Below the pieces are notes generated by a model. The model searched no databases. It had not been told where the DNA came from and saw only the letters and a program-made list of their open reading frames with translations. Both the position numbers and the translations under genes were made by a program. From a virus: DNA of 54,710 nucleotides. Where the stretch lies: positions 1 through 54,710 of IMG/VR virus record IMGVR_UViG_3300028908_000012. One strand, given 5' to 3'. Below, one piece after another: positions 1-54,710 of the stretch. Numbering within the stretch: position 1 is the first letter of the stretch; every line of letters starts with the position of its first letter.

Positions 1-2
1 AG

Positions 3-1439
3 TTAGCAGCAGCAATAGGAGATTACAAGGCGCGTTACAGATTTAAAAATGTGTATGAGTTCCCCGATGATCTTCCAACAGATGAATGTAAAGCAGAGGT
101 GGAGTACGCATGGGTAGATAAAGCTAAAGGCGGTAAACACAGAGGCTTTTACATGAGAACAAACGGTCAAACCGCTTGGATGTATGTGTACGACAAGAAC
201 ATTGTAGAGTATGACGATGACACTAAGAGCGCTAAGCTTGTGATGAACAACTCTAATGTTTTAGAGTGGAAAGGTGACTTACCACAAGCAAGAACATTCT
301 ATCCAATGTATCACAATGCCACACAAGGCTTTAAGAAGGTAGCGATTACTGGCGAGAATACTATCAGTGGCACAAACGGGCATGTTAATCTTGCTCCGGT
401 GTTTTATTTCACTAACAACGGAGTGAAGAAAGCCAATATGCGACCACTACCAAGTGATGGAAGTCAAGACCATTTGATTGGTCATACTTTCATGGTATTC
501 AATGACGGCTTGACATTTAACACGGTAGTTAGTTTTATTGACGGTTGTAACTGCCTACAAGCAGGTGGAGACATCAGATTATCAGGCTACATGGACGGTT
601 ACACCTTTATGTGGATGGCGAGAGATGAGGTTGCTATAGTAGGTAAGAATTACATTAACACAACGACAGGTATGGTTCCGAGTGTGTACAATGTGTTGAG
701 ACACTCTTCTTGGACTGAAACATTATACTTGCCGTTAGACGGTATTGTGAAAGAGGTAACTAAAAACAAAGAGTGGATGCAACAGAAGATGTCAGCTGGA
801 ACATTCGTTTGGAGGAAGGGCGCTTCGTGGAACCAAACCGGTTGGTTCGCCAGAAGAGCATGGAAGAATTACCTTAAAGCGTACAACAATTCAAATGGGG
901 TGTGGTTAGGTAAACGAGACTGGATAATCTCGTTTTGGGTACAGCCTGAGAACTTAGACCAAAACTACTTCTTAGGTAGCTTTTCAACTTCAGACTCAAA
1001 CAATGATTGTTTGGTTGTAGGTTGGAGAACTACAGATAAGTTTTGGGTGTCCTTTGAAAACGGACACAACAATGGTGGATATGTGAGCCTTGACCAATCT
1101 AAGTTCACAAGTGCGCCACACCACATCTGCTTGCTGCATGACACGTCTGATCTAAAGACGAGAGTTTATGTGGACGGCGTGTACAAAGGCAATATAAGCT
1201 CATACGATGCACAGTACAACGGTTATTTAACCATTGTAGGAGGCTCTGTTAACGGCACTATGTATTCAAACGCAACACTTAGCGAGATTAGAGTCTATGT
1301 TCCTGTTAGCGGTAACAATGCGAACGGCATGGAAGACGGCGCACAAAGAGGAGCTTGGGCTAAGAGGTTGTACGAGGCAGGTTACATTAACTTTAAGTAC
1401 GGCACGAGAGCATACGGGCTAACCCCACAGTTGGGATAA
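3..1439 (+). CDS. Tail fibre / receptor-binding protein, C-terminal part (5' end outside window; variant allele)
   Basis: The reading frame is open from the left edge. It matches the last ~478 residues of the 1200-residue fibre at 50151-53753, with about 17-20 amino-acid differences. The distal half has a concanavalin A/LamG-like jelly-roll signature: a stretch starting RDWIISFWVQPENLDQN, then HHICLLHD and TRVYVDGVYKGN. Such domains in phage tails usually bind cell-surface glycans. A GTG at 51 could be mistaken for a start, but homology continues upstream of it, so this is a truncated gene and not a short one. It is followed by a small gene after a 22-base gap that contains an AAGGAG ribosome site. 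Adsorption role is inferred from domain type and position. Confidence 0.8.
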   Translation, partial: LAAAIGDYKARYRFKNVYEFPDDLPTDECKAEVEYAWVDKAKGGKHRGFYMRTNGQTAWMYVYDKNIVEYDDDTKSAKLVMNNSNVLEWKGDLPQARTFYPMYHNATQGFKKVAITGENTISGTNGHVNLAPVFYFTNNGVKKANMRPLPSDGSQDHLIGHTFMVFNDGLTFNTVVSFIDGCNCLQAGGDIRLSGYMDGYTFMWMARDEVAIVGKNYINTTTGMVPSVYNVLRHSSWTETLYLPLDGIVKEVTKNKEWMQQKMSAGTFVWRKGASWNQTGWFARRAWKNYLKAYNNSNGVWLGKRDWIISFWVQPENLDQNYFLGSFSTSDSNNDCLVVGWRTTDKFWVSFENGHNNGGYVSLDQSKFTSAPHHICLLHDTSDLKTRVYVDGVYKGNISSYDAQYNGYLTIVGGSVNGTMYSNATLSEIRVYVPVSGNNANGMEDGAQRGAWAKRLYEAGYINFKYGTRAYGLTPQLG

Positions 1440-1461
1440 TTAAACTATAAGGAGATAACAC

Positions 1462-1935
1462 ATGAAAGCGATAACTGACAATCAAGTAATTGAGGCATTG
1501 GCACAATTAAAAAGCGACATCCAAAACGGAGACAAAGCAAACAACATAACAGTTGAGCTGTTAGAGGGAATTAAAGAGGGCGAGGGTCAAGAAATATTCG
1601 ATGCCCTCCTTAATAAGTATGGGCTTCTATCGTATGATGAAGTAGAGGACATCTATACTCTAAACCTAAGTAAGGATATAGTTTATGAAATCCAACTTCA
1701 AAACCTTTTAACAGATATTGAAGACGGCGCAGATGTCGAGGAGGGTTTCTCTTACACACAGCTATTGCAAACTTTGGGTTACGATAATGTTACTAACTTG
1801 GATAGCGACGGTGCTTTACTGTCTCAACTCGTAGCGTCCATTAACAAAGCAGGGCAGTATAACGCTATTGTAGGAGGATTTGCAAGAGTAGGGGCTTTAT
1901 TGCAAGGACTTAAAGATAGAGTAGAAGCAGAATAA
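1462..1935 (+). CDS. Small acidic tail-fibre-associated protein (variant A)
   Basis: 157 residues, acidic and mostly helical by composition, with no membrane segment or recognisable motif. It starts at an ATG behind AAGGAGAT. A second copy lies at 53776-54249 and differs at three residues (D/E, Q/H and G/V). That is about 97 % nucleotide identity, far more conserved than the fibre end just upstream. Its place directly behind the fibre gene suggests a chaperone, a fibre cap or a small structural partner, but nothing in the sequence proves this. It forms a tight operon with the next gene (9-base gap). Confidence 0.7.
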   Translation: MKAITDNQVIEALAQLKSDIQNGDKANNITVELLEGIKEGEGQEIFDALLNKYGLLSYDEVEDIYTLNLSKDIVYEIQLQNLLTDIEDGADVEEGFSYTQLLQTLGYDNVTNLDSDGALLSQLVASINKAGQYNAIVGGFARVGALLQGLKDRVEAE

Positions 1936-1944
1936 GGATAAGCA

Positions 1945-2412
1945 ATGTTTATTACAAATAAAGCAGATATAAGCAGTGTAGCACAGCTATTAGAACAACT
2001 AAAGGGCAGTAGTGAAGCACTACGCCCCACACTGTTTAACTCCACAAGTTTAGGTGTGCCTGATGAGTTTAATGCACTAAGAGATGTGTACGGATTATTA
2101 GTAAGCACTGACGAAGGTCTGAAAATAAAAGATGTGCCTAATTACGCACAGTTCATTGAGCGTACAAATCTTATACAAGACATTCTTAACGGTATAGAGG
2201 GTCAAGCTATGGATATAGCATCTATACTTAGCAATATAGGTTATGACAACATAGACGAATTATCGTCAGATATAAGCATAGCTGCCGCTATCATGTCAGC
2301 TATCCAAAGCTCACACAAGTATCCTACACTTGAAGAGCCTTTAAGTAGACTTATGGATATGTTAGACAAATTGACAGCTTTGTTAGGGGGTGATACAGAT
2401 GTCAATCAATAG
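1945..2412 (+). CDS. Small hypothetical protein of the fibre operon (variant A)
   Basis: 155 residues, helical, no recognised family. Weak internal similarity to the preceding 157-residue protein can be seen: both share patterns such as LL..L...GYDN(V/I)..L and a run of S/A-rich helices (QLVASINKAGQYN against AAIMSAIQSSHKY). The two may be old tandem duplicates. A diverged, truncated second copy lies at 54259-54710. It overlaps the next gene by 14 bases, which suggests translational coupling. Function unknown; a fibre-assembly or tail role is inferred only from position. Confidence 0.65.
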   Translation: MFITNKADISSVAQLLEQLKGSSEALRPTLFNSTSLGVPDEFNALRDVYGLLVSTDEGLKIKDVPNYAQFIERTNLIQDILNGIEGQAMDIASILSNIGYDNIDELSSDISIAAAIMSAIQSSHKYPTLEEPLSRLMDMLDKLTALLGGDTDVNQ

Positions 2413-3409
2413 GAAGTTTTTAAACAGTGATGCCGCTAAGTTAGCCAATACAGTAGAGGTTACTAATTGGAATGATCTCGCTGACGGCGATATAGTAGGC
2501 ATAAAGATAACGGACAAGAATAACAAGAAGGCGGAGCTAATACCTAATGTGGCAGTTGTCATGTTAGGTACTGACGCACCAACGGCTACAACAAATCCCG
2601 CATCAGGAACAAACACAGTGTTCATAGATGTAACTAATAAGAAGTGGTACGTCTGCACCGACGCTACTACTGACAACAATGTGTGGGAAGATGTATGCTG
2701 TGGCGGTAGCAGTGGCGGAACAACTACAACCGGTTGTACGATCGAGAAACTCGGCACTACAACTACTATAGGTAACGAGGTAGTGTTAGCGCCTATGGAG
2801 AAAGATGGTAAAGATTTAATTACCGGTACAGATTACAGTGATGGTTGGACTTTTAAATCTGATATCGGTGGTGAATGTGCTATGGAGTGGACAGGAAGCA
2901 CATTCAAAATGCAGAATTGGAACAATGACCCTTCTATTGCAGATGAGAATAACTGGACTATCGTGTTCAGTTTCATGTGGAACGGCGATGCCGCAGAAGC
3001 TATGCAAGGAGTAGGTCTCGGTATGAGATACGCAGATGCAATAGAGTTAGGCTTTGCAGTAGATACAGCTAACAGTAAAGGTTATTTTGTTACGAGAGAT
3101 AATGACAAACAGGACAGTGGATACTTCATGTCTCCTAATCAGTGGTACACGGTAGGATTTGTACCTATAGGAGGAGGTAATGTTCACGGTTATCTGTTTG
3201 ACAGTAACGGTACGCTTCAAGCGACATCAGATTTAACAGCTTTAGTGTCGGCAGCAGAAGGCTCACTCACCTTTAAGGGCTGGACTGGTGCTAATAAATC
3301 CGATTACAGCTATGGAACTATGGAAGGTGGTATTAAAGACTGTCGTCTATACAGTGTGATATTACCACAATCTACAATAGGCGACATAGCAAGTTCGCAC
3401 AAAATATAG
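2399..3409 (+). CDS. Tail adhesin with LamG/concanavalin A-like domain
   Basis: I chose the ATG at 2399 (MSINRKF) because AGGGGG lies 8 bases upstream. The GTG at 2390 would sit on top of that ribosome site. The protein has about 336 residues. The N-terminal ~100 residues resemble a phage fibre repeat (TVEVTNWNDLADGD, then a CTDATTDNNVWEDVCCGG turn). The rest has a LamG-like pattern: NNWTIVFSFMWNGD, a YFVTRDNDKQDSGYFM strand pair and QWYTVGFVP. Such domains usually contact carbohydrate. It is one of several fibre-type genes in tandem between the main fibre and the lysis cassette. Confidence 0.6.
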   Translation: MSINRKFLNSDAAKLANTVEVTNWNDLADGDIVGIKITDKNNKKAELIPNVAVVMLGTDAPTATTNPASGTNTVFIDVTNKKWYVCTDATTDNNVWEDVCCGGSSGGTTTTGCTIEKLGTTTTIGNEVVLAPMEKDGKDLITGTDYSDGWTFKSDIGGECAMEWTGSTFKMQNWNNDPSIADENNWTIVFSFMWNGDAAEAMQGVGLGMRYADAIELGFAVDTANSKGYFVTRDNDKQDSGYFMSPNQWYTVGFVPIGGGNVHGYLFDSNGTLQATSDLTALVSAAEGSLTFKGWTGANKSDYSYGTMEGGIKDCRLYSVILPQSTIGDIASSHKI

Positions 3410-3419
3410 GAGGCTCCAA

Positions 3420-4082
3420 ATGTCATTAGCGATATGCAAAGAGGATTTATTCCTCTATCAGGCTGATAAGCCTGAGACGCAGGACAGTTTAGCGTGTGGA
3501 ACAGGTACATGTACCGCAATACACGCCGAGCATATTCCTATCAAGAAAGAGGAACAAGCTGCGTGTGGTGGTGAGAATGTACAGGAAGCCCTTAAAGGTA
3601 AAGCCAATGTAAAGATAGAAGGCTTAAATGAGGGCGATCTAATAGTATGGAGCGACACTAACAAACGGTTAGAGAAACTCGTAGCCGTTGATGTGCCTGT
3701 TGTACCAATAAACGGTTCAAGTATCAAGGACACATCGATAGGCTTAGGTGTTAAGTGGGTATCTAACAACATCATATCAGGTTATGGCGGACTACAATTC
3801 ACGCTTGACGGTGCTACTTCACAGTACGGGAAGTGGAATAAAGTTGTAGCTATGGTGGATCAGAGTGATCCTAATGCTTCACTTGTGATACCTAAGACAG
3901 GGTATCTTAAAGCCAACATAGGTAACATGGAGAATGATCAGTTCGTACTTGGTGGTGTGACCATCACCATATACGATGACGGTAACATTAAAGTATGGCT
4001 GCCAGAGGGTGGGCTGACACCCACTGATGTGGCAGGTGAGAAGTTCACCGTTTATTTCGATACATTTACAGTAGCACATTAG
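3420..4082 (+). CDS. Fibre-tip paralogue 1 (shared C-terminal beta domain)
   Basis: 220 residues. The C-terminal ~110 residues match the next gene closely (GGVTITIYDDGNIKVWLPEGG against GGVTVTLYDNGDIKIWLPEGG, each followed by a DVAGEKFT motif) and match the gene at 6681 more distantly. The N-terminal third is different and has a cysteine-containing segment (LACGTGTCTAIHAEH). This layout of variable N-terminus plus shared beta-rich C-terminus is typical of modular tail fibre tips or receptor-binding heads. The start follows GGAGGCTCCAAATG. Exact role unknown. Confidence 0.55.
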   Translation: MSLAICKEDLFLYQADKPETQDSLACGTGTCTAIHAEHIPIKKEEQAACGGENVQEALKGKANVKIEGLNEGDLIVWSDTNKRLEKLVAVDVPVVPINGSSIKDTSIGLGVKWVSNNIISGYGGLQFTLDGATSQYGKWNKVVAMVDQSDPNASLVIPKTGYLKANIGNMENDQFVLGGVTITIYDDGNIKVWLPEGGLTPTDVAGEKFTVYFDTFTVAH

Positions 4083-4093
4083 GAGATATTAAG

Positions 4094-4759
4094 ATGAGTA
4101 TTAATTATAAGTACACAACCACAGACAAGACAGATGTAACTAACAGTCTTAAACAAACTACGGCATTAGACGCACCGGATAGTGATAAATACTACGGTGT
4201 AGAAGTTACGGATAAGGACAAGAAGCAAGTTAAGCTTAAGGAAATCACGGATAAAATAGTAAAGGACTTCAAATACGACGATACAACAGGTAAGCTTGTA
4301 TTAGAGTACATGGACGATAGTAAAGATGAGATTGACAACATAGCAAGAAATTATGATGTTGTAGAAGTGCCACTTGTGATGAAGAATGGTACAACTGTTA
4401 AAGATACGAGCATACCACCCGCTATCTTAGACATATCAGATCACCTGTTGGGTGGCAAAGGCGGTATGGTCTTTACACTTGACGGTGCAGCTCACGATTA
4501 TGGTAAGTGGCATAAAGTAATAGCCGCAGTTGATACATCTGACGCTAATTGGAAGAGAGTCGTACCACCATCAGGAGAGTACTACAAAGGTATGATAGGC
4601 TATATGGAGAACGCTACTTATATGTTAGGTGGTGTAACTGTTACACTGTATGACAATGGCGACATTAAAATCTGGTTGCCGGAAGGTGGACTTACACCGT
4701 CTGATGTGGCAGGTGAAAAGTTCACCATGTACATCGATACATTTGTAGTAGCAAGATAA
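4094..4759 (+). CDS. Fibre-tip paralogue 2
   Basis: 221 residues. The N-terminal ~90 residues (TTDKTDVTNSLKQTTALDAP and VKLKEITDKIVKDFKYDD) resemble the repeat units of the large fibre at 50151, which has similar KDFTAD and EFKSDS strands. The C-terminal ~110 residues are homologous to the preceding gene. It therefore looks like a bridge between the main fibre's repeat domain and the small fibre-tip domain, suggesting exchange of modules between fibre genes. The start has AGGAGAT upstream. Role inferred: receptor binding or fibre tip. Confidence 0.55.
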   Translation: MSINYKYTTTDKTDVTNSLKQTTALDAPDSDKYYGVEVTDKDKKQVKLKEITDKIVKDFKYDDTTGKLVLEYMDDSKDEIDNIARNYDVVEVPLVMKNGTTVKDTSIPPAILDISDHLLGGKGGMVFTLDGAAHDYGKWHKVIAAVDTSDANWKRVVPPSGEYYKGMIGYMENATYMLGGVTVTLYDNGDIKIWLPEGGLTPSDVAGEKFTMYIDTFVVAR

Positions 4760-4770
4760 GGTAATACGAC

Positions 4771-5124
4771 ATGGCAAGTGAGGATAGGTTAAACGAGCTT
4801 ATACGGCTAACAGAGAGTAATACACAAAACATCGATCGCTTAACTAAAGCGGTCGATAGATTAGCAAGTCTGGCGGAAACACAAACCCGCCACGACGAGC
4901 GTTTAAAAACTCTGTTCAATGACAGAGATGATGTGTACCATAAAATAGAGGCTTTGCAGGATACAATTAACAAGCTGATAGCAGAAGCAAGAGCAGAGCT
5001 TGAAGGTCTAAAGTCAGCTACTGACACCAAACTCGCACAGCATAGGGTTAAGATGTTAATGTGGACTTTGGGCATTGTAGGTAGTGCATTGTCCGCACTT
5101 GCCTTGTACACAATAAAACACTAA
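4771..5124 (+). CDS. Coiled-coil protein with C-terminal membrane anchor, lysis-associated
   Basis: 117 residues. Residues 1-90 form a long charged heptad-rich helix (NRIDRL-type spacing such as NIDRLTKAVDRLASLAE). One hydrophobic segment follows at about residues 95-113 (MWTLGIVGSALSALALY) and then a short basic tail. This architecture is like XhlA-type or antiholin-type lysis accessory proteins. It is the first gene of the run that leads into the holin candidate and the endolysin. A lysis role is inferred from topology and position only. Confidence 0.5.
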   Translation: MASEDRLNELIRLTESNTQNIDRLTKAVDRLASLAETQTRHDERLKTLFNDRDDVYHKIEALQDTINKLIAEARAELEGLKSATDTKLAQHRVKMLMWTLGIVGSALSALALYTIKH

Positions 5125-5136
5125 GAAAGGTAAACA

Positions 5137-5436
5137 ATGAGAGGATTAACTTACTTCCTTATCATTACAGCGATAGGTTTAACAGCAGCTTTATATAGAT
5201 ATGGAACACACGCAATAGAGTACTTTAACGCTATAAATGCTGAAATGTTCACACATTTATATAAAACTGTTATAATGTTAGCAGTATATTTCATAACATA
5301 CAAGTTAAGAATACATTGGGATAAGGATTTTGATTTTAGCACTATGGTACAGCAAGGGGGTAAGAATGTTTGGTATAAATGGTATGCTATCAATATTATT
5401 GCTATTGTTGTTATCATCGTCATCGGTTTTTGGTAA
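5137..5436 (+). CDS. Holin candidate (three membrane segments)
   Basis: 99 residues with three hydrophobic segments, at about residues 5-22, 44-58 and 82-98 (ending NIIAIVVIIVIGFW). It lies immediately upstream of the lytic transglycosylase and overlaps it by 71 bases, counting from that gene's ATG at 5366. Size, topology and position fit a class I holin, the inner-membrane protein that triggers lysis. The start is behind AGAAAGGTAAACAATG. No family-specific motif is visible, so this rests on context. Confidence 0.55.
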   Translation: MRGLTYFLIITAIGLTAALYRYGTHAIEYFNAINAEMFTHLYKTVIMLAVYFITYKLRIHWDKDFDFSTMVQQGGKNVWYKWYAINIIAIVVIIVIGFW

Positions 5437-6145
5437 TTGGTTAGATGACCATTACCCGAATAGAAAGCCACTATCATACAATGGATATGACAAGCATTGG
5501 ATAGCAAGTACGAAACAGCAGTTACCGCCATGCGACCCACTGAAGTTTAAGGCACAGGCATATCAGGAGAGCCTATTTGACCCAACTTGTGTAAGCAAAG
5601 CTGGTGCAGTAGGATTATGTCAATTCATGCCAAGCACATGGAGATGGGGCAGGACTAAGTTGCACTTTACAGGTACACCGTACAACCCAAGAAATGCAGT
5701 TGATGCACAGCTTAAATATATGAGGTATTTATGTAGGCTTTTGTGGAGGAACTTTCATGTTCACTCCGAGAAAGACCTATTTGAATTGGCATTAGCCTGT
5801 TACAATGCAGGATACGGCAATGTACGGAAGGCTATTTACATGGCTAAGTCCACCAAGTGGGCTATTGTACGACTGTATCTGTCTAAGGTAACAGGTAGAA
5901 GGAGCAAGGAGACAGTAACCTATGTGAAACGCATATGGTTGCATTATAAGAGATTAAAGGATCAGAATGAAGTTAAGAGGATTTATAGGGGTAGTGCCTA
6001 TATTGGGTATTACACTCCTTCTGAGCGTAGTTGCAGAAGGGTATCTTATCAAGAAGTACTACAATCTATCCGAGCAAAGGGCGAAGACGATAGTACAATT
6101 AGATGCCAATCTGACAGCTACGGTAGAAGAGTTAAACAAGGCTAA
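5366..6145 (+). CDS. Endolysin: secreted lytic transglycosylase (SLT type)
   Basis: 259 residues. I chose the ATG at 5366 because AAGGGGG lies just upstream and the new N-terminus is a good signal or signal-anchor sequence (MFGINGMLSILLLLLLSSSS). The in-frame ATG at 5330 would spoil it. Soluble lytic transglycosylase signatures follow: AYQESLFDP with probable catalytic Glu68, GLCQFMPSTW, and LACYNAGYGNV. It would cleave peptidoglycan glycan strands in the periplasm. Several cysteines (56, 75, 84 and others) may form disulphides. Its 3' end overlaps the Rz-like gene by 179 bases in another frame. Confidence 0.85.
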   Translation: MFGINGMLSILLLLLLSSSSVFGNWLDDHYPNRKPLSYNGYDKHWIASTKQQLPPCDPLKFKAQAYQESLFDPTCVSKAGAVGLCQFMPSTWRWGRTKLHFTGTPYNPRNAVDAQLKYMRYLCRLLWRNFHVHSEKDLFELALACYNAGYGNVRKAIYMAKSTKWAIVRLYLSKVTGRRSKETVTYVKRIWLHYKRLKDQNEVKRIYRGSAYIGYYTPSERSCRRVSYQEVLQSIRAKGEDDSTIRCQSDSYGRRVKQG

Positions 6146-6491
6146 TGATGTAATAGCATCGCTTCAAGCTGAAATAGAAGGCTACAAAGTAGCTGACGCA
6201 GAGGCTAAGGCGAAGATAAAGCTATTAAACACTAAGCTAAACAAGGCTTTGAGAGCTAAAGCAGTTGCCATAAGAAAGGCTAACATCAATTATCGTACGC
6301 TAAGACGAAAGATTGCGTACTACAATAAATTATTGAAGAGAAAGGGTACAAATGTTAAAATCAAAGATTGTAATCGTCATCTCACTGTTATCTATTCTAC
6401 TATTCGAGGGTTGCGGTACAAACCCCTCGCCAACAACGATAAAAGACAGAGTAGTAATACACAAGATAACAAGTGGGACGGTATATTATAG
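5967..6491 (+). CDS. Rz-like inner-membrane spanin subunit
   Basis: 174 residues: one N-terminal transmembrane helix (about residues 8-26, GVVPILGITLLLSVVAEGY), then a long periplasmic coiled coil rich in Lys and Ala. This is the standard i-spanin architecture, which joins an outer-membrane lipoprotein partner to fuse the two membranes at the end of lysis. The start is behind AAAGGATCAGAATG. The gene begins inside the 3' end of the endolysin gene and its own 3' end holds the start of the Rz1-like gene, as in lambda-type cassettes. Confidence 0.75.
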   Translation: MKLRGFIGVVPILGITLLLSVVAEGYLIKKYYNLSEQRAKTIVQLDANLTATVEELNKANDVIASLQAEIEGYKVADAEAKAKIKLLNTKLNKALRAKAVAIRKANINYRTLRRKIAYYNKLLKRKGTNVKIKDCNRHLTVIYSTIRGLRYKPLANNDKRQSSNTQDNKWDGIL

Positions 6492-6681
6492 GATAAAGCC
6501 TGAAGCTACGAAGGTTATACCTGAGCCTAAAGTGCCAAGTGAGCCACTTACAGGTGAGAAGGTAGCGACATACATCATCAACTTAAAACAGGCATTGAAC
6601 ACTTGTAATACACAGATGAGAATGTTAGACGCTTTGAGAGTTGAGATGAACCAACTAAACGAGGATAATAGGAGCGAATAA
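6352..6681 (+). CDS. Rz1-like outer-membrane lipoprotein spanin subunit
   Basis: 109 residues. The signal sequence ends in a lipobox, LLFEGCGTNP, with the modified Cys at about residue 21. A proline-rich stretch follows (IPEPKVPSEP), common in o-spanins. It starts 140 bases before the end of the Rz-like gene in a different frame, the classical overlapping Rz/Rz1 arrangement. This implies a host with an outer membrane. Its stop overlaps the next start (TAATGG). Confidence 0.75.
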   Translation: MLKSKIVIVISLLSILLFEGCGTNPSPTTIKDRVVIHKITSGTVYYRIKPEATKVIPEPKVPSEPLTGEKVATYIINLKQALNTCNTQMRMLDALRVEMNQLNEDNRSE

Positions 6682-7319
6682 TGGCTCAGTACAAAATAGG
6701 TAGTGAAGAGATAGCATGGGGAAGAGGTACATATAACGCCGGAACGGGTATATGTACTATATCCAAGAAAGAGGTAAACGCTTCCACCATACCTACATCA
6801 GAAGACATGTTACAGCAATCAACAGTAGATGAGGTATTGAAGAAGCTAGTCGCATTGTATGAGGAAGTTAAAGATCAGCTTATCGTACTTGATCCGACAA
6901 TAGTTGATGGCGACATGGTACAAGTTACCACTGATGTTACGACAGGACTTAAAAAGCTGATACCTGTAACATACACTGAGACAGTCTTAACATTGGAGTC
7001 AGGTGTTACACATCACCCTACACAGGGAGATGCAAAGATCAGGAAGATAGCTAATGGTATGCTAATCATGGGCTTTGGGGGTGTCAAGTTTAAAGTAGAG
7101 AACTACAAATCAGAATATGGTAAAAAAGTAAAACTGTTAGGTACAGTAGCAGAAGGCTTTAGACCATTACCAAACACGGTGTGGAAGTTCCCTGTAAAAG
7201 AGGGAATACATATCAGTATCTATGCTGACGGTGAAGTCAAAGCATGGATCGAACCAACACACGCTGACGGTGAGTCTATTACTGCCTACTTCACTAATTT
7301 AGCCGACAGTCAAAAATAG
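6681..7319 (+). CDS. Fibre-tip paralogue 3
   Basis: 212 residues. The C-terminal half is a distant relative of the two proteins at 3420-4759. Shared features include a GFGGVKFKVENYKSEYGKK segment aligning with GGLQFTLDG...YGKW, an ISIYADGEVKAWIEP strand aligning with ITIYDDGNIKVWLPE, and the D-G-E-x-x-T-x-Y-F end. The N-terminal half differs. It is separated from its relatives by the lysis genes, so the lysis cassette appears inserted into a fibre gene block. Role inferred: minor tail or receptor-binding protein. Confidence 0.5.
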   Translation: MAQYKIGSEEIAWGRGTYNAGTGICTISKKEVNASTIPTSEDMLQQSTVDEVLKKLVALYEEVKDQLIVLDPTIVDGDMVQVTTDVTTGLKKLIPVTYTETVLTLESGVTHHPTQGDAKIRKIANGMLIMGFGGVKFKVENYKSEYGKKVKLLGTVAEGFRPLPNTVWKFPVKEGIHISIYADGEVKAWIEPTHADGESITAYFTNLADSQK

Positions 7320-7331
7320 GATTATAAATAG

Positions 7332-9647
7332 ATGGAAGGAACACAACAGAAAGTATTTATCCCGTTTACAGGTGCGGTGAATAATGTCTTATCTCCTTTA
7401 TATTTAGGAGGCACTAATGCCTCCCCTCACGCTGTTAATGTAGATAACAACAGAGGAGCATTGAGAGGGACTAGAGATCATAAATTAATAGGTACTACTA
7501 AACTCGCTTATCGATACGAGTATCAATTAAGAGGGAATAAGTGTGTAGTAGCAGATAGTACACCACTCGATATAGCGGTATATAATCACAAGATTTACCA
7601 TACTCGCTATACAGGCGGAGAGTTACGAGTCAGCACTTGTAATTGTGCAGAATATGGAAGTAACAGTGTTATAATGCTTAATAATACAGATTTTACAGTA
7701 GCCGCCACAGGTTTATCCACAGGTAGGTTACTACACACCTATTCCCTTGCTATGATGAGAGCGGGATTAGGTAGTATAAAAGATATATTTCCACCTGATT
7801 ATGAGATTGAGTATCAAAATACTCCAACAAAAGCCGCCTCGTTTATAAACACGCTTATAAGCAACATACAGGCAATAGAAGACTCAACCGATACAGAAGA
7901 GCAAAAAACTCTGTTTTCGTCCGTCAAGACCCGCACAGAGTTTATATTAGAGGTATATAAAGGATTTAAAGACTCTGCATCAGGGGTATTGGATAAATCC
8001 GCAACATCCACTAAGTGGGAGACTACTTATAAAGAGAGTGAGACAGCTTGTTTTGACTTTTTAACCGGTAGTACATTCCCTTATGATAATACTAAGGTGG
8101 TTACAAACAGTTATGAGGGATTGTTTAATCATATCAAGGCTAACAATTCAAGAGAGTTATTATCCACCAAATGGGATAGTTCCACGACGCTATACCACCA
8201 TATCGATGTTGAGAATGAGAGGATAAAGTCAGACCCTGTTTACTCCAACAGCCAAAGGGCGTATGAGTGGAGACAGCTATATAATGATATTTACGAGCGT
8301 ATAAGAAATACAGCTGCAAAAGAAAGCGGAGAGGTTACAGCGGCATCAGATTATCTTTATACAAAACTACAAGAGGCTTTAACAGAAGCGGAGCAGGATG
8401 TACTGAAAGGACAGTTCCAACACACTTTCACAGTTACATTATATAACAGCTGTACCGCAATAGAGTCAGCACCTACTAAAGATAAGACCTATTATGGAGC
8501 TTTGAGTAAGGATATAACTATAAACCTTACCACAGATACCGAAGCTGATAAGTATAGGTTATACTATAACCCACCTTTAACAGCTAATTGGTATTTGTTG
8601 TATGAAGGAGATACAAAAAATACTGATGGCACTCCTGTAACACAAGAGACCATAACAATAGAAACCGACCCAATGAAGATGATAGGATTATCCCAATTAT
8701 CCACCAGAGACAGTTTTAACACGAGCATTTATGATGTCTCAGGGGTTGAGATAGTAAAGGGTAGGCTATTCTTTTTCAGGCGTAATGATACTAGACTGTA
8801 TTACAGTAAACAAGGGCAACCGTCCGCTTTGAAGCCGCTTCAATATATAGAATTTGAGAGAAGCATACAGCATATTCAACATATTCAAAACGCTTTGTTA
8901 GTTTTTGATGGTTATAATAACTATACAGTCAGTCAGGATTTAGTAGTTAAAAGAGTAGATAACGACAGTTATTTAAGGTCTCCCACAACAGTAGTTACAA
9001 GGTATGCCAATGTACTATGGCTACATTATCAAGGATTAAAAATCCAAATGGGTTTTGGTTCTCAATCTTTGACAGCTAAAAGTTGGGATAGATGCACTAT
9101 TCCAACAGACACCGACCCCACAGCATGGAGTAGTGTATTATGGAAAGATAGTTATTGGTTACTTCATGTACCTACGCACAGGTTATATGAGTTTAACATA
9201 AGAACAAGGACATTACATTACCACAATGCAATCTCGTTTGTACATTTGTACACTTACGAGGATAAGATGTATGCCACTACGCAAAACGGTGAGGTGTACG
9301 AGCTGTTTACATGTGATAAAAGGCAGGGGTTTATCTATCACACTCCGACATTCGGAGGTTATAGAGCAGGATTATGGCAAGAGTTTTTAACATATAATGT
9401 CTCTATTACAGATACAAATAAAGGGTTTATTGAAATTAAAACATTTATCGATGAGAAGCTTGTTTTAACTCAAAAACACCCTACACATGACTATAAGAAC
9501 AAACATTCTGATAAAGTAATAGTAGAGAGACAGCCTATACCCGCACAACTTAACAAAGGATCACAGGTGCGGTTTGAGTTGAGAGGAAAAGATATAGAAT
9601 TGAATAGCTTAGAGCTGTTCTATACCTCTCATCAATATGAATACTAG
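7332..9647 (+). CDS. Large tail protein, nozzle or stabilisation type
   Basis: 771 residues, beta-rich. The N-terminus (FIPFTGAVNNVLSPLYLGG, then NVDNNRGALRGTRDHKL) resembles the opening of podovirus tail nozzle/stabilisation proteins, which begin with a short conserved segment and continue as a beta-propeller. The later part has repeated W and Y blade-like strands (YWLLHVPTHRLYEFNIRTRTLHY). It would sit below the portal ring and form the tail tube. The family match is by overall resemblance only. It lies between fibre genes and ejection-type proteins, as expected for a podovirus tail. Confidence 0.5.
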   Translation: MEGTQQKVFIPFTGAVNNVLSPLYLGGTNASPHAVNVDNNRGALRGTRDHKLIGTTKLAYRYEYQLRGNKCVVADSTPLDIAVYNHKIYHTRYTGGELRVSTCNCAEYGSNSVIMLNNTDFTVAATGLSTGRLLHTYSLAMMRAGLGSIKDIFPPDYEIEYQNTPTKAASFINTLISNIQAIEDSTDTEEQKTLFSSVKTRTEFILEVYKGFKDSASGVLDKSATSTKWETTYKESETACFDFLTGSTFPYDNTKVVTNSYEGLFNHIKANNSRELLSTKWDSSTTLYHHIDVENERIKSDPVYSNSQRAYEWRQLYNDIYERIRNTAAKESGEVTAASDYLYTKLQEALTEAEQDVLKGQFQHTFTVTLYNSCTAIESAPTKDKTYYGALSKDITINLTTDTEADKYRLYYNPPLTANWYLLYEGDTKNTDGTPVTQETITIETDPMKMIGLSQLSTRDSFNTSIYDVSGVEIVKGRLFFFRRNDTRLYYSKQGQPSALKPLQYIEFERSIQHIQHIQNALLVFDGYNNYTVSQDLVVKRVDNDSYLRSPTTVVTRYANVLWLHYQGLKIQMGFGSQSLTAKSWDRCTIPTDTDPTAWSSVLWKDSYWLLHVPTHRLYEFNIRTRTLHYHNAISFVHLYTYEDKMYATTQNGEVYELFTCDKRQGFIYHTPTFGGYRAGLWQEFLTYNVSITDTNKGFIEIKTFIDEKLVLTQKHPTHDYKNKHSDKVIVERQPIPAQLNKGSQVRFELRGKDIELNSLELFYTSHQYEY

Positions 9648-9656
9648 GAGGTAATA

Positions 9657-10370
9657 ATGGCATTATTTGGAGCTATATTAGGCGGACTCCTTTCTTATGG
9701 AGCGGCCAAAAAACAAAACAAGAATATGGAGAACGCTACCAAAGTACAAGAAGAGGCACTCCAACTCAATAAAGAGGAGTATCAAAGACAGCTTGAAAAA
9801 GAAAAGGAGTGGTACGATACCTTTGGATTTATTGATGATAATATCGCTGATTTTGCTAAGCAGTTTGACAGCACTCTATCAGCACAATATAAAAATACGC
9901 AGTTAGAGCAGTCAATCCAAAAAGCTAAAGACAATACATTAAAAATGTTAGCTCAGAGAGGTTATGACACCGGTAACGGTATAGAAGCCTCGCTAATGAC
10001 TCAAATAGAGACACAAAAACAGCTTAGAGCCGCTGAAATACAGGCAACAGCTCCGCTAGAACAAGCCCAAACGCTTATGGATATGGGTCAGTATGCGTAT
10101 TCGCATAAACCTAATCCAATGAACGCATTAGGTAATATGACATCACAAGCTAATCAATATGCAACAGGGTTACGGTCTTTAGGATCATATTATGGGCAAA
10201 GAGCAGCGAGTTCAGCTCAATTTGGTGGAATGTTAGGTGGAGCAATAGGTAACGCAATGTTATCAGCAAATCCGTCATGGGCGGACTCCTCTTTTGGTAG
10301 AATGATGTTTGGTACAACACCGGTATCACAACAATATTACAGCGGACAACAAACTCCGCAGTTATTTTAG
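9657..10370 (+). CDS. Internal virion / ejection protein, small
   Basis: 237 residues. There is a glycine-rich hydrophobic N-terminus (MALFGAILGGLLSYGAAKK), then a long coiled coil rich in Gln, Glu and Lys, and a Gly/Ala-rich tail (GGMLGGAIGNAML). This composition and its position just before two very large proteins are typical of podovirus ejection proteins, which leave the capsid with the DNA and form a conduit across the envelope. Start behind AGGAGGTAATAATG. Specific family not certain. Confidence 0.55.
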   Translation: MALFGAILGGLLSYGAAKKQNKNMENATKVQEEALQLNKEEYQRQLEKEKEWYDTFGFIDDNIADFAKQFDSTLSAQYKNTQLEQSIQKAKDNTLKMLAQRGYDTGNGIEASLMTQIETQKQLRAAEIQATAPLEQAQTLMDMGQYAYSHKPNPMNALGNMTSQANQYATGLRSLGSYYGQRAASSAQFGGMLGGAIGNAMLSANPSWADSSFGRMMFGTTPVSQQYYSGQQTPQLF

Positions 10371-10380
10371 GGGGTTATAG

Positions 10381-13281
10381 ATGGCATTTGGAGATTTTGC
10401 ATTTGGAGCAGGGATAGGCAGCCAAGCTGAAAACCTATACCAGAGGCAGTTAATAGAAAGAGAAAACGCCGAAATGGCTATGATACAAAAAAGACAGCAG
10501 TTCCAAGATCAACAATCCGCCAGAGCAGGGCAACAATCCGCCAGAGCTAGAACAGGAGGCGGCGGAGGTCGATCAGGCGGCACAACCGCTGATAACAGTC
10601 AACAAGCAGAAGCGGAAGCAGCATTAAGAGGACTTACCAAAAACACGGTTAACAATGCACTTGCAAAGTTCTATGAAACCGGAGACGGCAAGGACTTTAT
10701 GGCTGCCTTAAAAGCTGATCCGGCAGGTAAAGCGACAAAGTTGTTAGGAGATGTAAAAGACATTAACACCCTCTCAGCGTGGGATGTAGCGGAGCATAGA
10801 GATAAGTTCGATAAAGAACATCCGGAACTCAAAAAACTTTCGGATGAAGAGGTAGCCAAGACACTAGGTAAAAGGTACGCTACATTTACTTATATAGACC
10901 CAAAAACAGGAGAGTTAGAGAGAAGTATAGAGGATTTAGTAGCCCTTGCCCCTATGACGGGTTATCACAAAACGGCAGATAAAAATAAAATAGACCTCTA
11001 TATAAAAGCATCAAATACTTATGATAAACATGGAAATATCAAGGGGTCAGCAGACACGAGACTGAAAAACGCCTTATTGTATGCCATAGCTCACGATGCT
11101 CCAAAAGAGGATATAAAACAGCTCCAAAATGCTTTAAATACTTTAAAAGGTAAAACAAATGTAGCAGGGTCTAAACTTTCTTTATCTATGGGAGCAGAAA
11201 AGGCATTTACAGCCCCTATTATCAAGAAATTAGAAGACGCACTAAATAGCGGTGCGTCAGAAGCTACTATAAAGAAGATACAGAATGAACTGTATGAAGC
11301 TAAAGAGCGATTTAAACAGCTAGATAGTAAATACAGAAAAGGGAGCCGATCAAGTCGATCAAGTAGCGGAGGCGGAGGATCAACCTCTAATTATACCGCA
11401 ACAGTCCATGCTGCTTTGAAATCTAAAATAGGTAAAGAGTTATATAACCTAGACTCCAAAGACAGTAAAATAAGCACACATCCAAAAACCTCTTTTATTA
11501 CCCCATCAGGGGTTAAGATAGGACTAACGACCGTAGAAGCAAAAGGAGTTAATTACGCTGTTGGAAGCCCGACAGAGGCTAGAGACTCTTTAATGATAGC
11601 AAAAGAGGTTTTAGGAGCTGATAGTAAAGAGTATAAGGCACTAAAAGACCAAATAGATGAGATGTATCCGGCAGGGTCATTTAAGAAAGGCGGGGCAATA
11701 TACAACTCGCTAAGAGCAAGGAGATTTGATCCGAATAAACTAGCAGCGGTGTTATACCCAAACTCTACAAAATCCCAAAAAGCCACCTATGCAGGTAAGA
11801 TAGCACTTGCAAAGGATGCTGCTATAAAGGACGCAAAAGCTCAGGGCGTAGGTCTTAACGCTGTTATAATAGAGAAGTGGTTAAACAAAGCCCTAGCGGA
11901 CTCATCAGCAGTTAAAAAGTACCTTGCAAAAGAAACTCCGGCAAGTAAAGCAGACGGAACAAAAGAGATAAAATACGAAGGTAAAAGCCCAACTGCTATT
12001 TATGTAGGTAAACAAAAACTTACCGTACCGAGTATAAAGGTAAATGGAAAGATGTTCCCTCAGACCATAGCAGGTACAAAACAGGCGATAGAAGAAGCGA
12101 AAAAGGCAGGTAAAAACACAAAAGCACTAGATGACCTTATGACTAGACTCCAAAATAATGGAATAGGATCGTTTATCGCTGACGGGTATATAAAAGGCTT
12201 ATCCAAAGCGGATATAGCTGACACGCTAAAAGATAAACTTGCTATCGAAGGTAAAAGCAGTAGAGACAAGGTTGTTTCAGCTCTAGCAGCCTTAGAAAGC
12301 GATATGGCAGGTATGACGACACTAGACCCCGCAACTATTCAACAGTTGTTTAATCAGCATTACGCTGAGAGTACAAGGGATAGAAGTAAGTCCATAGGTC
12401 AAGGTAGTTATGTAGAGAAAGAAAAGAGGATAATGGCTACTACCAAAAAGGTATTTGGTACAGATAATCCGTTAGAAGTACCTTATACCAAGTTTATATC
12501 TAAACAAGCAGGTAAAGACCTTATGCTACAATTCAAAGGAGAAGAAAAAATCCAGAACGAGAAGAAGGATATAGGACTCGTAAGTGAGTATAAAGATAAC
12601 AAATCCAATCCGATCGTAGCAGAACTATTAGCTAAATCTATGAATATACTAGAGAGAATAGGTAAACTTAAAAAAGGAGCTAATTTTGTTCAAGAAGTAG
12701 GAGCATTAATCCAAAACTATCTACCTAATATCCCAGCTATGGGTATTACAGAGAGTGGATCATTAGCTATTATAGCTAACGAACCGAGTTTTGATAAGAT
12801 AGCTACCCGATTAAGTTCATCCGATCCACATCTAGCGGATTTATGGAATAAAATGGACTCAACCGCCAAAAAAGGATTAAGACTTATCCTTAAACAAATC
12901 TCAGGACAGGCAGTCTCCGACAAAGAGTATCAAGGTTGGAGAGAAGAGTCATTAGGTAGTTTCGGGCAAAATTTTGATAAAAGAGCGGTTGTGTTAGGAG
13001 AGTTCTTTAACTATTTGGAGACCAAAACAAGAGCAGCCGTCCAAGCCCTTTACGATAAAGGATATAAATATACCGCTATGAAGATGAAAGGCGGAATAGA
13101 GACAGCTAAAATGTATCTACCTAAAGGGGCAGAGTCCACTTATAAAGGTGGTTATAGCTTTAACGGCGATACGAAAAAGATATATGGCTTATTAAGAGCA
13201 GGGAAAATAAGGGTAAAAGACTTAACCAAAGCAGATAAAAAAGCTTTAAAAGCCTATTTACTCAAAAAAGGGGTTAAATAA
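10381..13281 (+). CDS. Large internal virion / ejection protein
   Basis: 966 residues, very rich in Lys, Ala and Ser, largely helical, no cysteine noticed. Two flexible glycine linkers are visible: near residues 58-68 (ARTGGGGGRSGG) and near residue 320 (SRSSRSSSGGGGSTS), dividing the protein into three blocks. No transglycosylase motif was seen. Its size, its place between a small ejection-type protein and the portal, and its one-base stop/start overlap with the portal gene (TAATG) support an internal virion protein. Function inferred. Confidence 0.5.
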   Translation: MAFGDFAFGAGIGSQAENLYQRQLIERENAEMAMIQKRQQFQDQQSARAGQQSARARTGGGGGRSGGTTADNSQQAEAEAALRGLTKNTVNNALAKFYETGDGKDFMAALKADPAGKATKLLGDVKDINTLSAWDVAEHRDKFDKEHPELKKLSDEEVAKTLGKRYATFTYIDPKTGELERSIEDLVALAPMTGYHKTADKNKIDLYIKASNTYDKHGNIKGSADTRLKNALLYAIAHDAPKEDIKQLQNALNTLKGKTNVAGSKLSLSMGAEKAFTAPIIKKLEDALNSGASEATIKKIQNELYEAKERFKQLDSKYRKGSRSSRSSSGGGGSTSNYTATVHAALKSKIGKELYNLDSKDSKISTHPKTSFITPSGVKIGLTTVEAKGVNYAVGSPTEARDSLMIAKEVLGADSKEYKALKDQIDEMYPAGSFKKGGAIYNSLRARRFDPNKLAAVLYPNSTKSQKATYAGKIALAKDAAIKDAKAQGVGLNAVIIEKWLNKALADSSAVKKYLAKETPASKADGTKEIKYEGKSPTAIYVGKQKLTVPSIKVNGKMFPQTIAGTKQAIEEAKKAGKNTKALDDLMTRLQNNGIGSFIADGYIKGLSKADIADTLKDKLAIEGKSSRDKVVSALAALESDMAGMTTLDPATIQQLFNQHYAESTRDRSKSIGQGSYVEKEKRIMATTKKVFGTDNPLEVPYTKFISKQAGKDLMLQFKGEEKIQNEKKDIGLVSEYKDNKSNPIVAELLAKSMNILERIGKLKKGANFVQEVGALIQNYLPNIPAMGITESGSLAIIANEPSFDKIATRLSSSDPHLADLWNKMDSTAKKGLRLILKQISGQAVSDKEYQGWREESLGSFGQNFDKRAVVLGEFFNYLETKTRAAVQALYDKGYKYTAMKMKGGIETAKMYLPKGAESTYKGGYSFNGDTKKIYGLLRAGKIRVKDLTKADKKALKAYLLKKGVK

Positions 13282-15200
13282 TGCTTAATACATTATCACA
13301 CGGTACACCTCCAAGAGTCTATTTATCAGACCCATCCGCACAAAAAGGAGCGGTAGGATATAAAGGACACCATAAAATAGAGTTTAAAGCTGACCTCCGT
13401 GAGCTGATAAGGATAGCTAATCTATCTAAAGATACTCTCAAAACAGCCAGAGACGAGGCGGCTGAGTTGTGGGAGTTTTACGACGGTAAGCACTTCACGG
13501 ATGCTCAATGTAAACTACTGTTTAGCAGAGGATCACCGGCAGAATATAAAAACATCATAATGGAGATAGCCAATGCAATACAAGGCTATTTCCTCAAAGT
13601 ACAAAACACCGCAATTTTAAAACCAAGAGGACAGGCAGACTCTCATAGAGTAATGGCACATCAATCGCACATCGAGTATGTTAAGTCAATATCAGATTTT
13701 GACGATATACAAGGGCAGATTATATTAGAGAGCCTGTTATCGGGGTTATGTGCGACTGAATATGTCGTAGCTCCAACAGGTAAAAAAGATGAGTTTGGTA
13801 CACCAATAAACGAGATAAAGGTTGTTTATGTACCATCCAAGCAAGTTATGATCGACCCATACTCGGTATTACCTGATTACTCTGATGCCCTGTTTATCCA
13901 TAGGTGGAGATGGGTAGGGCAACGATGGATAAGAGGAATGTTTGGGAGCGATAAACTCCAACAGCTTGAAGCACGACATATAGCCGTAGAAGGCTTTGAC
14001 AGTGAGTTCGATGATGTCATAGGACTTAAAAATGATAGTTGGTATGACAACGATAGATTTTTCATTATGGAGACTCAGTATAGGAGAGAGGATAATACAA
14101 TAGAGAGGATATTTTGGCATGATAATATTATCCTTTCGAGAGAAGTCCTCCCAACCAACACTTTTACTTACAGAGTAGTTAAGTACAAGGTAGATAGTAA
14201 GACAGAAGAGTATTACGGAGAGTTTAGGAACATAAAAGAGAACCAAAAGGCGTTAAACCAAGCTATTATATCTTTTCAAGGACTCATGAACGGTTTTAGG
14301 GTTATAGCCCAAGAAGGTACATTTGCCACCGATAAAGAGAAGATGAGGTTTCAAAATGCTATGTTTACCGCTAACCAAGTGGCGTTTGTTCAAAATTTAA
14401 ACGGGGTTATGATACATAATCTCCAACCACAAGCACAATTACAGGCACAGAAGATTTTAGATACCGAAGCATCTATGTTTAAAGTCTTAGGGTTAAACCC
14501 CGCTTTCTTAGGGTTTAGTGATGCAAGTTCAAGCGGTAGAAAGGTATCTTTACAGCAAAATGCTGCCATTAACAGCTTGACAAGGCTATTTAACCACCTT
14601 GAAAAGTGGCATAAATATATTATGTTGGATATTATTCATTTTACGACCATTTACAAGAACGCCTATGAGGTTGTAACCCTTACCGATGAGTATAATGCAC
14701 AATACCAAATAGAGTTTAACGCTCCGCTTATCGAGAAAGTAGAGTTAGGTTCAGAGGTTTGGTATATACCCAAAACTTACACGGATAAGAACGGTAACAT
14801 CAGACGAAAGAATGACCCTCGAACAGACCTGTCTGAAATAGAAGTTGACATTGAGGTACATACCTCAGATATGAACGGATCAGACTCTATTGATGCGGTT
14901 ATGCTTGACAATCTGATAAATGGAGTAGCAGGGCAATCCTTGATGAACGCTCAACCGGCAGCGTATTTTTACATTATAGGACTTAAAATTAAAAATCTAA
15001 AGACTAAAAACAGTGAGCAGGTAGCTCAAATTTACTTCAACATAGCTCAACAGCTTGGTTTTGTAGCTCCGACCGTTGATCCAAGACAAGTTATGCAGAA
15101 CCAAACAGGAGTAGCGGGAAATATACAAGGTCAAGCAGGTGATCTTGTGTCAAGTCTCGGAGCAGACTCAGACTTATCACAAGGAGGTTTAAATGGATAA
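13281..15200 (+). CDS. Portal protein
   Basis: 639 residues. The layout fits podovirus portals. A helical N-terminus contains ELWEFYDGKHF. The wing region has QVMIDPYSVLPDYSDALFIHRW. A central conserved block, GEFRNIKENQKALNQAIISFQ..MNGFRVIAQEG, is followed by a stem/crown helix region and a Gln-rich C-terminus. The portal forms the dodecameric DNA channel at one capsid vertex and docks the terminase. It lies far from both the capsid gene (46.8 kb) and the terminase (44.1 kb), which is unusual. The start shares bases with the previous stop; the end overlaps the next gene by 8 bases. Confidence 0.75.
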   Translation: MLNTLSHGTPPRVYLSDPSAQKGAVGYKGHHKIEFKADLRELIRIANLSKDTLKTARDEAAELWEFYDGKHFTDAQCKLLFSRGSPAEYKNIIMEIANAIQGYFLKVQNTAILKPRGQADSHRVMAHQSHIEYVKSISDFDDIQGQIILESLLSGLCATEYVVAPTGKKDEFGTPINEIKVVYVPSKQVMIDPYSVLPDYSDALFIHRWRWVGQRWIRGMFGSDKLQQLEARHIAVEGFDSEFDDVIGLKNDSWYDNDRFFIMETQYRREDNTIERIFWHDNIILSREVLPTNTFTYRVVKYKVDSKTEEYYGEFRNIKENQKALNQAIISFQGLMNGFRVIAQEGTFATDKEKMRFQNAMFTANQVAFVQNLNGVMIHNLQPQAQLQAQKILDTEASMFKVLGLNPAFLGFSDASSSGRKVSLQQNAAINSLTRLFNHLEKWHKYIMLDIIHFTTIYKNAYEVVTLTDEYNAQYQIEFNAPLIEKVELGSEVWYIPKTYTDKNGNIRRKNDPRTDLSEIEVDIEVHTSDMNGSDSIDAVMLDNLINGVAGQSLMNAQPAAYFYIIGLKIKNLKTKNSEQVAQIYFNIAQQLGFVAPTVDPRQVMQNQTGVAGNIQGQAGDLVSSLGADSDLSQGGLNG

Positions 15201-18200
15201 TGTACTTGATTTAGATCAAGAGGAGATAAACGCAACAGTTCTCCCACCAGCGACAGGCGACCTTGATTTAGATCAAGAACCTGTTAAGCCTGACAGTGAG
15301 TTCGATAACAAGCTGTTAGCTGACCTCAATACTCCCAACGAACCAGCTGACGACGGTACACTTGATGCTAAGTTGTTAGAGGAGCTTGATAATGAAGATG
15401 TAAAGCAGACACAGGCAGAGGAGATAACAAAAACGGCTGAAACTACCCATCCAACTACCCTTAATTTCTTACAGGTAGTAAGAGACACAGCCAAAACCAT
15501 AGCAGATTATACTGATGTACCTATTGCTTCTGATATTATAAAAGGAGCGGCCAACAAAGCATCTGACCTTATAACAGGAGCTGCCCAAACCATCCTCGAC
15601 ATAGTAGGTAATGACTTCACACCTGACGGTTTAAACAAAGCCATTGACAAATATAACAAGGATGTAAACAAAGAATATCCTATTGAAGGTGTCGGCGGAT
15701 TGATAGGAGCGTTTGGAGTAGAGGCATTACCGTTTGCCACAGGAGCTAAGGTACTAGATACTATCGCAGGAGCTAAAGCGGTACAAAAGATAATTCCAGC
15801 AGTGGAGAGCAAAGCTGTAAACCTAGCCTTTAAAACCACAGGAGAAGTCATAAAAGGAGCTGTATCAGGGGCAGGAGGTATGTACCTCATATCAAGAGAA
15901 CAAGGGCAGGATAAGGCAATGGACGCTGCTAAATCAGGAGCCTTAATAGGAGCAACCCTTCCTATCGTAGCCCCTTATGTAGCCATAGGAGCTAAAAAAG
16001 CCCTTCAAATGACATACAGTAGCTTACAAAACCACCAATATAAGGCAATAAAGCGGTTATTATTAGAGGGAGAGTACCCACAATATAAAGGCTCAGGAAC
16101 AGACTTGTTTAATACACCTGAGTATAAAGCCATTGAAAAGGTATATATTGACCTTCATAACGCACCTCCTCAATCCGTTGAGGAGAAGATAAAAATGTTC
16201 GCCGATGCCACCAAGCACGGCAGAGCGATAAGAGAGAATGTCCTTAAAAACCAACACTATATCGTAGCTACCTATGAGCAGCAGGGTGATGATATAATAA
16301 GGACTTTGGACGAAGCATTTTCAACCAATCAAAAAGGAGTCAAGATAACAGGAGATGTTAAGAAAGACCCTTTATTAGATAATAACCTTGCCCGTGTGGT
16401 AAAGTTTTTTACATCAGGCATTAAAACAAAAGACCTTAAAGGTACAGAAGGCGGAATAATGGCTAATGCCAGAGCAGCTTACTCCGCCGGAGCAAAGTAC
16501 ATTAGAGAGAAATATCAGAACATTACTTATCAATTAACGGAGGACTCTCCGTTTCGTAAGCTAAATGACCTCATATCAAACGCAGAGACACAATCTCTCA
16601 TTCAGCAGGACACTTTAGCATTTGGTATCCATTCTAAAATATCAGGCGTTTTAGAGCGGGTAGTAAACGACGGCACTATGACTATCGATGACCTTCTAAC
16701 TATCAGGAGAGAGGTAAACAGTCTCTACAAAGACGGTACACAAGGACAAATAGTAGGGAGTGTACGAAAAGAGATAGATAAGGTCATGAAGCAGTCCATG
16801 AGCAAGGAGGATTACGAAGCTTTTAAAGAGTTGAATGAGCATTTCAGCAGGTCTGCCACCGCCACCGAGACAGAGTTCATAAAGAAGTTGAATAGAGCAA
16901 AAGGAGATGAAGACTCTATCTATGGGATAGTCCACGAGGCATTAGAGACAGTCAATCAAGAGGAGATTGATTATATTATGAACTTAGTACCTCGTCAGGC
17001 ACAAGAGGCGTTTATAAATGCGTCCATTAGACACCTGTTCAATAAAAACATCGTAAATAAGAACGGTGTTAAAGTGGCTGTACCTGATATGACCCACATG
17101 ACAAAAGTCTTAAAAGATGCTAAGTTCATGACCTCTTCTGAAAGAGGTAAGATAATCCAAGATTATTTCAAAAAGCTTGATACCTTATTCGGAACAGGTA
17201 CGAGAGATACTATCCTAAGAGACGAGACCCAAAATGTAAGAGCAGGTAAATACGAGGCTATAAGGGAGATAACTACATGGATATATTCAACTCTCTTATG
17301 GAAATGGGGAGATAAAGCCGCTAATATTAAGAGTATAAGCGGTTTAACGAAAGTCCTAAGCAGATTAAGAGGGCAACAGCTGCCTACTTTAAAGACTCAA
17401 GATTTCAGCGATCTCAGGGCTTATTCTGATACATGGGAGACTACCGAGTACTTCAAAACGATGTTCAAAGACCCCGAAGCGGTTGAAGCTACTACCTTTA
17501 TAATAAGTGGGAGCAATGGTGTTAAAACACACTTGACAAAACAGTCGTTTAACTCCATAGCCAAGACGGTTGATGGTGAGAAGGTATATCAGTCCGTTAC
17601 TCAACAATTTCAACAGGCTGTAACTCAACCTATAACACCTCCAACCATCCAAACCCAAATAGTAGCAGACTATCAAGGCGGGTCTATGATAGCAAGACCC
17701 ACAGGAGGTACTAAGACTATTTTCAGCGAGTCATTGGGAGCATTACCAAAAGACAGTGCGAGGCTTGTATATAACGCAAAACAGACAGGACAACCACACA
17801 CTATAAAGATAAGTAATCTCGGTTTCCCTAAAGCCGTAGCACCTAATGACTATACTGTAACAGCAATAAGCGGATCGGGACATGATACAGGGTTTAAACA
17901 AGGTGGGCATATAACCATAGACCTCAACCATCCATCCTTACAAAATGCTAATATGGCTCAGACGGCTGATTATTTCTCCTCCCGTGCCAAAGGAGTAGTG
18001 GAGGACTTATATAATGCTAACGGAGATGTTTTACAGGCTACAAAATGGTTCGATAAGAGAAACAAAGTCTATAATGCACTTACGAACTACTCTGTACCTT
18101 ACGCCGATCAGGGTGTAGTGTATAAACTCCTTCAACTAGATGAAGTAAAACACGCTATGATGAACAGAACAGGTCTATCTCCCGCCGTAAGGCACACAAT

Positions 18201-18462
18201 AGACCTTATTATAAACAGAACAGCCCCTAAAATAGGTAATAAAAACGATTATATAAGGTATATTGAACGCATTGTAGCAAACCCGCAATATATAGAGGGA
18301 TTGTTATATAACAATAGTAGTTACCAAGTAGGTAACATAGCCTTACAAACAGCAGCCAAATCAGGTATTAACCACTCTCTAACCCCTATTGAGATGGCTA
18401 CACACCTTAACAGTAAGGGGCTTAACCCTAAGTTCCTTAACGAATGGTTGAGAGGCCGTTAA
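15193..18462 (+). CDS. Very large internal virion / ejection protein
   Basis: 1089 residues. An acidic N-terminus carries the short repeat LDLDQE twice. Gly/Ala-rich hydrophobic helices follow between about residues 155 and 280 (VGGLIGAFGVEALPFATGAKVL; SGALIGATLPIVAPYVAIGAKKAL), then a long helical region and a mixed C-terminus (TIDLNHPSLQNANM). Hydrophobic helices in an otherwise soluble giant protein are a mark of ejection proteins that insert into host membranes. I saw no catalytic motif. AAGGAGG inside the portal's end is its ribosome site. Confidence 0.5.
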   Translation: MDNVLDLDQEEINATVLPPATGDLDLDQEPVKPDSEFDNKLLADLNTPNEPADDGTLDAKLLEELDNEDVKQTQAEEITKTAETTHPTTLNFLQVVRDTAKTIADYTDVPIASDIIKGAANKASDLITGAAQTILDIVGNDFTPDGLNKAIDKYNKDVNKEYPIEGVGGLIGAFGVEALPFATGAKVLDTIAGAKAVQKIIPAVESKAVNLAFKTTGEVIKGAVSGAGGMYLISREQGQDKAMDAAKSGALIGATLPIVAPYVAIGAKKALQMTYSSLQNHQYKAIKRLLLEGEYPQYKGSGTDLFNTPEYKAIEKVYIDLHNAPPQSVEEKIKMFADATKHGRAIRENVLKNQHYIVATYEQQGDDIIRTLDEAFSTNQKGVKITGDVKKDPLLDNNLARVVKFFTSGIKTKDLKGTEGGIMANARAAYSAGAKYIREKYQNITYQLTEDSPFRKLNDLISNAETQSLIQQDTLAFGIHSKISGVLERVVNDGTMTIDDLLTIRREVNSLYKDGTQGQIVGSVRKEIDKVMKQSMSKEDYEAFKELNEHFSRSATATETEFIKKLNRAKGDEDSIYGIVHEALETVNQEEIDYIMNLVPRQAQEAFINASIRHLFNKNIVNKNGVKVAVPDMTHMTKVLKDAKFMTSSERGKIIQDYFKKLDTLFGTGTRDTILRDETQNVRAGKYEAIREITTWIYSTLLWKWGDKAANIKSISGLTKVLSRLRGQQLPTLKTQDFSDLRAYSDTWETTEYFKTMFKDPEAVEATTFIISGSNGVKTHLTKQSFNSIAKTVDGEKVYQSVTQQFQQAVTQPITPPTIQTQIVADYQGGSMIARPTGGTKTIFSESLGALPKDSARLVYNAKQTGQPHTIKISNLGFPKAVAPNDYTVTAISGSGHDTGFKQGGHITIDLNHPSLQNANMAQTADYFSSRAKGVVEDLYNANGDVLQATKWFDKRNKVYNALTNYSVPYADQGVVYKLLQLDEVKHAMMNRTGLSPAVRHTIDLIINRTAPKIGNKNDYIRYIERIVANPQYIEGLLYNNSSYQVGNIALQTAAKSGINHSLTPIEMATHLNSKGLNPKFLNEWLRGR

Positions 18463-18788
18463 TGAGTGCGTGGCACAAAAGTAAGAAATGGCGTAAGACA
18501 AGGGAGGCTCATATCAAAAAAGAGCCTTTCTGTGTTCTTTGTGGCAGTGGTAGTGATTTGGAGGTACATCACCTAAATAGTGGTAAATACTTCCCTGAGC
18601 AAAGGTTCGATAGCGATAACCTCATCACGCTTTGCCGTGATTGTCATCGAGAAGCTTACCATGAAGCCTTTAAAGGAGGTTATCAGAAGAAAGCAACCAA
18701 AGAAGACTTTAATCGGTTTATGTTTCTGTTGAAATATGGGAGTTTGTATATACCTCAAAGAGAGGCGCTTAGTTTTGAAGCTCGATAA
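18462..18788 (+). CDS. HNH endonuclease
   Basis: 108 residues from the ATG at 18462 (MSAWHKSKKW), which overlaps the previous stop as TAATG; a longer in-frame start exists at 18444. Clear HNH motif: FCVLCG (zinc Cys pair), LEVHHLN, DNLITLCRDCHREAYH (second Cys pair and final His). HNH proteins of this size next to head genes often help the terminase at cos sites, but free-standing homing-type HNH genes are also common in phages. It is the last gene of the rightward structural block. Confidence 0.85.
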   Translation: MSAWHKSKKWRKTREAHIKKEPFCVLCGSGSDLEVHHLNSGKYFPEQRFDSDNLITLCRDCHREAYHEAFKGGYQKKATKEDFNRFMFLLKYGSLYIPQREALSFEAR

Positions 18789-18794
18789 AATAGC

Positions 18795-18866
18795 TAAGGC
18801 ACAAGAAAACTGCAATAAAAAATTAGGGAATTAGGGAATGTGGAGATGATTGAGAGTTGTGCCTTA
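18795..18866. terminator. Inverted repeat between converging operons, possible terminator region
   Basis: A perfect 10-bp inverted repeat, TAAGGCACAA at 18795-18804 and TTGTGCCTTA at 18857-18866, encloses 52 bases that include a short direct repeat (TTAGGGAA twice). It sits between the rightward structural block and the leftward accessory operon, where a terminator would be expected. It lacks a canonical T-tract directly after the stem, so a factor-independent terminator is possible but not clear. Confidence 0.4.
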
Positions 18867-18885
18867 ACTATGACTACTATACCTA

Positions 18886-19497
18886 CTATGTGATGATAGG
18901 TTCTATAATTTTACCGTTTTCATCTTCTTTTGTCAAGTACCCTGATTTTAATAAGAAATTTTTTAGAATTTCCCAAGCTTTAGGACGCTTTTCGCTGCCG
19001 TCTTTAGTTATTTTCCCATCTTTTTTCTTACTACCTTTGAAACTGTTAGCTTCGCAGACAGCTATTAAAGCGGGATACAGTATATAATTAGATAGTTTAT
19101 TATAACCTTCTTTAGTTACAACTAACATTGTATGTTGTAGTAAGGTACTACCGTCAAGTGCCATACTAAGCATACTATGCTCGACTTCGTACACTTTCTT
19201 TTTATGCTTATTACCTTTAAAAACGGTACCCGCACCCACGAAAGCTACATCCCCAAATTCACATAACATTTTGCAGAGGTTATCTACATTGTTATCTTTT
19301 TGAAAGTTATCCATAGCCTCATATAATTCAGCATACTCCTCGAATAACATCTTCAACTCGTGTATGGTATTGAAGGTAGTATTTTGTCTCTCTTTGTTCC
19401 AATCAGCTATCCATGTGCTGACTTCTATATATACAGGGTTTTGTCTATCTTCTGTATTATCCCAAAGTGTCGTTATATCGTAATCATTTAGTCTCAT
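18886..19497 (-). CDS. MazG-like nucleotide pyrophosphohydrolase
   Basis: 203 residues. The all-alpha NTP pyrophosphatase pattern is visible: HELKMLFEEYAELYEAM (E..xE pair), then, after a linker, CEFGDVAFVG (ExxD). These acidic residues bind Mg2+ and hydrolyse NTPs or dNTPs to monophosphates. Phage MazG proteins are thought to adjust nucleotide pools or lower the host alarmone ppGpp. The C-terminal ~90 residues (lysine-rich, GSKKKDGKITKDG) are extra and unassigned. Ribosome site AAAGGAA. Last gene of the operon that starts near 24.3 kb. Confidence 0.65.
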   Translation of the reverse strand: MRLNDYDITTLWDNTEDRQNPVYIEVSTWIADWNKERQNTTFNTIHELKMLFEEYAELYEAMDNFQKDNNVDNLCKMLCEFGDVAFVGAGTVFKGNKHKKKVYEVEHSMLSMALDGSTLLQHTMLVVTKEGYNKLSNYILYPALIAVCEANSFKGSKKKDGKITKDGSEKRPKAWEILKNFLLKSGYLTKEDENGKIIEPIIT

Positions 19498-19543
19498 TAT
19501 TTTCCTTTCTCCACTCCGGTTGTTTAGCCTCTATCCATTCCAT
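19484..19543 (-). CDS. Possible 19-residue peptide upstream of the MazG-like gene
   Basis: ATG at 19543 behind a strong GAGGAG, encoding MEWIEAKQPEWRKENNETK. It overlaps the previous gene by 13 bases and the MazG-like gene by 14 bases. It may be a real micro-gene or a coupling peptide that carries ribosomes to the MazG-like start. The strong ribosome site and double overlap are the only support. Confidence 0.35.
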   Translation of the reverse strand: MEWIEAKQPEWRKENNETK

Positions 19544-19731
19544 TTTGATCTCCTCTTATTCATTCTGTATAGCTTAGCCGCTAATCTCTTACGCTTAACA
19601 GCTCGACTATGCTGTGTTAACTGTGTAACTCTGTTCTTACCTCCTTGTGAAGGTACGATCATTGTGTTATCTGCTGTTTTAAGTGCTGCAAGGGCTTTAG
19701 CCAATGCCACACCAATATCTAACCTGTTCAT
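19531..19731 (-). CDS. Small basic hypothetical protein
   Basis: 66 residues with a strongly basic C-terminal half (HSRAVKRKRLAAKLYRMNKRRSKW). This could bind nucleic acid. Start directly after the previous stop (TAAATG) with GAGGAG 7 bases upstream. Part of a run of tiny, touching genes. No family recognised. Confidence 0.6.
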   Translation of the reverse strand: MNRLDIGVALAKALAALKTADNTMIVPSQGGKNRVTQLTQHSRAVKRKRLAAKLYRMNKRRSKWNG

Positions 19732-19941
19732 TTATCTACTCCTCGTTGTTATAAAGATGCTTCTATCATCCAAATCCTCTTCCGCTAACCCTGCATACTT
19801 CAAGGCTCTTTTGTGAGCTTGATTTCTATGGATACCTTTTGCTCTTAATGTGCTGTAATGCTCTCGATATTCTCTGTTACGCTGCTTCATGCAGTCGTAT
19901 AAATTCTTATCTGGTATTTCAGCCCATGCTGTTTCTGTCAT
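19732..19941 (-). CDS. Small hypothetical protein
   Basis: 69 residues, charged, with a central basic helix (RNREYREHYSTLRAKGIHRNQAHKRALKYAG) and an acidic turn after it (LAEEDLDDRS). No known motif. The gene is separated by one base from the upstream gene, with AGGAGG before its ATG. Accessory operon member of unknown role. Confidence 0.6.
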   Translation of the reverse strand: MTETAWAEIPDKNLYDCMKQRNREYREHYSTLRAKGIHRNQAHKRALKYAGLAEEDLDDRSIFITTRSR

Positions 19942-19942
19942 T

Positions 19943-20158
19943 TTAATTACCTCCTTTATACTTTTTTATCCATTGTTCAAGCCCTGTCTCAGCACATATT
20001 CGCTTATGTTCCGGTGCATGAGAAGGACACTCATCATAATACTTATCGTAACGCTCAGCCATTATATCCTTGTTAACGCCATAGTATATCCATAGGCGTT
20101 CCAACACTTGACTCTTGTGTAACTTTTTCGCTGCCATTTCACCCAATCTTCTCAACAT
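19943..20158 (-). CDS. Small hypothetical protein
   Basis: 71 residues. The ATG at 20158 (MLRRLGEMAAKK) has AAAGGAA upstream and overlaps the previous gene by 7 bases. An internal ATG (MAAKKLHK) is an alternative. There is one Cys pair (DECPSHAPEHKRIC) with intervening His, which could hold a metal, but this is weak. Function unknown. Confidence 0.6.
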   Translation of the reverse strand: MLRRLGEMAAKKLHKSQVLERLWIYYGVNKDIMAERYDKYYDECPSHAPEHKRICAETGLEQWIKKYKGGN

Positions 20159-20373
20159 TGTAGTTCCTTTAGTAAATATCTTGTTAACTCAAGACCCTTC
20201 CTAATATCCGACAGTAGGCTTTCATCATCGCAGTTAGAGTGTACCAACTTGTAATGATGCTCCTTGCCGGACTCAAGTTTGTATCTCAAAGCCTCTTCAT
20301 AAGTCATATCGCTCAACACTTTGGGGTCAATGTTGTACAACTCCCATGTTGAGCGATGTTTCTTATTTGACAT
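20152..20373 (-). CDS. Small hypothetical protein
   Basis: 73 residues, mixed charge, one Cys in the middle and one at the very end (KELQC). The motif-like phrase DMTYEEALRYKLESGKEHHYK suggests a helix-turn arrangement. It overlaps both neighbours by 7-11 bases, which implies translational coupling. No family recognised. Confidence 0.6.
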   Translation of the reverse strand: MSNKKHRSTWELYNIDPKVLSDMTYEEALRYKLESGKEHHYKLVHSNCDDESLLSDIRKGLELTRYLLKELQC

Positions 20374-20833
20374 CTTCCACTATGCAGTCAGCGGCTGACA
20401 CTGATGTATTTAAAGCGTTATCCCAAATAGGCTCTTCTGTATCTATCTCTTCATTGTCGAGATAGTAAAGCCCCTCTTTGTGTATCATAACATCACCGTC
20501 AAACCTCTTACCTGTGCGTAGAGATGTAGCTGTGTACCTTTTATGGGATACAACAGGGATTTCTGTTTTAGTTAGGACTCTTCCTTGTGCATCTACCACC
20601 TCTTCACACCCGTTTACACATATAGTCGTACCGTCTTGTGTAACACCGTATAAAGACCCTCTATCCGCATACACCTTGCTGAAGTTGTACACTGCACCGT
20701 TTAGTTCTACGGTATAACCCTCGTCCTTACTCATCATAGGATCACCCTGTGTTCCTACACTCATCATTTGGGCTACACCCAACAATATCACTATTGACAC
20801 TAACACTAACCCGATTATAAGTTCTATGTTCAT
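20363..20833 (-). CDS. Membrane-anchored hypothetical protein
   Basis: 156 residues. One N-terminal transmembrane helix (residues 5-25, LIIGLVLVSIVILLGVAQMM) is followed by a beta-rich soluble domain with repeated short strands (EGYTVELNGAVYNFSKVYADRGSLYGV). Most likely an inner-membrane protein with a periplasmic domain. Its start overlaps the previous small gene as ATGA. A role in host envelope modification or superinfection control is possible but unsupported. Confidence 0.6.
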   Translation of the reverse strand: MNIELIIGLVLVSIVILLGVAQMMSVGTQGDPMMSKDEGYTVELNGAVYNFSKVYADRGSLYGVTQDGTTICVNGCEEVVDAQGRVLTKTEIPVVSHKRYTATSLRTGKRFDGDVMIHKEGLYYLDNEEIDTEEPIWDNALNTSVSAADCIVEDVK

Positions 20834-20979
20834 CTCTTTCTCCTGTTCGCTTCTTCAACCATACTGTTTATTCTTTGCTTATCACGCTCCGCACTTGCCT
20901 TAGCCCTACGATCCATTTCCTTATCTGCCGCAGAGGCTCTCCCATTGACTATGGCCTCGAATATTCTTACTAATGCCAT
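20830..20979 (-). CDS. Very small basic helical protein
   Basis: 49 residues (starts MALVRIFEAIVNG, ends EEANRRKR). AAGGAG lies 8 bases before the ATG and the stop overlaps the next start (ATGA). It is almost entirely one amphipathic charged helix. Too short for ordinary gene finders, but the ribosome site and coupling support it. Unknown function. Confidence 0.6.
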   Translation of the reverse strand: MALVRIFEAIVNGRASAADKEMDRRAKASAERDKQRINSMVEEANRRKR

Positions 20980-20991
20980 ACGCTTACTCCT

Positions 20992-21087
20992 TTATACTAT
21001 TCTTGTACCACATCTTTTACAGTGGTACACTGTTCTCCAACACGGTACAACATTACGATGTCCGCACACCTCGCACTTAATCCACAT
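20992..21087 (-). CDS. Zinc-ribbon micro-protein C
   Basis: 31 residues: MWIKCEVCGHRNVVPCW then YHCKRCGTRIV. Two CxxC knuckles are spaced as in zinc ribbons, with an extra Cys between. It overlaps the preceding micro-gene by 11 bases. The ribosome site is weak (AAGAAAAG), so translation probably depends on coupling. Third of three adjacent Cys4 micro-genes. A structural zinc site is inferred. Confidence 0.55.
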   Translation of the reverse strand: MWIKCEVCGHRNVVPCWRTVYHCKRCGTRIV

Positions 21088-21193
21088 AGCTTTTCTTACA
21101 CTCTATGCAGACTACATCGTCCACCACTTTAGGTGCGTGTACCCATTTGCCACACGCCTGACACCTTATCCAATGATAATCATCGTTAATCAT
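21077..21193 (-). CDS. Zinc-ribbon micro-protein B
   Basis: 38 residues: HWIRCQACGKWVHAP, then VVCIECKKSY. Two CxxC knuckles separated by about 15 residues form a complete Cys4 ribbon. The start overlaps the previous stop (TGATG). It resembles stand-alone zinc-ribbon peptides that modulate transcription or act as protein adaptors. Its real partner is unknown. Confidence 0.6.
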   Translation of the reverse strand: MINDDYHWIRCQACGKWVHAPKVVDDVVCIECKKSYVD

Positions 21194-21327
21194 CAGCTTA
21201 TCCTCCAAGTATTCTTTGATTTTATGTTTCTCTCCTGCTTACATTTGGTACAATAACCTCTCATACCACAGCGGGTTGTTATCTCTGTGCCGCACACGAC
21301 ACATATAAAAATTTCTTCTGCTGTCAT
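21193..21327 (-). CDS. Zinc-ribbon micro-protein A
   Basis: 44 residues: FICVVCGTEITTRCG, then GYCTKCKQERN. Two CxxC pairs form a Cys4 ribbon, plus one extra Cys. Excellent ribosome site (AGGAGG) 8 bases before the ATG. First of the three consecutive micro-proteins and likely the entry point for ribosomes translating all three. Confidence 0.6.
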   Translation of the reverse strand: MTAEEIFICVVCGTEITTRCGMRGYCTKCKQERNIKSKNTWRIS

Positions 21328-21336
21328 CTGATCCTC

Positions 21337-22056
21337 CTAATTGTAGATAAACTTTCTCCCGAATTGGAAAGTACCTTTAATATCCTCCTGCAAATAGCCC
21401 TTATGACTATAAAGGATATTGTTTTGCCAAAGGACATTTTCGAGTTTAGCTCCGATCTTGATTTCGAGGCCTCTATTACCTCTTCCCAAACCGTTAGTAT
21501 CACGGTAATAAAATCCCCTTACTTTTTTCTTACCATTGATACGAGCTTCTATATAACTCCACCCATCGATGGAGTTTTTGGGATTATTTTTAAACGCCAC
21601 TATTCTATTGCCTATCATCAAATCTATAACAATGTAATCACCTGCACTCGCTAATGTAAGCCCACCACACGGGTTTCGTAGCATAGCCCATTGTAGGTTA
21701 TGTACATACGAACTAAGGCTCTTATGGTGATCCCTAATCCAATACAGATCACCTAGTGCATCTTTACTATTCCTGTACCATTTGAAAGGAATATCTTTTG
21801 TTTTATACTCCGCTACTCCTGTCTTAGGGTTTAATGATACATTGCTGTAACCATATTGCGACCTGAGCCATTGGTAGTATTCCGTGTTGTCTCCTACATA
21901 CCTTTTGTGTGGATATGTGCGCTTGAACAGTAGCCCAATGGGTACTGCCGCTAAGCCTAATACGGCACATAAGAGTTTCTTAGCTCCCTCTTTTGCGTAC
22001 CATTGAAAGGCTCTATTTGAGTACTTAAGTACTAACTTCTTGTCTTGTGCTGTCAT
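21337..22056 (-). CDS. Conserved-looking phage membrane protein, unknown function
   Basis: 239 residues. One hydrophobic segment at about residues 26-44 (KLLCAVLGLAAVPIGLLF) sits in an otherwise soluble protein rich in Trp and Tyr. The C-terminal half has a beta pattern (DYIVIDLMIGNRIVAF; RNRGLEIKIGAKLENVLWQ) with a FYYRDTNGLGRGNRG loop. I recall similar phage proteins without a known function but cannot name the family safely. Ribosome site AAAGGAGG. Confidence 0.55.
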   Translation of the reverse strand: MTAQDKKLVLKYSNRAFQWYAKEGAKKLLCAVLGLAAVPIGLLFKRTYPHKRYVGDNTEYYQWLRSQYGYSNVSLNPKTGVAEYKTKDIPFKWYRNSKDALGDLYWIRDHHKSLSSYVHNLQWAMLRNPCGGLTLASAGDYIVIDLMIGNRIVAFKNNPKNSIDGWSYIEARINGKKKVRGFYYRDTNGLGRGNRGLEIKIGAKLENVLWQNNILYSHKGYLQEDIKGTFQFGRKFIYN

Positions 22057-22072
22057 ATATCCTCCTTTAAAT

Positions 22073-22114
22073 AAGATTGGTAAGAGAGGTCATACAACCC
22101 CTCTAATCAGTCTT
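22073..22114. other. Long stem-loop in the accessory operon
   Basis: AAGATTGGTAAGAGAGG (22073-22089) pairs with CCCCTCTAATCAGTCTT (22098-22114) around an 8-base loop: a 17-position stem with two mismatches and two G-T pairs. It lies in the only sizeable gap of the tiny-gene run, between the stop at 22116 and the 239-residue gene. No T-run follows, so an RNA processing or stability hairpin fits better than a terminator. Confidence 0.45.
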
Positions 22115-22115
22115 A

Positions 22116-22178
22116 TTATAGATCGTCGAGGTTTGGATTTACCTCTTCAATTTCAGGCTCGTTCTCTTTACCACCCAT
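22116..22178 (-). CDS. Possible 20-residue acidic peptide
   Basis: MGGKENEPEIEEVNPNLDDL, starting at an ATG behind a strong GGAGG and overlapping the previous gene by 11 bases. Very acidic and probably unstructured. Supported only by the ribosome site and by its fit into a row of overlapping genes. Confidence 0.4.
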   Translation of the reverse strand: MGGKENEPEIEEVNPNLDDL

Positions 22179-22356
22179 TACATCCTCCTTTTTTATAGCT
22201 TATAACAAGCTGTTTACTTGTTGAGTCATAATATACATCCTCTACGGCAAAGAGGAGTTTCATATCACCTTCAACCACAATCTTTATATCGTTAAAGAAA
22301 TACTCTGATCTTTGAGCTTCCTCTTTTAGTTTTGCGATAAAATTATCATAGGTCAT
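22168..22356 (-). CDS. Small hypothetical protein
   Basis: 62 residues from the ATG at 22356 (MTYDNFIAKL), which overlaps the previous stop as ATGA and has GAGAGGA upstream. A start six codons earlier, at 22374, is possible. Mixed helix then two strands (LLFAVEDVYYDSTSKQLVISYK), compact. Unknown role. Confidence 0.55.
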   Translation of the reverse strand: MTYDNFIAKLKEEAQRSEYFFNDIKIVVEGDMKLLFAVEDVYYDSTSKQLVISYKKGGCNGW

Positions 22357-22469
22357 TTTTTCCTCTCTTCCCATTTCTTCCTATTATACTCTTTAATTCG
22401 TTTTGCATCTTCGCCGGTGTATGTGCCGGTGTTTTCCTGCAAAGTGTCGATTTTACTACGCTTACTCAT
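22353..22469 (-). CDS. Very small basic protein
   Basis: 38 residues, MSKRSKIDTL to KKWEERKK, highly charged with a basic end. It fills the space between two genes exactly, with an ATGA overlap at its stop. The short spacer TAAATG behind the upstream stop (22470) supports the start. Confidence 0.5.
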   Translation of the reverse strand: MSKRSKIDTLQENTGTYTGEDAKRIKEYNRKKWEERKK

Positions 22470-22679
22470 TTACTTATCCTCCAAATAGTCGATTAAGTCC
22501 TCCATAGGATCAAGTGGCTCATCATCACAACACATGACAGACTCAATCCATTCAGGGGGATTTATATCCTCATCTTCATGGTAGTCGGGTGTGCTACACC
22601 TACCCACCTCTTCACCGTATATTGGATAATGCTCATCTATTGCGTCTAGCAAATCCTCACAACTCTCACAGTAAACCAT
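22470..22679 (-). CDS. Small acidic cysteine protein
   Basis: 69 residues, strongly acidic, with CESC near the N-terminus and MCCDDE in the middle plus a lone Cys, so a metal site is possible. Acidic, DNA-mimic-like composition (EDEDINPP; PLDPMEDLIDYLEDK) makes an anti-restriction or inhibitor role conceivable, but this is only compositional. Ribosome site AAAGGAGAG; overlaps its upstream neighbour by 14 bases. Confidence 0.55.
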   Translation of the reverse strand: MVYCESCEDLLDAIDEHYPIYGEEVGRCSTPDYHEDEDINPPEWIESVMCCDDEPLDPMEDLIDYLEDK

Positions 22680-22860
22680 GTCTCTCCTTTCTCTCTAATT
22701 CCTCTATGTATTGTTCAACAGCAGCATTAAACAACAGGCGGTCAAAACCACTGTCGCTCAATAGCTTCTGTAACTCTGCTCTTGCCTGTGCTTCAGAGGT
22801 GCAGTAAGGCTTTATCGCCTCTACTGCGTCCGTGAAGTCGTTGAGCATACCGGAAGACAT
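22666..22860 (-). CDS. Small helical hypothetical protein
   Basis: 64 residues, helical, ending ELERKERHGLL. The start overlaps the previous stop by one base (TAATG type). No motif recognised. It belongs to the coupled run of accessory genes behind the DUF4214 protein. Confidence 0.55.
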   Translation of the reverse strand: MSSGMLNDFTDAVEAIKPYCTSEAQARAELQKLLSDSGFDRLLFNAAVEQYIEELERKERHGLL

Positions 22861-23492
22861 TATCTGTCTCCGGTGTGTACTCTTATGGGGTCGTCTCCCT
22901 CTTGAACATAGTAACCTGTGTATATATTCTTCATTACAGCTACTTCATAGCCGTAGTGATAGAGATGCTCATATATAGTCTTCATGTCCTCCTGTGCTTC
23001 CGCACCTGCTAGATAGGGGATAGACTGTCTCGAACTGAAATAGATAGAGTCATCTATCCAATTCCTGTGATAGGTGATGTAAGACTCTCTTCTACTGTCT
23101 CCTATTTGATTACCCCATGTGGCTAATGTAGCCCCATCATAGACATTAAACAGTGCGAATATGCTGTTCTCCAATGTTTTTATAGGAAATGCGGGTGTAT
23201 CAATTTGAGCTTCTTTCAGCTTTGCCACAAACTCCCTGCTTGATACAAAATTCCCTACTATTTGCGGCATTGTGAGTTCACCACTACCCAATCTATCAAG
23301 CCAAAACTCTAATCCTGTGTCGCCATTTTGGTACGCCGGTCTATTGAGTAGGCTGTTATACATCGTCTTAACACTATTGCACTGCTCCACTGTAACATTA
23401 TATTTAGCGCTAAGCGCTTGACAACTAGGGATGCAACTACCTGCGGTAGCAACCAATGCCCAAAAGGCTACTATAAAAAATACTCTTTTCAT
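22860..23492 (-). CDS. Secreted protein with a DUF4214-like domain
   Basis: 210 residues. N-terminal signal sequence (MKRVFFIVAFWALVATAGSC) with a poor lipobox, so it is either a lipoprotein or a cleaved periplasmic protein. Residues ~45-90 read YNSLLNRPAYQNGDTGLEFW..RLGSGELTMPQIVGNFVSSREF, which fits the DUF4214 pattern (Y..LLnR..D..Gl.fW...L.sG..t...i...F..S.EF). That domain is common in bacterial surface-layer and adhesion proteins. A secreted protein in a leftward accessory operon could alter the host surface or block superinfection; this is inferred. Confidence 0.6.
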   Translation of the reverse strand: MKRVFFIVAFWALVATAGSCIPSCQALSAKYNVTVEQCNSVKTMYNSLLNRPAYQNGDTGLEFWLDRLGSGELTMPQIVGNFVSSREFVAKLKEAQIDTPAFPIKTLENSIFALFNVYDGATLATWGNQIGDSRRESYITYHRNWIDDSIYFSSRQSIPYLAGAEAQEDMKTIYEHLYHYGYEVAVMKNIYTGYYVQEGDDPIRVHTGDR

Positions 23493-23689
23493 GTTAACTC
23501 CATTTTTAATTTTTCTATATAACTTTCTACAACAGGTTTTAACGCCTGTGCAAATCTGACTACTATATGTGGTAGCTCCTCAGTATAACTCATCTCCTCT
23601 GCTATATCTGCGAGGTACTCCGCCTCTTGAATAGCTGTAGAGGTTAACTCCCCATCGAGGTTAGTAAATGTATCAGTTAAACTACTCAT
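23489..23689 (-). CDS. Small acidic hypothetical protein
   Basis: 66 residues, acidic, helical (IQEAEYLADIAEEMSYTEE), with four-base ATGA-type overlaps at both ends. Function unknown. The tight coupling to an HTH-like gene upstream and the secreted DUF4214 protein downstream says only that they are made together. Confidence 0.55.
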   Translation of the reverse strand: MSSLTDTFTNLDGELTSTAIQEAEYLADIAEEMSYTEELPHIVVRFAQALKPVVESYIEKLKMELT

Positions 23690-23937
23690 AGCACTAACTG
23701 TCCTCCAACTAACAAGCGAGTTACTAAGTCCTCTGTTGATTTTATACCCATTTCATGAGCAACATAACCCAACTTAAGTAAAGAGTACTCTTTGGGTACA
23801 TTCTTTCGGCGTAGCGATATAGCCGCTGCCGTCCTGCCGATTAGGTCGGCGACTTTCTGATCAGAGGCATTGATTATTGTTAAAGCATTTTTTATTTTAC
23901 GCTCTAACACCTCATCTCTATATACATCATTTTTCAC
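23686..23937 (-). CDS. Small helix-turn-helix protein
   Basis: 83 residues. The stretch ASDQKVADLIGRTAAAISLRRKN (about residues 24-46) fits a Cro/excisionase-like HTH: Q-x-V/A-A-x-x-I/L-G at the first helix and A-A-I-S-x-R-R at the recognition helix. It could regulate the phage-specific promoters with dyads at 24.3 and 33.5 kb. It overlaps the nuclease gene by 11 bases. The HTH call is by eye. Confidence 0.5.
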   Translation of the reverse strand: MKNDVYRDEVLERKIKNALTIINASDQKVADLIGRTAAAISLRRKNVPKEYSLLKLGYVAHEMGIKSTEDLVTRLLVGGQLVL

Positions 23938-24280
23938 TCTTAAAACTCCTTCTTATATATTTTTTCTTATAAATAATATGGGATTTTGGTTTCCGTTTAC
24001 TCTTTAAAGTAACTAAAACCGCAATCAACTCCGCTATATCATCCTCGTAAACTACGAGGGATACACCACCATTCTCATGCCATTCTGACAAAAACTTCTC
24101 TTGTTGAGGCCTTAGGCTGTCTTTGCCTGTCTTGACCTCTATCGCAAGAGGAGTTCCTGCGATAGTTCCTAGTATATCGACACTGTTAGGTGTTGATGCT
24201 ACCACTTTGGTAGCTATCCCACCTAATTGTGCGATATTAGAGATTATTCGACTTTCGATAGCCGAGTGTATTTTACTTAT
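23927..24280 (-). CDS. VRR-NUC family nuclease (probable AUA start)
   Basis: PD-(D/E)XK nuclease of the VRR-NUC type: VDILG..AGTPLAIEVKTGKD (active-site D, E and K), then RPQQEKFLSEWHENGG. The usual VRR-NUC opening helix (SAIESRIISNIAQLGGIATKVVAS) lies upstream of the first GTG (24205), so the gene must start earlier. The only well-placed start is an ATA at 24280 with AGGAGG 5-6 bases before it; no ATG, GTG or TTG exists in frame back to the stop. That gives 117 residues. These phage enzymes act on branched or structured DNA. First gene of the ~24.3 kb operon. Confidence 0.7.
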   Translation of the reverse strand: MSKIHSAIESRIISNIAQLGGIATKVVASTPNSVDILGTIAGTPLAIEVKTGKDSLRPQQEKFLSEWHENGGVSLVVYEDDIAELIAVLVTLKSKRKPKSHIIYKKKYIRRSFKSEK

Positions 24281-24306
24281 ATCTCCCTCCTTCTTGTGAT
24301 ATTGGT

Positions 24307-24348
24307 ATTATACAGTAACTATACTTAAATACATCTTAAACATAGTTA
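24307..24348 (-). promoter_or_regulatory. Phased TTAAG promoter P24 with 33-bp dyad
   Basis: Read leftward: TTTAAGATG, TTTAAGTATAGTTA, CTG, TATAAT. The -10 box is at 24307-24312 and the TTAAG boxes at 24324-24328 and 24335-24339, exactly 11 bases apart and 11 bases from the -10. The upstream part also forms a dyad TAACTAT...ATAGTTA (24316-24348). It sits just before the VRR-NUC gene and starts the ~20-gene accessory operon. Confidence 0.7.
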
Positions 24349-25656
24349 AAAATCAAAGAACTTTTTAGCGTTTTCATAAACGCTATCCGTGAAGCTCTTT
24401 TTAGCCTCCGTGAGAGTTTTATACATAGCTTCACTTACACCATTTTTAGCTAACAGGTAATCCACCTGTATAGCTTCTTTCCTATCCTTATTAGCCTGTC
24501 TCACCATGCTTTGAATGAAGACATCTCGTCTCCAATTAAAGCTGTATATAACAAGCTTTTTATATTGACTTAGATCAACTCCGAAGGCATTAGCTGTTAT
24601 TTGGAGTATTTTAGCTTTTTTATAATACCTACTTAGTAACTCTTTTTCCAATATAAAATTGTGCATTATAACCATATCAGGGCTATCAGGGTAATTCTGT
24701 AACAAATAGTTGAGCTTAGCACATTTAAAGAAAAATTTATATGTCTCCGGCTTGACATCCTCCCATATAAGACCAAGCTCATCAGCCTGTTTCTTTGTGG
24801 AAATAGATATAAACTTACCATTTATAGTAGGTATTTTATACTTCTTAGTAAATTTTAATGTTCCGCCCTCTATTTGCTGTATCTTTTGTTTTTCGTCCGC
24901 CGGACTAATCGCCTCTACGATTATATTATCGATAACCAACTCTCTATAATCCATCATGTTTTTAGAGAGTTCTTTCGTTATTTTTAGGTTCTCTATGTAG
25001 ATAGGGTTTACGACAGGCTCTACAAAACCTAAGTCCTTCCTATCTAATACAATGAGTTGAGGAGTTATCCACTGTTCCAACTCCGGACGGGTTTTATCGT
25101 AGCTCGGAATTGTATATCCGGCTTTGATATATTTCTTATCCGGTATCCCATAATAAGCGAAAAAGTCGTAAAAATCCCTAAACTCCTTGAACGGACTATA
25201 CTTAGTCAGTTGTAAAGGGTGGAATATTTGACTAAAACTCTTAGGGTGCGGAGTTGCCGATAACAGGATAAGAGGTTTATCATAGGTGATTGCTCTTACC
25301 TTTGTATAGGTCTTACCTGTATCGGGATACGCTGATATGTTCTTGTGTGCCTCGTCCACAATAACAATATCAGGGTTGGTATTCTTGACTTTGTGGATAC
25401 TCTCATAATTAATCAGCTCGACTTTTATAGAGAAATATCCTTCAAAGATATTCATTATCTCCTTCCACCCTTTAATAGCCTTTTTAAGGGTTATTATCAA
25501 TACACTGCCATTAGGGTAGTAGTAATTTGCCGCAAATAAAGCGGGAGCGGACTTACCTACCCTCTCTTTTGCTGCTAAATATGCCCACCCCTTATAATAG
25601 AGGTGTTGTACCGTACTCCAAAACAAAGGTACTTGATAATCATAAAGAGAGGGCAT
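24346..25656 (-). CDS. SF2 helicase, SNF2/DEAH-like
   Basis: 436 residues. Motif I AKERVGKSAPAL (about residues 29-40), motif II VDEAHKN, motif III LLSATPHP, and motif VI-like QSMVRQANKDRKEAIQVDYL at the C-terminus are visible. The N-terminus (LYDYQVPLFW) is the Q-like motif of SNF2-type translocases. Phage homologues are thought to remodel DNA during replication or recombination. Short for the family but has both RecA-like lobes. The start overlaps the C5 methyltransferase by 17 bases; last gene of its operon, ending inside promoter P24. Confidence 0.8.
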   Translation of the reverse strand: MPSLYDYQVPLFWSTVQHLYYKGWAYLAAKERVGKSAPALFAANYYYPNGSVLIITLKKAIKGWKEIMNIFEGYFSIKVELINYESIHKVKNTNPDIVIVDEAHKNISAYPDTGKTYTKVRAITYDKPLILLSATPHPKSFSQIFHPLQLTKYSPFKEFRDFYDFFAYYGIPDKKYIKAGYTIPSYDKTRPELEQWITPQLIVLDRKDLGFVEPVVNPIYIENLKITKELSKNMMDYRELVIDNIIVEAISPADEKQKIQQIEGGTLKFTKKYKIPTINGKFISISTKKQADELGLIWEDVKPETYKFFFKCAKLNYLLQNYPDSPDMVIMHNFILEKELLSRYYKKAKILQITANAFGVDLSQYKKLVIYSFNWRRDVFIQSMVRQANKDRKEAIQVDYLLAKNGVSEAMYKTLTEAKKSFTDSVYENAKKFFDF

Positions 25657-26638
25657 TTTCCACCTCTTTTAATAACATAGCTATTACAGGAGCGGTCATC
25701 GTATTACCTAACTGCTTATAGGCTTGTGCGTCGCTCACAGGAAACATAAAAGTATCGGGGAAACCTTGTAATCTTGCACACTCCCTAACAGATAATTTCC
25801 TTAGTTTAGTGTAATCACTCTCGTTAACAGGATACCACTGATCCTTCCCCGATGTAGTGATTAGTGTAGGGGCAATACCTCTGGTAGAATACACACGAGC
25901 TGATGTAGAGGTTTGTACACGATCCATTTTAACCCCTACTCGTATAAGTGTTCCCTGCCAATTAGCGTACTGTCGTGCAAGTTGACAGACCGCTATATCG
26001 GGGTCTATCGCTATTGTGCCGTCTCTTGCTTTAGGTACATGCTTCTCCCACGCTCTGCTTATGATTAAATCAGGATCGGGATTAGGCTCTAATATATCCT
26101 TCACCTTAAACTTTAGTGGGATAGGATCAGGAAACTTAAACCTATCTGCATGTACTTTGTTTATGAAGCCAATAATAAACACACGAGGCCTTGATTGCGG
26201 TACACCATAATCCTTAGAATTTAATACCTTATATTTAACATGATAACCTAATGTTTGAGTTAATATGTTAAATATTGTATCAAAGTCTTTACCCTTACGA
26301 GACGATAATAAACCCCTAACATTTTCCGCTATAAATGCAGGGGGTTGACTTTCTTGTATGATCCTCGCACCTTCATAAAACAGAGAACCTCTTAGACCTC
26401 TCAAACCTAATCTCTTACCTTGTATAGAGTAATCTTGACACGGAAAACCCCACACAAGACAATCATAAGCCCCTCTGTATTGGATAGCAGAGAAGTTCTT
26501 AACATCATGATACAAAGTAGTATCGTGGTTCTCTTTATAGGTTCTTCGTGCGTGTTTATCTATCTCACACCCGAACAGGCAATCGGGGTAAGATATTTCA
26601 GGCGCTCCGATACCTGAAAACAGCGTGGCTATTGTCAT
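25640..26638 (-). CDS. DNA (cytosine-5) methyltransferase
   Basis: 332 residues with the full motif set in order: TLFSGIGAPEIS (I, SAM binding), GFPCQDYS (IV, catalytic Cys), ENVRGLL (VI), QSRPRVF (VIII), RECARLQGFPD (IX) and QLGNTMTAPVIAML (X). The target recognition region lies between VIII and IX and its site cannot be read. No restriction partner is nearby, so it most likely protects phage DNA from host restriction. It touches the ligase gene (four-base overlap). Confidence 0.9.
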   Translation of the reverse strand: MTIATLFSGIGAPEISYPDCLFGCEIDKHARRTYKENHDTTLYHDVKNFSAIQYRGAYDCLVWGFPCQDYSIQGKRLGLRGLRGSLFYEGARIIQESQPPAFIAENVRGLLSSRKGKDFDTIFNILTQTLGYHVKYKVLNSKDYGVPQSRPRVFIIGFINKVHADRFKFPDPIPLKFKVKDILEPNPDPDLIISRAWEKHVPKARDGTIAIDPDIAVCQLARQYANWQGTLIRVGVKMDRVQTSTSARVYSTRGIAPTLITTSGKDQWYPVNESDYTKLRKLSVRECARLQGFPDTFMFPVSDAQAYKQLGNTMTAPVIAMLLKEVENALSL

Positions 26639-27936
26639 TTGTCGTGTCGGTGTAAGTCTATAAGACTCACAGATGGATTTGGCTTTATAAAATGTGGAAA
26701 TTGTAGGCTATAAGTGCCTGATGTGTTATATGTTATTTCCGCATAGCCTACTTCAAAGGTTTTACCTATGTAATCATCAAACGGTCTAGCTCTATCGCTA
26801 TCGTTCAAGCCGCTACCGACCCAAACTTGAATTAGCTTATCCCCTACTTTACCGGCTAAAAATAACGCTCCAATTTGATCGGGTTTTGTCTCATGAGGTC
26901 TATAAGAGACCACCATTAGATCAGCTGGATCGTTATGGTGCAAGTCTTTCATCTTGTACCATGTACCATCTTTCTTAAAAGTTAATTCCCCTGATAGAGG
27001 TTTTAACATTAACCCTTCATAACCGTTCTTTATTACCTTATTAAACAGACTCATCAACTCCTCTTCATTTTGCACTATTACATAAGGAGTCAGATACTCT
27101 TTATCTACAAATCTACCTAATATTTCCTTTCTCGCTTTATAATCCAAATCGGGAGTTTTTCTCTTGATTAGGTTCTCATACGGGTATATATCCCATAATG
27201 ATAATCTCATTTGGGAAGGTACTTCTAATTCCGATTTAGTGGCTAAAGCGGATGTCATACGCCTATTTACCTCTAACATATCGGCATGAGATTTTCCCTC
27301 ATTCCAAATGATTTCACCGTCCACTACTGCCCCTTCGGGGATGTTAATACCTTTTAGAAGACCTGTTGCCTTTAACCTTGAACCATTGTAAGTTCTAAAA
27401 TGTACAGTACCATTTTGCTTATATATAGCTACACGGTTGCCGTTCATTTTGAGTTCTGCATACAGAGGGTAGGTAAGTCCAATCCCCTTATACAACAGTC
27501 CTTTTTGCATATCCCAAACCTCTAAGAACGGCATATATTTAGCTGCTGTTTTAAGTCCTAAACCTACTCTAAGGTCTTTATGAATAGCAAAGAGAAGAGA
27601 TAAGTCTTTTGTTGTGTTAAGGTAATTACTTACCTTGTTCACGGCATCATCTCCGCTTATAGCTCTTGTTTTAAGACCTTCTAATAAGTTACAGGTTTCA
27701 GGCGTGGGCTTAAAGTCATAGCCATAGTCTAGGGGGTCTTGAAGCCACCTATCTAGGTCTGTTTTAGTCCACAATCCCCCTTTGGAGACATAAAAGCTAT
27801 CGTAAGGCTCTATAATAGCCTTCAATATACACTTCAAACTCTCATCTTGCTCCGCTTTTTGAGCTATCGCCTGTATTAAAGGCTCTCGCTCCTTTTTCCT
27901 CGTTAAGTTATATAACTCTTTTAATAAAATTTTCAT
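26635..27936 (-). CDS. ATP-dependent DNA ligase
   Basis: 433 residues from the ATG at 27936 (MKILLKELYN), chosen because ATAGGAGCG lies upstream and the longer frame overlaps the nuclease gene. Nucleotidyltransferase motif I is AELKMNGNR with Lys163 as the probable adenylated residue; EGLMLKP (motif IV) and WYKMKD (motif V) follow, then an OB-fold domain. It seals nicks during phage replication. Oddity: motif I has KMNG where most ligases have KxDG. The ~150-residue N-terminal domain is like those of larger viral ligases. Confidence 0.85.
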   Translation of the reverse strand: MKILLKELYNLTRKKEREPLIQAIAQKAEQDESLKCILKAIIEPYDSFYVSKGGLWTKTDLDRWLQDPLDYGYDFKPTPETCNLLEGLKTRAISGDDAVNKVSNYLNTTKDLSLLFAIHKDLRVGLGLKTAAKYMPFLEVWDMQKGLLYKGIGLTYPLYAELKMNGNRVAIYKQNGTVHFRTYNGSRLKATGLLKGINIPEGAVVDGEIIWNEGKSHADMLEVNRRMTSALATKSELEVPSQMRLSLWDIYPYENLIKRKTPDLDYKARKEILGRFVDKEYLTPYVIVQNEEELMSLFNKVIKNGYEGLMLKPLSGELTFKKDGTWYKMKDLHHNDPADLMVVSYRPHETKPDQIGALFLAGKVGDKLIQVWVGSGLNDSDRARPFDDYIGKTFEVGYAEITYNTSGTYSLQFPHFIKPNPSVSLIDLHRHDK

Positions 27937-27938
27937 TT

Positions 27939-28985
27939 TTATAACGCTCCTATTGCTCCGGTGTTTATGGGGCATCTATGCCACATATCACACCACTTCT
28001 CGTCGCACAAAAAGTCTCCTGTTCCTGCTGTTGGGAACACCGCCGAAATAGCATCGTATGTGCTTAATCCACCTTTTATATAATAGTCCGTAAGTTTAGT
28101 CAAGTTTAACAGTAGCTGAACTTTACTTACAGCTCTTTGATAATTGGGCTGTAACATCTCTTTTAAAAACAGAGGTTTATTTTCTGTTATATCGTAAACC
28201 TGTCCTGCTTTATTGACCTTCTCTTTGTAGGCTATCTTAGTGGCTTGGCGGTTCACTGCTAAAAGCCTGTTACCGGACAGTTTTAACCCTGCTCCTTGTG
28301 CCATCCAACCGTATATAGATTGTTGAACAGCATAGGTTTTTAACTTATCTTGTGTGTAAGACTTTACAAATTTATAGTCATCGACTACAACACCCCCATC
28401 TTGCGATGGAGTCAACCTGTCGATGCTGCCTGAGATAGCGTTAAAGACGGGGTGATTAGCTATATGAGCGGTAAATCTAGTCTCAGTAGCTATTGCCACC
28501 GGCTCAGACCCTATAAATTCGGGTAATTTATCAATAGCATACTCCAAGTCGTCAAATAGCCTTTGTTTGGAGTCGTAACGGCTATATGAGTCCTCGTTAT
28601 CCTTCCACATATCACTACCCCACTTTTCTCTATACTTCTGCTCAGTGTCCTGTATCTTTTTCTCTGCTATCTCCTTCAGTAAATGCCCATTATTGGGTAA
28701 ATGCTCCGACCCTGAGACCATTCGTAGCAAATCAAAGGCCTCCGCCGCTGCATGGAAGGCAGTACCTATTGTGTTAGCGGGTCTGCTTTTACTCTCATAT
28801 AAACCGTAAAATTGAGCTGCCCATTGGAACGGACAATGAGGATCAATGCTGGAAGGTCTTAAAACTTTCTTACCTTCAACTCTGTGTGCGACATTATTAT
28901 CGCCCTCTATCACGCTTTTTATCAACTCCTCTTTATTGTTGGGTAGAGGTGTTGATGTCATCTCGAAATGTGTGATTTGGAACAT
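27939..28985 (-). CDS. RecB/Cas4-like PD-(D/E)XK nuclease with Fe-S type cysteines
   Basis: 348 residues. Visible: GTAFHAAAEAF (His motif), SGSIDRL with the active-site Asp, VVDDYKFVKS (D..K), then QQSIYGWMAQ. One Cys near residue 51 (DPHCPFQW) and three at the C-terminus (FLCDEKWCDMWHRCP) make the four-cysteine clamp that binds an iron-sulphur cluster in AddB/Cas4-type exonucleases. Likely a 5'-3' exonuclease for recombination or replication. No cas genes are present. Preceded by promoter P29 and AAAGGAT. Confidence 0.75.
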   Translation of the reverse strand: MFQITHFEMTSTPLPNNKEELIKSVIEGDNNVAHRVEGKKVLRPSSIDPHCPFQWAAQFYGLYESKSRPANTIGTAFHAAAEAFDLLRMVSGSEHLPNNGHLLKEIAEKKIQDTEQKYREKWGSDMWKDNEDSYSRYDSKQRLFDDLEYAIDKLPEFIGSEPVAIATETRFTAHIANHPVFNAISGSIDRLTPSQDGGVVVDDYKFVKSYTQDKLKTYAVQQSIYGWMAQGAGLKLSGNRLLAVNRQATKIAYKEKVNKAGQVYDITENKPLFLKEMLQPNYQRAVSKVQLLLNLTKLTDYYIKGGLSTYDAISAVFPTAGTGDFLCDEKWCDMWHRCPINTGAIGAL

Positions 28986-29014
28986 TTTATATCCTTTATT
29001 TTAATAATATTTGT

Positions 29015-29047
29015 ATTATATATTAACTATGCTTAATCTATACTTAA
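29015..29047 (-). promoter_or_regulatory. Phased TTAAG promoter P29
   Basis: Read leftward: TTAAGTATAGA, TTAAGCATAGTTAATA, TATAAT. The -10 is at 29015-29020 and the TTAAG boxes at 29032-29036 and 29043-29047, with the same 11-base spacing as P24. It precedes the nuclease-ligase-methyltransferase-helicase operon and overlaps the end of the upstream methyltransferase gene. Confidence 0.65.
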
Positions 29048-29729
29048 CAGTAGCTATGTGCCTTAAATTATGATCACAACCATAAAAACCCCTTTTCTCC
29101 TTGACAGCGGCGACTGCTGTTGACCCCGATCCCATAAACGGGTCTAGGATTATATCTCCTTCTTTTGAGGAGTTTCTTATCAGCCTTCTTAACAGTTCAA
29201 CCGGCTTAGGAGTTGGATGGTTAAACTCCTTTTTATCTTTAGCATTAAGAGGACTTGTAAAGACTGTTCTAGCATCATCGTAGTTATCAGGTTTGCAATA
29301 ACCACCTTTTCTTACATATAGTATATATTCAGTATCAGAAAGATACTTATTACTATATGCGGGAACAGGGTTGGTTTTGATCCATTTAAGCAAATCGAAT
29401 TTACATTTCCTCTTTATAACAAACTCCGTGAATAGCTCAGGGAGTTGAAGCCGTGAACAGAATATATAAGCATTTACCCTATCTTGCACCTTTAAGAGTA
29501 AATTAGCAAAACGAGGTATATCAAAGGAGTCTGATAGCCCCTCTTCTTGTAGCTCGTCTTGTATAAGAGCTATTTTATGTCCTTGTGTTCCGCCTCCGCT
29601 CCCTTTCGCTACTATGTAGGGTGGGTCTGTTACTACCAAAGGTACTTTAATACCTCTATCTATAAGTACCTGCATAAACTCGTAAGCATCGCCCTGCCCA
29701 AATTTTACACTTTCAGTTCGTCCATACAT
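29016..29729 (-). CDS. DNA N4-cytosine or N6-adenine methyltransferase (beta-class order)
   Basis: 237 residues. Catalytic motif IV VVTDPPYIV is near the N-terminus and the SAM motif ILDPFMGSGSTAVAA near the C-terminus, the order of beta-class amino-methyltransferases. NHPTPKPVELLRRLI precedes the SAM motif, as usual. DPPY fits N6-adenine best, though N4-cytosine cannot be excluded. No restriction enzyme is adjacent. Directly behind the DNA polymerase gene (one-base gap). Confidence 0.9.
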   Translation of the reverse strand: MYGRTESVKFGQGDAYEFMQVLIDRGIKVPLVVTDPPYIVAKGSGGGTQGHKIALIQDELQEEGLSDSFDIPRFANLLLKVQDRVNAYIFCSRLQLPELFTEFVIKRKCKFDLLKWIKTNPVPAYSNKYLSDTEYILYVRKGGYCKPDNYDDARTVFTSPLNAKDKKEFNHPTPKPVELLRRLIRNSSKEGDIILDPFMGSGSTAVAAVKEKRGFYGCDHNLRHIATVKYRLSIVNI

Positions 29730-29730
29730 T

Positions 29731-31659
29731 TTAGTCCTTTATGTATATGATATTGGAGTCTGCTTCTTTCCATGTCGTGCCTACTCCTACCTCCACCGGC
29801 ATAGGTACATCTTGATAAGTAGGGGCAAAACTTATGACATAATTCCAAGCATCTTGGAGGTTTTTAGCAAACCTTGCTGCTAAGTCCTGCTCTTGATGAT
29901 GTGTGTAAGACTCTGGATATAAGAGGATGAACGAGTCATGTATCATTCCTCCTAAATAGGTATGGTTACTTAGTGTACCTGTGCTTCTTAATAACCATAA
30001 GGCTATCTTACTAACATCTCCTGCCGATCCTTGTATTGCATCGGCAATCAATTCCGATGGGCGAGATACGAATACCTCTCTCCCTAGTAATGTATATAAC
30101 TGTCCTTTAGCTCTGCCACCTTTACACTGCTTTTGGCACTGCACTTGGAGGGCATTTATACCCTTATAGGTATCTAAATAACCCTTCTTAAACTGTTTTA
30201 TTGTGGATCGGGATAAGAATACATGATCTTCACCCTCCCACTTTATACCTCCTTTAGCTAAAAGAGTTTGGTAAAAAGTACCTACTCCCATAAGGTAGCC
30301 GAGTCCAAAGTTTATATTCTTAGCTACTGTCCTATCTGATAATCCTAGTCTATCTTTTGTAAGTTGATGGAGATCATCACCATTTTTGTAAATTCTATAC
30401 ATCTCTGCGTCCTGAGCATATACGCACATAGTACGCAATTCCACTTGACTGTAATCAGATACCATTAGCTTAAAACCCTTTGGGGCTTTGAAGTACTTTT
30501 TAAGGCTTCGAGGTGCTTGTTGAAGGTTTACCCTCTCATCATCTCCGGAAGCCGCTGTACGCCCCGAAACTGTGGATATAGCATAGTAGGCGTTGATAAG
30601 CTTACCTGCTTGTCTTATCTTTTTAAATTTATCTATAAACTCCCTCTCTTTACCTGCTGCCATTTGGTTGAGGATAAATTGTGCTTTTGATCTCTGGGAG
30701 ACGCAATTACTACATTGACAATGCTGAGAGTATTTGATGGTTAAGTCCATATTTTCCATCTCTTTAGCTTTAGCATTGAACTCCGCTTTATACTCTTTAT
30801 CCCCTAACTCATATAGTCCTCTTGCAAACGCATCGGGGTATATAATACAATCCGACCCTAAAGGGTGCTTACCGTATGCCATTTGATTTAAAACATACTT
30901 ATCACATCGATAAGTAGCTTTTGTTCCTGTTGTATTTAGTATCTTAGGTAGATTAAAATAAGTACACTTTTGTTGTGAGCTGTTTATATTTATAGGTAGC
31001 TCTTTTATCTTCTTATCACTCTCTTCTATCGCCTTTTCATAGTCGAAATCCATTCCGGTAGTACCCATCAAGGTTTTCATTGCCTCTATATCGGTTTGGT
31101 ACACTCTATGATGTCGGGAGTCCATCAAACCATTAAGTTTCTCTATTATCGGAGGTAATACAAGTGTATCTAAGGCAGCATAACGGAGATGCTTATCTGT
31201 TATATTATCTTTACTCCAATCTGTTTTTTGCATCTCCTTCTTGTCTATACCATGAGCGTGATAGACATCATAACCTAATGCCCACTCTGCGAGTGTGTCT
31301 AATGTAAAACTCTTTAACTGTTGTCTGAGTGCCACCCTTCCCATTTGGGTAACATCATGATACTGCAAATTAGAGGGGATAGTACCTCCGTGTTTTTGGA
31401 GGGTATAAAGATCGTAATGGAGCGATGCCCCTATCACTATCTTATTATTTATAATATTTTGCACTATCTCCGCTAAATCTTTATGTCCGCCTATAAATAT
31501 ATAACAAGTATGAAGGTCTAGTTCTGTCGTAAGTTGCACTAAACCGAACTTACCATAGGTTTTCTTTGGCTTATTTTCTAAATTAGGTAGTGTTTCCGTA
31601 TCTAAATATGCAAACTTAAAGTCCTTATTGAATATAGAAAAATCATTTAGTTTATACAT
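29731..31659 (-). CDS. Family A DNA polymerase with 3'-5' exonuclease
   Basis: 642 residues. Exonuclease motifs: AYLDTETLP (about residues 18-26), SLHYDLYTLQ and YAALDTLVLP. Polymerase motif A VSDYSQVELRT, motif B RTVAKNINFGLGYLMG, motif C MIHDSFIL. Motif B normally ends Y-G; here it is Y-L. A CxCxxC stretch (HCQCSNCVSQ) lies just before the polymerase domain and is unusual. It is the replicative polymerase, probably working with the clamp homologue at 39493 and the primase-helicase at 33642. Confidence 0.9.
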   Translation of the reverse strand: MYKLNDFSIFNKDFKFAYLDTETLPNLENKPKKTYGKFGLVQLTTELDLHTCYIFIGGHKDLAEIVQNIINNKIVIGASLHYDLYTLQKHGGTIPSNLQYHDVTQMGRVALRQQLKSFTLDTLAEWALGYDVYHAHGIDKKEMQKTDWSKDNITDKHLRYAALDTLVLPPIIEKLNGLMDSRHHRVYQTDIEAMKTLMGTTGMDFDYEKAIEESDKKIKELPININSSQQKCTYFNLPKILNTTGTKATYRCDKYVLNQMAYGKHPLGSDCIIYPDAFARGLYELGDKEYKAEFNAKAKEMENMDLTIKYSQHCQCSNCVSQRSKAQFILNQMAAGKEREFIDKFKKIRQAGKLINAYYAISTVSGRTAASGDDERVNLQQAPRSLKKYFKAPKGFKLMVSDYSQVELRTMCVYAQDAEMYRIYKNGDDLHQLTKDRLGLSDRTVAKNINFGLGYLMGVGTFYQTLLAKGGIKWEGEDHVFLSRSTIKQFKKGYLDTYKGINALQVQCQKQCKGGRAKGQLYTLLGREVFVSRPSELIADAIQGSAGDVSKIALWLLRSTGTLSNHTYLGGMIHDSFILLYPESYTHHQEQDLAARFAKNLQDAWNYVISFAPTYQDVPMPVEVGVGTTWKEADSNIIYIKD

Positions 31660-31684
31660 ATATGTCCTTTATAATAAATTTAAT

Positions 31685-31702
31685 CGTCCGCCCCAATGGA
31701 CG
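31685..31702. other. Short stem-loop before the DNA polymerase gene
   Basis: CGTCC at 31685-31689 pairs with GGACG at 31698-31702 around an 8-base loop, in the 75-base gap between the 253-residue gene and the polymerase start. AT-rich sequence follows on the minus strand. It may be an attenuator or an RNA processing site. Confidence 0.35.
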
Positions 31703-31734
31703 GACTGTTAAACTTAAAATGGTATATCTTGCTG

Positions 31735-32496
31735 TTACTGTAATCGTTCTACTATTTCTTTAGCTACCTCTTTAGCGATACGATCGATTTCTACCTTAAT
31801 TTTTGGGTCTATACCCTCTATTTCTTCATGTGCCGGTTGTGATACTGCCTCTTTTATCTCTTTGCCTGTTATACCTATATACAGGTCTCTAAAGGTACTT
31901 ATACCTCCTAACTCCGGATTTTTTCTTAGCATTTCCACTAAAAAGATAGCAAGGTTCTTTTTAGTTATTCTCTTATTTGTTATATTCGCTAATTTTTCCT
32001 TGTATTTATCCTCTTCTCTATCATGGCTAACAGGTATAACCTGCTCTTCCTCTGTCGGTGGCGGCGGTGGGTTAAATGATTGTGGTTCATTTACCTCTTC
32101 CTCCTCTGTTATCGTCGTTGATGTATTGGTGTATATATTAGTGTCTATATTCATAGGAACACTTGTTACCAATGTAGGAGGTGCAAACATCTTAGCTAAC
32201 TCCTCTTCCGACATTGGAGAATTTGGTATTACTCTTTCCTGTCTTTCTACTGCTTCTTGTCCTGTTGGAAACTTTTGCTCCTCTTCTGATGGTAGAGGTA
32301 TAAACTCCTCTTCCTCTTTTGAGGGTTTCGGTTGTACATGAGGAGCATTGTCAAAAATCTTTAACTCAGGTGGTGGAGGTGGCGGAGGAGCTGCCTCTTC
32401 CACCTGTGGTAGATTACCACCTGTGCTTACTGTCGGCTCGTTTGTTTGCTCAGGAGTTGCCGTTATTCCTGAATTGAACCATCCATAATCCGCCAT
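31735..32496 (-). CDS. Proline-rich, largely disordered protein
   Basis: 253 residues. The first ~160 residues are low complexity: proline runs (AAPPPPPPPELK; SFNPPPPPTEEEQ) mixed with Glu and Thr, clearly disordered. A compact helical C-terminal domain follows (ITKKNLAIFLVEMLRKNPELG...FRDLYIGITGKEIKEA). Translated together with the upstream Gln/Gly/Tyr-rich protein (one-base overlap) and before the polymerase, so a replication accessory or scaffold role is plausible. No family recognised. Confidence 0.6.
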   Translation of the reverse strand: MADYGWFNSGITATPEQTNEPTVSTGGNLPQVEEAAPPPPPPPELKIFDNAPHVQPKPSKEEEEFIPLPSEEEQKFPTGQEAVERQERVIPNSPMSEEELAKMFAPPTLVTSVPMNIDTNIYTNTSTTITEEEEVNEPQSFNPPPPPTEEEQVIPVSHDREEDKYKEKLANITNKRITKKNLAIFLVEMLRKNPELGGISTFRDLYIGITGKEIKEAVSQPAHEEIEGIDPKIKVEIDRIAKEVAKEIVERLQ

Positions 32497-33461
32497 TACT
32501 GTCCTCCTGTCGGAAATGGAGGCATATTGCCCATTGGTGGATTTCCTGCTGGAGGTGTACCCATTGGAGGCATATTGCCCATTGGTGGATTTCCTGCTGG
32601 AGGTGTACCCATTGGAGGCATATTGCCCATTGGTGGATTTCCTGCTGGAGGTTGATTACCTGCTGGTTGATTAGCCATCGGCATACCTACTTGTTGAGGT
32701 TGCTGCGGCTGTTGGATACCTACTCCCGTGTCATGATCACAAATCTTATTCGTCGGGATGTACCCAACGATAGGAGTCATAGGAGTTCCCTCCCTGTTCC
32801 CGCAATACAACTTAGGTTTTTTCAATGCACTAAAATCTGTGTAATTACCTGTAATTTTGGCTATCATCTGACATCTTAAAGCGTCATCGAATGATGCTTT
32901 ACTTACCTCCACCAAATGATATTTTAATGGCTTACCATCTTTGGGGTTGATTTCCCCTTTTGACATAACCTTGTTTACCATGATTACATCGTAAGGGTTG
33001 ATTATGTTACTATCCCATTTACTCGAAACAGTGGTAGGGGCATCCAATATACCTTTTTCAAGGCTGGATAACAACTCTTCAGGAGATGTAGCATGAGCGT
33101 TAAACCCATAGCCGGATAGTGCGTAAAATTCTCCATTTTGACCATGTAACTTCACTACCTCTAGCGGAATAAAACCTTGATAAAATCCAATCGTTGAAGG
33201 TACTCTGCCCCAACTTCCCCAATCACAACCGGGATAGTTGGCTTTCGGAAAGAAAGTGCCTCTATCTCCTTCTAAACTCTGAGGTTGACCGCCGAGCGGC
33301 TGACTGAAATTTGGTACATCAGGCATCGGGTTTTGCGTATTTACTACGCCACCGTATCCCTGTTGTGGGTATCCCTGTTGTGGGTATCCCTGTTGAGGGT
33401 AGCCTTGTTGTTGCTGAGGGTATCCCTGTTGAGGGTATCCCTGTGGTTGTTGTGTAAGCAT
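32496..33461 (-). CDS. Protein with low-complexity GYPQQ and GNPPM repeats
   Basis: 321 residues in three parts: an N-terminal tract with six or seven YPQQ(G) repeats, a folded middle (about residues 60-225, with W, F and G rich strands such as CDWGSWGRVPSTIGFYQGFIPLEV), and a C-terminal tract of 16-residue Pro/Met/Gly repeats. Such tracts are typical of proteins that self-associate or form condensates. As first gene of the operon with the DNA polymerase it might be a single-stranded-DNA binding or replication-compartment protein, but the middle domain is not recognised. Confidence 0.6.
   Translation of the reverse strand: MLTQQPQGYPQQGYPQQQQGYPQQGYPQQGYPQQGYGGVVNTQNPMPDVPNFSQPLGGQPQSLEGDRGTFFPKANYPGCDWGSWGRVPSTIGFYQGFIPLEVVKLHGQNGEFYALSGYGFNAHATSPEELLSSLEKGILDAPTTVSSKWDSNIINPYDVIMVNKVMSKGEINPKDGKPLKYHLVEVSKASFDDALRCQMIAKITGNYTDFSALKKPKLYCGNREGTPMTPIVGYIPTNKICDHDTGVGIQQPQQPQQVGMPMANQPAGNQPPAGNPPMGNMPPMGTPPAGNPPMGNMPPMGTPPAGNPPMGNMPPFPTGGQ
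32518..32651. repeat. 48-bp tandem repeat inside the low-complexity gene
   Basis: Two identical 48-bp units (32518-32565 and 32566-32613) and a partial third (to ~32651) encode the 16-residue Pro/Met/Gly repeats. The lack of even silent differences points to recent expansion, or homogenisation, by slippage. Confidence 0.8.
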
Positions 33462-33514
33462 CTCTCTGCTCCTTATATTATTTATTTTCGCCTCTTTCTG
33501 AAACGATATACGAA

Positions 33515-33556
33515 ATTATATAGTAACTATGCTTAAATATACCTTAAATATAGTTA
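33515..33556 (-). promoter_or_regulatory. Phased TTAAG promoter P33 with dyad
   Basis: Read leftward: TTTAAGGTATA, TTTAAGCATAGTTACTA, TATAAT. The -10 is at 33515-33520 and the TTAAG boxes at 33532-33536 and 33543-33547. A dyad TAACTATGCTTAA...TTAAATATAGTTA overlaps the upstream part. Same design and spacing as P24 and P29. Drives the disordered-protein, polymerase and methyltransferase operon. Confidence 0.7.
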
Positions 33557-33583
33557 TGTTGTTAAAGTTTTTAATGAGTATGG

Positions 33584-33615
33584 TTAAGTTTATATTAAGT
33601 TATGTATGTTATAAT
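33584..33615 (+). promoter_or_regulatory. Phased TTAAG promoter, rightward, for the primase-helicase
   Basis: TTAAG at 33584-33588 and again at 33595-33599 (11 bases apart), then TATAAT at 33610-33615. It is divergent from P33 and 26 bases upstream of the primase-helicase ATG. Only the spacer to the -10 is one base shorter than in the leftward promoters. Confidence 0.6.
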
Positions 33616-33641
33616 GAAAGCAAAAAATTTAAGGATGATAA

Positions 33642-36350
33642 ATGTATAGACTTAGTATGAGTAATGATATAGCTACAAAACAAATTAAAAGCGGTAATAA
33701 ATTCGGGTATGGGAAGGCAACTACTTATGGTTTTCAGGAGGTTAACTTTAGTAGTCTTAGGGAACTTGGATTTTATGCTTTGCATTACGCTGTCGCTCCT
33801 GCTATCTATAAAGGGGGTCATCGCCACTCTAAAAATTTAATGTCAATAGGGAATTGCGTAATCATTGATATTGATAAAATAAGTCAAAGGGATATGGAAA
33901 ACTTACTTCACAATATCCGTATATCACAACTAAATTTCGCCGCAATTCCCTCTCAAAATTGTAATAAAAATGATATAAGGTTTAAGTTAGTAATACCTAT
34001 TACTAACTTAACAAAAGAAAACTATAAGTTAGTATGGATTGCACTAACTAAGCAGTTCGGAATTATAGGGGATGAAGCTACTAAAGACCTTACAAGATTT
34101 TTTGCCCCTACAATACCGGCGGCAGATAAATATCCTAAATACAATCAAACGGTTGTTAAAAATATAACCGAAGTGTTTGGGTACGAAGGGTACCTATACA
34201 ACGATACCGGTTATGTTTTAGATGTTGCAAACCTTAGATTACAGGAGATAAAGGAAGCGGAAGCATTGGAGACGGTTACGCTGAAAGACGCTATCCCTTT
34301 TATCTCCGCTGAGACACCTATAAAAGTGTCTTTATATGAAGGTAAAAACAAAAAGATAGATAGGTTAGTAGATAAAACTATTACTTTAGGAGAGTTAGCA
34401 GATGTCTTAAAAGCGGGGTTGGCAGAAGATAAAGTTAATGTATATTGCCTCTATCAAAATGAGCATACAGACCCCGAAAACAAGAAGTATGCATGGGTAC
34501 AATACACCCCGACGATCGGAGCTGTTATGTACCATTGCGGCGGAACTACCTGCAAAGAGAAACATCGAAACAGTTATATAGTAGATTGTTTTGATCATAC
34601 TAAAGTAATAGGAGCTAATAAATATATGCCTATTACTTTAAGTAAGCTAATGAAAGGCCTCGAAAGAGCCTTGTTAGAGTACTATGTGGGAGAAAATCAG
34701 CTTTGGGATATTATAAATAAAAATGCCATTGCCTTGATGTTAATGGTTACAGGGGCTGAAAAGGGAGACTACCACATGACCCATATCAGCCATACAGGCG
34801 AATGGTTGGAGGCGGTAAAAGTAAGAGCTAAGGACACTTATAAATTATATAGTTTTTGGAGAGGTGTTTTATTTGATACTAGAATATACAATTTTATAAA
34901 AGCCTACAATGCAACAGTCGATGAAAATAGAAAAGTTAGCGACATAAGCTTGTTCGTAACTATTGTAGAGCATATAAATATAAACTTATCCAATGCTACA
35001 TATACATATCAGGAGGATGTAGATATATTTGCGGATAAAACTAAACTTGTTTGCGAGAAAAAAGAGTTCGCATCCTCTCTAACAGTAATACGACCTTCAT
35101 TTGATATTCAAATATCGGAAAAACCTCTTATTCTAAACTCTGTCGGGGAGGAGCTAGAAGACCCCGATAATGCACATTTTAACTATATAATAGAGACATT
35201 TAATAAGCACTGGGGAAGTATCCCTTTTGATATATTAAATTTCGCTTTGGCTAACAGCGTAACAAAGAACTATCGCCCTAAAGGGATGATAATAGAAGCG
35301 GCCTCCGGAAGTGGTAAATCTACACTAATAGAAATATTTGCTAACTTAGGGCTTACAAACACGAGTAGCCCCCTACTTACAGAGTTTCTATCAAGTAACC
35401 GATCAGCAATTAACCATCATGCTTTGATGGGTAAACTCTTCATTTCTTTCGATGAAATTGATGCATCCGCACTAAAAAGCGGGTTCACATCGAAGTTAAA
35501 GGATACCTTCAGCGGTAAATATTTTACTATTGCCCCTAAAGGTATTGCAGAAGTTACCTTATCAACAGAGGCTTTTATCCTGTTTGGAGCAGAAGCGGAG
35601 AGTTTTTATGTTAACCTAGACGAGCAGTCAAAAAGCCGGTTTGTACTATACCCTAGTAGAGATATGAAGTCTTTTAGTAGTTTAGGATTACAAAATACTT
35701 ACAGCTTAGAGACTGTAAAAGAAGTGATTACCTACTATATAGGTATATACTTCAATAACCTCATCAAATTTATAAAAACCGGTGATAGAAAAGAGGTTGT
35801 AAGGTGGGCTAATAACCTCCAACAATATTATAATAGAGTAACGGAGCAAGATAACACTCCGGAGCTGATTAAGAGAAGTATTGATGAGGATATAGCGGCA
35901 ATGGAAGACTATATGCCGGAGTATAAGAGAGGGATTGACACCTCTCGTCCGTCTGTTCAAGCTTTATATGCCTTAAATCTGGCGGATGTACTGATACCTA
36001 TTAATTTTAAAAGCCTTGACAAAGACGAGGGCTTTATACCCTTCATGCGGGAGAAAGTTAATATATCTGATGATATGGTAAATAGGCTTAAGAAATTTAA
36101 AGGGGGTAAAGATAACAAGGGTGTATCCCCCGATTGGTGGAGGCTCATAAAGACCCCTGAAATAAATAAGGAAAGAGGGTATAGGTACAACGGAACAACT
36201 AAATCTAAACTACCTTACTATATGTATGTAGCTTGTGATCCAAAAGAATTACAAGCTAAACTAAAAGCTAGTAATTTAGGTAGAATAAACTATTGGTTAT
36301 ATGTCGAATTGTTTAAAATAGCTTCAAGATTGGAGGCTTTATATGTATAG
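33642..36350 (+). CDS. Primase-helicase (PrimPol-like domain plus SF3-type helicase)
   Basis: 902 residues. N-terminus: CVIIDIDKIS (DxD metal motif of archaeo-eukaryotic-type primases) and NDIRFKLVIPITN, a pattern seen in phage/plasmid primases. A Cys-rich patch near residues 295-310 (MYHCGGTTCKEKH) may bind zinc. C-terminal helicase: IIEAASGSGKSTLIEIF (Walker A), KLFISFDEIDAS (Walker B) and a sensor region FILFGAEAESF. It probably opens and primes the origin; the iteron-like repeats at 42.4-43.9 kb are a candidate target. Start behind AAGGATGATAAATG. Whether the primase half is active cannot be told. Confidence 0.75.
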   Translation: MYRLSMSNDIATKQIKSGNKFGYGKATTYGFQEVNFSSLRELGFYALHYAVAPAIYKGGHRHSKNLMSIGNCVIIDIDKISQRDMENLLHNIRISQLNFAAIPSQNCNKNDIRFKLVIPITNLTKENYKLVWIALTKQFGIIGDEATKDLTRFFAPTIPAADKYPKYNQTVVKNITEVFGYEGYLYNDTGYVLDVANLRLQEIKEAEALETVTLKDAIPFISAETPIKVSLYEGKNKKIDRLVDKTITLGELADVLKAGLAEDKVNVYCLYQNEHTDPENKKYAWVQYTPTIGAVMYHCGGTTCKEKHRNSYIVDCFDHTKVIGANKYMPITLSKLMKGLERALLEYYVGENQLWDIINKNAIALMLMVTGAEKGDYHMTHISHTGEWLEAVKVRAKDTYKLYSFWRGVLFDTRIYNFIKAYNATVDENRKVSDISLFVTIVEHININLSNATYTYQEDVDIFADKTKLVCEKKEFASSLTVIRPSFDIQISEKPLILNSVGEELEDPDNAHFNYIIETFNKHWGSIPFDILNFALANSVTKNYRPKGMIIEAASGSGKSTLIEIFANLGLTNTSSPLLTEFLSSNRSAINHHALMGKLFISFDEIDASALKSGFTSKLKDTFSGKYFTIAPKGIAEVTLSTEAFILFGAEAESFYVNLDEQSKSRFVLYPSRDMKSFSSLGLQNTYSLETVKEVITYYIGIYFNNLIKFIKTGDRKEVVRWANNLQQYYNRVTEQDNTPELIKRSIDEDIAAMEDYMPEYKRGIDTSRPSVQALYALNLADVLIPINFKSLDKDEGFIPFMREKVNISDDMVNRLKKFKGGKDNKGVSPDWWRLIKTPEINKERGYRYNGTTKSKLPYYMYVACDPKELQAKLKASNLGRINYWLYVELFKIASRLEALYV

Positions 36351-37092
36351 AAGTTGGGATAAAAATTATTATTTGCAGTACGATAAGCATATAAATTTCA
36401 GGCATGTAAATACAGCGGAAAGTTTAAATTACCTAATAAAATATTTTAATAGAACATGGATACCGATAGACAACTTCATAGAGGTTACAGAGAATATAAC
36501 CTCTAAAAACTCTTTCTATGCTGCAAAATGTATATATCCGTTTTGGGAAGGCACTATTGTAAAAAATCTTGGCGTTATCGGAACTGATACCGATATGATG
36601 AATGTTAATAAGGATTTATTAGTCTTTATTTGGGAACGGAAAATCTTTGTTAAAACCTCTTTAGAACAATATGTTTTCTTGTGGGAGAGTTTATCAGAGT
36701 TATATCCCGATCTAATATCTACTTCATTACCATCAGCGGCTTTATCTGCTTTAACAGGTATGACAAGGGCAGCATGTTATCAGTTCATAACCGTCTCTCT
36801 TTGGAGTGCAATAGAGCGGAGTTTTACACGCTTAGAACCTACAAAGGGGCAGGAGGTGTTTTTCGCTCTAGCTCCTGTTGTGCCTTTGGTTATATTAGAT
36901 TTAGTAGCTCAAAAAGACCCCTCTAAGGCTAAAAAGCTCATGTCATACCCTCATTTTAGGGCATTGGTAGATATTGGGTACGGGTGGCTTATGGGGGAGA
37001 GGTGGAAGGAACATAAGGTACTTAGAGAAGATAGTGAGATTATATATAATCTTGTGGACTTCAAAAAAGAAATTAGCAAATTCAAGATTTGA
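36343..37092 (+). CDS. Unknown protein coupled to the primase-helicase
   Basis: 249 residues, aromatic and Trp-rich (RSWDKNYYLQYDKH; YPFWEGTIVKN), with a moderately hydrophobic helix (VFFALAPVVPLVILDLVA, about residues 170-187). It overlaps the primase-helicase by 8 bases, so both are made from one transcript. Possibly a replication initiation partner or helicase loader, but no motif supports this. Its stop lies inside the terminator hairpin that follows. Confidence 0.6.
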   Translation: MYRSWDKNYYLQYDKHINFRHVNTAESLNYLIKYFNRTWIPIDNFIEVTENITSKNSFYAAKCIYPFWEGTIVKNLGVIGTDTDMMNVNKDLLVFIWERKIFVKTSLEQYVFLWESLSELYPDLISTSLPSAALSALTGMTRAACYQFITVSLWSAIERSFTRLEPTKGQEVFFALAPVVPLVILDLVAQKDPSKAKKLMSYPHFRALVDIGYGWLMGERWKEHKVLREDSEIIYNLVDFKKEISKFKI

Positions 37093-37109
37093 CATCCTGA
37101 ATTTGCTAA
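37073..37109. terminator. Bidirectional terminator hairpin
   Basis: Perfect 12-bp stem TTAGCAAATTCA (37073-37084) and TGAATTTGCTAA (37098-37109) with a 13-base loop, between converging genes. On the minus strand the stem is followed by TTTCTTTTTTG, a classic T-tract. It ends the leftward early operon and may also end the rightward primase transcript. Confidence 0.8.
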
Positions 37110-37112
37110 CTA

Positions 37113-37325
37113 CTACAAATTTTCGGGCTTATTTTTCTTAAGCAACTCTTTTAATTCCGGTATCGGATCGTAGGGGTTTTTAACATAACCCAAATGGACG
37201 CAATCGCCTGTATTAGGGATAAACAAAAATGTTTCTCCTGTTTGCAAATGTGATCCATAAGGTTTTCTTTTGTATGTATAATGATGGTAATCCGATTTAA
37301 TTTCTAATGATTTTCTTTCTACCAT
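37113..37325 (-). CDS. Small basic hypothetical protein
   Basis: 70 residues, Tyr-, Pro- and Lys-rich (DYHHYTYKRKPYGSH; NPYDPIPELKELLKKNKP). No family recognised. Last gene of the leftward early operon; overlaps the preceding gene by 7 bases and ends next to the terminator hairpin. Confidence 0.55.
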   Translation of the reverse strand: MVERKSLEIKSDYHHYTYKRKPYGSHLQTGETFLFIPNTGDCVHLGYVKNPYDPIPELKELLKKNKPENL

Positions 37326-37933
37326 TGTTCTATCTCCTCTTTTCCTTTTTGGATATTTTCTTGTAATTTGGTTAAAAAGAGGTTATATATCTCCTCTTTA
37401 CATTCCCTCTTTCTTATGTATATTCTCTTATATTCACTATCTAATTGATATACCGCCTTATATCGTTTCGTCATAAAATCCGCTTCAAGATCGAAAACTT
37501 CTTGCATCTCCTTTGTATCCGGCAATAAATAGGTGATAAGTTGCTCTATTGGGATTATTTCAAGGGCTGATCCTGTAAATATCTGGCTTATTTCCCTATA
37601 TTTTTCTATCTTAATCAAAGCGGTTAATAGTACTTTTTCAATATAACTAATTATATCTTTTGATATATTTATATTGCCGGTTTTATGTACTATAAATAAA
37701 CTGCTATCCCTGTAAACCATAAGACGATAATCGTTTAATATAGGGCTTTTTAAGAGGGTGTTAATCATCTCTTTTCTACATTTAACGGTATATTGTTTTT
37801 CTTTTTCTGTATCCTCTCCCCCTATTGCGATTAAGGGGGCTATATCAAAATGGTAAGCCTCTATATATCGGCGGTTAAGCTGCATCCCTCCGTTTTTGCT
37901 GTATATAAACGATTTTTTTAACATGTCATTCAT
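37319..37933 (-). CDS. Early-region protein, distant paralogue of 41007-41612
   Basis: 204 residues. The middle part YRLMVYRDSSLFIVHKTG then LLTALIKIEKY aligns by eye with YHIMTNSHKKLFLVPKNE then ILYYLVKIEKR in the protein at 41007-41612, and both continue into a LLPxT motif and a charged C-terminal helix. They appear to be old duplicates inside the same operon. No enzyme motif. Early takeover function is a guess from position. Confidence 0.55.
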   Translation of the reverse strand: MNDMLKKSFIYSKNGGMQLNRRYIEAYHFDIAPLIAIGGEDTEKEKQYTVKCRKEMINTLLKSPILNDYRLMVYRDSSLFIVHKTGNINISKDIISYIEKVLLTALIKIEKYREISQIFTGSALEIIPIEQLITYLLPDTKEMQEVFDLEADFMTKRYKAVYQLDSEYKRIYIRKRECKEEIYNLFLTKLQENIQKGKEEIEQW

Positions 37934-37937
37934 TGTT

Positions 37938-38261
37938 CTATCTCCTTTCTTTGTTTGTTGGTTTTAACCAATAGATAAAAATTCCTGTTATATATAACAC
38001 CGTTAATCCGATTGCTATCGCCGGATTATTGTATTTATAAGTAAAAACTACACTACTAATCATAATAAAGGCTATAATAGCCATTATTACAGTAGCTATT
38101 GCACCTAATATAAGCGTAATAGCACCTTCAATAAAATCTTCAATAGTAGGTATATTAACAGGCGTAATTATAAAGTATTTTACGCCTTGATATATACCTG
38201 TAAACAGCACTAACCATAAAAGTAAGGCTAAAATATAGTAGAATATTGTAAATATTACCAT
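37938..38261 (-). CDS. Membrane protein with three hydrophobic segments
   Basis: 107 residues with hydrophobic helices at about residues 3-28, 45-73 and 82-98 (IAIGLTVLYITGIFIYW). An inner-membrane protein expressed with early genes, next to another small membrane protein. Possible roles include superinfection exclusion or host envelope change. No family recognised. Confidence 0.55.
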   Translation of the reverse strand: MVIFTIFYYILALLLWLVLFTGIYQGVKYFIITPVNIPTIEDFIEGAITLILGAIATVIMAIIAFIMISSVVFTYKYNNPAIAIGLTVLYITGIFIYWLKPTNKERR

Positions 38262-38273
38262 TACTTTACCTCC

Positions 38274-38501
38274 TTATATGAATGGTATTTGATTGCCGTT
38301 TATAGGCGGTTTCGGTCTGTTATAGTATCTGTCTTTTCTTTCCTCTTTTTCGGGTGTGGTGTCTCTTATAGTATCTCTTACAGTATCCCATATTATTAAT
38401 AGGATACTGATAATAAGCGCAATAAACGCTGCTATAAGTAGAAGATGCCAAAAGGTTATAATAAACCATATTAGCACCGCTAATAATAATAAATCCTCCA
38501 T
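38274..38501 (-). CDS. Small membrane protein with basic tail
   Basis: 75 residues: hydrophobic residues 3-37 (LLLLAVLIWFIITFWHLLLIAAFIALIISILLI, long enough for one or two helices), then a charged, proline-containing tail (TPEKEERKDRYYNRPKPP). Pairs with the adjacent three-segment membrane protein. Function unknown. Confidence 0.5.
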   Translation of the reverse strand: MEDLLLLAVLIWFIITFWHLLLIAAFIALIISILLIIWDTVRDTIRDTTPEKEERKDRYYNRPKPPINGNQIPFI

Positions 38502-38502
38502 T

Positions 38503-39420
38503 TTATTTCTCCTCCAAATATTCTCTAAAAAGTCTTACTTTCATATTACCGTTATTTGTTAAAAACTGTTGCCATGCCTTATTTTTAGGACTCCATCGAA
38601 ACCCAAATTTTTTTAACTCCTGAATTATAGCTCTATCAGGTTTTTCATCAAAAAATATTTGATAGCGGCTTACCTCGTAATTGGTTATTATTCTACCGCC
38701 TTTTATGTTTATTACCTCGTTTTCTTTGTTTTTATGCTCTTCAAGTCTCTTTATTTTAGCTTCTAAAGTTTTAATTCTATTTAGAATATTAGCGGTATCA
38801 GCTTTATAACCATAATCCAATCTAAATTTAAAGTCTTCAAGTTGATCAGCGTCAACCGCTAAAGACTTAATAATTTCCTCCATTTGTTCTTTTGTGTTTT
38901 TTCGTAAAAGCTTATTAAACTCCTTATTAGCCGCCTGTTTCTTCTTTAAGGTGTCTAGTCTAGCTCTCATGTCGTCGGTGGTTTCAACTTTTTTAAGTGC
39001 TTTTTTAATATAAGCTACCATTTTTTCGATGTACTCCTCTTGAAGGTCGGCCGCTCTTCTCTCTCTATCATTTGCGGCTTGATGTCTTTTGGTGTTGAAA
39101 TTCCCACCGCCTACAACCATTACACTAAAACAGTTACTCAAAGCTCTTAAGCGGTCTTGATTTCGAGAAACATAACCGCTGTAAAACTTATCAAATAATT
39201 TGATAAACTCTTCTTTATTGTCCTCTCTTACATCTTTAACTAGGGTATTAAAAGCATTTAAAACAGAATACTTAAAACTAGCATGTTCATTCTTATATCT
39301 TTCCTCTGGAGTCATAGATATATTGTAGTAAGCTTTTGTTATAACCTCTTTTGATAACTCTTTATTTAGAGTTTCTTCAATCCTGTTCTCTATTTCTTCT
39401 TTATATTTGTTCATGTTCAA
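38503..39420 (-). CDS. Coiled-coil protein with C-terminal GFRWSP motif domain
   Basis: 305 residues. The first ~240 are charged helices, with a glycine patch VMVVGGGNFN near residue 100. The last ~65 residues hold YQIFFDEKPDRAIIQELKKFGFRWSPKNKAWQQFLT, a domain I recognise as a recurrent tail on phage and plasmid proteins such as DUF3560-type proteins, of unknown function. Preceded by one copy of the tandem-hairpin leader (39438-39489). Confidence 0.55.
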   Translation of the reverse strand: MNMNKYKEEIENRIEETLNKELSKEVITKAYYNISMTPEERYKNEHASFKYSVLNAFNTLVKDVREDNKEEFIKLFDKFYSGYVSRNQDRLRALSNCFSVMVVGGGNFNTKRHQAANDRERRAADLQEEYIEKMVAYIKKALKKVETTDDMRARLDTLKKKQAANKEFNKLLRKNTKEQMEEIIKSLAVDADQLEDFKFRLDYGYKADTANILNRIKTLEAKIKRLEEHKNKENEVINIKGGRIITNYEVSRYQIFFDEKPDRAIIQELKKFGFRWSPKNKAWQQFLTNNGNMKVRLFREYLEEK

Positions 39421-39437
39421 TCCTTTTATTGTGTTTT

Positions 39438-39489
39438 AGGTCATAAGACCTTTACAGGATGCTACGGATAGCACCCTAAAAAGCCTTAC
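39438..39489 (-). promoter_or_regulatory. Tandem-hairpin leader, copy A
   Basis: Minus-strand RNA: GCTTTTTAGGGTGCTA, loop TCCG, TAGCATCC (first stem), a short linker, then AGGTC, loop TTAT, GACCT (second stem), then an A-rich stretch and AAAGGAT before the ATG of the 305-residue gene. Same layout as copies B and C but with a different first loop. Confidence 0.7.
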
Positions 39490-39492
39490 TTA

Positions 39493-40404
39493 TTAGTCTT
39501 CAAAGGCGGATAAGATCGTAAAATTTTGATCTTTTAGCATTAAAACATATTCGGTTTTCTTAATATCGAAATTACCTTTTAACCGTTTGATGTGTTTTGG
39601 TAGTAGGTATATATTACCTTTTAATGTGCCGTCTAACGGTGTTATAGGTGTTATGTTAAAACTCTCGTATTTATCGGTTATTGTTATATCTTTTGATCCC
39701 GATGCACTAAATCTTAATATATTACTTCCATGATCTGTTTTGAGCGGAGTTGCTTTTAATGTTGCAAACCCTTTTATATCTATGGTAGTAATATGTTCTG
39801 GAGTGTGGGGAATTATTCTCTCGTAATTTGGATAACTCATGGTTATATTGGAAATATCCCATGTTATAGTATAAATATCACCGCCTTTATAGGCTTTAAC
39901 ATGGTACTTTACAGCTTTTTCATCGCTGTATATCTCTTCTATATAGCCTAATTTAGCAATAAAAAGAGGTATTAAGATTTTTGTTTTATTAACAATAGAT
40001 ACTTCATTAAATATATCGTATTTTATTAATACTCTCGTATCTGTTGCTACTACATTAGTAAATGTAGGAGTAGCATTAAGGAGTATATATCTTAACTCCT
40101 GTTTTGGTGATCGTGTATCGATAAAAGGCGTAAATAACCTTAAATCGATTGGATTTAACTTATTGCTGAATACCCTATTTCTAGGGTAAAACATTTTAAA
40201 GGGCTGATTTTGATACAAATGAGTATCCCCTTTGTCTATAAACTCCTTCAAACTACCCGCTACCGGTACTATTGAAGCGCTATTTTTTTGGATAGTTATT
40301 TTGTTATTGACGGCAAACCAATCACCGTTAATAATATTAAACATAATCTCTTTATGCTCTTTAACTGGAAACAATTTTTTAATTTCTCTAGCCGCTTTTA
40401 GCAT
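39493..40404 (-). CDS. DNA polymerase sliding clamp (beta-clamp/DnaN-like)
   Basis: 303 residues, shorter than the ~370 of bacterial DnaN. Clamp-like features: LRYILLNATPTFTNVVATDTRVLIK (the vATDxxRL motif), SYPNYERIIPHTPEHITTIDI (the fPdyxrviP motif) and a C-terminal VLMLKDQNFTILSAF strand that fits the third domain. Likely forms a ring on DNA and tethers the phage polymerase. No clamp loader gene is seen, so it would depend on the host loader or self-load. Sits behind hairpin leader copy B. Confidence 0.65.
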   Translation of the reverse strand: MLKAAREIKKLFPVKEHKEIMFNIINGDWFAVNNKITIQKNSASIVPVAGSLKEFIDKGDTHLYQNQPFKMFYPRNRVFSNKLNPIDLRLFTPFIDTRSPKQELRYILLNATPTFTNVVATDTRVLIKYDIFNEVSIVNKTKILIPLFIAKLGYIEEIYSDEKAVKYHVKAYKGGDIYTITWDISNITMSYPNYERIIPHTPEHITTIDIKGFATLKATPLKTDHGSNILRFSASGSKDITITDKYESFNITPITPLDGTLKGNIYLLPKHIKRLKGNFDIKKTEYVLMLKDQNFTILSAFED

Positions 40405-40429
40405 ATTTAATCCTTTATTGTATTTATTT

Positions 40430-40481
40430 AAGTCATAAGACCTTTACAGGATGCTATAAATAGCACCCTAAAAAGCCTTAC
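40430..40481 (-). promoter_or_regulatory. Tandem-hairpin leader, copy B
   Basis: Precedes the sliding clamp gene. First stem GGGTGCTA with loop TTTA and TAGCATCC; second stem AGGTC with TTAT and GACTT. The C-to-T change in the last arm turns a G-C pair into a G-U pair on minus-strand RNA, but would be an A-C mismatch on the plus strand. This supports an RNA acting on the minus strand. Confidence 0.7.
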
Positions 40482-40487
40482 AGGCTG

Positions 40488-40934
40488 TTAATCCTCCATT
40501 ACAGGAAGATATATAGTTCTGTCATATAACTTTTTTATTTTCTTTACTGCTTTTATCTGTTTGTTTAACATACTCTTCCAACTCTCGGCTTCATACTGAT
40601 TGGGATAATATAAGTCGATTTCTTTTTGTAAATCTACTTTTCTATCGTATGTTCCTATCCCTGCTATATAATTATCGTCCTTGAATGGAAATAGATTTAT
40701 TTTTATAGCCTTTTGCTTCTCCAAAACCTTTAAAACCCTCTTTAAATGTTTTAGATGTTTATAGGCCTCCTCTAAAACCGATTGACTATCATCTTTTTTA
40801 TAAGCGATAAGCTCATAAGCCCAATCCGCCGCCTTTATCTGGTTTTGATGCCATGTTAACCCCATTATCTCACGGGCTGTCATGGTTAACAATGTACCTA
40901 CTGTAAGTTCCTTCATGTTGTTTGTGTCCTTCAT
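40488..40934 (-). CDS. Helical early-region protein
   Basis: 148 residues, mostly charged helices (LEEAYKHLKHLKRVLKVLEKQKAIKI). No known motif. The first ATG (MKDTNNMKEL) has AAAAGGATAC upstream; a second ATG follows six codons later. Flanked on both sides by tandem-hairpin leaders, so its expression is probably tuned together with the clamp gene. Confidence 0.55.
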   Translation of the reverse strand: MKDTNNMKELTVGTLLTMTAREIMGLTWHQNQIKAADWAYELIAYKKDDSQSVLEEAYKHLKHLKRVLKVLEKQKAIKINLFPFKDDNYIAGIGTYDRKVDLQKEIDLYYPNQYEAESWKSMLNKQIKAVKKIKKLYDRTIYLPVMED

Positions 40935-40957
40935 TGTGTATCCTTTTATTGTGTTTT

Positions 40958-41010
40958 AGGTCATAAGACCTTTACAGGATGCTATAAAATAGCACCCTAA
41001 AAAGCCTTAC
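40958..41010 (-). promoter_or_regulatory. Tandem-hairpin leader, copy C
   Basis: Begins at the stop codon of the 201-residue gene and precedes the 148-residue gene. Same two stems as copy A; the first loop is TTTT(A). Downstream sequence (CTAAAACACAATAAAAGGAT) is identical to copy A up to the ribosome site. Confidence 0.7.
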
Positions 41011-41612
41011 AAGCTGTTAACATAATCATTTATTCTAATTATGTCATCATTAAATTTTTTAGATAAAACAATTATAGTTTTGTCTTGAAGCTCCTTTTTG
41101 TGTTGTCTTAGTCTTCTGTCTATCTCTTCATACTCCTTTTTGAGGTGGGCTATAACCTCGTTTCGATCGCCTCTTTCCACGAATAAATTTTCGGGAAATG
41201 TTACAGGTAAAAGCGTATTTACAAGATACGCCGATTTCTTCGCTAAAAGAGGTTTTAGCGGCGTGTTTGAAATCACCTCTTTTACTTTGAGGCGCTTTTC
41301 TATCTTCACCAAATAGTACAAAATCCGGCTGTTAAGCCATTTTAGTACTTTTGGGTCAAGCGGTTCACTATTAACCTCATTTTTAGGTACTAAAAACAAC
41401 TTTTTATGACTGTTTGTCATGATATGATACTGTTCTGGTAGCTTAGAACAGTAAAATATATCCTCCAAAAAGGAGGTAAAAACCTCTTTTATATAGGCCT
41501 CGTCATCGTTTTTATCAAATAGTTCTATACTGACCTCGATTTGAGACGCTTCGAGTTGTTGCCATTCGCTTTTGCGTGGATTAATCCACTTTCTTAATTT
41601 ACCTATTATCAT
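41007..41612 (-). CDS. Early-region protein, distant paralogue of 37319-37933
   Basis: 201 residues, charged, with two strands and a helix in the middle that align with the 204-residue protein at the other end of the operon (LFLVPKNE...ILYYLVKIEKR...LLPVT). The C-terminus is a long basic/acidic helix (EEIDRRLRQHKKELQD). Overlaps the upstream gene by four bases. Function unknown. Confidence 0.55.
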   Translation of the reverse strand: MIIGKLRKWINPRKSEWQQLEASQIEVSIELFDKNDDEAYIKEVFTSFLEDIFYCSKLPEQYHIMTNSHKKLFLVPKNEVNSEPLDPKVLKWLNSRILYYLVKIEKRLKVKEVISNTPLKPLLAKKSAYLVNTLLPVTFPENLFVERGDRNEVIAHLKKEYEEIDRRLRQHKKELQDKTIIVLSKKFNDDIIRINDYVNSL

Positions 41613-42181
41613 TTTAAGTCTCCGTTTATCTCTTGTGTCTCCTCTTTTACCTCCGCTTCCGGAAGGTTGAGCGCTGCATATTTCTTGCAGTACTCATAAT
41701 TCCTTGTGTTTTCGAGGTTATCGATGATTAGAGTATGGAGATATGGCCTCATGCTATTGAAGCATAGCCAAATAGCGTTTATGATCTCGTCCCATCTATC
41801 ACCCACATAATCAGGGTCTTGACTATGCACCCCTCCTTTGCTCCAATGAGCGGCGATTATGTTCTCTGTTGCATCCCACTCTATCACATCGTATTCAAGG
41901 GTTTTATCGTCTCCATCGGGTAAAGTGAATGATAGAGTACCTGACTCTAATATATCAGGGTCTGTTATCTCTTTACTTGGTTTTATCGTCCATTTGATAT
42001 TATAATGGCTTTTTAGTCTCTCTATCAAAATCGCTATAAAGCAATTTTGCACATCGATTATCCCTTCACATGCTACATTGTCGATCATAAGACCGTAAAA
42101 TGTAGCCTTTCTAACTCTAGGCAATTCGATGCCAACTTTTTTAGCGGCTCTTACAAGTTCTCGTAACTCTCTCATTTTCAA
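41609..42181 (-). CDS. First gene of the leftward early operon, unknown
   Basis: 190 residues. N-terminal basic helix (RELRELVRAAKKVGIELPRVRK), then a beta-containing middle (LSFTLPDGDDKTLEYDVIEWDATENIIAAHWSKGG) and an acidic end (EAEVKEETQE). The first gene behind a phage-type promoter next to the non-coding region is a likely early regulator or host-takeover protein, but no motif is recognised. Confidence 0.55.
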   Translation of the reverse strand: MKMRELRELVRAAKKVGIELPRVRKATFYGLMIDNVACEGIIDVQNCFIAILIERLKSHYNIKWTIKPSKEITDPDILESGTLSFTLPDGDDKTLEYDVIEWDATENIIAAHWSKGGVHSQDPDYVGDRWDEIINAIWLCFNSMRPYLHTLIIDNLENTRNYEYCKKYAALNLPEAEVKEETQEINGDLK

Positions 42182-42222
42182 TCCTTTTTGTTTGATTTGG
42201 TTATTTGCTTAACCGTGAAAGT

Positions 42223-42255
42223 ATTATCACATAAGTAATATTAATCTACGCTTAA
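42223..42255 (-). promoter_or_regulatory. Phased TTAAG promoter P42 for the early operon
   Basis: Read leftward: TTTAAGCGTAG, ATTAATATTACTTATGTG, GATAAT. The -10-like box is at 42223-42228. A full TTAAG is at 42251-42255, and TTAAT occupies exactly the expected proximal position (42240-42244). Variant of the P24/P29/P33 design, 42 bases upstream of the first early gene. Confidence 0.6.
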
Positions 42256-42414
42256 ATATAGTAATGATTTGATAAAAATTTATAAAAATAATCGTTTTTT
42301 TCTTTAATTACCTCTCGTTTAAGTTGATTTATGTATAAACATATATGTAATATAGCGTATTTTCATAAGCATAGTTAATTTAACACATAGTTAAGCAAAT
42401 TTTAGAGGATTTAA

Positions 42415-42478
42415 TTTTAATCCGTGCTTAGTGTATTTTAATCCGTGCTTAGTGTATTTTAATCCGTGCTTAGGTGTA
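42415..42478. repeat. 21-bp tandem repeat array 1 (three units)
   Basis: Units at 42415-42435, 42436-42456 and 42457-42478 (the last has one extra base). Core of each unit: AATCCGTGCTTAGTGTA. The first two are identical. A length of 21 bp, two turns of the helix, is typical of iterons bound by replication initiators. A related inverted sequence (AAGTACGGATTA) is at 44011. Confidence 0.85.
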
Positions 42479-42510
42479 TTTTAGCGTGTGTCGGTGTCGG
42501 TGCATTTCTG

Positions 42511-42572
42511 TTTAATATTACCTTTTATTACAGGTTAATTTGTTTTGGAAGCTTAAACGGGGTAATATTAAA
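42511..42572. repeat. 12-bp perfect inverted repeat (TTTAATATTACC / GGTAATATTAAA)
   Basis: Arms at 42511-42522 and 42561-42572 with a 38-base spacer, inside the non-coding region between array 1 and the first GGGACTAAA box. It could extrude as a cruciform or be bound by a dimer. Confidence 0.7.
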
Positions 42573-43314
42573 TTGACAAAGTGGCTAAATGTCAGCTTTA
42601 TTTGCCTTTTTGGTAAGAAGGTAATGTTTTATTTACTTTAAGTTTAGGTGCGTTTTTGGTGAAATGTTCAGTTTTCGGGACTAAATTTCCTTACTTTACA
42701 TGTATAAACAAAAAAAGTTGAGACCCCCGGTAAGCCTCACGCCCTCAGCCGTGAAGGAAGGAAAATTTAGGTTCTTTAGTCCCAAAACAATTTTAAAAGT
42801 AGGTCATAAGCCCCAAATTTAGGCAATTAGCCACCGGGACTAAATCCGGGACTAAAACAGACCCCCCCATACCAAACCCCTTAATTTAGGTATTTACCCC
42901 CGATTTTGGGTATAGCACAAGCCAAAATCAATTTTAAGAGGTTTTATGTCATACCCTATATCAAGATATTAATTTTCTCATTTCGTTTAAATGCGTTCAA
43001 GCTAGGTACATTAAACGGCGTAAAAATAAGGCTTAAATTATGCCCTCATTTGAACCCCTAAATTTAGGTACTTAACTATACTTGATTTGGACTTAAGCAA
43101 AAAACCTCACTATCAAAGCCCTATATATGTATATACAAAACAGCGCAAAAATGACGGCGGGTAGGGGAGTGGCAAGGGAAAATATAGAGGGAGGCGCTAA
43201 CCCAACCACATACAAACGCCTAAATTTGGGGATTTAAGCTTAAATTAAAGCCAAAATACACGCTTGGGACTAAATCGGTGCTTAAGAAAATTTTAGTCCC
43301 AAAACAGATTTTTT

Positions 43315-43420
43315 AAGGTAGTTATAAGTGTACTAAGCTAACTTTAAGTGTACCAAAGCTAACTTTAAGTGTAGCAAAGGTAACTTTAAGTGTACTAAGG
43401 AGATTTTAAGAATACACCAA
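43315..43420. repeat. 21-bp tandem repeat array 2
   Basis: Three good units at 43336-43356, 43357-43377 and 43378-43398 (core TAACTTTAAGTGTA), with a degenerate unit on each side. Same 21-bp period as array 1 but different sequence, apart from the shared TTA(A)GTGTA. Iteron-like. Confidence 0.8.
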
Positions 43421-43622
43421 AGAGCTAAAAATTCACTTAATAATACCTTAGTAGTAATTTTGTTACTATTTTTCAGGTAATTAAGTACAAATTAAGGTAC
43501 TAAGGTTATTTTAAAGTTATAAACTTAAATGGTGCTTGTTTAAGGTGCAAAATCCGGGACTAAATTAAATCCCTAAAAATAGGGATGTCATTTTTCGCAA
43601 AATCAACCTTAAAGTGTCAGAA

Positions 43623-43671
43623 GTTAATTATACTTTACTTTTAGTAGATGCGAAAGTAAAATATAATTAAC
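43623..43671. repeat. 20-bp near-perfect inverted repeat
   Basis: Left arm 43623-43642 (GTTAATTATACTTTACTTTT) and right arm 43652-43671 (GAAAGTAAAATATAATTAAC) pair at 18 of 20 positions, the other two being possible G-T pairs, around a 9-base loop. No T-tract follows, so it is more likely a DNA or RNA structural element than a terminator. Confidence 0.7.
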
Positions 43672-44009
43672 CTCTACGAAACGGTGTATTTTTAAGGTGA
43701 AAATTTAGTCCCAAAAACACGAATTAGCGGGGAAGGTTATATCTTTAATATTTAAAATTTAAGCTTTGAGTATAACTATATTTAAATATACATTAAATGT
43801 GAACTTTAAGAAATCGTTTTGGGACTAAAAAATCCAAGCACAAGCAAAATTTTAGGTACTTTAGTCCCGGATTTAGTCCCTTAAGTGCATTTTTTAGCAC
43901 CGATTAAAATATAGGGGTGCGACCACTCCAACCTTAAACGGTAACAGAGAATTTTTATTATTTACAGAATTACGAAGAGAAAGAAAGGCGATAAAAAGAG
44001 TCCTAATTT

Positions 44010-44058
44010 AAGTACGGATTAATTAATGCAGAAACACTGCAATCTTAGTCCGTACTTA
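44010..44058 (-). terminator. Hairpin terminator after the large terminase gene
   Basis: TAAGTACGGA (44010-44019) pairs with TCCGTACTTA (44049-44058), with a second inner stem TGCAG/CTGCA. On the minus strand CTCTTTTTATCG follows about 10 bases later. Placed 33 bases beyond the terminase stop, so it probably ends that leftward transcript and insulates the repeat region. Confidence 0.6.
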
Positions 44059-44090
44059 GGAATTTTTGTGGTTAATTTATTTGTTTAAGA

Positions 44091-45752
44091 TTAGAGAGCA
44101 AGACCGTCTTTAATGGTCTCATTATCGTAAGTATCGTCATCAAGCCCGAAATATCCGTATCTATACATAAATTCAGCATTGGATTTGATAATTCCGAGCC
44201 AATTAGCCTGACAGTTATATCGGAGGCAATCAGCGGGGTGAGACCATCTGTCATGTACATCCTTATCGGTATATACATTATTGATTTTATCATACTTTTT
44301 CTTGTAATTTTGGAGTGTGAGTCTCATCAATCCGCACTCAGTGCTGAAATACATACGAGGTACTAACTCCCTGACTCTGTTGATGTGATCAACTATTCTA
44401 TGAGGTTTATCGAGAACGATAACACGGCAACCGCCTTTTTGAGCTGCCCACCTTCCGACTTGGGTATATACCGTCTCATTAGCAGAAATATGTCGAGCCA
44501 CTGAGTCATGAGGCAATATAACCAACCCGACTTCCCAATTACGATCATTTAACTCGTCATCTATTGCTTTTAGCCACCACGAGATAGGACGATCGCCACC
44601 TTCTTTATATAAGAGGTATCTATCACGGCTTCCGTGCTGACTAAAAAGTATAGAGGTATAATCATCGACACCTAAATCAAAGGTGATACAGACCTTGTAA
44701 TCAGGGTCATATAAATCACTCATACGACAGCCAAATCGACCAGCTCCCACAAGGAACTGATATTCATTCTTATACCATGTGCCTTCAACTGAGGTATAAA
44801 AGGCATCCTCAGGTACTGCGGGATATTCTCTGAGAATGAGGTCAAGAGACCTGCCTAACTCTTTAAATTTGATAGCCCACCACCATTTACGGCGGTCATC
44901 TATTTTACCTACCTTCTCTTCTAACTCTTTGAAGTATTCTCTACCTACATTATCGAGTTCCACTCTGTCATCAGATACACAGTCCGCATCTGATAACCAA
45001 GATAAGAAGACAGGGTGGAATGAGCCGACTCCTCCCCCTCCATCCTCTACCGCACTATCCCACATATACTTAAAGTCGTTGTCGCCTTCTGCTGTACTCT
45101 CTATGACGATCCAATTCATCATATCAGGCAATATAGCCTGTAAAGTTCCCGACCTTGTTTCATCTGCTCTGTCAGGGTATTTTGAGGTGATTTTGGCGTA
45201 TTCGGAGATGTGAAGCATCTGTAATGTTCCAGACCTGAACGAGAGTTGGATGTATAACTTGCTCCTGTTACTCCACTCAAAGGTCTTTGTATTGTCCTTG
45301 ACCGTGCTGACTTTGAGCCATTCAATCACCTCTTTAGGCATATTTTCCCACGCTAATTTGACTTTATCGAATAAGTTTTCCATTTCTTTTTCACCCTGAG
45401 CCATCATACCGCCTTCTACACCGTCGTAGAAGATAGCACGATCGAGGTAATTAAGAAGCATGAAGGTTGATATACCCCTCTGACGACTCTTCAATATGAT
45501 CAATCGGGGGTGGGATAGTAGTTCACTATATACTATATGCTGAGCTTCATTCATTACAAACCGGCGGAGTTTGCCTCGCTTATCTTTAATAGTATATAAA
45601 GCGTTCATTCTCCATAGTTTGTTAGGTAGATACCTGTTGATGAACTCTACATCTGTCTTAGGAGGCCTTACCATAACCTCCCAATCTACTTTATGAGAGT
45701 ACAACTCCCATAACCAAGTGGCATCAAAAGGGGTGAACCCGCCTTCATACAA
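44091..45752 (-). CDS. Terminase large subunit
   Basis: 553 residues. ATPase: IILKSRQRGISTFMLL (Walker A variant, about residue 90), MLHISEYAKIT (Walker B with catalytic Glu), WIVIESTAEGD (coupling motif). Nuclease domain: ITFDLGVDDYTS (first Asp), LVILPHDSVA, and RWSHPADCLRY with a late Asp. It cuts concatemers and pumps DNA into the head through the portal. Transcribed leftward, away from the capsid genes, with the small gene at 45745 just upstream (8-base overlap). Confidence 0.9.
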   Translation of the reverse strand: MYEGGFTPFDATWLWELYSHKVDWEVMVRPPKTDVEFINRYLPNKLWRMNALYTIKDKRGKLRRFVMNEAQHIVYSELLSHPRLIILKSRQRGISTFMLLNYLDRAIFYDGVEGGMMAQGEKEMENLFDKVKLAWENMPKEVIEWLKVSTVKDNTKTFEWSNRSKLYIQLSFRSGTLQMLHISEYAKITSKYPDRADETRSGTLQAILPDMMNWIVIESTAEGDNDFKYMWDSAVEDGGGGVGSFHPVFLSWLSDADCVSDDRVELDNVGREYFKELEEKVGKIDDRRKWWWAIKFKELGRSLDLILREYPAVPEDAFYTSVEGTWYKNEYQFLVGAGRFGCRMSDLYDPDYKVCITFDLGVDDYTSILFSQHGSRDRYLLYKEGGDRPISWWLKAIDDELNDRNWEVGLVILPHDSVARHISANETVYTQVGRWAAQKGGCRVIVLDKPHRIVDHINRVRELVPRMYFSTECGLMRLTLQNYKKKYDKINNVYTDKDVHDRWSHPADCLRYNCQANWLGIIKSNAEFMYRYGYFGLDDDTYDNETIKDGLAL

Positions 45753-46014
45753 GCCGAAGACAGCCCTTAAAGCGGCTTAGTTCGGTATTGCTGACGGCAT
45801 CTGTATCACCTCCGAACTCTTTGGTGATCTGTCTTATGAGAGAGGCTGTACGAACGAGGGAGTCGCTGTTGAGTTTGCCTTCATCAATTTTTGATTTTAG
45901 ACTATGGATGATCGTCGCAAGGCTTTCCTGCGATGTGCGGGTTATTGCTCTGCGTAGCTCTCCGCTATCTACTGTAAAACCATTCTCCATTTGAGCTATG
46001 AGGTTATCTAACAT
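45745..46014 (-). CDS. Probable terminase small subunit
   Basis: 89 residues, all helical (GELRRAITRTSQESLATIIHSLKSKIDEGK, then LVRTASLIRQITKEFGG). It lies directly before and overlaps the large terminase, the usual place for the small, DNA-recognising subunit. Size equals that of the smallest known ones. No specific HTH is obvious, so this is mostly positional. The packaging site it would recognise may lie in the repeat region at 42.2-44.1 kb. Confidence 0.55.
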   Translation of the reverse strand: MLDNLIAQMENGFTVDSGELRRAITRTSQESLATIIHSLKSKIDEGKLNSDSLVRTASLIRQITKEFGGDTDAVSNTELSRFKGCLRLV

Positions 46015-46050
46015 TTTTAATCCTTTTTGTGAAAATTTTGTTCAAAACTA

Positions 46051-46079
46051 TTGACATTATATCAAAAATGGGCTATAAT
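46051..46079 (+). promoter_or_regulatory. Consensus sigma70-type promoter for the structural genes
   Basis: TTGACA at 46051-46056, 17-base spacer, TATAAT at 46074-46079: a perfect match. It reads rightward toward the scaffold and capsid genes. Unlike the leftward promoters, it has no phased TTAAG boxes, so this block is probably under a different control or simply strong host transcription. Confidence 0.8.
46056..46061 (-). promoter_or_regulatory. -10 element of a leftward promoter for the terminase genes
   Basis: Minus strand reads TTTTTGATATAATGTC; TATAAT overlaps the -35 box of the rightward promoter. A TTTTTG run before the -10 is also typical of Campylobacter-like promoters. The two promoters would compete for polymerase. 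Confidence 0.5.
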
Positions 46080-46220
46080 ACATTCAAGTTTATACATTTT
46101 ACTTTATAGAACCATACACTTTTTAGTTTTGGGGTAGGTTTTCCGCCTCCTTATCCTGCCCTTAAAACACCTCCAGAACAAAATCTCCATTGACTTTTAA
46201 TACTGTTTATGCTAACCTCC

Positions 46221-46249
46221 TTGCAATTTGGCAGTTATTTAGCTATACT
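46221..46249 (+). promoter_or_regulatory. Second rightward sigma70-like promoter
   Basis: TTGCAA at 46221-46226, 17-base spacer, TATACT at 46244-46249, ending 32 bases before the scaffold-like gene. Good but not perfect consensus. Together with the promoter at 46051 it would give strong late transcription. Confidence 0.55.
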
Positions 46250-46281
46250 ACTCATATTTTAATATATGAAAGGATAGAGAG

Positions 46282-46716
46282 ATGACACAAGACAACCCAT
46301 CATTTATAGATGAGGCTGTAAAAGCCTATGCAAGTAAGTTGATTGTAGTGCCTGAGATGACTCCGGAGTTACAGGAGTTGTCAGTGAATAACCCGACTGA
46401 GTTTGCTGATAAGTATAATGCCCTCAAAAGCGAGGAGTTTAACGCAAAAGTAGCTGAGTATAGGGAGACGCTAGAGAACGCTATAAAGATGCAACAGCAG
46501 CAGTCTCAACAGCAGCCACAACAACAGCAACAGCCGCAGCAGCCACAAGGCACTGACGATAATAACAGCGGTACAGATGAGAACGATAATAACGGCGGTA
46601 CTCCACAGTTCGACCCTGTAAGGGCAACGATGGATGATATACCATTAACAGACGAGGATATAAAACAAATCCAAAGGAAGGTTGGTAATGATGTAGATTT
46701 AACAGAATATTTCTGA
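46282..46716 (+). CDS. Scaffold-like head assembly protein
   Basis: 144 residues: acidic helical N-terminus, Gln-rich low-complexity middle (QQQQSQQQPQQQQQPQQPQ, about residues 72-92), an Asp/Asn-rich stretch and a short helical C-terminus. Small, acidic, disordered and directly before the major capsid gene, which fits a capsid scaffolding protein. CAG/CAA repeats may vary in length. Start behind GAAAGGATAGAGAG. Supported by position and composition, not by a family match. Confidence 0.6.
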   Translation: MTQDNPSFIDEAVKAYASKLIVVPEMTPELQELSVNNPTEFADKYNALKSEEFNAKVAEYRETLENAIKMQQQQSQQQPQQQQQPQQPQGTDDNNSGTDENDNNGGTPQFDPVRATMDDIPLTDEDIKQIQRKVGNDVDLTEYF

Positions 46717-46766
46717 CTTTATATTTCTGACCTTGCCGAGCAAAATAAATTAGAAAGAGGTTAAAA

Positions 46767-47969
46767 ATGCCACCTGTATATACACCAGATAACGGAAGCT
46801 TTGCTCCCGCAAATAACAGTGTAAACCAAACATCGCAACTAAATTTAAATGACCCTTTAGAGAGAAAAAGATGGGTCAAGCAACAAATGGTGATTGCTGC
46901 CAATGACAGAGCTAATCTGTTCAGAGGCTATGTAGGCAATTCAGCTCAATCTATTATATATAGAAGTTCATTTACGAACAGTAACGCTATGCAGAGTGTT
47001 ATATTTGATTTTGATGGCTTCTTGTCAAATCCTCCTATCGTTGGTAAGCAAAGAGCGATTGGAAAAGGGGAGAGCCAAAAATACTTCTCTGATCAACTCC
47101 ACCTTAATTTCTATCGTTTTGTAAGAGACAACGGATGGAGAGTTGAAGCGTCGGCGTGGGATAAAGTAAACAACACAAAACATACTTACGCAATGAGCCA
47201 ACTTGCAAATCTAAATACAAGATTTTACTCTCAAACGCTTTCCGATGCGTTTCAAGGATTTTTGGTAGGTTGTGAGCCTACTCATGTTATCAGACCAAAC
47301 GGAAAAGGTACTACAACAGCATTGACAAGTGCCGATAAACCATCACTATCGTTCTTAAGAAAGATAGAGGAAGTTTGTCAAATGGGTTGGGGCTTTAGCT
47401 CAGGAACAACAGAAACGAGATTGCCACTAATTCCGGGAACTGCATCAGGTAGATACACCTTGCTTGTAGATCAACTATTTCCAATTCTAGTTAGAGAAGA
47501 TGCAGATTTCCAAGAGCTTATCAAACACAGTGATGTAAGAGGTAATCAAAACAGAAATATCAGAGGTTATATCGGTACTATCGGAAACCTAGATATTGTA
47601 ACTGTTCCAATGGCTCATGGATTTATGGTAAGCAGAAATTTCGGTGGTTCAGGTGTAATGCTACCGGGATTTAGATTTATGAATAAAAATGGGAAAATTA
47701 CGGGAGAAAAAGGTTTTGATGTAAAATCAGACCTCATAGGAAGAGGTGTTATAATCGGACAATCTGCTCTTAGATTAGCTTCAGGTGCATCTCCTGATTA
47801 TGTCTATGAAGAATATGATGCCAAAGAATTTTCTGAGTCTGTACTCAGAGCATTTTTGAATGTAGCTCCTGTAAAATACAAAGAACATAATGGCAATTAT
47901 GCCACTAAAGTAACCGATTATAATTTTGGTATGATACATATCGAATACTATATCGGTAAAAGAGCATAG
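46767..47969 (+). CDS. Major capsid protein
   Basis: 400 residues. Large beta/alpha protein with the pattern of N4 gp56/DUF4043-type HK97-fold capsid proteins: an N-arm, FRGYVGNSAQSIIYR, and RYTLLVDQLFPILVREDADFQELIKH followed by IRGYIGTIGNLDIVTVPMAHGFMVSR. It would form the icosahedral shell. It follows the scaffold candidate and precedes a small Ig-like head protein, the usual head gene order. Codon choice here is slightly more optimal-looking than nearby, as in abundant proteins. Ribosome site AGAGGTTAAAAATG. Confidence 0.75.
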   Translation: MPPVYTPDNGSFAPANNSVNQTSQLNLNDPLERKRWVKQQMVIAANDRANLFRGYVGNSAQSIIYRSSFTNSNAMQSVIFDFDGFLSNPPIVGKQRAIGKGESQKYFSDQLHLNFYRFVRDNGWRVEASAWDKVNNTKHTYAMSQLANLNTRFYSQTLSDAFQGFLVGCEPTHVIRPNGKGTTTALTSADKPSLSFLRKIEEVCQMGWGFSSGTTETRLPLIPGTASGRYTLLVDQLFPILVREDADFQELIKHSDVRGNQNRNIRGYIGTIGNLDIVTVPMAHGFMVSRNFGGSGVMLPGFRFMNKNGKITGEKGFDVKSDLIGRGVIIGQSALRLASGASPDYVYEEYDAKEFSESVLRAFLNVAPVKYKEHNGNYATKVTDYNFGMIHIEYYIGKRA

Positions 47970-47978
47970 GAGTAAACA

Positions 47979-48467
47979 ATGGCAACAGATTACAATCTTA
48001 TCAACAGAGATAAAAACAACAATCAGAACCCTGTTATAGCTATCACAGGACAGGTCTCAGTAAAGCAACCGGGAACTATTGTATATCAAAACGGTGTTAC
48101 CACAGACGAACATGGTAATATCGTACCCGTAAGCGGAGATGTATATTTGAAAAAAGATGACACTGTAAAAGTTATAAGAGTAGCCGCAGGGCATCTTATT
48201 AAAACTATTACAGCTGTCATAGTTGACCCATACAATAAAAATACTACAATGAAAGTAACTGACTCAAACGGAGATGTATTATTCGCTTCTCTTAATGCGT
48301 CTGATACTGTATGTAAGACCACTGTAAAAGAGTTAAATAAGTATGTAGATACTGCTTATGATATTACAGTCGAGATTACAGCTATGGCAGATCAGGCGAC
48401 ATCAGGTCAAGTTATTCTTGTAGTAGATGGCATTGAATTAGGAGTCCAGACTTATATGTTTGGATAA
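47979..48467 (+). CDS. Small beta-rich head protein (decoration or completion)
   Basis: 162 residues, beta-rich throughout (DVYLKKDDTVKVIRVAAGHLIKTITAVIVD; YDITVEITAMADQATSGQVILVVDGIEL), suggesting an Ig-like or jelly-roll fold. It lies 9 bases behind the capsid gene, where decoration or head-fibre proteins often are. Start behind AGGAG. Role inferred from position. Confidence 0.5.
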   Translation: MATDYNLINRDKNNNQNPVIAITGQVSVKQPGTIVYQNGVTTDEHGNIVPVSGDVYLKKDDTVKVIRVAAGHLIKTITAVIVDPYNKNTTMKVTDSNGDVLFASLNASDTVCKTTVKELNKYVDTAYDITVEITAMADQATSGQVILVVDGIELGVQTYMFG

Positions 48468-48472
48468 CAGTT

Positions 48473-49228
48473 ATGTATCAAAGCGTAAATGATCTAATCA
48501 AAGCCATCAGGGTAATAGTAGGAGATGCTAATGAAAGTGTAGGCGGACGACAGCGATATGCTGACAGTGATATTATCCGTGAAATAAATGATGGACTTTT
48601 ACATCTTCTTACTATTGACGACACTCTCTTTGCTAGGGAGGGTGTCGTTACCCTTGAAGAAAAAGCAGATGAATTTAAATTACCGAGTAAAGCGGTAAGA
48701 ATTATCGAATTCAAAGATAAAACGCCTATAAAAGAGATTTCAGAGTATGATGGTATTACACCTTACTCACCACAGACTTGTGATATAGACTCCATAAGAG
48801 CAATGATGAGAAGTGAGGAGGGGTCGGAACTATTAGCCGTTTATAAAGACGGAAATAAGTATAGACCTTACCCTACGCTTGTTAATCCGGCTGCAAAGTA
48901 TGTGATACAGCAATGCGACACATCAGAGGGGTCTGTAAGCGGAGTTGTTATAGATGATAAGTTAACCACAGGTTTAGGAATGGTATGGCTACCAAAGGTA
49001 GTACAATTCAAAGCTGTATTATCTTATCTTCCTGAATTTATGGTGGAAGGTAGTCAAATACCGGAATACCCTTATAAAAAGATGGAGTTGTTATATGCCT
49101 TACGGTGGTATGCAGCTTCAAATATATTACTATATAACAGTAATCAGGAGAATGTAAACAAAGCTACTTTGTTGAATAGTAGGTATCAACAGGCAGTAGC
49201 ACTTATAAAAGCTAAAAGAGGTAACTAA
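48473..49228 (+). CDS. Head-tail adaptor-like protein
   Basis: 251 residues. Opens with a helical segment (MYQSVNDLIKAIRVIVGD...YADSDIIREINDGLLHL) that matches the start of many podovirus head completion/adaptor proteins, then a beta domain and a helical C-terminus with Tyr and Asn (YALRWYAASNILLYNSNQENVNKA). It would bind under the portal and join the tail. Family assignment tentative. The next gene starts immediately after its stop. Confidence 0.5.
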   Translation: MYQSVNDLIKAIRVIVGDANESVGGRQRYADSDIIREINDGLLHLLTIDDTLFAREGVVTLEEKADEFKLPSKAVRIIEFKDKTPIKEISEYDGITPYSPQTCDIDSIRAMMRSEEGSELLAVYKDGNKYRPYPTLVNPAAKYVIQQCDTSEGSVSGVVIDDKLTTGLGMVWLPKVVQFKAVLSYLPEFMVEGSQIPEYPYKKMELLYALRWYAASNILLYNSNQENVNKATLLNSRYQQAVALIKAKRGN

Positions 49229-50146
49229 ATGGTACCATTTTATACAAAAATTGGAATGGAACAGCTCCTACTCGGAGTAGGAACTGAGATAGTTACACTC
49301 CCAGATGGATCACAGCAGACATTGACTAAAATTTCGGCGAAGGATTTTCCTTACGACTCTACACGCACAGTGCATGATGTCTATGACGAGCTGATGAACA
49401 ATCCCAACATTAAAACTTTAGCAGATAATGTTCAAGAGTTGAAGAAGTTACTCGACTTGTCCGATGATATTCTCCCTATGACGAATTATAGAGAGGACAT
49501 AGAGAAGGTAAGCGATAATGTAATAGCAGTGCAAAGGGTAGCTACTATTGTAGATCAAATCGGATGCTTTCTACACGATGTAGCTAATCTAAAGAGTCTG
49601 ACAGAGACTACATTATGCAAGTACAACAAGGCGGATGAAGAGTTAAAACTTGCAGAATGTAAAGTAGAGAAGGCACAGAGTCTTTTAGATCAGATGTCAA
49701 GTTCGTTATGCACCGCTAAGAAGATGTACGAGGAGTTTCGCAACTTTCTATCTTGTACAGAGGACGCTGCAAGGAAGGCGCAAGAACTTGTAGATATCAT
49801 GTGTTATCCTGTCGAGATAGTGTGGACGAATGACGACAACAAGTCCACATACATAGATCGTGTAAACAAGAAGATAATCTTGTACATACCTGTAAAGGTC
49901 AATCGTTGGGTGCTTAAATCCAAATGGAGTGAACAGAAGAATTCACAAGGTGAATATGTAGGATATGTTGAAACGAGACCTGATAGTCAAGAGATGACAT
50001 TCTACATACCACCTGTATGCGATAATATGCCTAAGCAAGATACGGATTTTCAACAATGGGGTCAATATCTTATAGGTACACAAACACAGCCGTTAGTCTT
50101 TACAGCTAACGACACACAAAATGAACAAATTATAATAGGAGGCTAA
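49229..50146 (+). CDS. Tail fibre-associated protein with coiled coil
   Basis: 305 residues: a mixed N-terminus (GTEIVTLPDGSQQTLTKISAKDFPYD), a long coiled coil at about residues 75-185 containing many cysteines (CFLHD, LCKYNK, ECKVEK, LCTAKK, LSCTED), and a beta C-terminus. The coiled coil with regular Cys could be cross-linked in a trimer. It lies directly before the main fibre, so it may connect the fibre to the tail. Starts just after the previous stop (TAAATG). Confidence 0.5.
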   Translation: MVPFYTKIGMEQLLLGVGTEIVTLPDGSQQTLTKISAKDFPYDSTRTVHDVYDELMNNPNIKTLADNVQELKKLLDLSDDILPMTNYREDIEKVSDNVIAVQRVATIVDQIGCFLHDVANLKSLTETTLCKYNKADEELKLAECKVEKAQSLLDQMSSSLCTAKKMYEEFRNFLSCTEDAARKAQELVDIMCYPVEIVWTNDDNKSTYIDRVNKKIILYIPVKVNRWVLKSKWSEQKNSQGEYVGYVETRPDSQEMTFYIPPVCDNMPKQDTDFQQWGQYLIGTQTQPLVFTANDTQNEQIIIGG

Positions 50147-50150
50147 TAAT

Positions 50151-53100
50151 ATGGCTTGGAAATGGTTTGTATCAGCAGGTACTATGACAGAGGATGCGGG
50201 TAAGTTAGTATTTGATGCCACATCTGTACCTGATGATGTAAAACGAGTATGGGGATTTAAGTCGCAGGATGACGGTTTGCCTGAATTCTTTAAAATAAAT
50301 ATAACTAGAGATACGCTACCTGAACCAACACTTACACCCACACCGTCAAATACTGATTTGGATACAGGAGAAGAGCTGACTATCAATATAGACAACTACG
50401 ATCCCGAGAACGACTATATCATAGATACAGGCGTACTTGAGTTGGTATCGTTCAGCGGTGGTGTGCTAAAGGTTAAATACGGGTTATATGGTGTAGATAG
50501 CTCAACTCAAATCGTAGTTAAGGCTATTAGACAGAATTACAACCCTTCTCCTACAGCAAAATTGACTGTAACACTTACTAAAACAGATGTAAGTGGTGGT
50601 GTTACTGTGAGACAAGATATTAGGGATAAAACCTCTGCATCTGATAAAGAGGTAGTATCAGAGTATGGGCTTAGGACTGTAATAGATAACTTATCTAAAC
50701 TTGCAATTAAGTCGTTCACAACTGATGATGTAAATAAAAAATACATCATAGAGTTGGAAGACGGAACTAAATACACAGCGGACTACAAGGGCGGAGTTAT
50801 TGTTACATCAGTGAGAGACAGTGCATCTGCGGAAGATACTGTAATCCCGTCAGAGAAGGCTGTACGCACGGAGTTAGATAAGAAGCACACAGCTGTAACA
50901 GGTGCAAAGCTTGTTAAAGAGTTTAAATCTGACTCAACAGAACACACTATTACCATAGTGTACGAGGACAACACTGAAACAGTGTTAGATTTAGACGATA
51001 TAGCAGTGGATATTCATGCAGATAGTGCTACGTACGACAGTGGTACATTGAAGTTAAAAGATGAAAATAGCAACGAGCTTGTATCTATAAGCATTAACAA
51101 TGTCGATACTATCGAGAACGACAAGGCTAATAAGAAGCTAATATTTACAAAGGCGGACGGTACAACTAAGACTGAAATAGCGTACGCAGATTTAATTGAT
51201 TTGGTTACAACTGTAAATGCTAATCCAACAGCTGCAAGTACAACACAAGCAGCGACAGAGGCAGCTGTGTCTGCGGCTGTTAAGGCTAACAAAGATAAGC
51301 TTGTCAAGTCCTATACGAAGGACGACACAAACAGTAAGTACATAATAGAGTTGAACGACGGAACTAAGTTAGAGGTAGCGTTCAACGAGATTGATCCTGT
51401 TACAGCGGTACGAGACAGTTCCACAGCTACAAATGACGACATACCGTCAGAGTTAGCAGTTAGAACAGAACTTGACAAGAAAGTAGATAAAACAGTTATA
51501 AAGACCGATATAAATGACAGTGATGATGAACTTGCTACAAGCAAGGCAGTTAAGACAGCATTGAACACTAAGGTAGATAAGGTTACAGGCGCTAAGTTGG
51601 TGAAGGATTTTACAGCCGATACGACCGAACATACTTTAACCATTACATTTGCAGATGACACTAAGAAAACCATAGACCTTGACGATGTTGTAGTAGATAT
51701 ATATGTAAAAGACGGAACATACAACAATGGCACTTTGAAGCTTAAGGACGAGGATGGGAATGAGCTTGTTTCAGTTGACATTAACAACATTAAAACAGTT
51801 GAGAACGATGCAGCCAATAAGAAGTTAGTATTTACTTCTTCTGACGGAACATCCAAGACTGAAATAGCTTGGATAGACATTATAGCGCACATTGAAAGCG
51901 TCAGAGCGTCTGATGCCGCAGAAGACAACATATTCCCTTCAGAGAAGGCTGTAAGAACGGCTATTGACAACGCAGCCGAAAGAACCGTTAAGTCGTACAG
52001 CAAGGACGATGTAGCTATGCAATACATCATTACACTTGCTAATGACACAGAGCTAAAAGTAGGTTATCCCCCAATGAGAGGTGATGTTAGAGATACTGAC
52101 AATGCGTCCAACACTGAATTTGTCAGTGAGAAAGCGGTAGCGGATCAAGTTAAGGCGCTGTCAGACAAGGACATCAAAGAGTTCAAGAGAGACGACACAA
52201 ACGGTGATTTGATAATCGTGTTCAACGATGACACAGAACTCACAGTTGATCTTGAGCTTGTAGTTGAGAACATAAGGGGCATAGACAATGCCGAAAATGA
52301 CAAAGTTCCAACAGAGTTAGCAGCAGCAATAGGAGATTACAAGGCGCGTTACAGATTTAAAAATGTGTATGAGTTCCCCGATGATCTTCCAACAGATGAA
52401 TGTAAAGCAGAGGTGGAGTACGCATGGGTAGATAAAGCTAAGGGTGGTAAACATAGAGGCTTTTACATGAGAACGAACGGGCAAACCGCTTGGCTATATG
52501 TGTATGACAAGAACATTGTAGAGTATGACGATGACACTCAAAGCGCTAAGCTTGTAATGAACAACTCTAATGTTTTAGAGTGGAAAGGTGATTTACCACA
52601 AGCGAGGACTTTCTACCCCATGTATCACAATGCCACACAAGGCTTTAAGAAGGTAGCGATTACTGGCGAGAACACTATCAGTGATACAAACGGAAATATC
52701 AATCTTGCTCCGGTGTTTTATTTCACTAACAACGGAGTTAAAAAGGCGAATATGCGACCACTTCCAAGTGATGGAAGTCAAGACCACTTAATTGGGCATA
52801 CCTTCATGGTGTTCAATGACGGTCTTACATTTAACACTGTTGTATCCTTCATTGACGGTTGTAAATGTTTACAAGCAGGTGGAGATATTAGACTATCAGG
52901 ATATATGGATGGTTATACATTCATGTGGATGGCAAGAGATGAGGTTGCTATCATTGGTAAGAATTACATTAACACAACAACAGGTATGGTTCCAAGTGTG
53001 TATAATGTATTGAGACACTCTTCTTGGACAGAGACTCTTTATCTACCACTTGATGGTGTTGTAAGAGAAGTAACTAAGAATAAAGAGTGGATGCAACAAA

Positions 53101-53753
53101 AGATGTCAGCTGGAACATTCGTTTGGAGAAAAGGTGCATCATGGAATCAAACAGGATGGTTTGCAAGAAGAGCTTGGAAGAATTACCTTAAAGCATACAA
53201 CAACTCAAATGGTGTATGGTTAGGTAAACGAGATTGGATCATATCTTTCTGGGTACAACCTGAGAACTTAGACCAAAATTACTTCTTAGGAAGTTTCTCA
53301 GACTCCAATTCTAACAATGATTGTCTTGTTGTAGGATGGAGAACTACAGATAAGTTCTGGGTATCCTTTGAAAATGGTCATGCAAATGGTGGATATGTAA
53401 GCCTTGATCAGTCTAAGTTTACAAGTGCTCCTCATCATTTCTGTTTACTCCACGATACATCAGACTTGAAGACAAGAGTGTATGTTGATGGAGTGTATAA
53501 AGGCAACATAAGCTCATACGATGCACAATTCAATGGTTATTTAACAATCGTAGGTGGTTCTGTAAACGGAACTATGTATTCTAATGCAACGCTTAGTGAG
53601 GTTAGAGTATATGTTCCTGTTAGTGGTAACGATGCAAACGGAATGGGTGATGGTGGACTTAGAGGAGCTTGGGCTAAAAGATTGTATGAAGCTGGATATA
53701 TCAACTTCAAATACGGCACAAGAGCATATGGCTTAACCCCACAGTTGGGATAA
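50151..53753 (+). CDS. Main tail fibre with PSEKAV repeats and LamG-like tip
   Basis: 1200 residues. An N-terminal ~60-residue attachment part is followed by a beta domain, then about six repeats between residues ~155 and 720, each with a motif such as AEDTVIPSEKAVRTELDKK followed by two strands (VKEFKSDSTEHTITIVY type). Such SEKAVRT repeats are common in phage fibre shafts. The last ~475 residues carry a Cys pair and a LamG-like tip (YVDGVYKGN). Host receptor binding. Start behind AGGAGGC. The C-terminal ~480 residues recur as the allele at 3-1439. Confidence 0.75.
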   Translation: MAWKWFVSAGTMTEDAGKLVFDATSVPDDVKRVWGFKSQDDGLPEFFKINITRDTLPEPTLTPTPSNTDLDTGEELTINIDNYDPENDYIIDTGVLELVSFSGGVLKVKYGLYGVDSSTQIVVKAIRQNYNPSPTAKLTVTLTKTDVSGGVTVRQDIRDKTSASDKEVVSEYGLRTVIDNLSKLAIKSFTTDDVNKKYIIELEDGTKYTADYKGGVIVTSVRDSASAEDTVIPSEKAVRTELDKKHTAVTGAKLVKEFKSDSTEHTITIVYEDNTETVLDLDDIAVDIHADSATYDSGTLKLKDENSNELVSISINNVDTIENDKANKKLIFTKADGTTKTEIAYADLIDLVTTVNANPTAASTTQAATEAAVSAAVKANKDKLVKSYTKDDTNSKYIIELNDGTKLEVAFNEIDPVTAVRDSSTATNDDIPSELAVRTELDKKVDKTVIKTDINDSDDELATSKAVKTALNTKVDKVTGAKLVKDFTADTTEHTLTITFADDTKKTIDLDDVVVDIYVKDGTYNNGTLKLKDEDGNELVSVDINNIKTVENDAANKKLVFTSSDGTSKTEIAWIDIIAHIESVRASDAAEDNIFPSEKAVRTAIDNAAERTVKSYSKDDVAMQYIITLANDTELKVGYPPMRGDVRDTDNASNTEFVSEKAVADQVKALSDKDIKEFKRDDTNGDLIIVFNDDTELTVDLELVVENIRGIDNAENDKVPTELAAAIGDYKARYRFKNVYEFPDDLPTDECKAEVEYAWVDKAKGGKHRGFYMRTNGQTAWLYVYDKNIVEYDDDTQSAKLVMNNSNVLEWKGDLPQARTFYPMYHNATQGFKKVAITGENTISDTNGNINLAPVFYFTNNGVKKANMRPLPSDGSQDHLIGHTFMVFNDGLTFNTVVSFIDGCKCLQAGGDIRLSGYMDGYTFMWMARDEVAIIGKNYINTTTGMVPSVYNVLRHSSWTETLYLPLDGVVREVTKNKEWMQQKMSAGTFVWRKGASWNQTGWFARRAWKNYLKAYNNSNGVWLGKRDWIISFWVQPENLDQNYFLGSFSDSNSNNDCLVVGWRTTDKFWVSFENGHANGGYVSLDQSKFTSAPHHFCLLHDTSDLKTRVYVDGVYKGNISSYDAQFNGYLTIVGGSVNGTMYSNATLSEVRVYVPVSGNDANGMGDGGLRGAWAKRLYEAGYINFKYGTRAYGLTPQLG

Positions 53754-53775
53754 TTAAATTATAAGGAGATAACAC

Positions 53776-54249
53776 ATGAAAGCGATAACTGACAATCAAG
53801 TAATCGAGGCATTGGCACAACTAAAAAGCGACATTCAAAATGGAGAGAAAGCAAACAACATAACAGTTGAGCTGTTAGAGGGAATTAAAGAGGGCGAGGG
53901 TCAAGAAATCTTCGATGCCCTCCTTAATAAGTATGGGCTTCTATCGTATGATGAGGTAGAGGACATTTATACTCTAAACCTAAGTAAGGATATAGTTTAT
54001 GAAATCCAACTTCAAAACCTTTTAACAGACATTGAAGATGGCGCAGATGTCGAGGAGGGTTTCTCTTACACACAGCTATTGCATACTTTGGGTTACGATA
54101 ATGTTACTAATTTGGATAGCGACGGTGCTTTACTGTCTCAACTCGTAGCGTCCATTAACAAAGCAGGGCAGTATAACGCTATTGTAGGAGGATTTGCAAG
54201 AGTAGGGGCTTTATTGCAAGTACTTAAAGATAGAGTAGAAGCAGAATAA
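53776..54249 (+). CDS. Small acidic tail-fibre-associated protein (variant B)
   Basis: 157 residues, three substitutions from the copy at 1462-1935. It has the same spacing from the fibre gene and the same AAGGAGAT ribosome site. Conservation between variants is much higher than for the fibre tip, so this gene is either more constrained or was recently exchanged between strains. Confidence 0.7.
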   Translation: MKAITDNQVIEALAQLKSDIQNGEKANNITVELLEGIKEGEGQEIFDALLNKYGLLSYDEVEDIYTLNLSKDIVYEIQLQNLLTDIEDGADVEEGFSYTQLLHTLGYDNVTNLDSDGALLSQLVASINKAGQYNAIVGGFARVGALLQVLKDRVEAE

Positions 54250-54258
54250 GGATAAGCA

Positions 54259-54710
54259 ATGTTTATTACGAATAAAGCAGATATAAGTAGTGTAGCACAG
54301 TTGTTAGAGCAGTTAAAGGGCAGTAGTGAGACACTACGCCCAACACTGTTCAATGCTACGAGTTTAGGTGTACCAGATGAGTTCACTGCACTAAAAGACA
54401 CATATGGTCTATTAGTAAGTACTGACGACGGTCTGAAAGTAAAAGATGTACAGGATTACGCACAGTTCATTGAGCGTACAAACCTTGTGCAGGACATTTT
54501 GAACGGCATAGAGGGTCAAGCTATGGATGTTACATCTATACTTGACAGTATAGGGTATGACAATATAGACACATTAGCGTCTGATATAAGTATAGCAGCA
54601 GCTATTATGTCTGCTATCCAAAGCTCGCACAAGTATCCTACACTTGAAGACCCATTGAGTAGGCTTATGGATATGTTAGACAAGCTGACAGCTTTGTTAG
54701 GAGGTGATAC
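54259..54710 (+). CDS. Small fibre-operon protein (variant B, cut by the window edge)
   Basis: Matches the first ~150 residues of 1945-2412 with about 15 differences (for example SSEALRP/SSETLRP and LSNIGYDN/LDSIGYDN). It runs off the right edge without a stop. Same ribosome site (AAGGATAAGCAATG). Confidence 0.65.
   Translation, partial: MFITNKADISSVAQLLEQLKGSSETLRPTLFNATSLGVPDEFTALKDTYGLLVSTDDGLKVKDVQDYAQFIERTNLVQDILNGIEGQAMDVTSILDSIGYDNIDTLASDISIAAAIMSAIQSSHKYPTLEDPLSRLMDMLDKLTALLGGD

Follow-up and report, generated by a model that had tools for sequence, protein, structure and literature searches.

What is the function of a 9-mer, GGGACTAAA, that stands in eleven exact copies in the non-coding DNA between the terminase and the early genes of a virus? 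We addressed this in a virus record of 54,710 bases, the whole of which is called the window below. A first-pass annotation had read the repeats, together with two 21-bp arrays, as a multi-site origin or packaging region, and our comparisons indicate that the gap is probably either a site of genome cutting and packaging or a start of copying.

Eleven exact boxes in one non-coding gap

Family matches support the words 'phage' and 'terminase' in the first-pass annotation; besides the terminase large subunit (TerL) they include a major head protein, portal, DNA polymerase A, ligase, exonuclease and a primase-like protein. TerL and the DNA polymerase have their best cultured matches in the podoviruses KF-1, PH1 and VPMS1, whose TerL proteins are 36–38% identical to that of the window by tblastn, and these two proteins and the gene order place the virus among the Kafunavirus-like podoviruses at protein identities far below genus level. 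The contig appears circular with a join between two strains, because its ends (1-2396 and 52315-54710) overlap by approx. 2.4 kb at 88.8% identity; the genome is probably a circle of about 52.3 kb, with the contig running on into a variant strain. An exact end repeat or terminal repeat of the window was rejected, the ends being this strain overlap.

Searching both strands of the window for exact matches recovered all eleven copies of the 9-mer that had been listed, six forward and five reverse, between 42677 and 43880 (Table 1). Fewer than one had been expected by chance and, in agreement with this, shuffling the whole window gave a mean of 0.57 copies and a maximum of 4, with 11 reached in no shuffle. 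The claimed confinement to the gap between the early operon and the terminase also held: the gap contains 11 exact copies and no one-mismatch variant, whereas elsewhere in the window exact copies are absent and one-mismatch variants number nine. The sequence around the boxes varies from copy to copy, except at two doublets of 12-bp spacing (GGGACTAAATCCGGGACTAAA; 42836-42856 on the forward and 43860-43880 on the reverse strand), which are perfect inverted repeats of each other. As the flanks differ, the boxes did not arise by duplication of a single longer sequence, and it appears that the 9-mer itself is kept.

Table 1 Features of the terminase–early operon gap and of the genes discussed
Feature	Position	Strand	Basis or remark
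Primase-helicase-like protein (DUF5906)	33642-36350	+	PF19263 2.7e-7, phrog_2135
First early gene, co-oriented with TerL	41609-42181	-	About 57–59% identical to nearest relative's syntenic gene
Non-coding region (NCR), TerL to early operon, 1.9 kb	42182-44090		No listed ORF of at least 60 aa
TATATGTTTATACA	42332-42345	-	By eye; also upstream of early operon in nearest relative
21-bp tandem array, 3.3 copies (ATTTTAATCCGTGCTTAGTGT)	42414-42483		Repeat search
GGGACTAAA box 1	42677-42685	+	Exact match
GGGACTAAA box 2	42775-42783	-	Exact match
CCCAAATTTAGG, near-palindrome, AAATTT centre	42812-42823		
GGGACTAAA box 3, doublet with box 4, spacing 12	42836-42844	+	Exact match
GGGACTAAA box 4	42848-42856	+	Exact match
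CCTAAATTTAGG, perfect palindrome	43057-43068		
Candidate GC-rich core CTTGCCACTCCCCTACCCGCCGTCAT	43151-43176	-	Holds CCCTACCC at 43159-43166
CCTAAATTTGGG, near-palindrome	43219-43230		
GGGACTAAA box 5	43266-43274	+	Exact match
GGGACTAAA box 6	43292-43300	-	Exact match
21-bp tandem array, 3.4 copies (TAAGTGTACCAAAGCTAACTT)	43325-43395		Repeat search
GGGACTAAA box 7	43556-43564	+	Exact match
Hairpin-forming inverted repeat, 23-nt arms, 11-nt loop	43619-43675		-22.5 kcal/mol, z -8.5
GGGACTAAA box 8	43704-43712	-	Exact match
GGGACTAAA box 9	43821-43829	+	Exact match
GGGACTAAA box 10, doublet with box 11	43860-43868	-	Exact match
GGGACTAAA box 11	43872-43880	-	Exact match
TerL	44091-45752	-	PHROG phrog_2, 7e-20
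Small-terminase candidate, 89 aa, overlaps TerL start	45745-46014	-	Position only

The gap, which has TerL on its upstream side and the co-oriented early operon downstream, is AT-rich (about 32% GC). Both 21-bp arrays exist, the first of them outside the coordinates given by the first-pass annotation, and a 21-bp array is the strongest autocorrelation signal of the window; the boxes are irregularly spaced. These arrays, and the tandem periodic arrays in many relatives, are what would be seen if the repeats had grown neutrally, by functionless slippage or recombination in non-coding DNA. However, the boxes are dispersed over two strands, their flanks differ and no variant with a single mismatch occurs among them, a pattern consistent with selection on the 9-mer, and a directional GC-rich core found in such gaps recurs across lineages at about 40% TerL identity, so that we regard neutral growth as improbable.

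The TATATGTTTATACA site marks a probable early promoter area, and a weak sigma-70-like match lies at 42378-42349 on the reverse strand; in a promoter scan, promoter-like sites were no more numerous than in shuffles, and Rfam and tRNA scans gave no match. The product of the first early gene has no family match, and its structure model was too poor to use (pLDDT 43). Three consecutive early genes are each directly preceded by a near-identical leader of 70–84 bp (86–94%; 39420-39489, 40402-40491 and 40940-41020) with two hairpins, possibly an RNA processing or stabilising element. Elsewhere, the window encodes two DNA methyltransferases, of C5-cytosine and N6/N4 type (25640-26638 and 29016-29729), neither of which is matched in the nearest relative, and a 48-bp perfect tandem repeat (2.8 copies, 32517-32652) lies inside the ORF 32496-33461.

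Gaps after the terminase in related viruses

The nearest relative found, IMGVR_UViG_3300028908_000002 (50,182 bp), has a TerL 47% identical to that of the window and shares the order TerL, gap, early gene. No copy of GGGACTAAA was found in its syntenic gap of approx. 2.7 kb. The first-pass annotation had held that absence from close relatives would refute its reading; the outcome is mixed, the 9-mer being absent from a gap that is itself rich in repeats, with 249- and 322-bp-spaced repeats, 43-nt palindromes and copies of CTCCTGCTACGCAG, and at 47% this relative is not close. The three 43-nt palindromes are near-perfect (10028-10070, 10349-10391 and 10599-10641) and their arms vary jointly (CCTCTTAAC/GTTAAGAGG versus CCCCTTAAC/GTTAAGGGG); because the arms change together, this suggests that a hairpin or dyad is kept. 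Doublets and inverted pairs of GGGACTAAA in other viruses were rejected as a lead, occurring in 5 and 16 contigs respectively, approximately the chance level by estimate, and within the sequence stretches covered none of these contigs had a related terminase. Nor was GGGACTAAA found in a phage context among the open-literature matches listed.

To compare such gaps more widely, nine terminases were aligned, giving 80 loci, and the segment after each TerL stop codon was taken. A segment was scored as repeat-enriched where its most repeated 8-mer exceeded shuffles at z ≥ 4, and the remaining 1.5-kb segments of these loci served as controls. The post-TerL segment was enriched in 28 of 57 relatives (49%) as against 19 of 406 other segments (4.7%), a comparison between loci that are related to one another, with controls that consist mainly of coding sequence. 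Outside the gaps, most of the strongest clusters examined were tandem arrays with a regular unit of 15, 42 or 63 bp, resembling repeats within coding sequence, and one array of the 15-bp type sits within an annotated pentapeptide-repeat gene. The repeated word varies by lineage (TGGACGTC in PH1, ATTCTAAG in L058, AGACAATC in L074 and GGACATCT in L072). By sequence comparison, the 9-mer GGGACTAAA is thus private to this virus, whereas the type of region recurs in its relatives.

Two further elements accompany the repeats. An AT palindrome of the TTAATAAATTTATTAA type occurs in 40 of 62 gaps, compared with 2.1 in shuffles and 21 of 531 other segments. The second is the directional GC-rich core, which approximates to GCCGGACTGGCCCTAGCCCC and reads CCCTACCC in the subgroup of the window. 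At a threshold of at least 12 bits, a 26-position matrix of this core, built on these same gaps with each gap scored with itself left out, matched 46 of 76 gaps in the forward and 16 of 76 in the reverse direction, and 61 of 1254 other strand-segments. Since the matrix was built on the gaps that it scored, the plain word CCCTA[CG]CC was used as a check, and it occurred forward in 20 of 71 NCRs, in reverse in 1 of 71 and in 2 of 1146 other strand-segments, as well as in three of the four new loci from bacterial-genome contigs that had enough sequence.

In the window, the candidate core overlaps the 24-mer with the highest GC content in the NCR (75%). It lies mid-array, between boxes 1–4 on its left and boxes 5–11 on its right, and has the same strand sense relative to TerL as the cores of the relatives. 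Scored with the window left out, it reaches 12.2 bits, about what chance yields at best across the window (12.3), and CCCTACCC has one further occurrence elsewhere; for these reasons its identity as the core, which we infer, rests on position and orientation.

The position after TerL and before the early genes is shared by the cultured podoviruses PH1, VPMS1, KF-1, ZHX and Amaethon. Like the window, the Kafunavirus-like podoviruses (KF-1, PH1, VPMS1 and Amaethon) have the order TerS, TerL, gap, early genes, and a related DNA polymerase; unlike it, they have other boxes and gaps of roughly 0.5–1 kb rather than 1.9 kb. PH1 resembles the window in having 12 TGGACGTC boxes after its GC core and differs from it in an 8-bp period. 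Such 8-bp periodic arrays directly follow the core in PH1 and several relatives (L071–L074 and L090), and that of PH1, a Pseudoalteromonas phage (L034 in our set), is degenerate and spans 8790-9150. TerL relatives of siphovirus layout have portal or other genes directly after TerL and lack such a gap, so that its presence does not follow from TerL alone; as a test of a packaging core these relatives were set aside as uninformative, given chance hits at high GC and the different layout. This recurrence of clusters, core and palindromes after TerL supports the first-pass view of a multi-site region read by a protein, for packaging or as an origin, which we still regard as the best kind of explanation.

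Packaging junction, origin or operator array

In T7, gene 19 (TerL) is followed by CCTAAAG boxes around a GC-rich terminal repeat and then by the early promoters; 11 copies lie in bases 17-338, on one strand and with an array period of 13 bp, and further copies lie just before the right end. These boxes, which go by the names SRL and SRR, act in end processing. As in this concatemer junction, the boxes of the window are short and exact, flank a GC-rich stretch, cluster nowhere but in the gap and fall between TerL and the early promoters. The window differs in box sequence, in the irregular, two-strand layout of its boxes and in its late genes, which read from the opposite strand, and the terminal repeat, established in T7, would be hypothetical in the window. 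Judged by these comparisons, the region is a recurring post-terminase junction of this podovirus group and a variant of the T7 kind.

We therefore favour, tentatively and with somewhat less than even confidence, a genome-end junction over an iteron origin, although the latter is nearly as good. In a replicating concatemer the gap would link successive genome copies, the terminase end of the first abutting the early-gene end of the second, and the terminase would load and cut there. GGGACTAAA would be the virus's own recognition box, bound in several copies flanking the GC-rich core by a phage protein, either the small terminase or a partner, and the core would be a conserved site of action of the packaging machinery. 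Boxes and reader would change fast between lineages, and core and AT palindromes slowly. The exactness and confinement of the boxes, the placement of the gap directly after TerL and before co-oriented early genes as in the cultured podoviruses, the repeat enrichment, the directional core and the common order with T7 all argue for such a junction.

Several observations sit less well with it. The assemblies of near-full-length relatives run through the gap and end at scattered points, a pattern that speaks against plain cohesive ends and fits circular permutation or terminal repeats; records of Edwardsiella phage termini carry no annotated genome ends. In lambda-type cos sites a GC-rich core beside the terminase genes is flanked by binding sites, and the window likewise has a candidate GC-rich core adjoining its terminase genes with flanking candidate sites, but the scattered end points of its relatives differ from fixed cohesive ends. 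The small-terminase candidate is short, at 89 aa, and its alignment with the N-terminal part of related proteins is poor; the candidate has no family match and no useful PDB match, and its predicted model is all-helical (pLDDT 78). The chance-level score of the window's core, the siphovirus-layout relatives without a gap and the mostly coding controls also weigh on this side.

An alternative that we consider possible, at a lower probability, is a replication origin in which GGGACTAAA boxes are iterons for a phage initiator, perhaps the DUF5906 primase-helicase acting like the alpha protein of phage P4. Multiple exact short repeats in an AT-rich gap with hairpins would suit an origin, and the virus encodes a second primase-like protein in addition to the primase-helicase-like one. 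P4 alpha combines primase and helicase activity and binds the repeats at its own origin, where several short repeats are read by the one initiator (PMC4234260). Binding by alpha is through a winged-helix domain and is followed by unwinding and priming, and the 33642-36350 protein would act in a similar way. No relatives of the DUF5906 protein were found in viral contigs, and tblastn gave only three weak matches, none in KF-1-like phages, yet PH1 has a strong repeat cluster; PH1 would consequently need a different initiator. GC skew was rejected as an origin marker, since it follows gene orientation and transcription, turning positive at 34–37 kb where a gene pair reads the other way, and thus does not help to locate an origin.

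Motif and helicase both differ in the nearest relative, as an origin would predict, but so do the packaging genes. Blocks of the window (49229-54710 plus 1-7319, and 19731-23494), which include tail-type genes, have about 82–93% DNA identity to this relative against deep divergence in the remainder, which points to recent exchange of modules between viruses with a probable common host. The proteins for packaging and replication have identities of 30–61%, the helicase about 30%. As a natural experiment the exchange is uninformative: box sequence and both gene sets differ, so covariation of the boxes cannot separate packaging from an origin.

The early operon follows the gap directly, and the early-promoter area resembles that of the nearest relative, which raises the question of whether the boxes serve early-operon control, as sites for a repressor or activator, or titrate a host protein that would be sequestered on the first DNA entering the cell. 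Irregular boxes on two strands would suit operators. However, about 500–1700 bp separate the boxes from the first early gene downstream and no box stands near the probable promoter, eleven exact copies would be a large number for operators, and clusters of other sequence recur in the relatives. We consider this role unlikely, if slightly less so than neutral growth.

A candidate specificity code for the group

For this widespread podovirus group, the open literature searched holds no description of the site of cutting, packaging or copy start. The comparison narrows the likely control elements to one short non-coding region, whose sequences can be tested in the cultured phages PH1 and KF-1. 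It is possible, at well below even probability, that this large, mostly uncultivated group shares an undescribed cis-acting junction composed of a slowly changing directional GC-rich core, AT palindromes and fast-changing lineage-specific boxes, with a specificity code between box and reader. If so, the box–reader pair would limit each phage to packaging or replicating its own DNA, and such a code would explain how co-infecting relatives that exchange tail genes avoid packaging or replicating each other's genomes.
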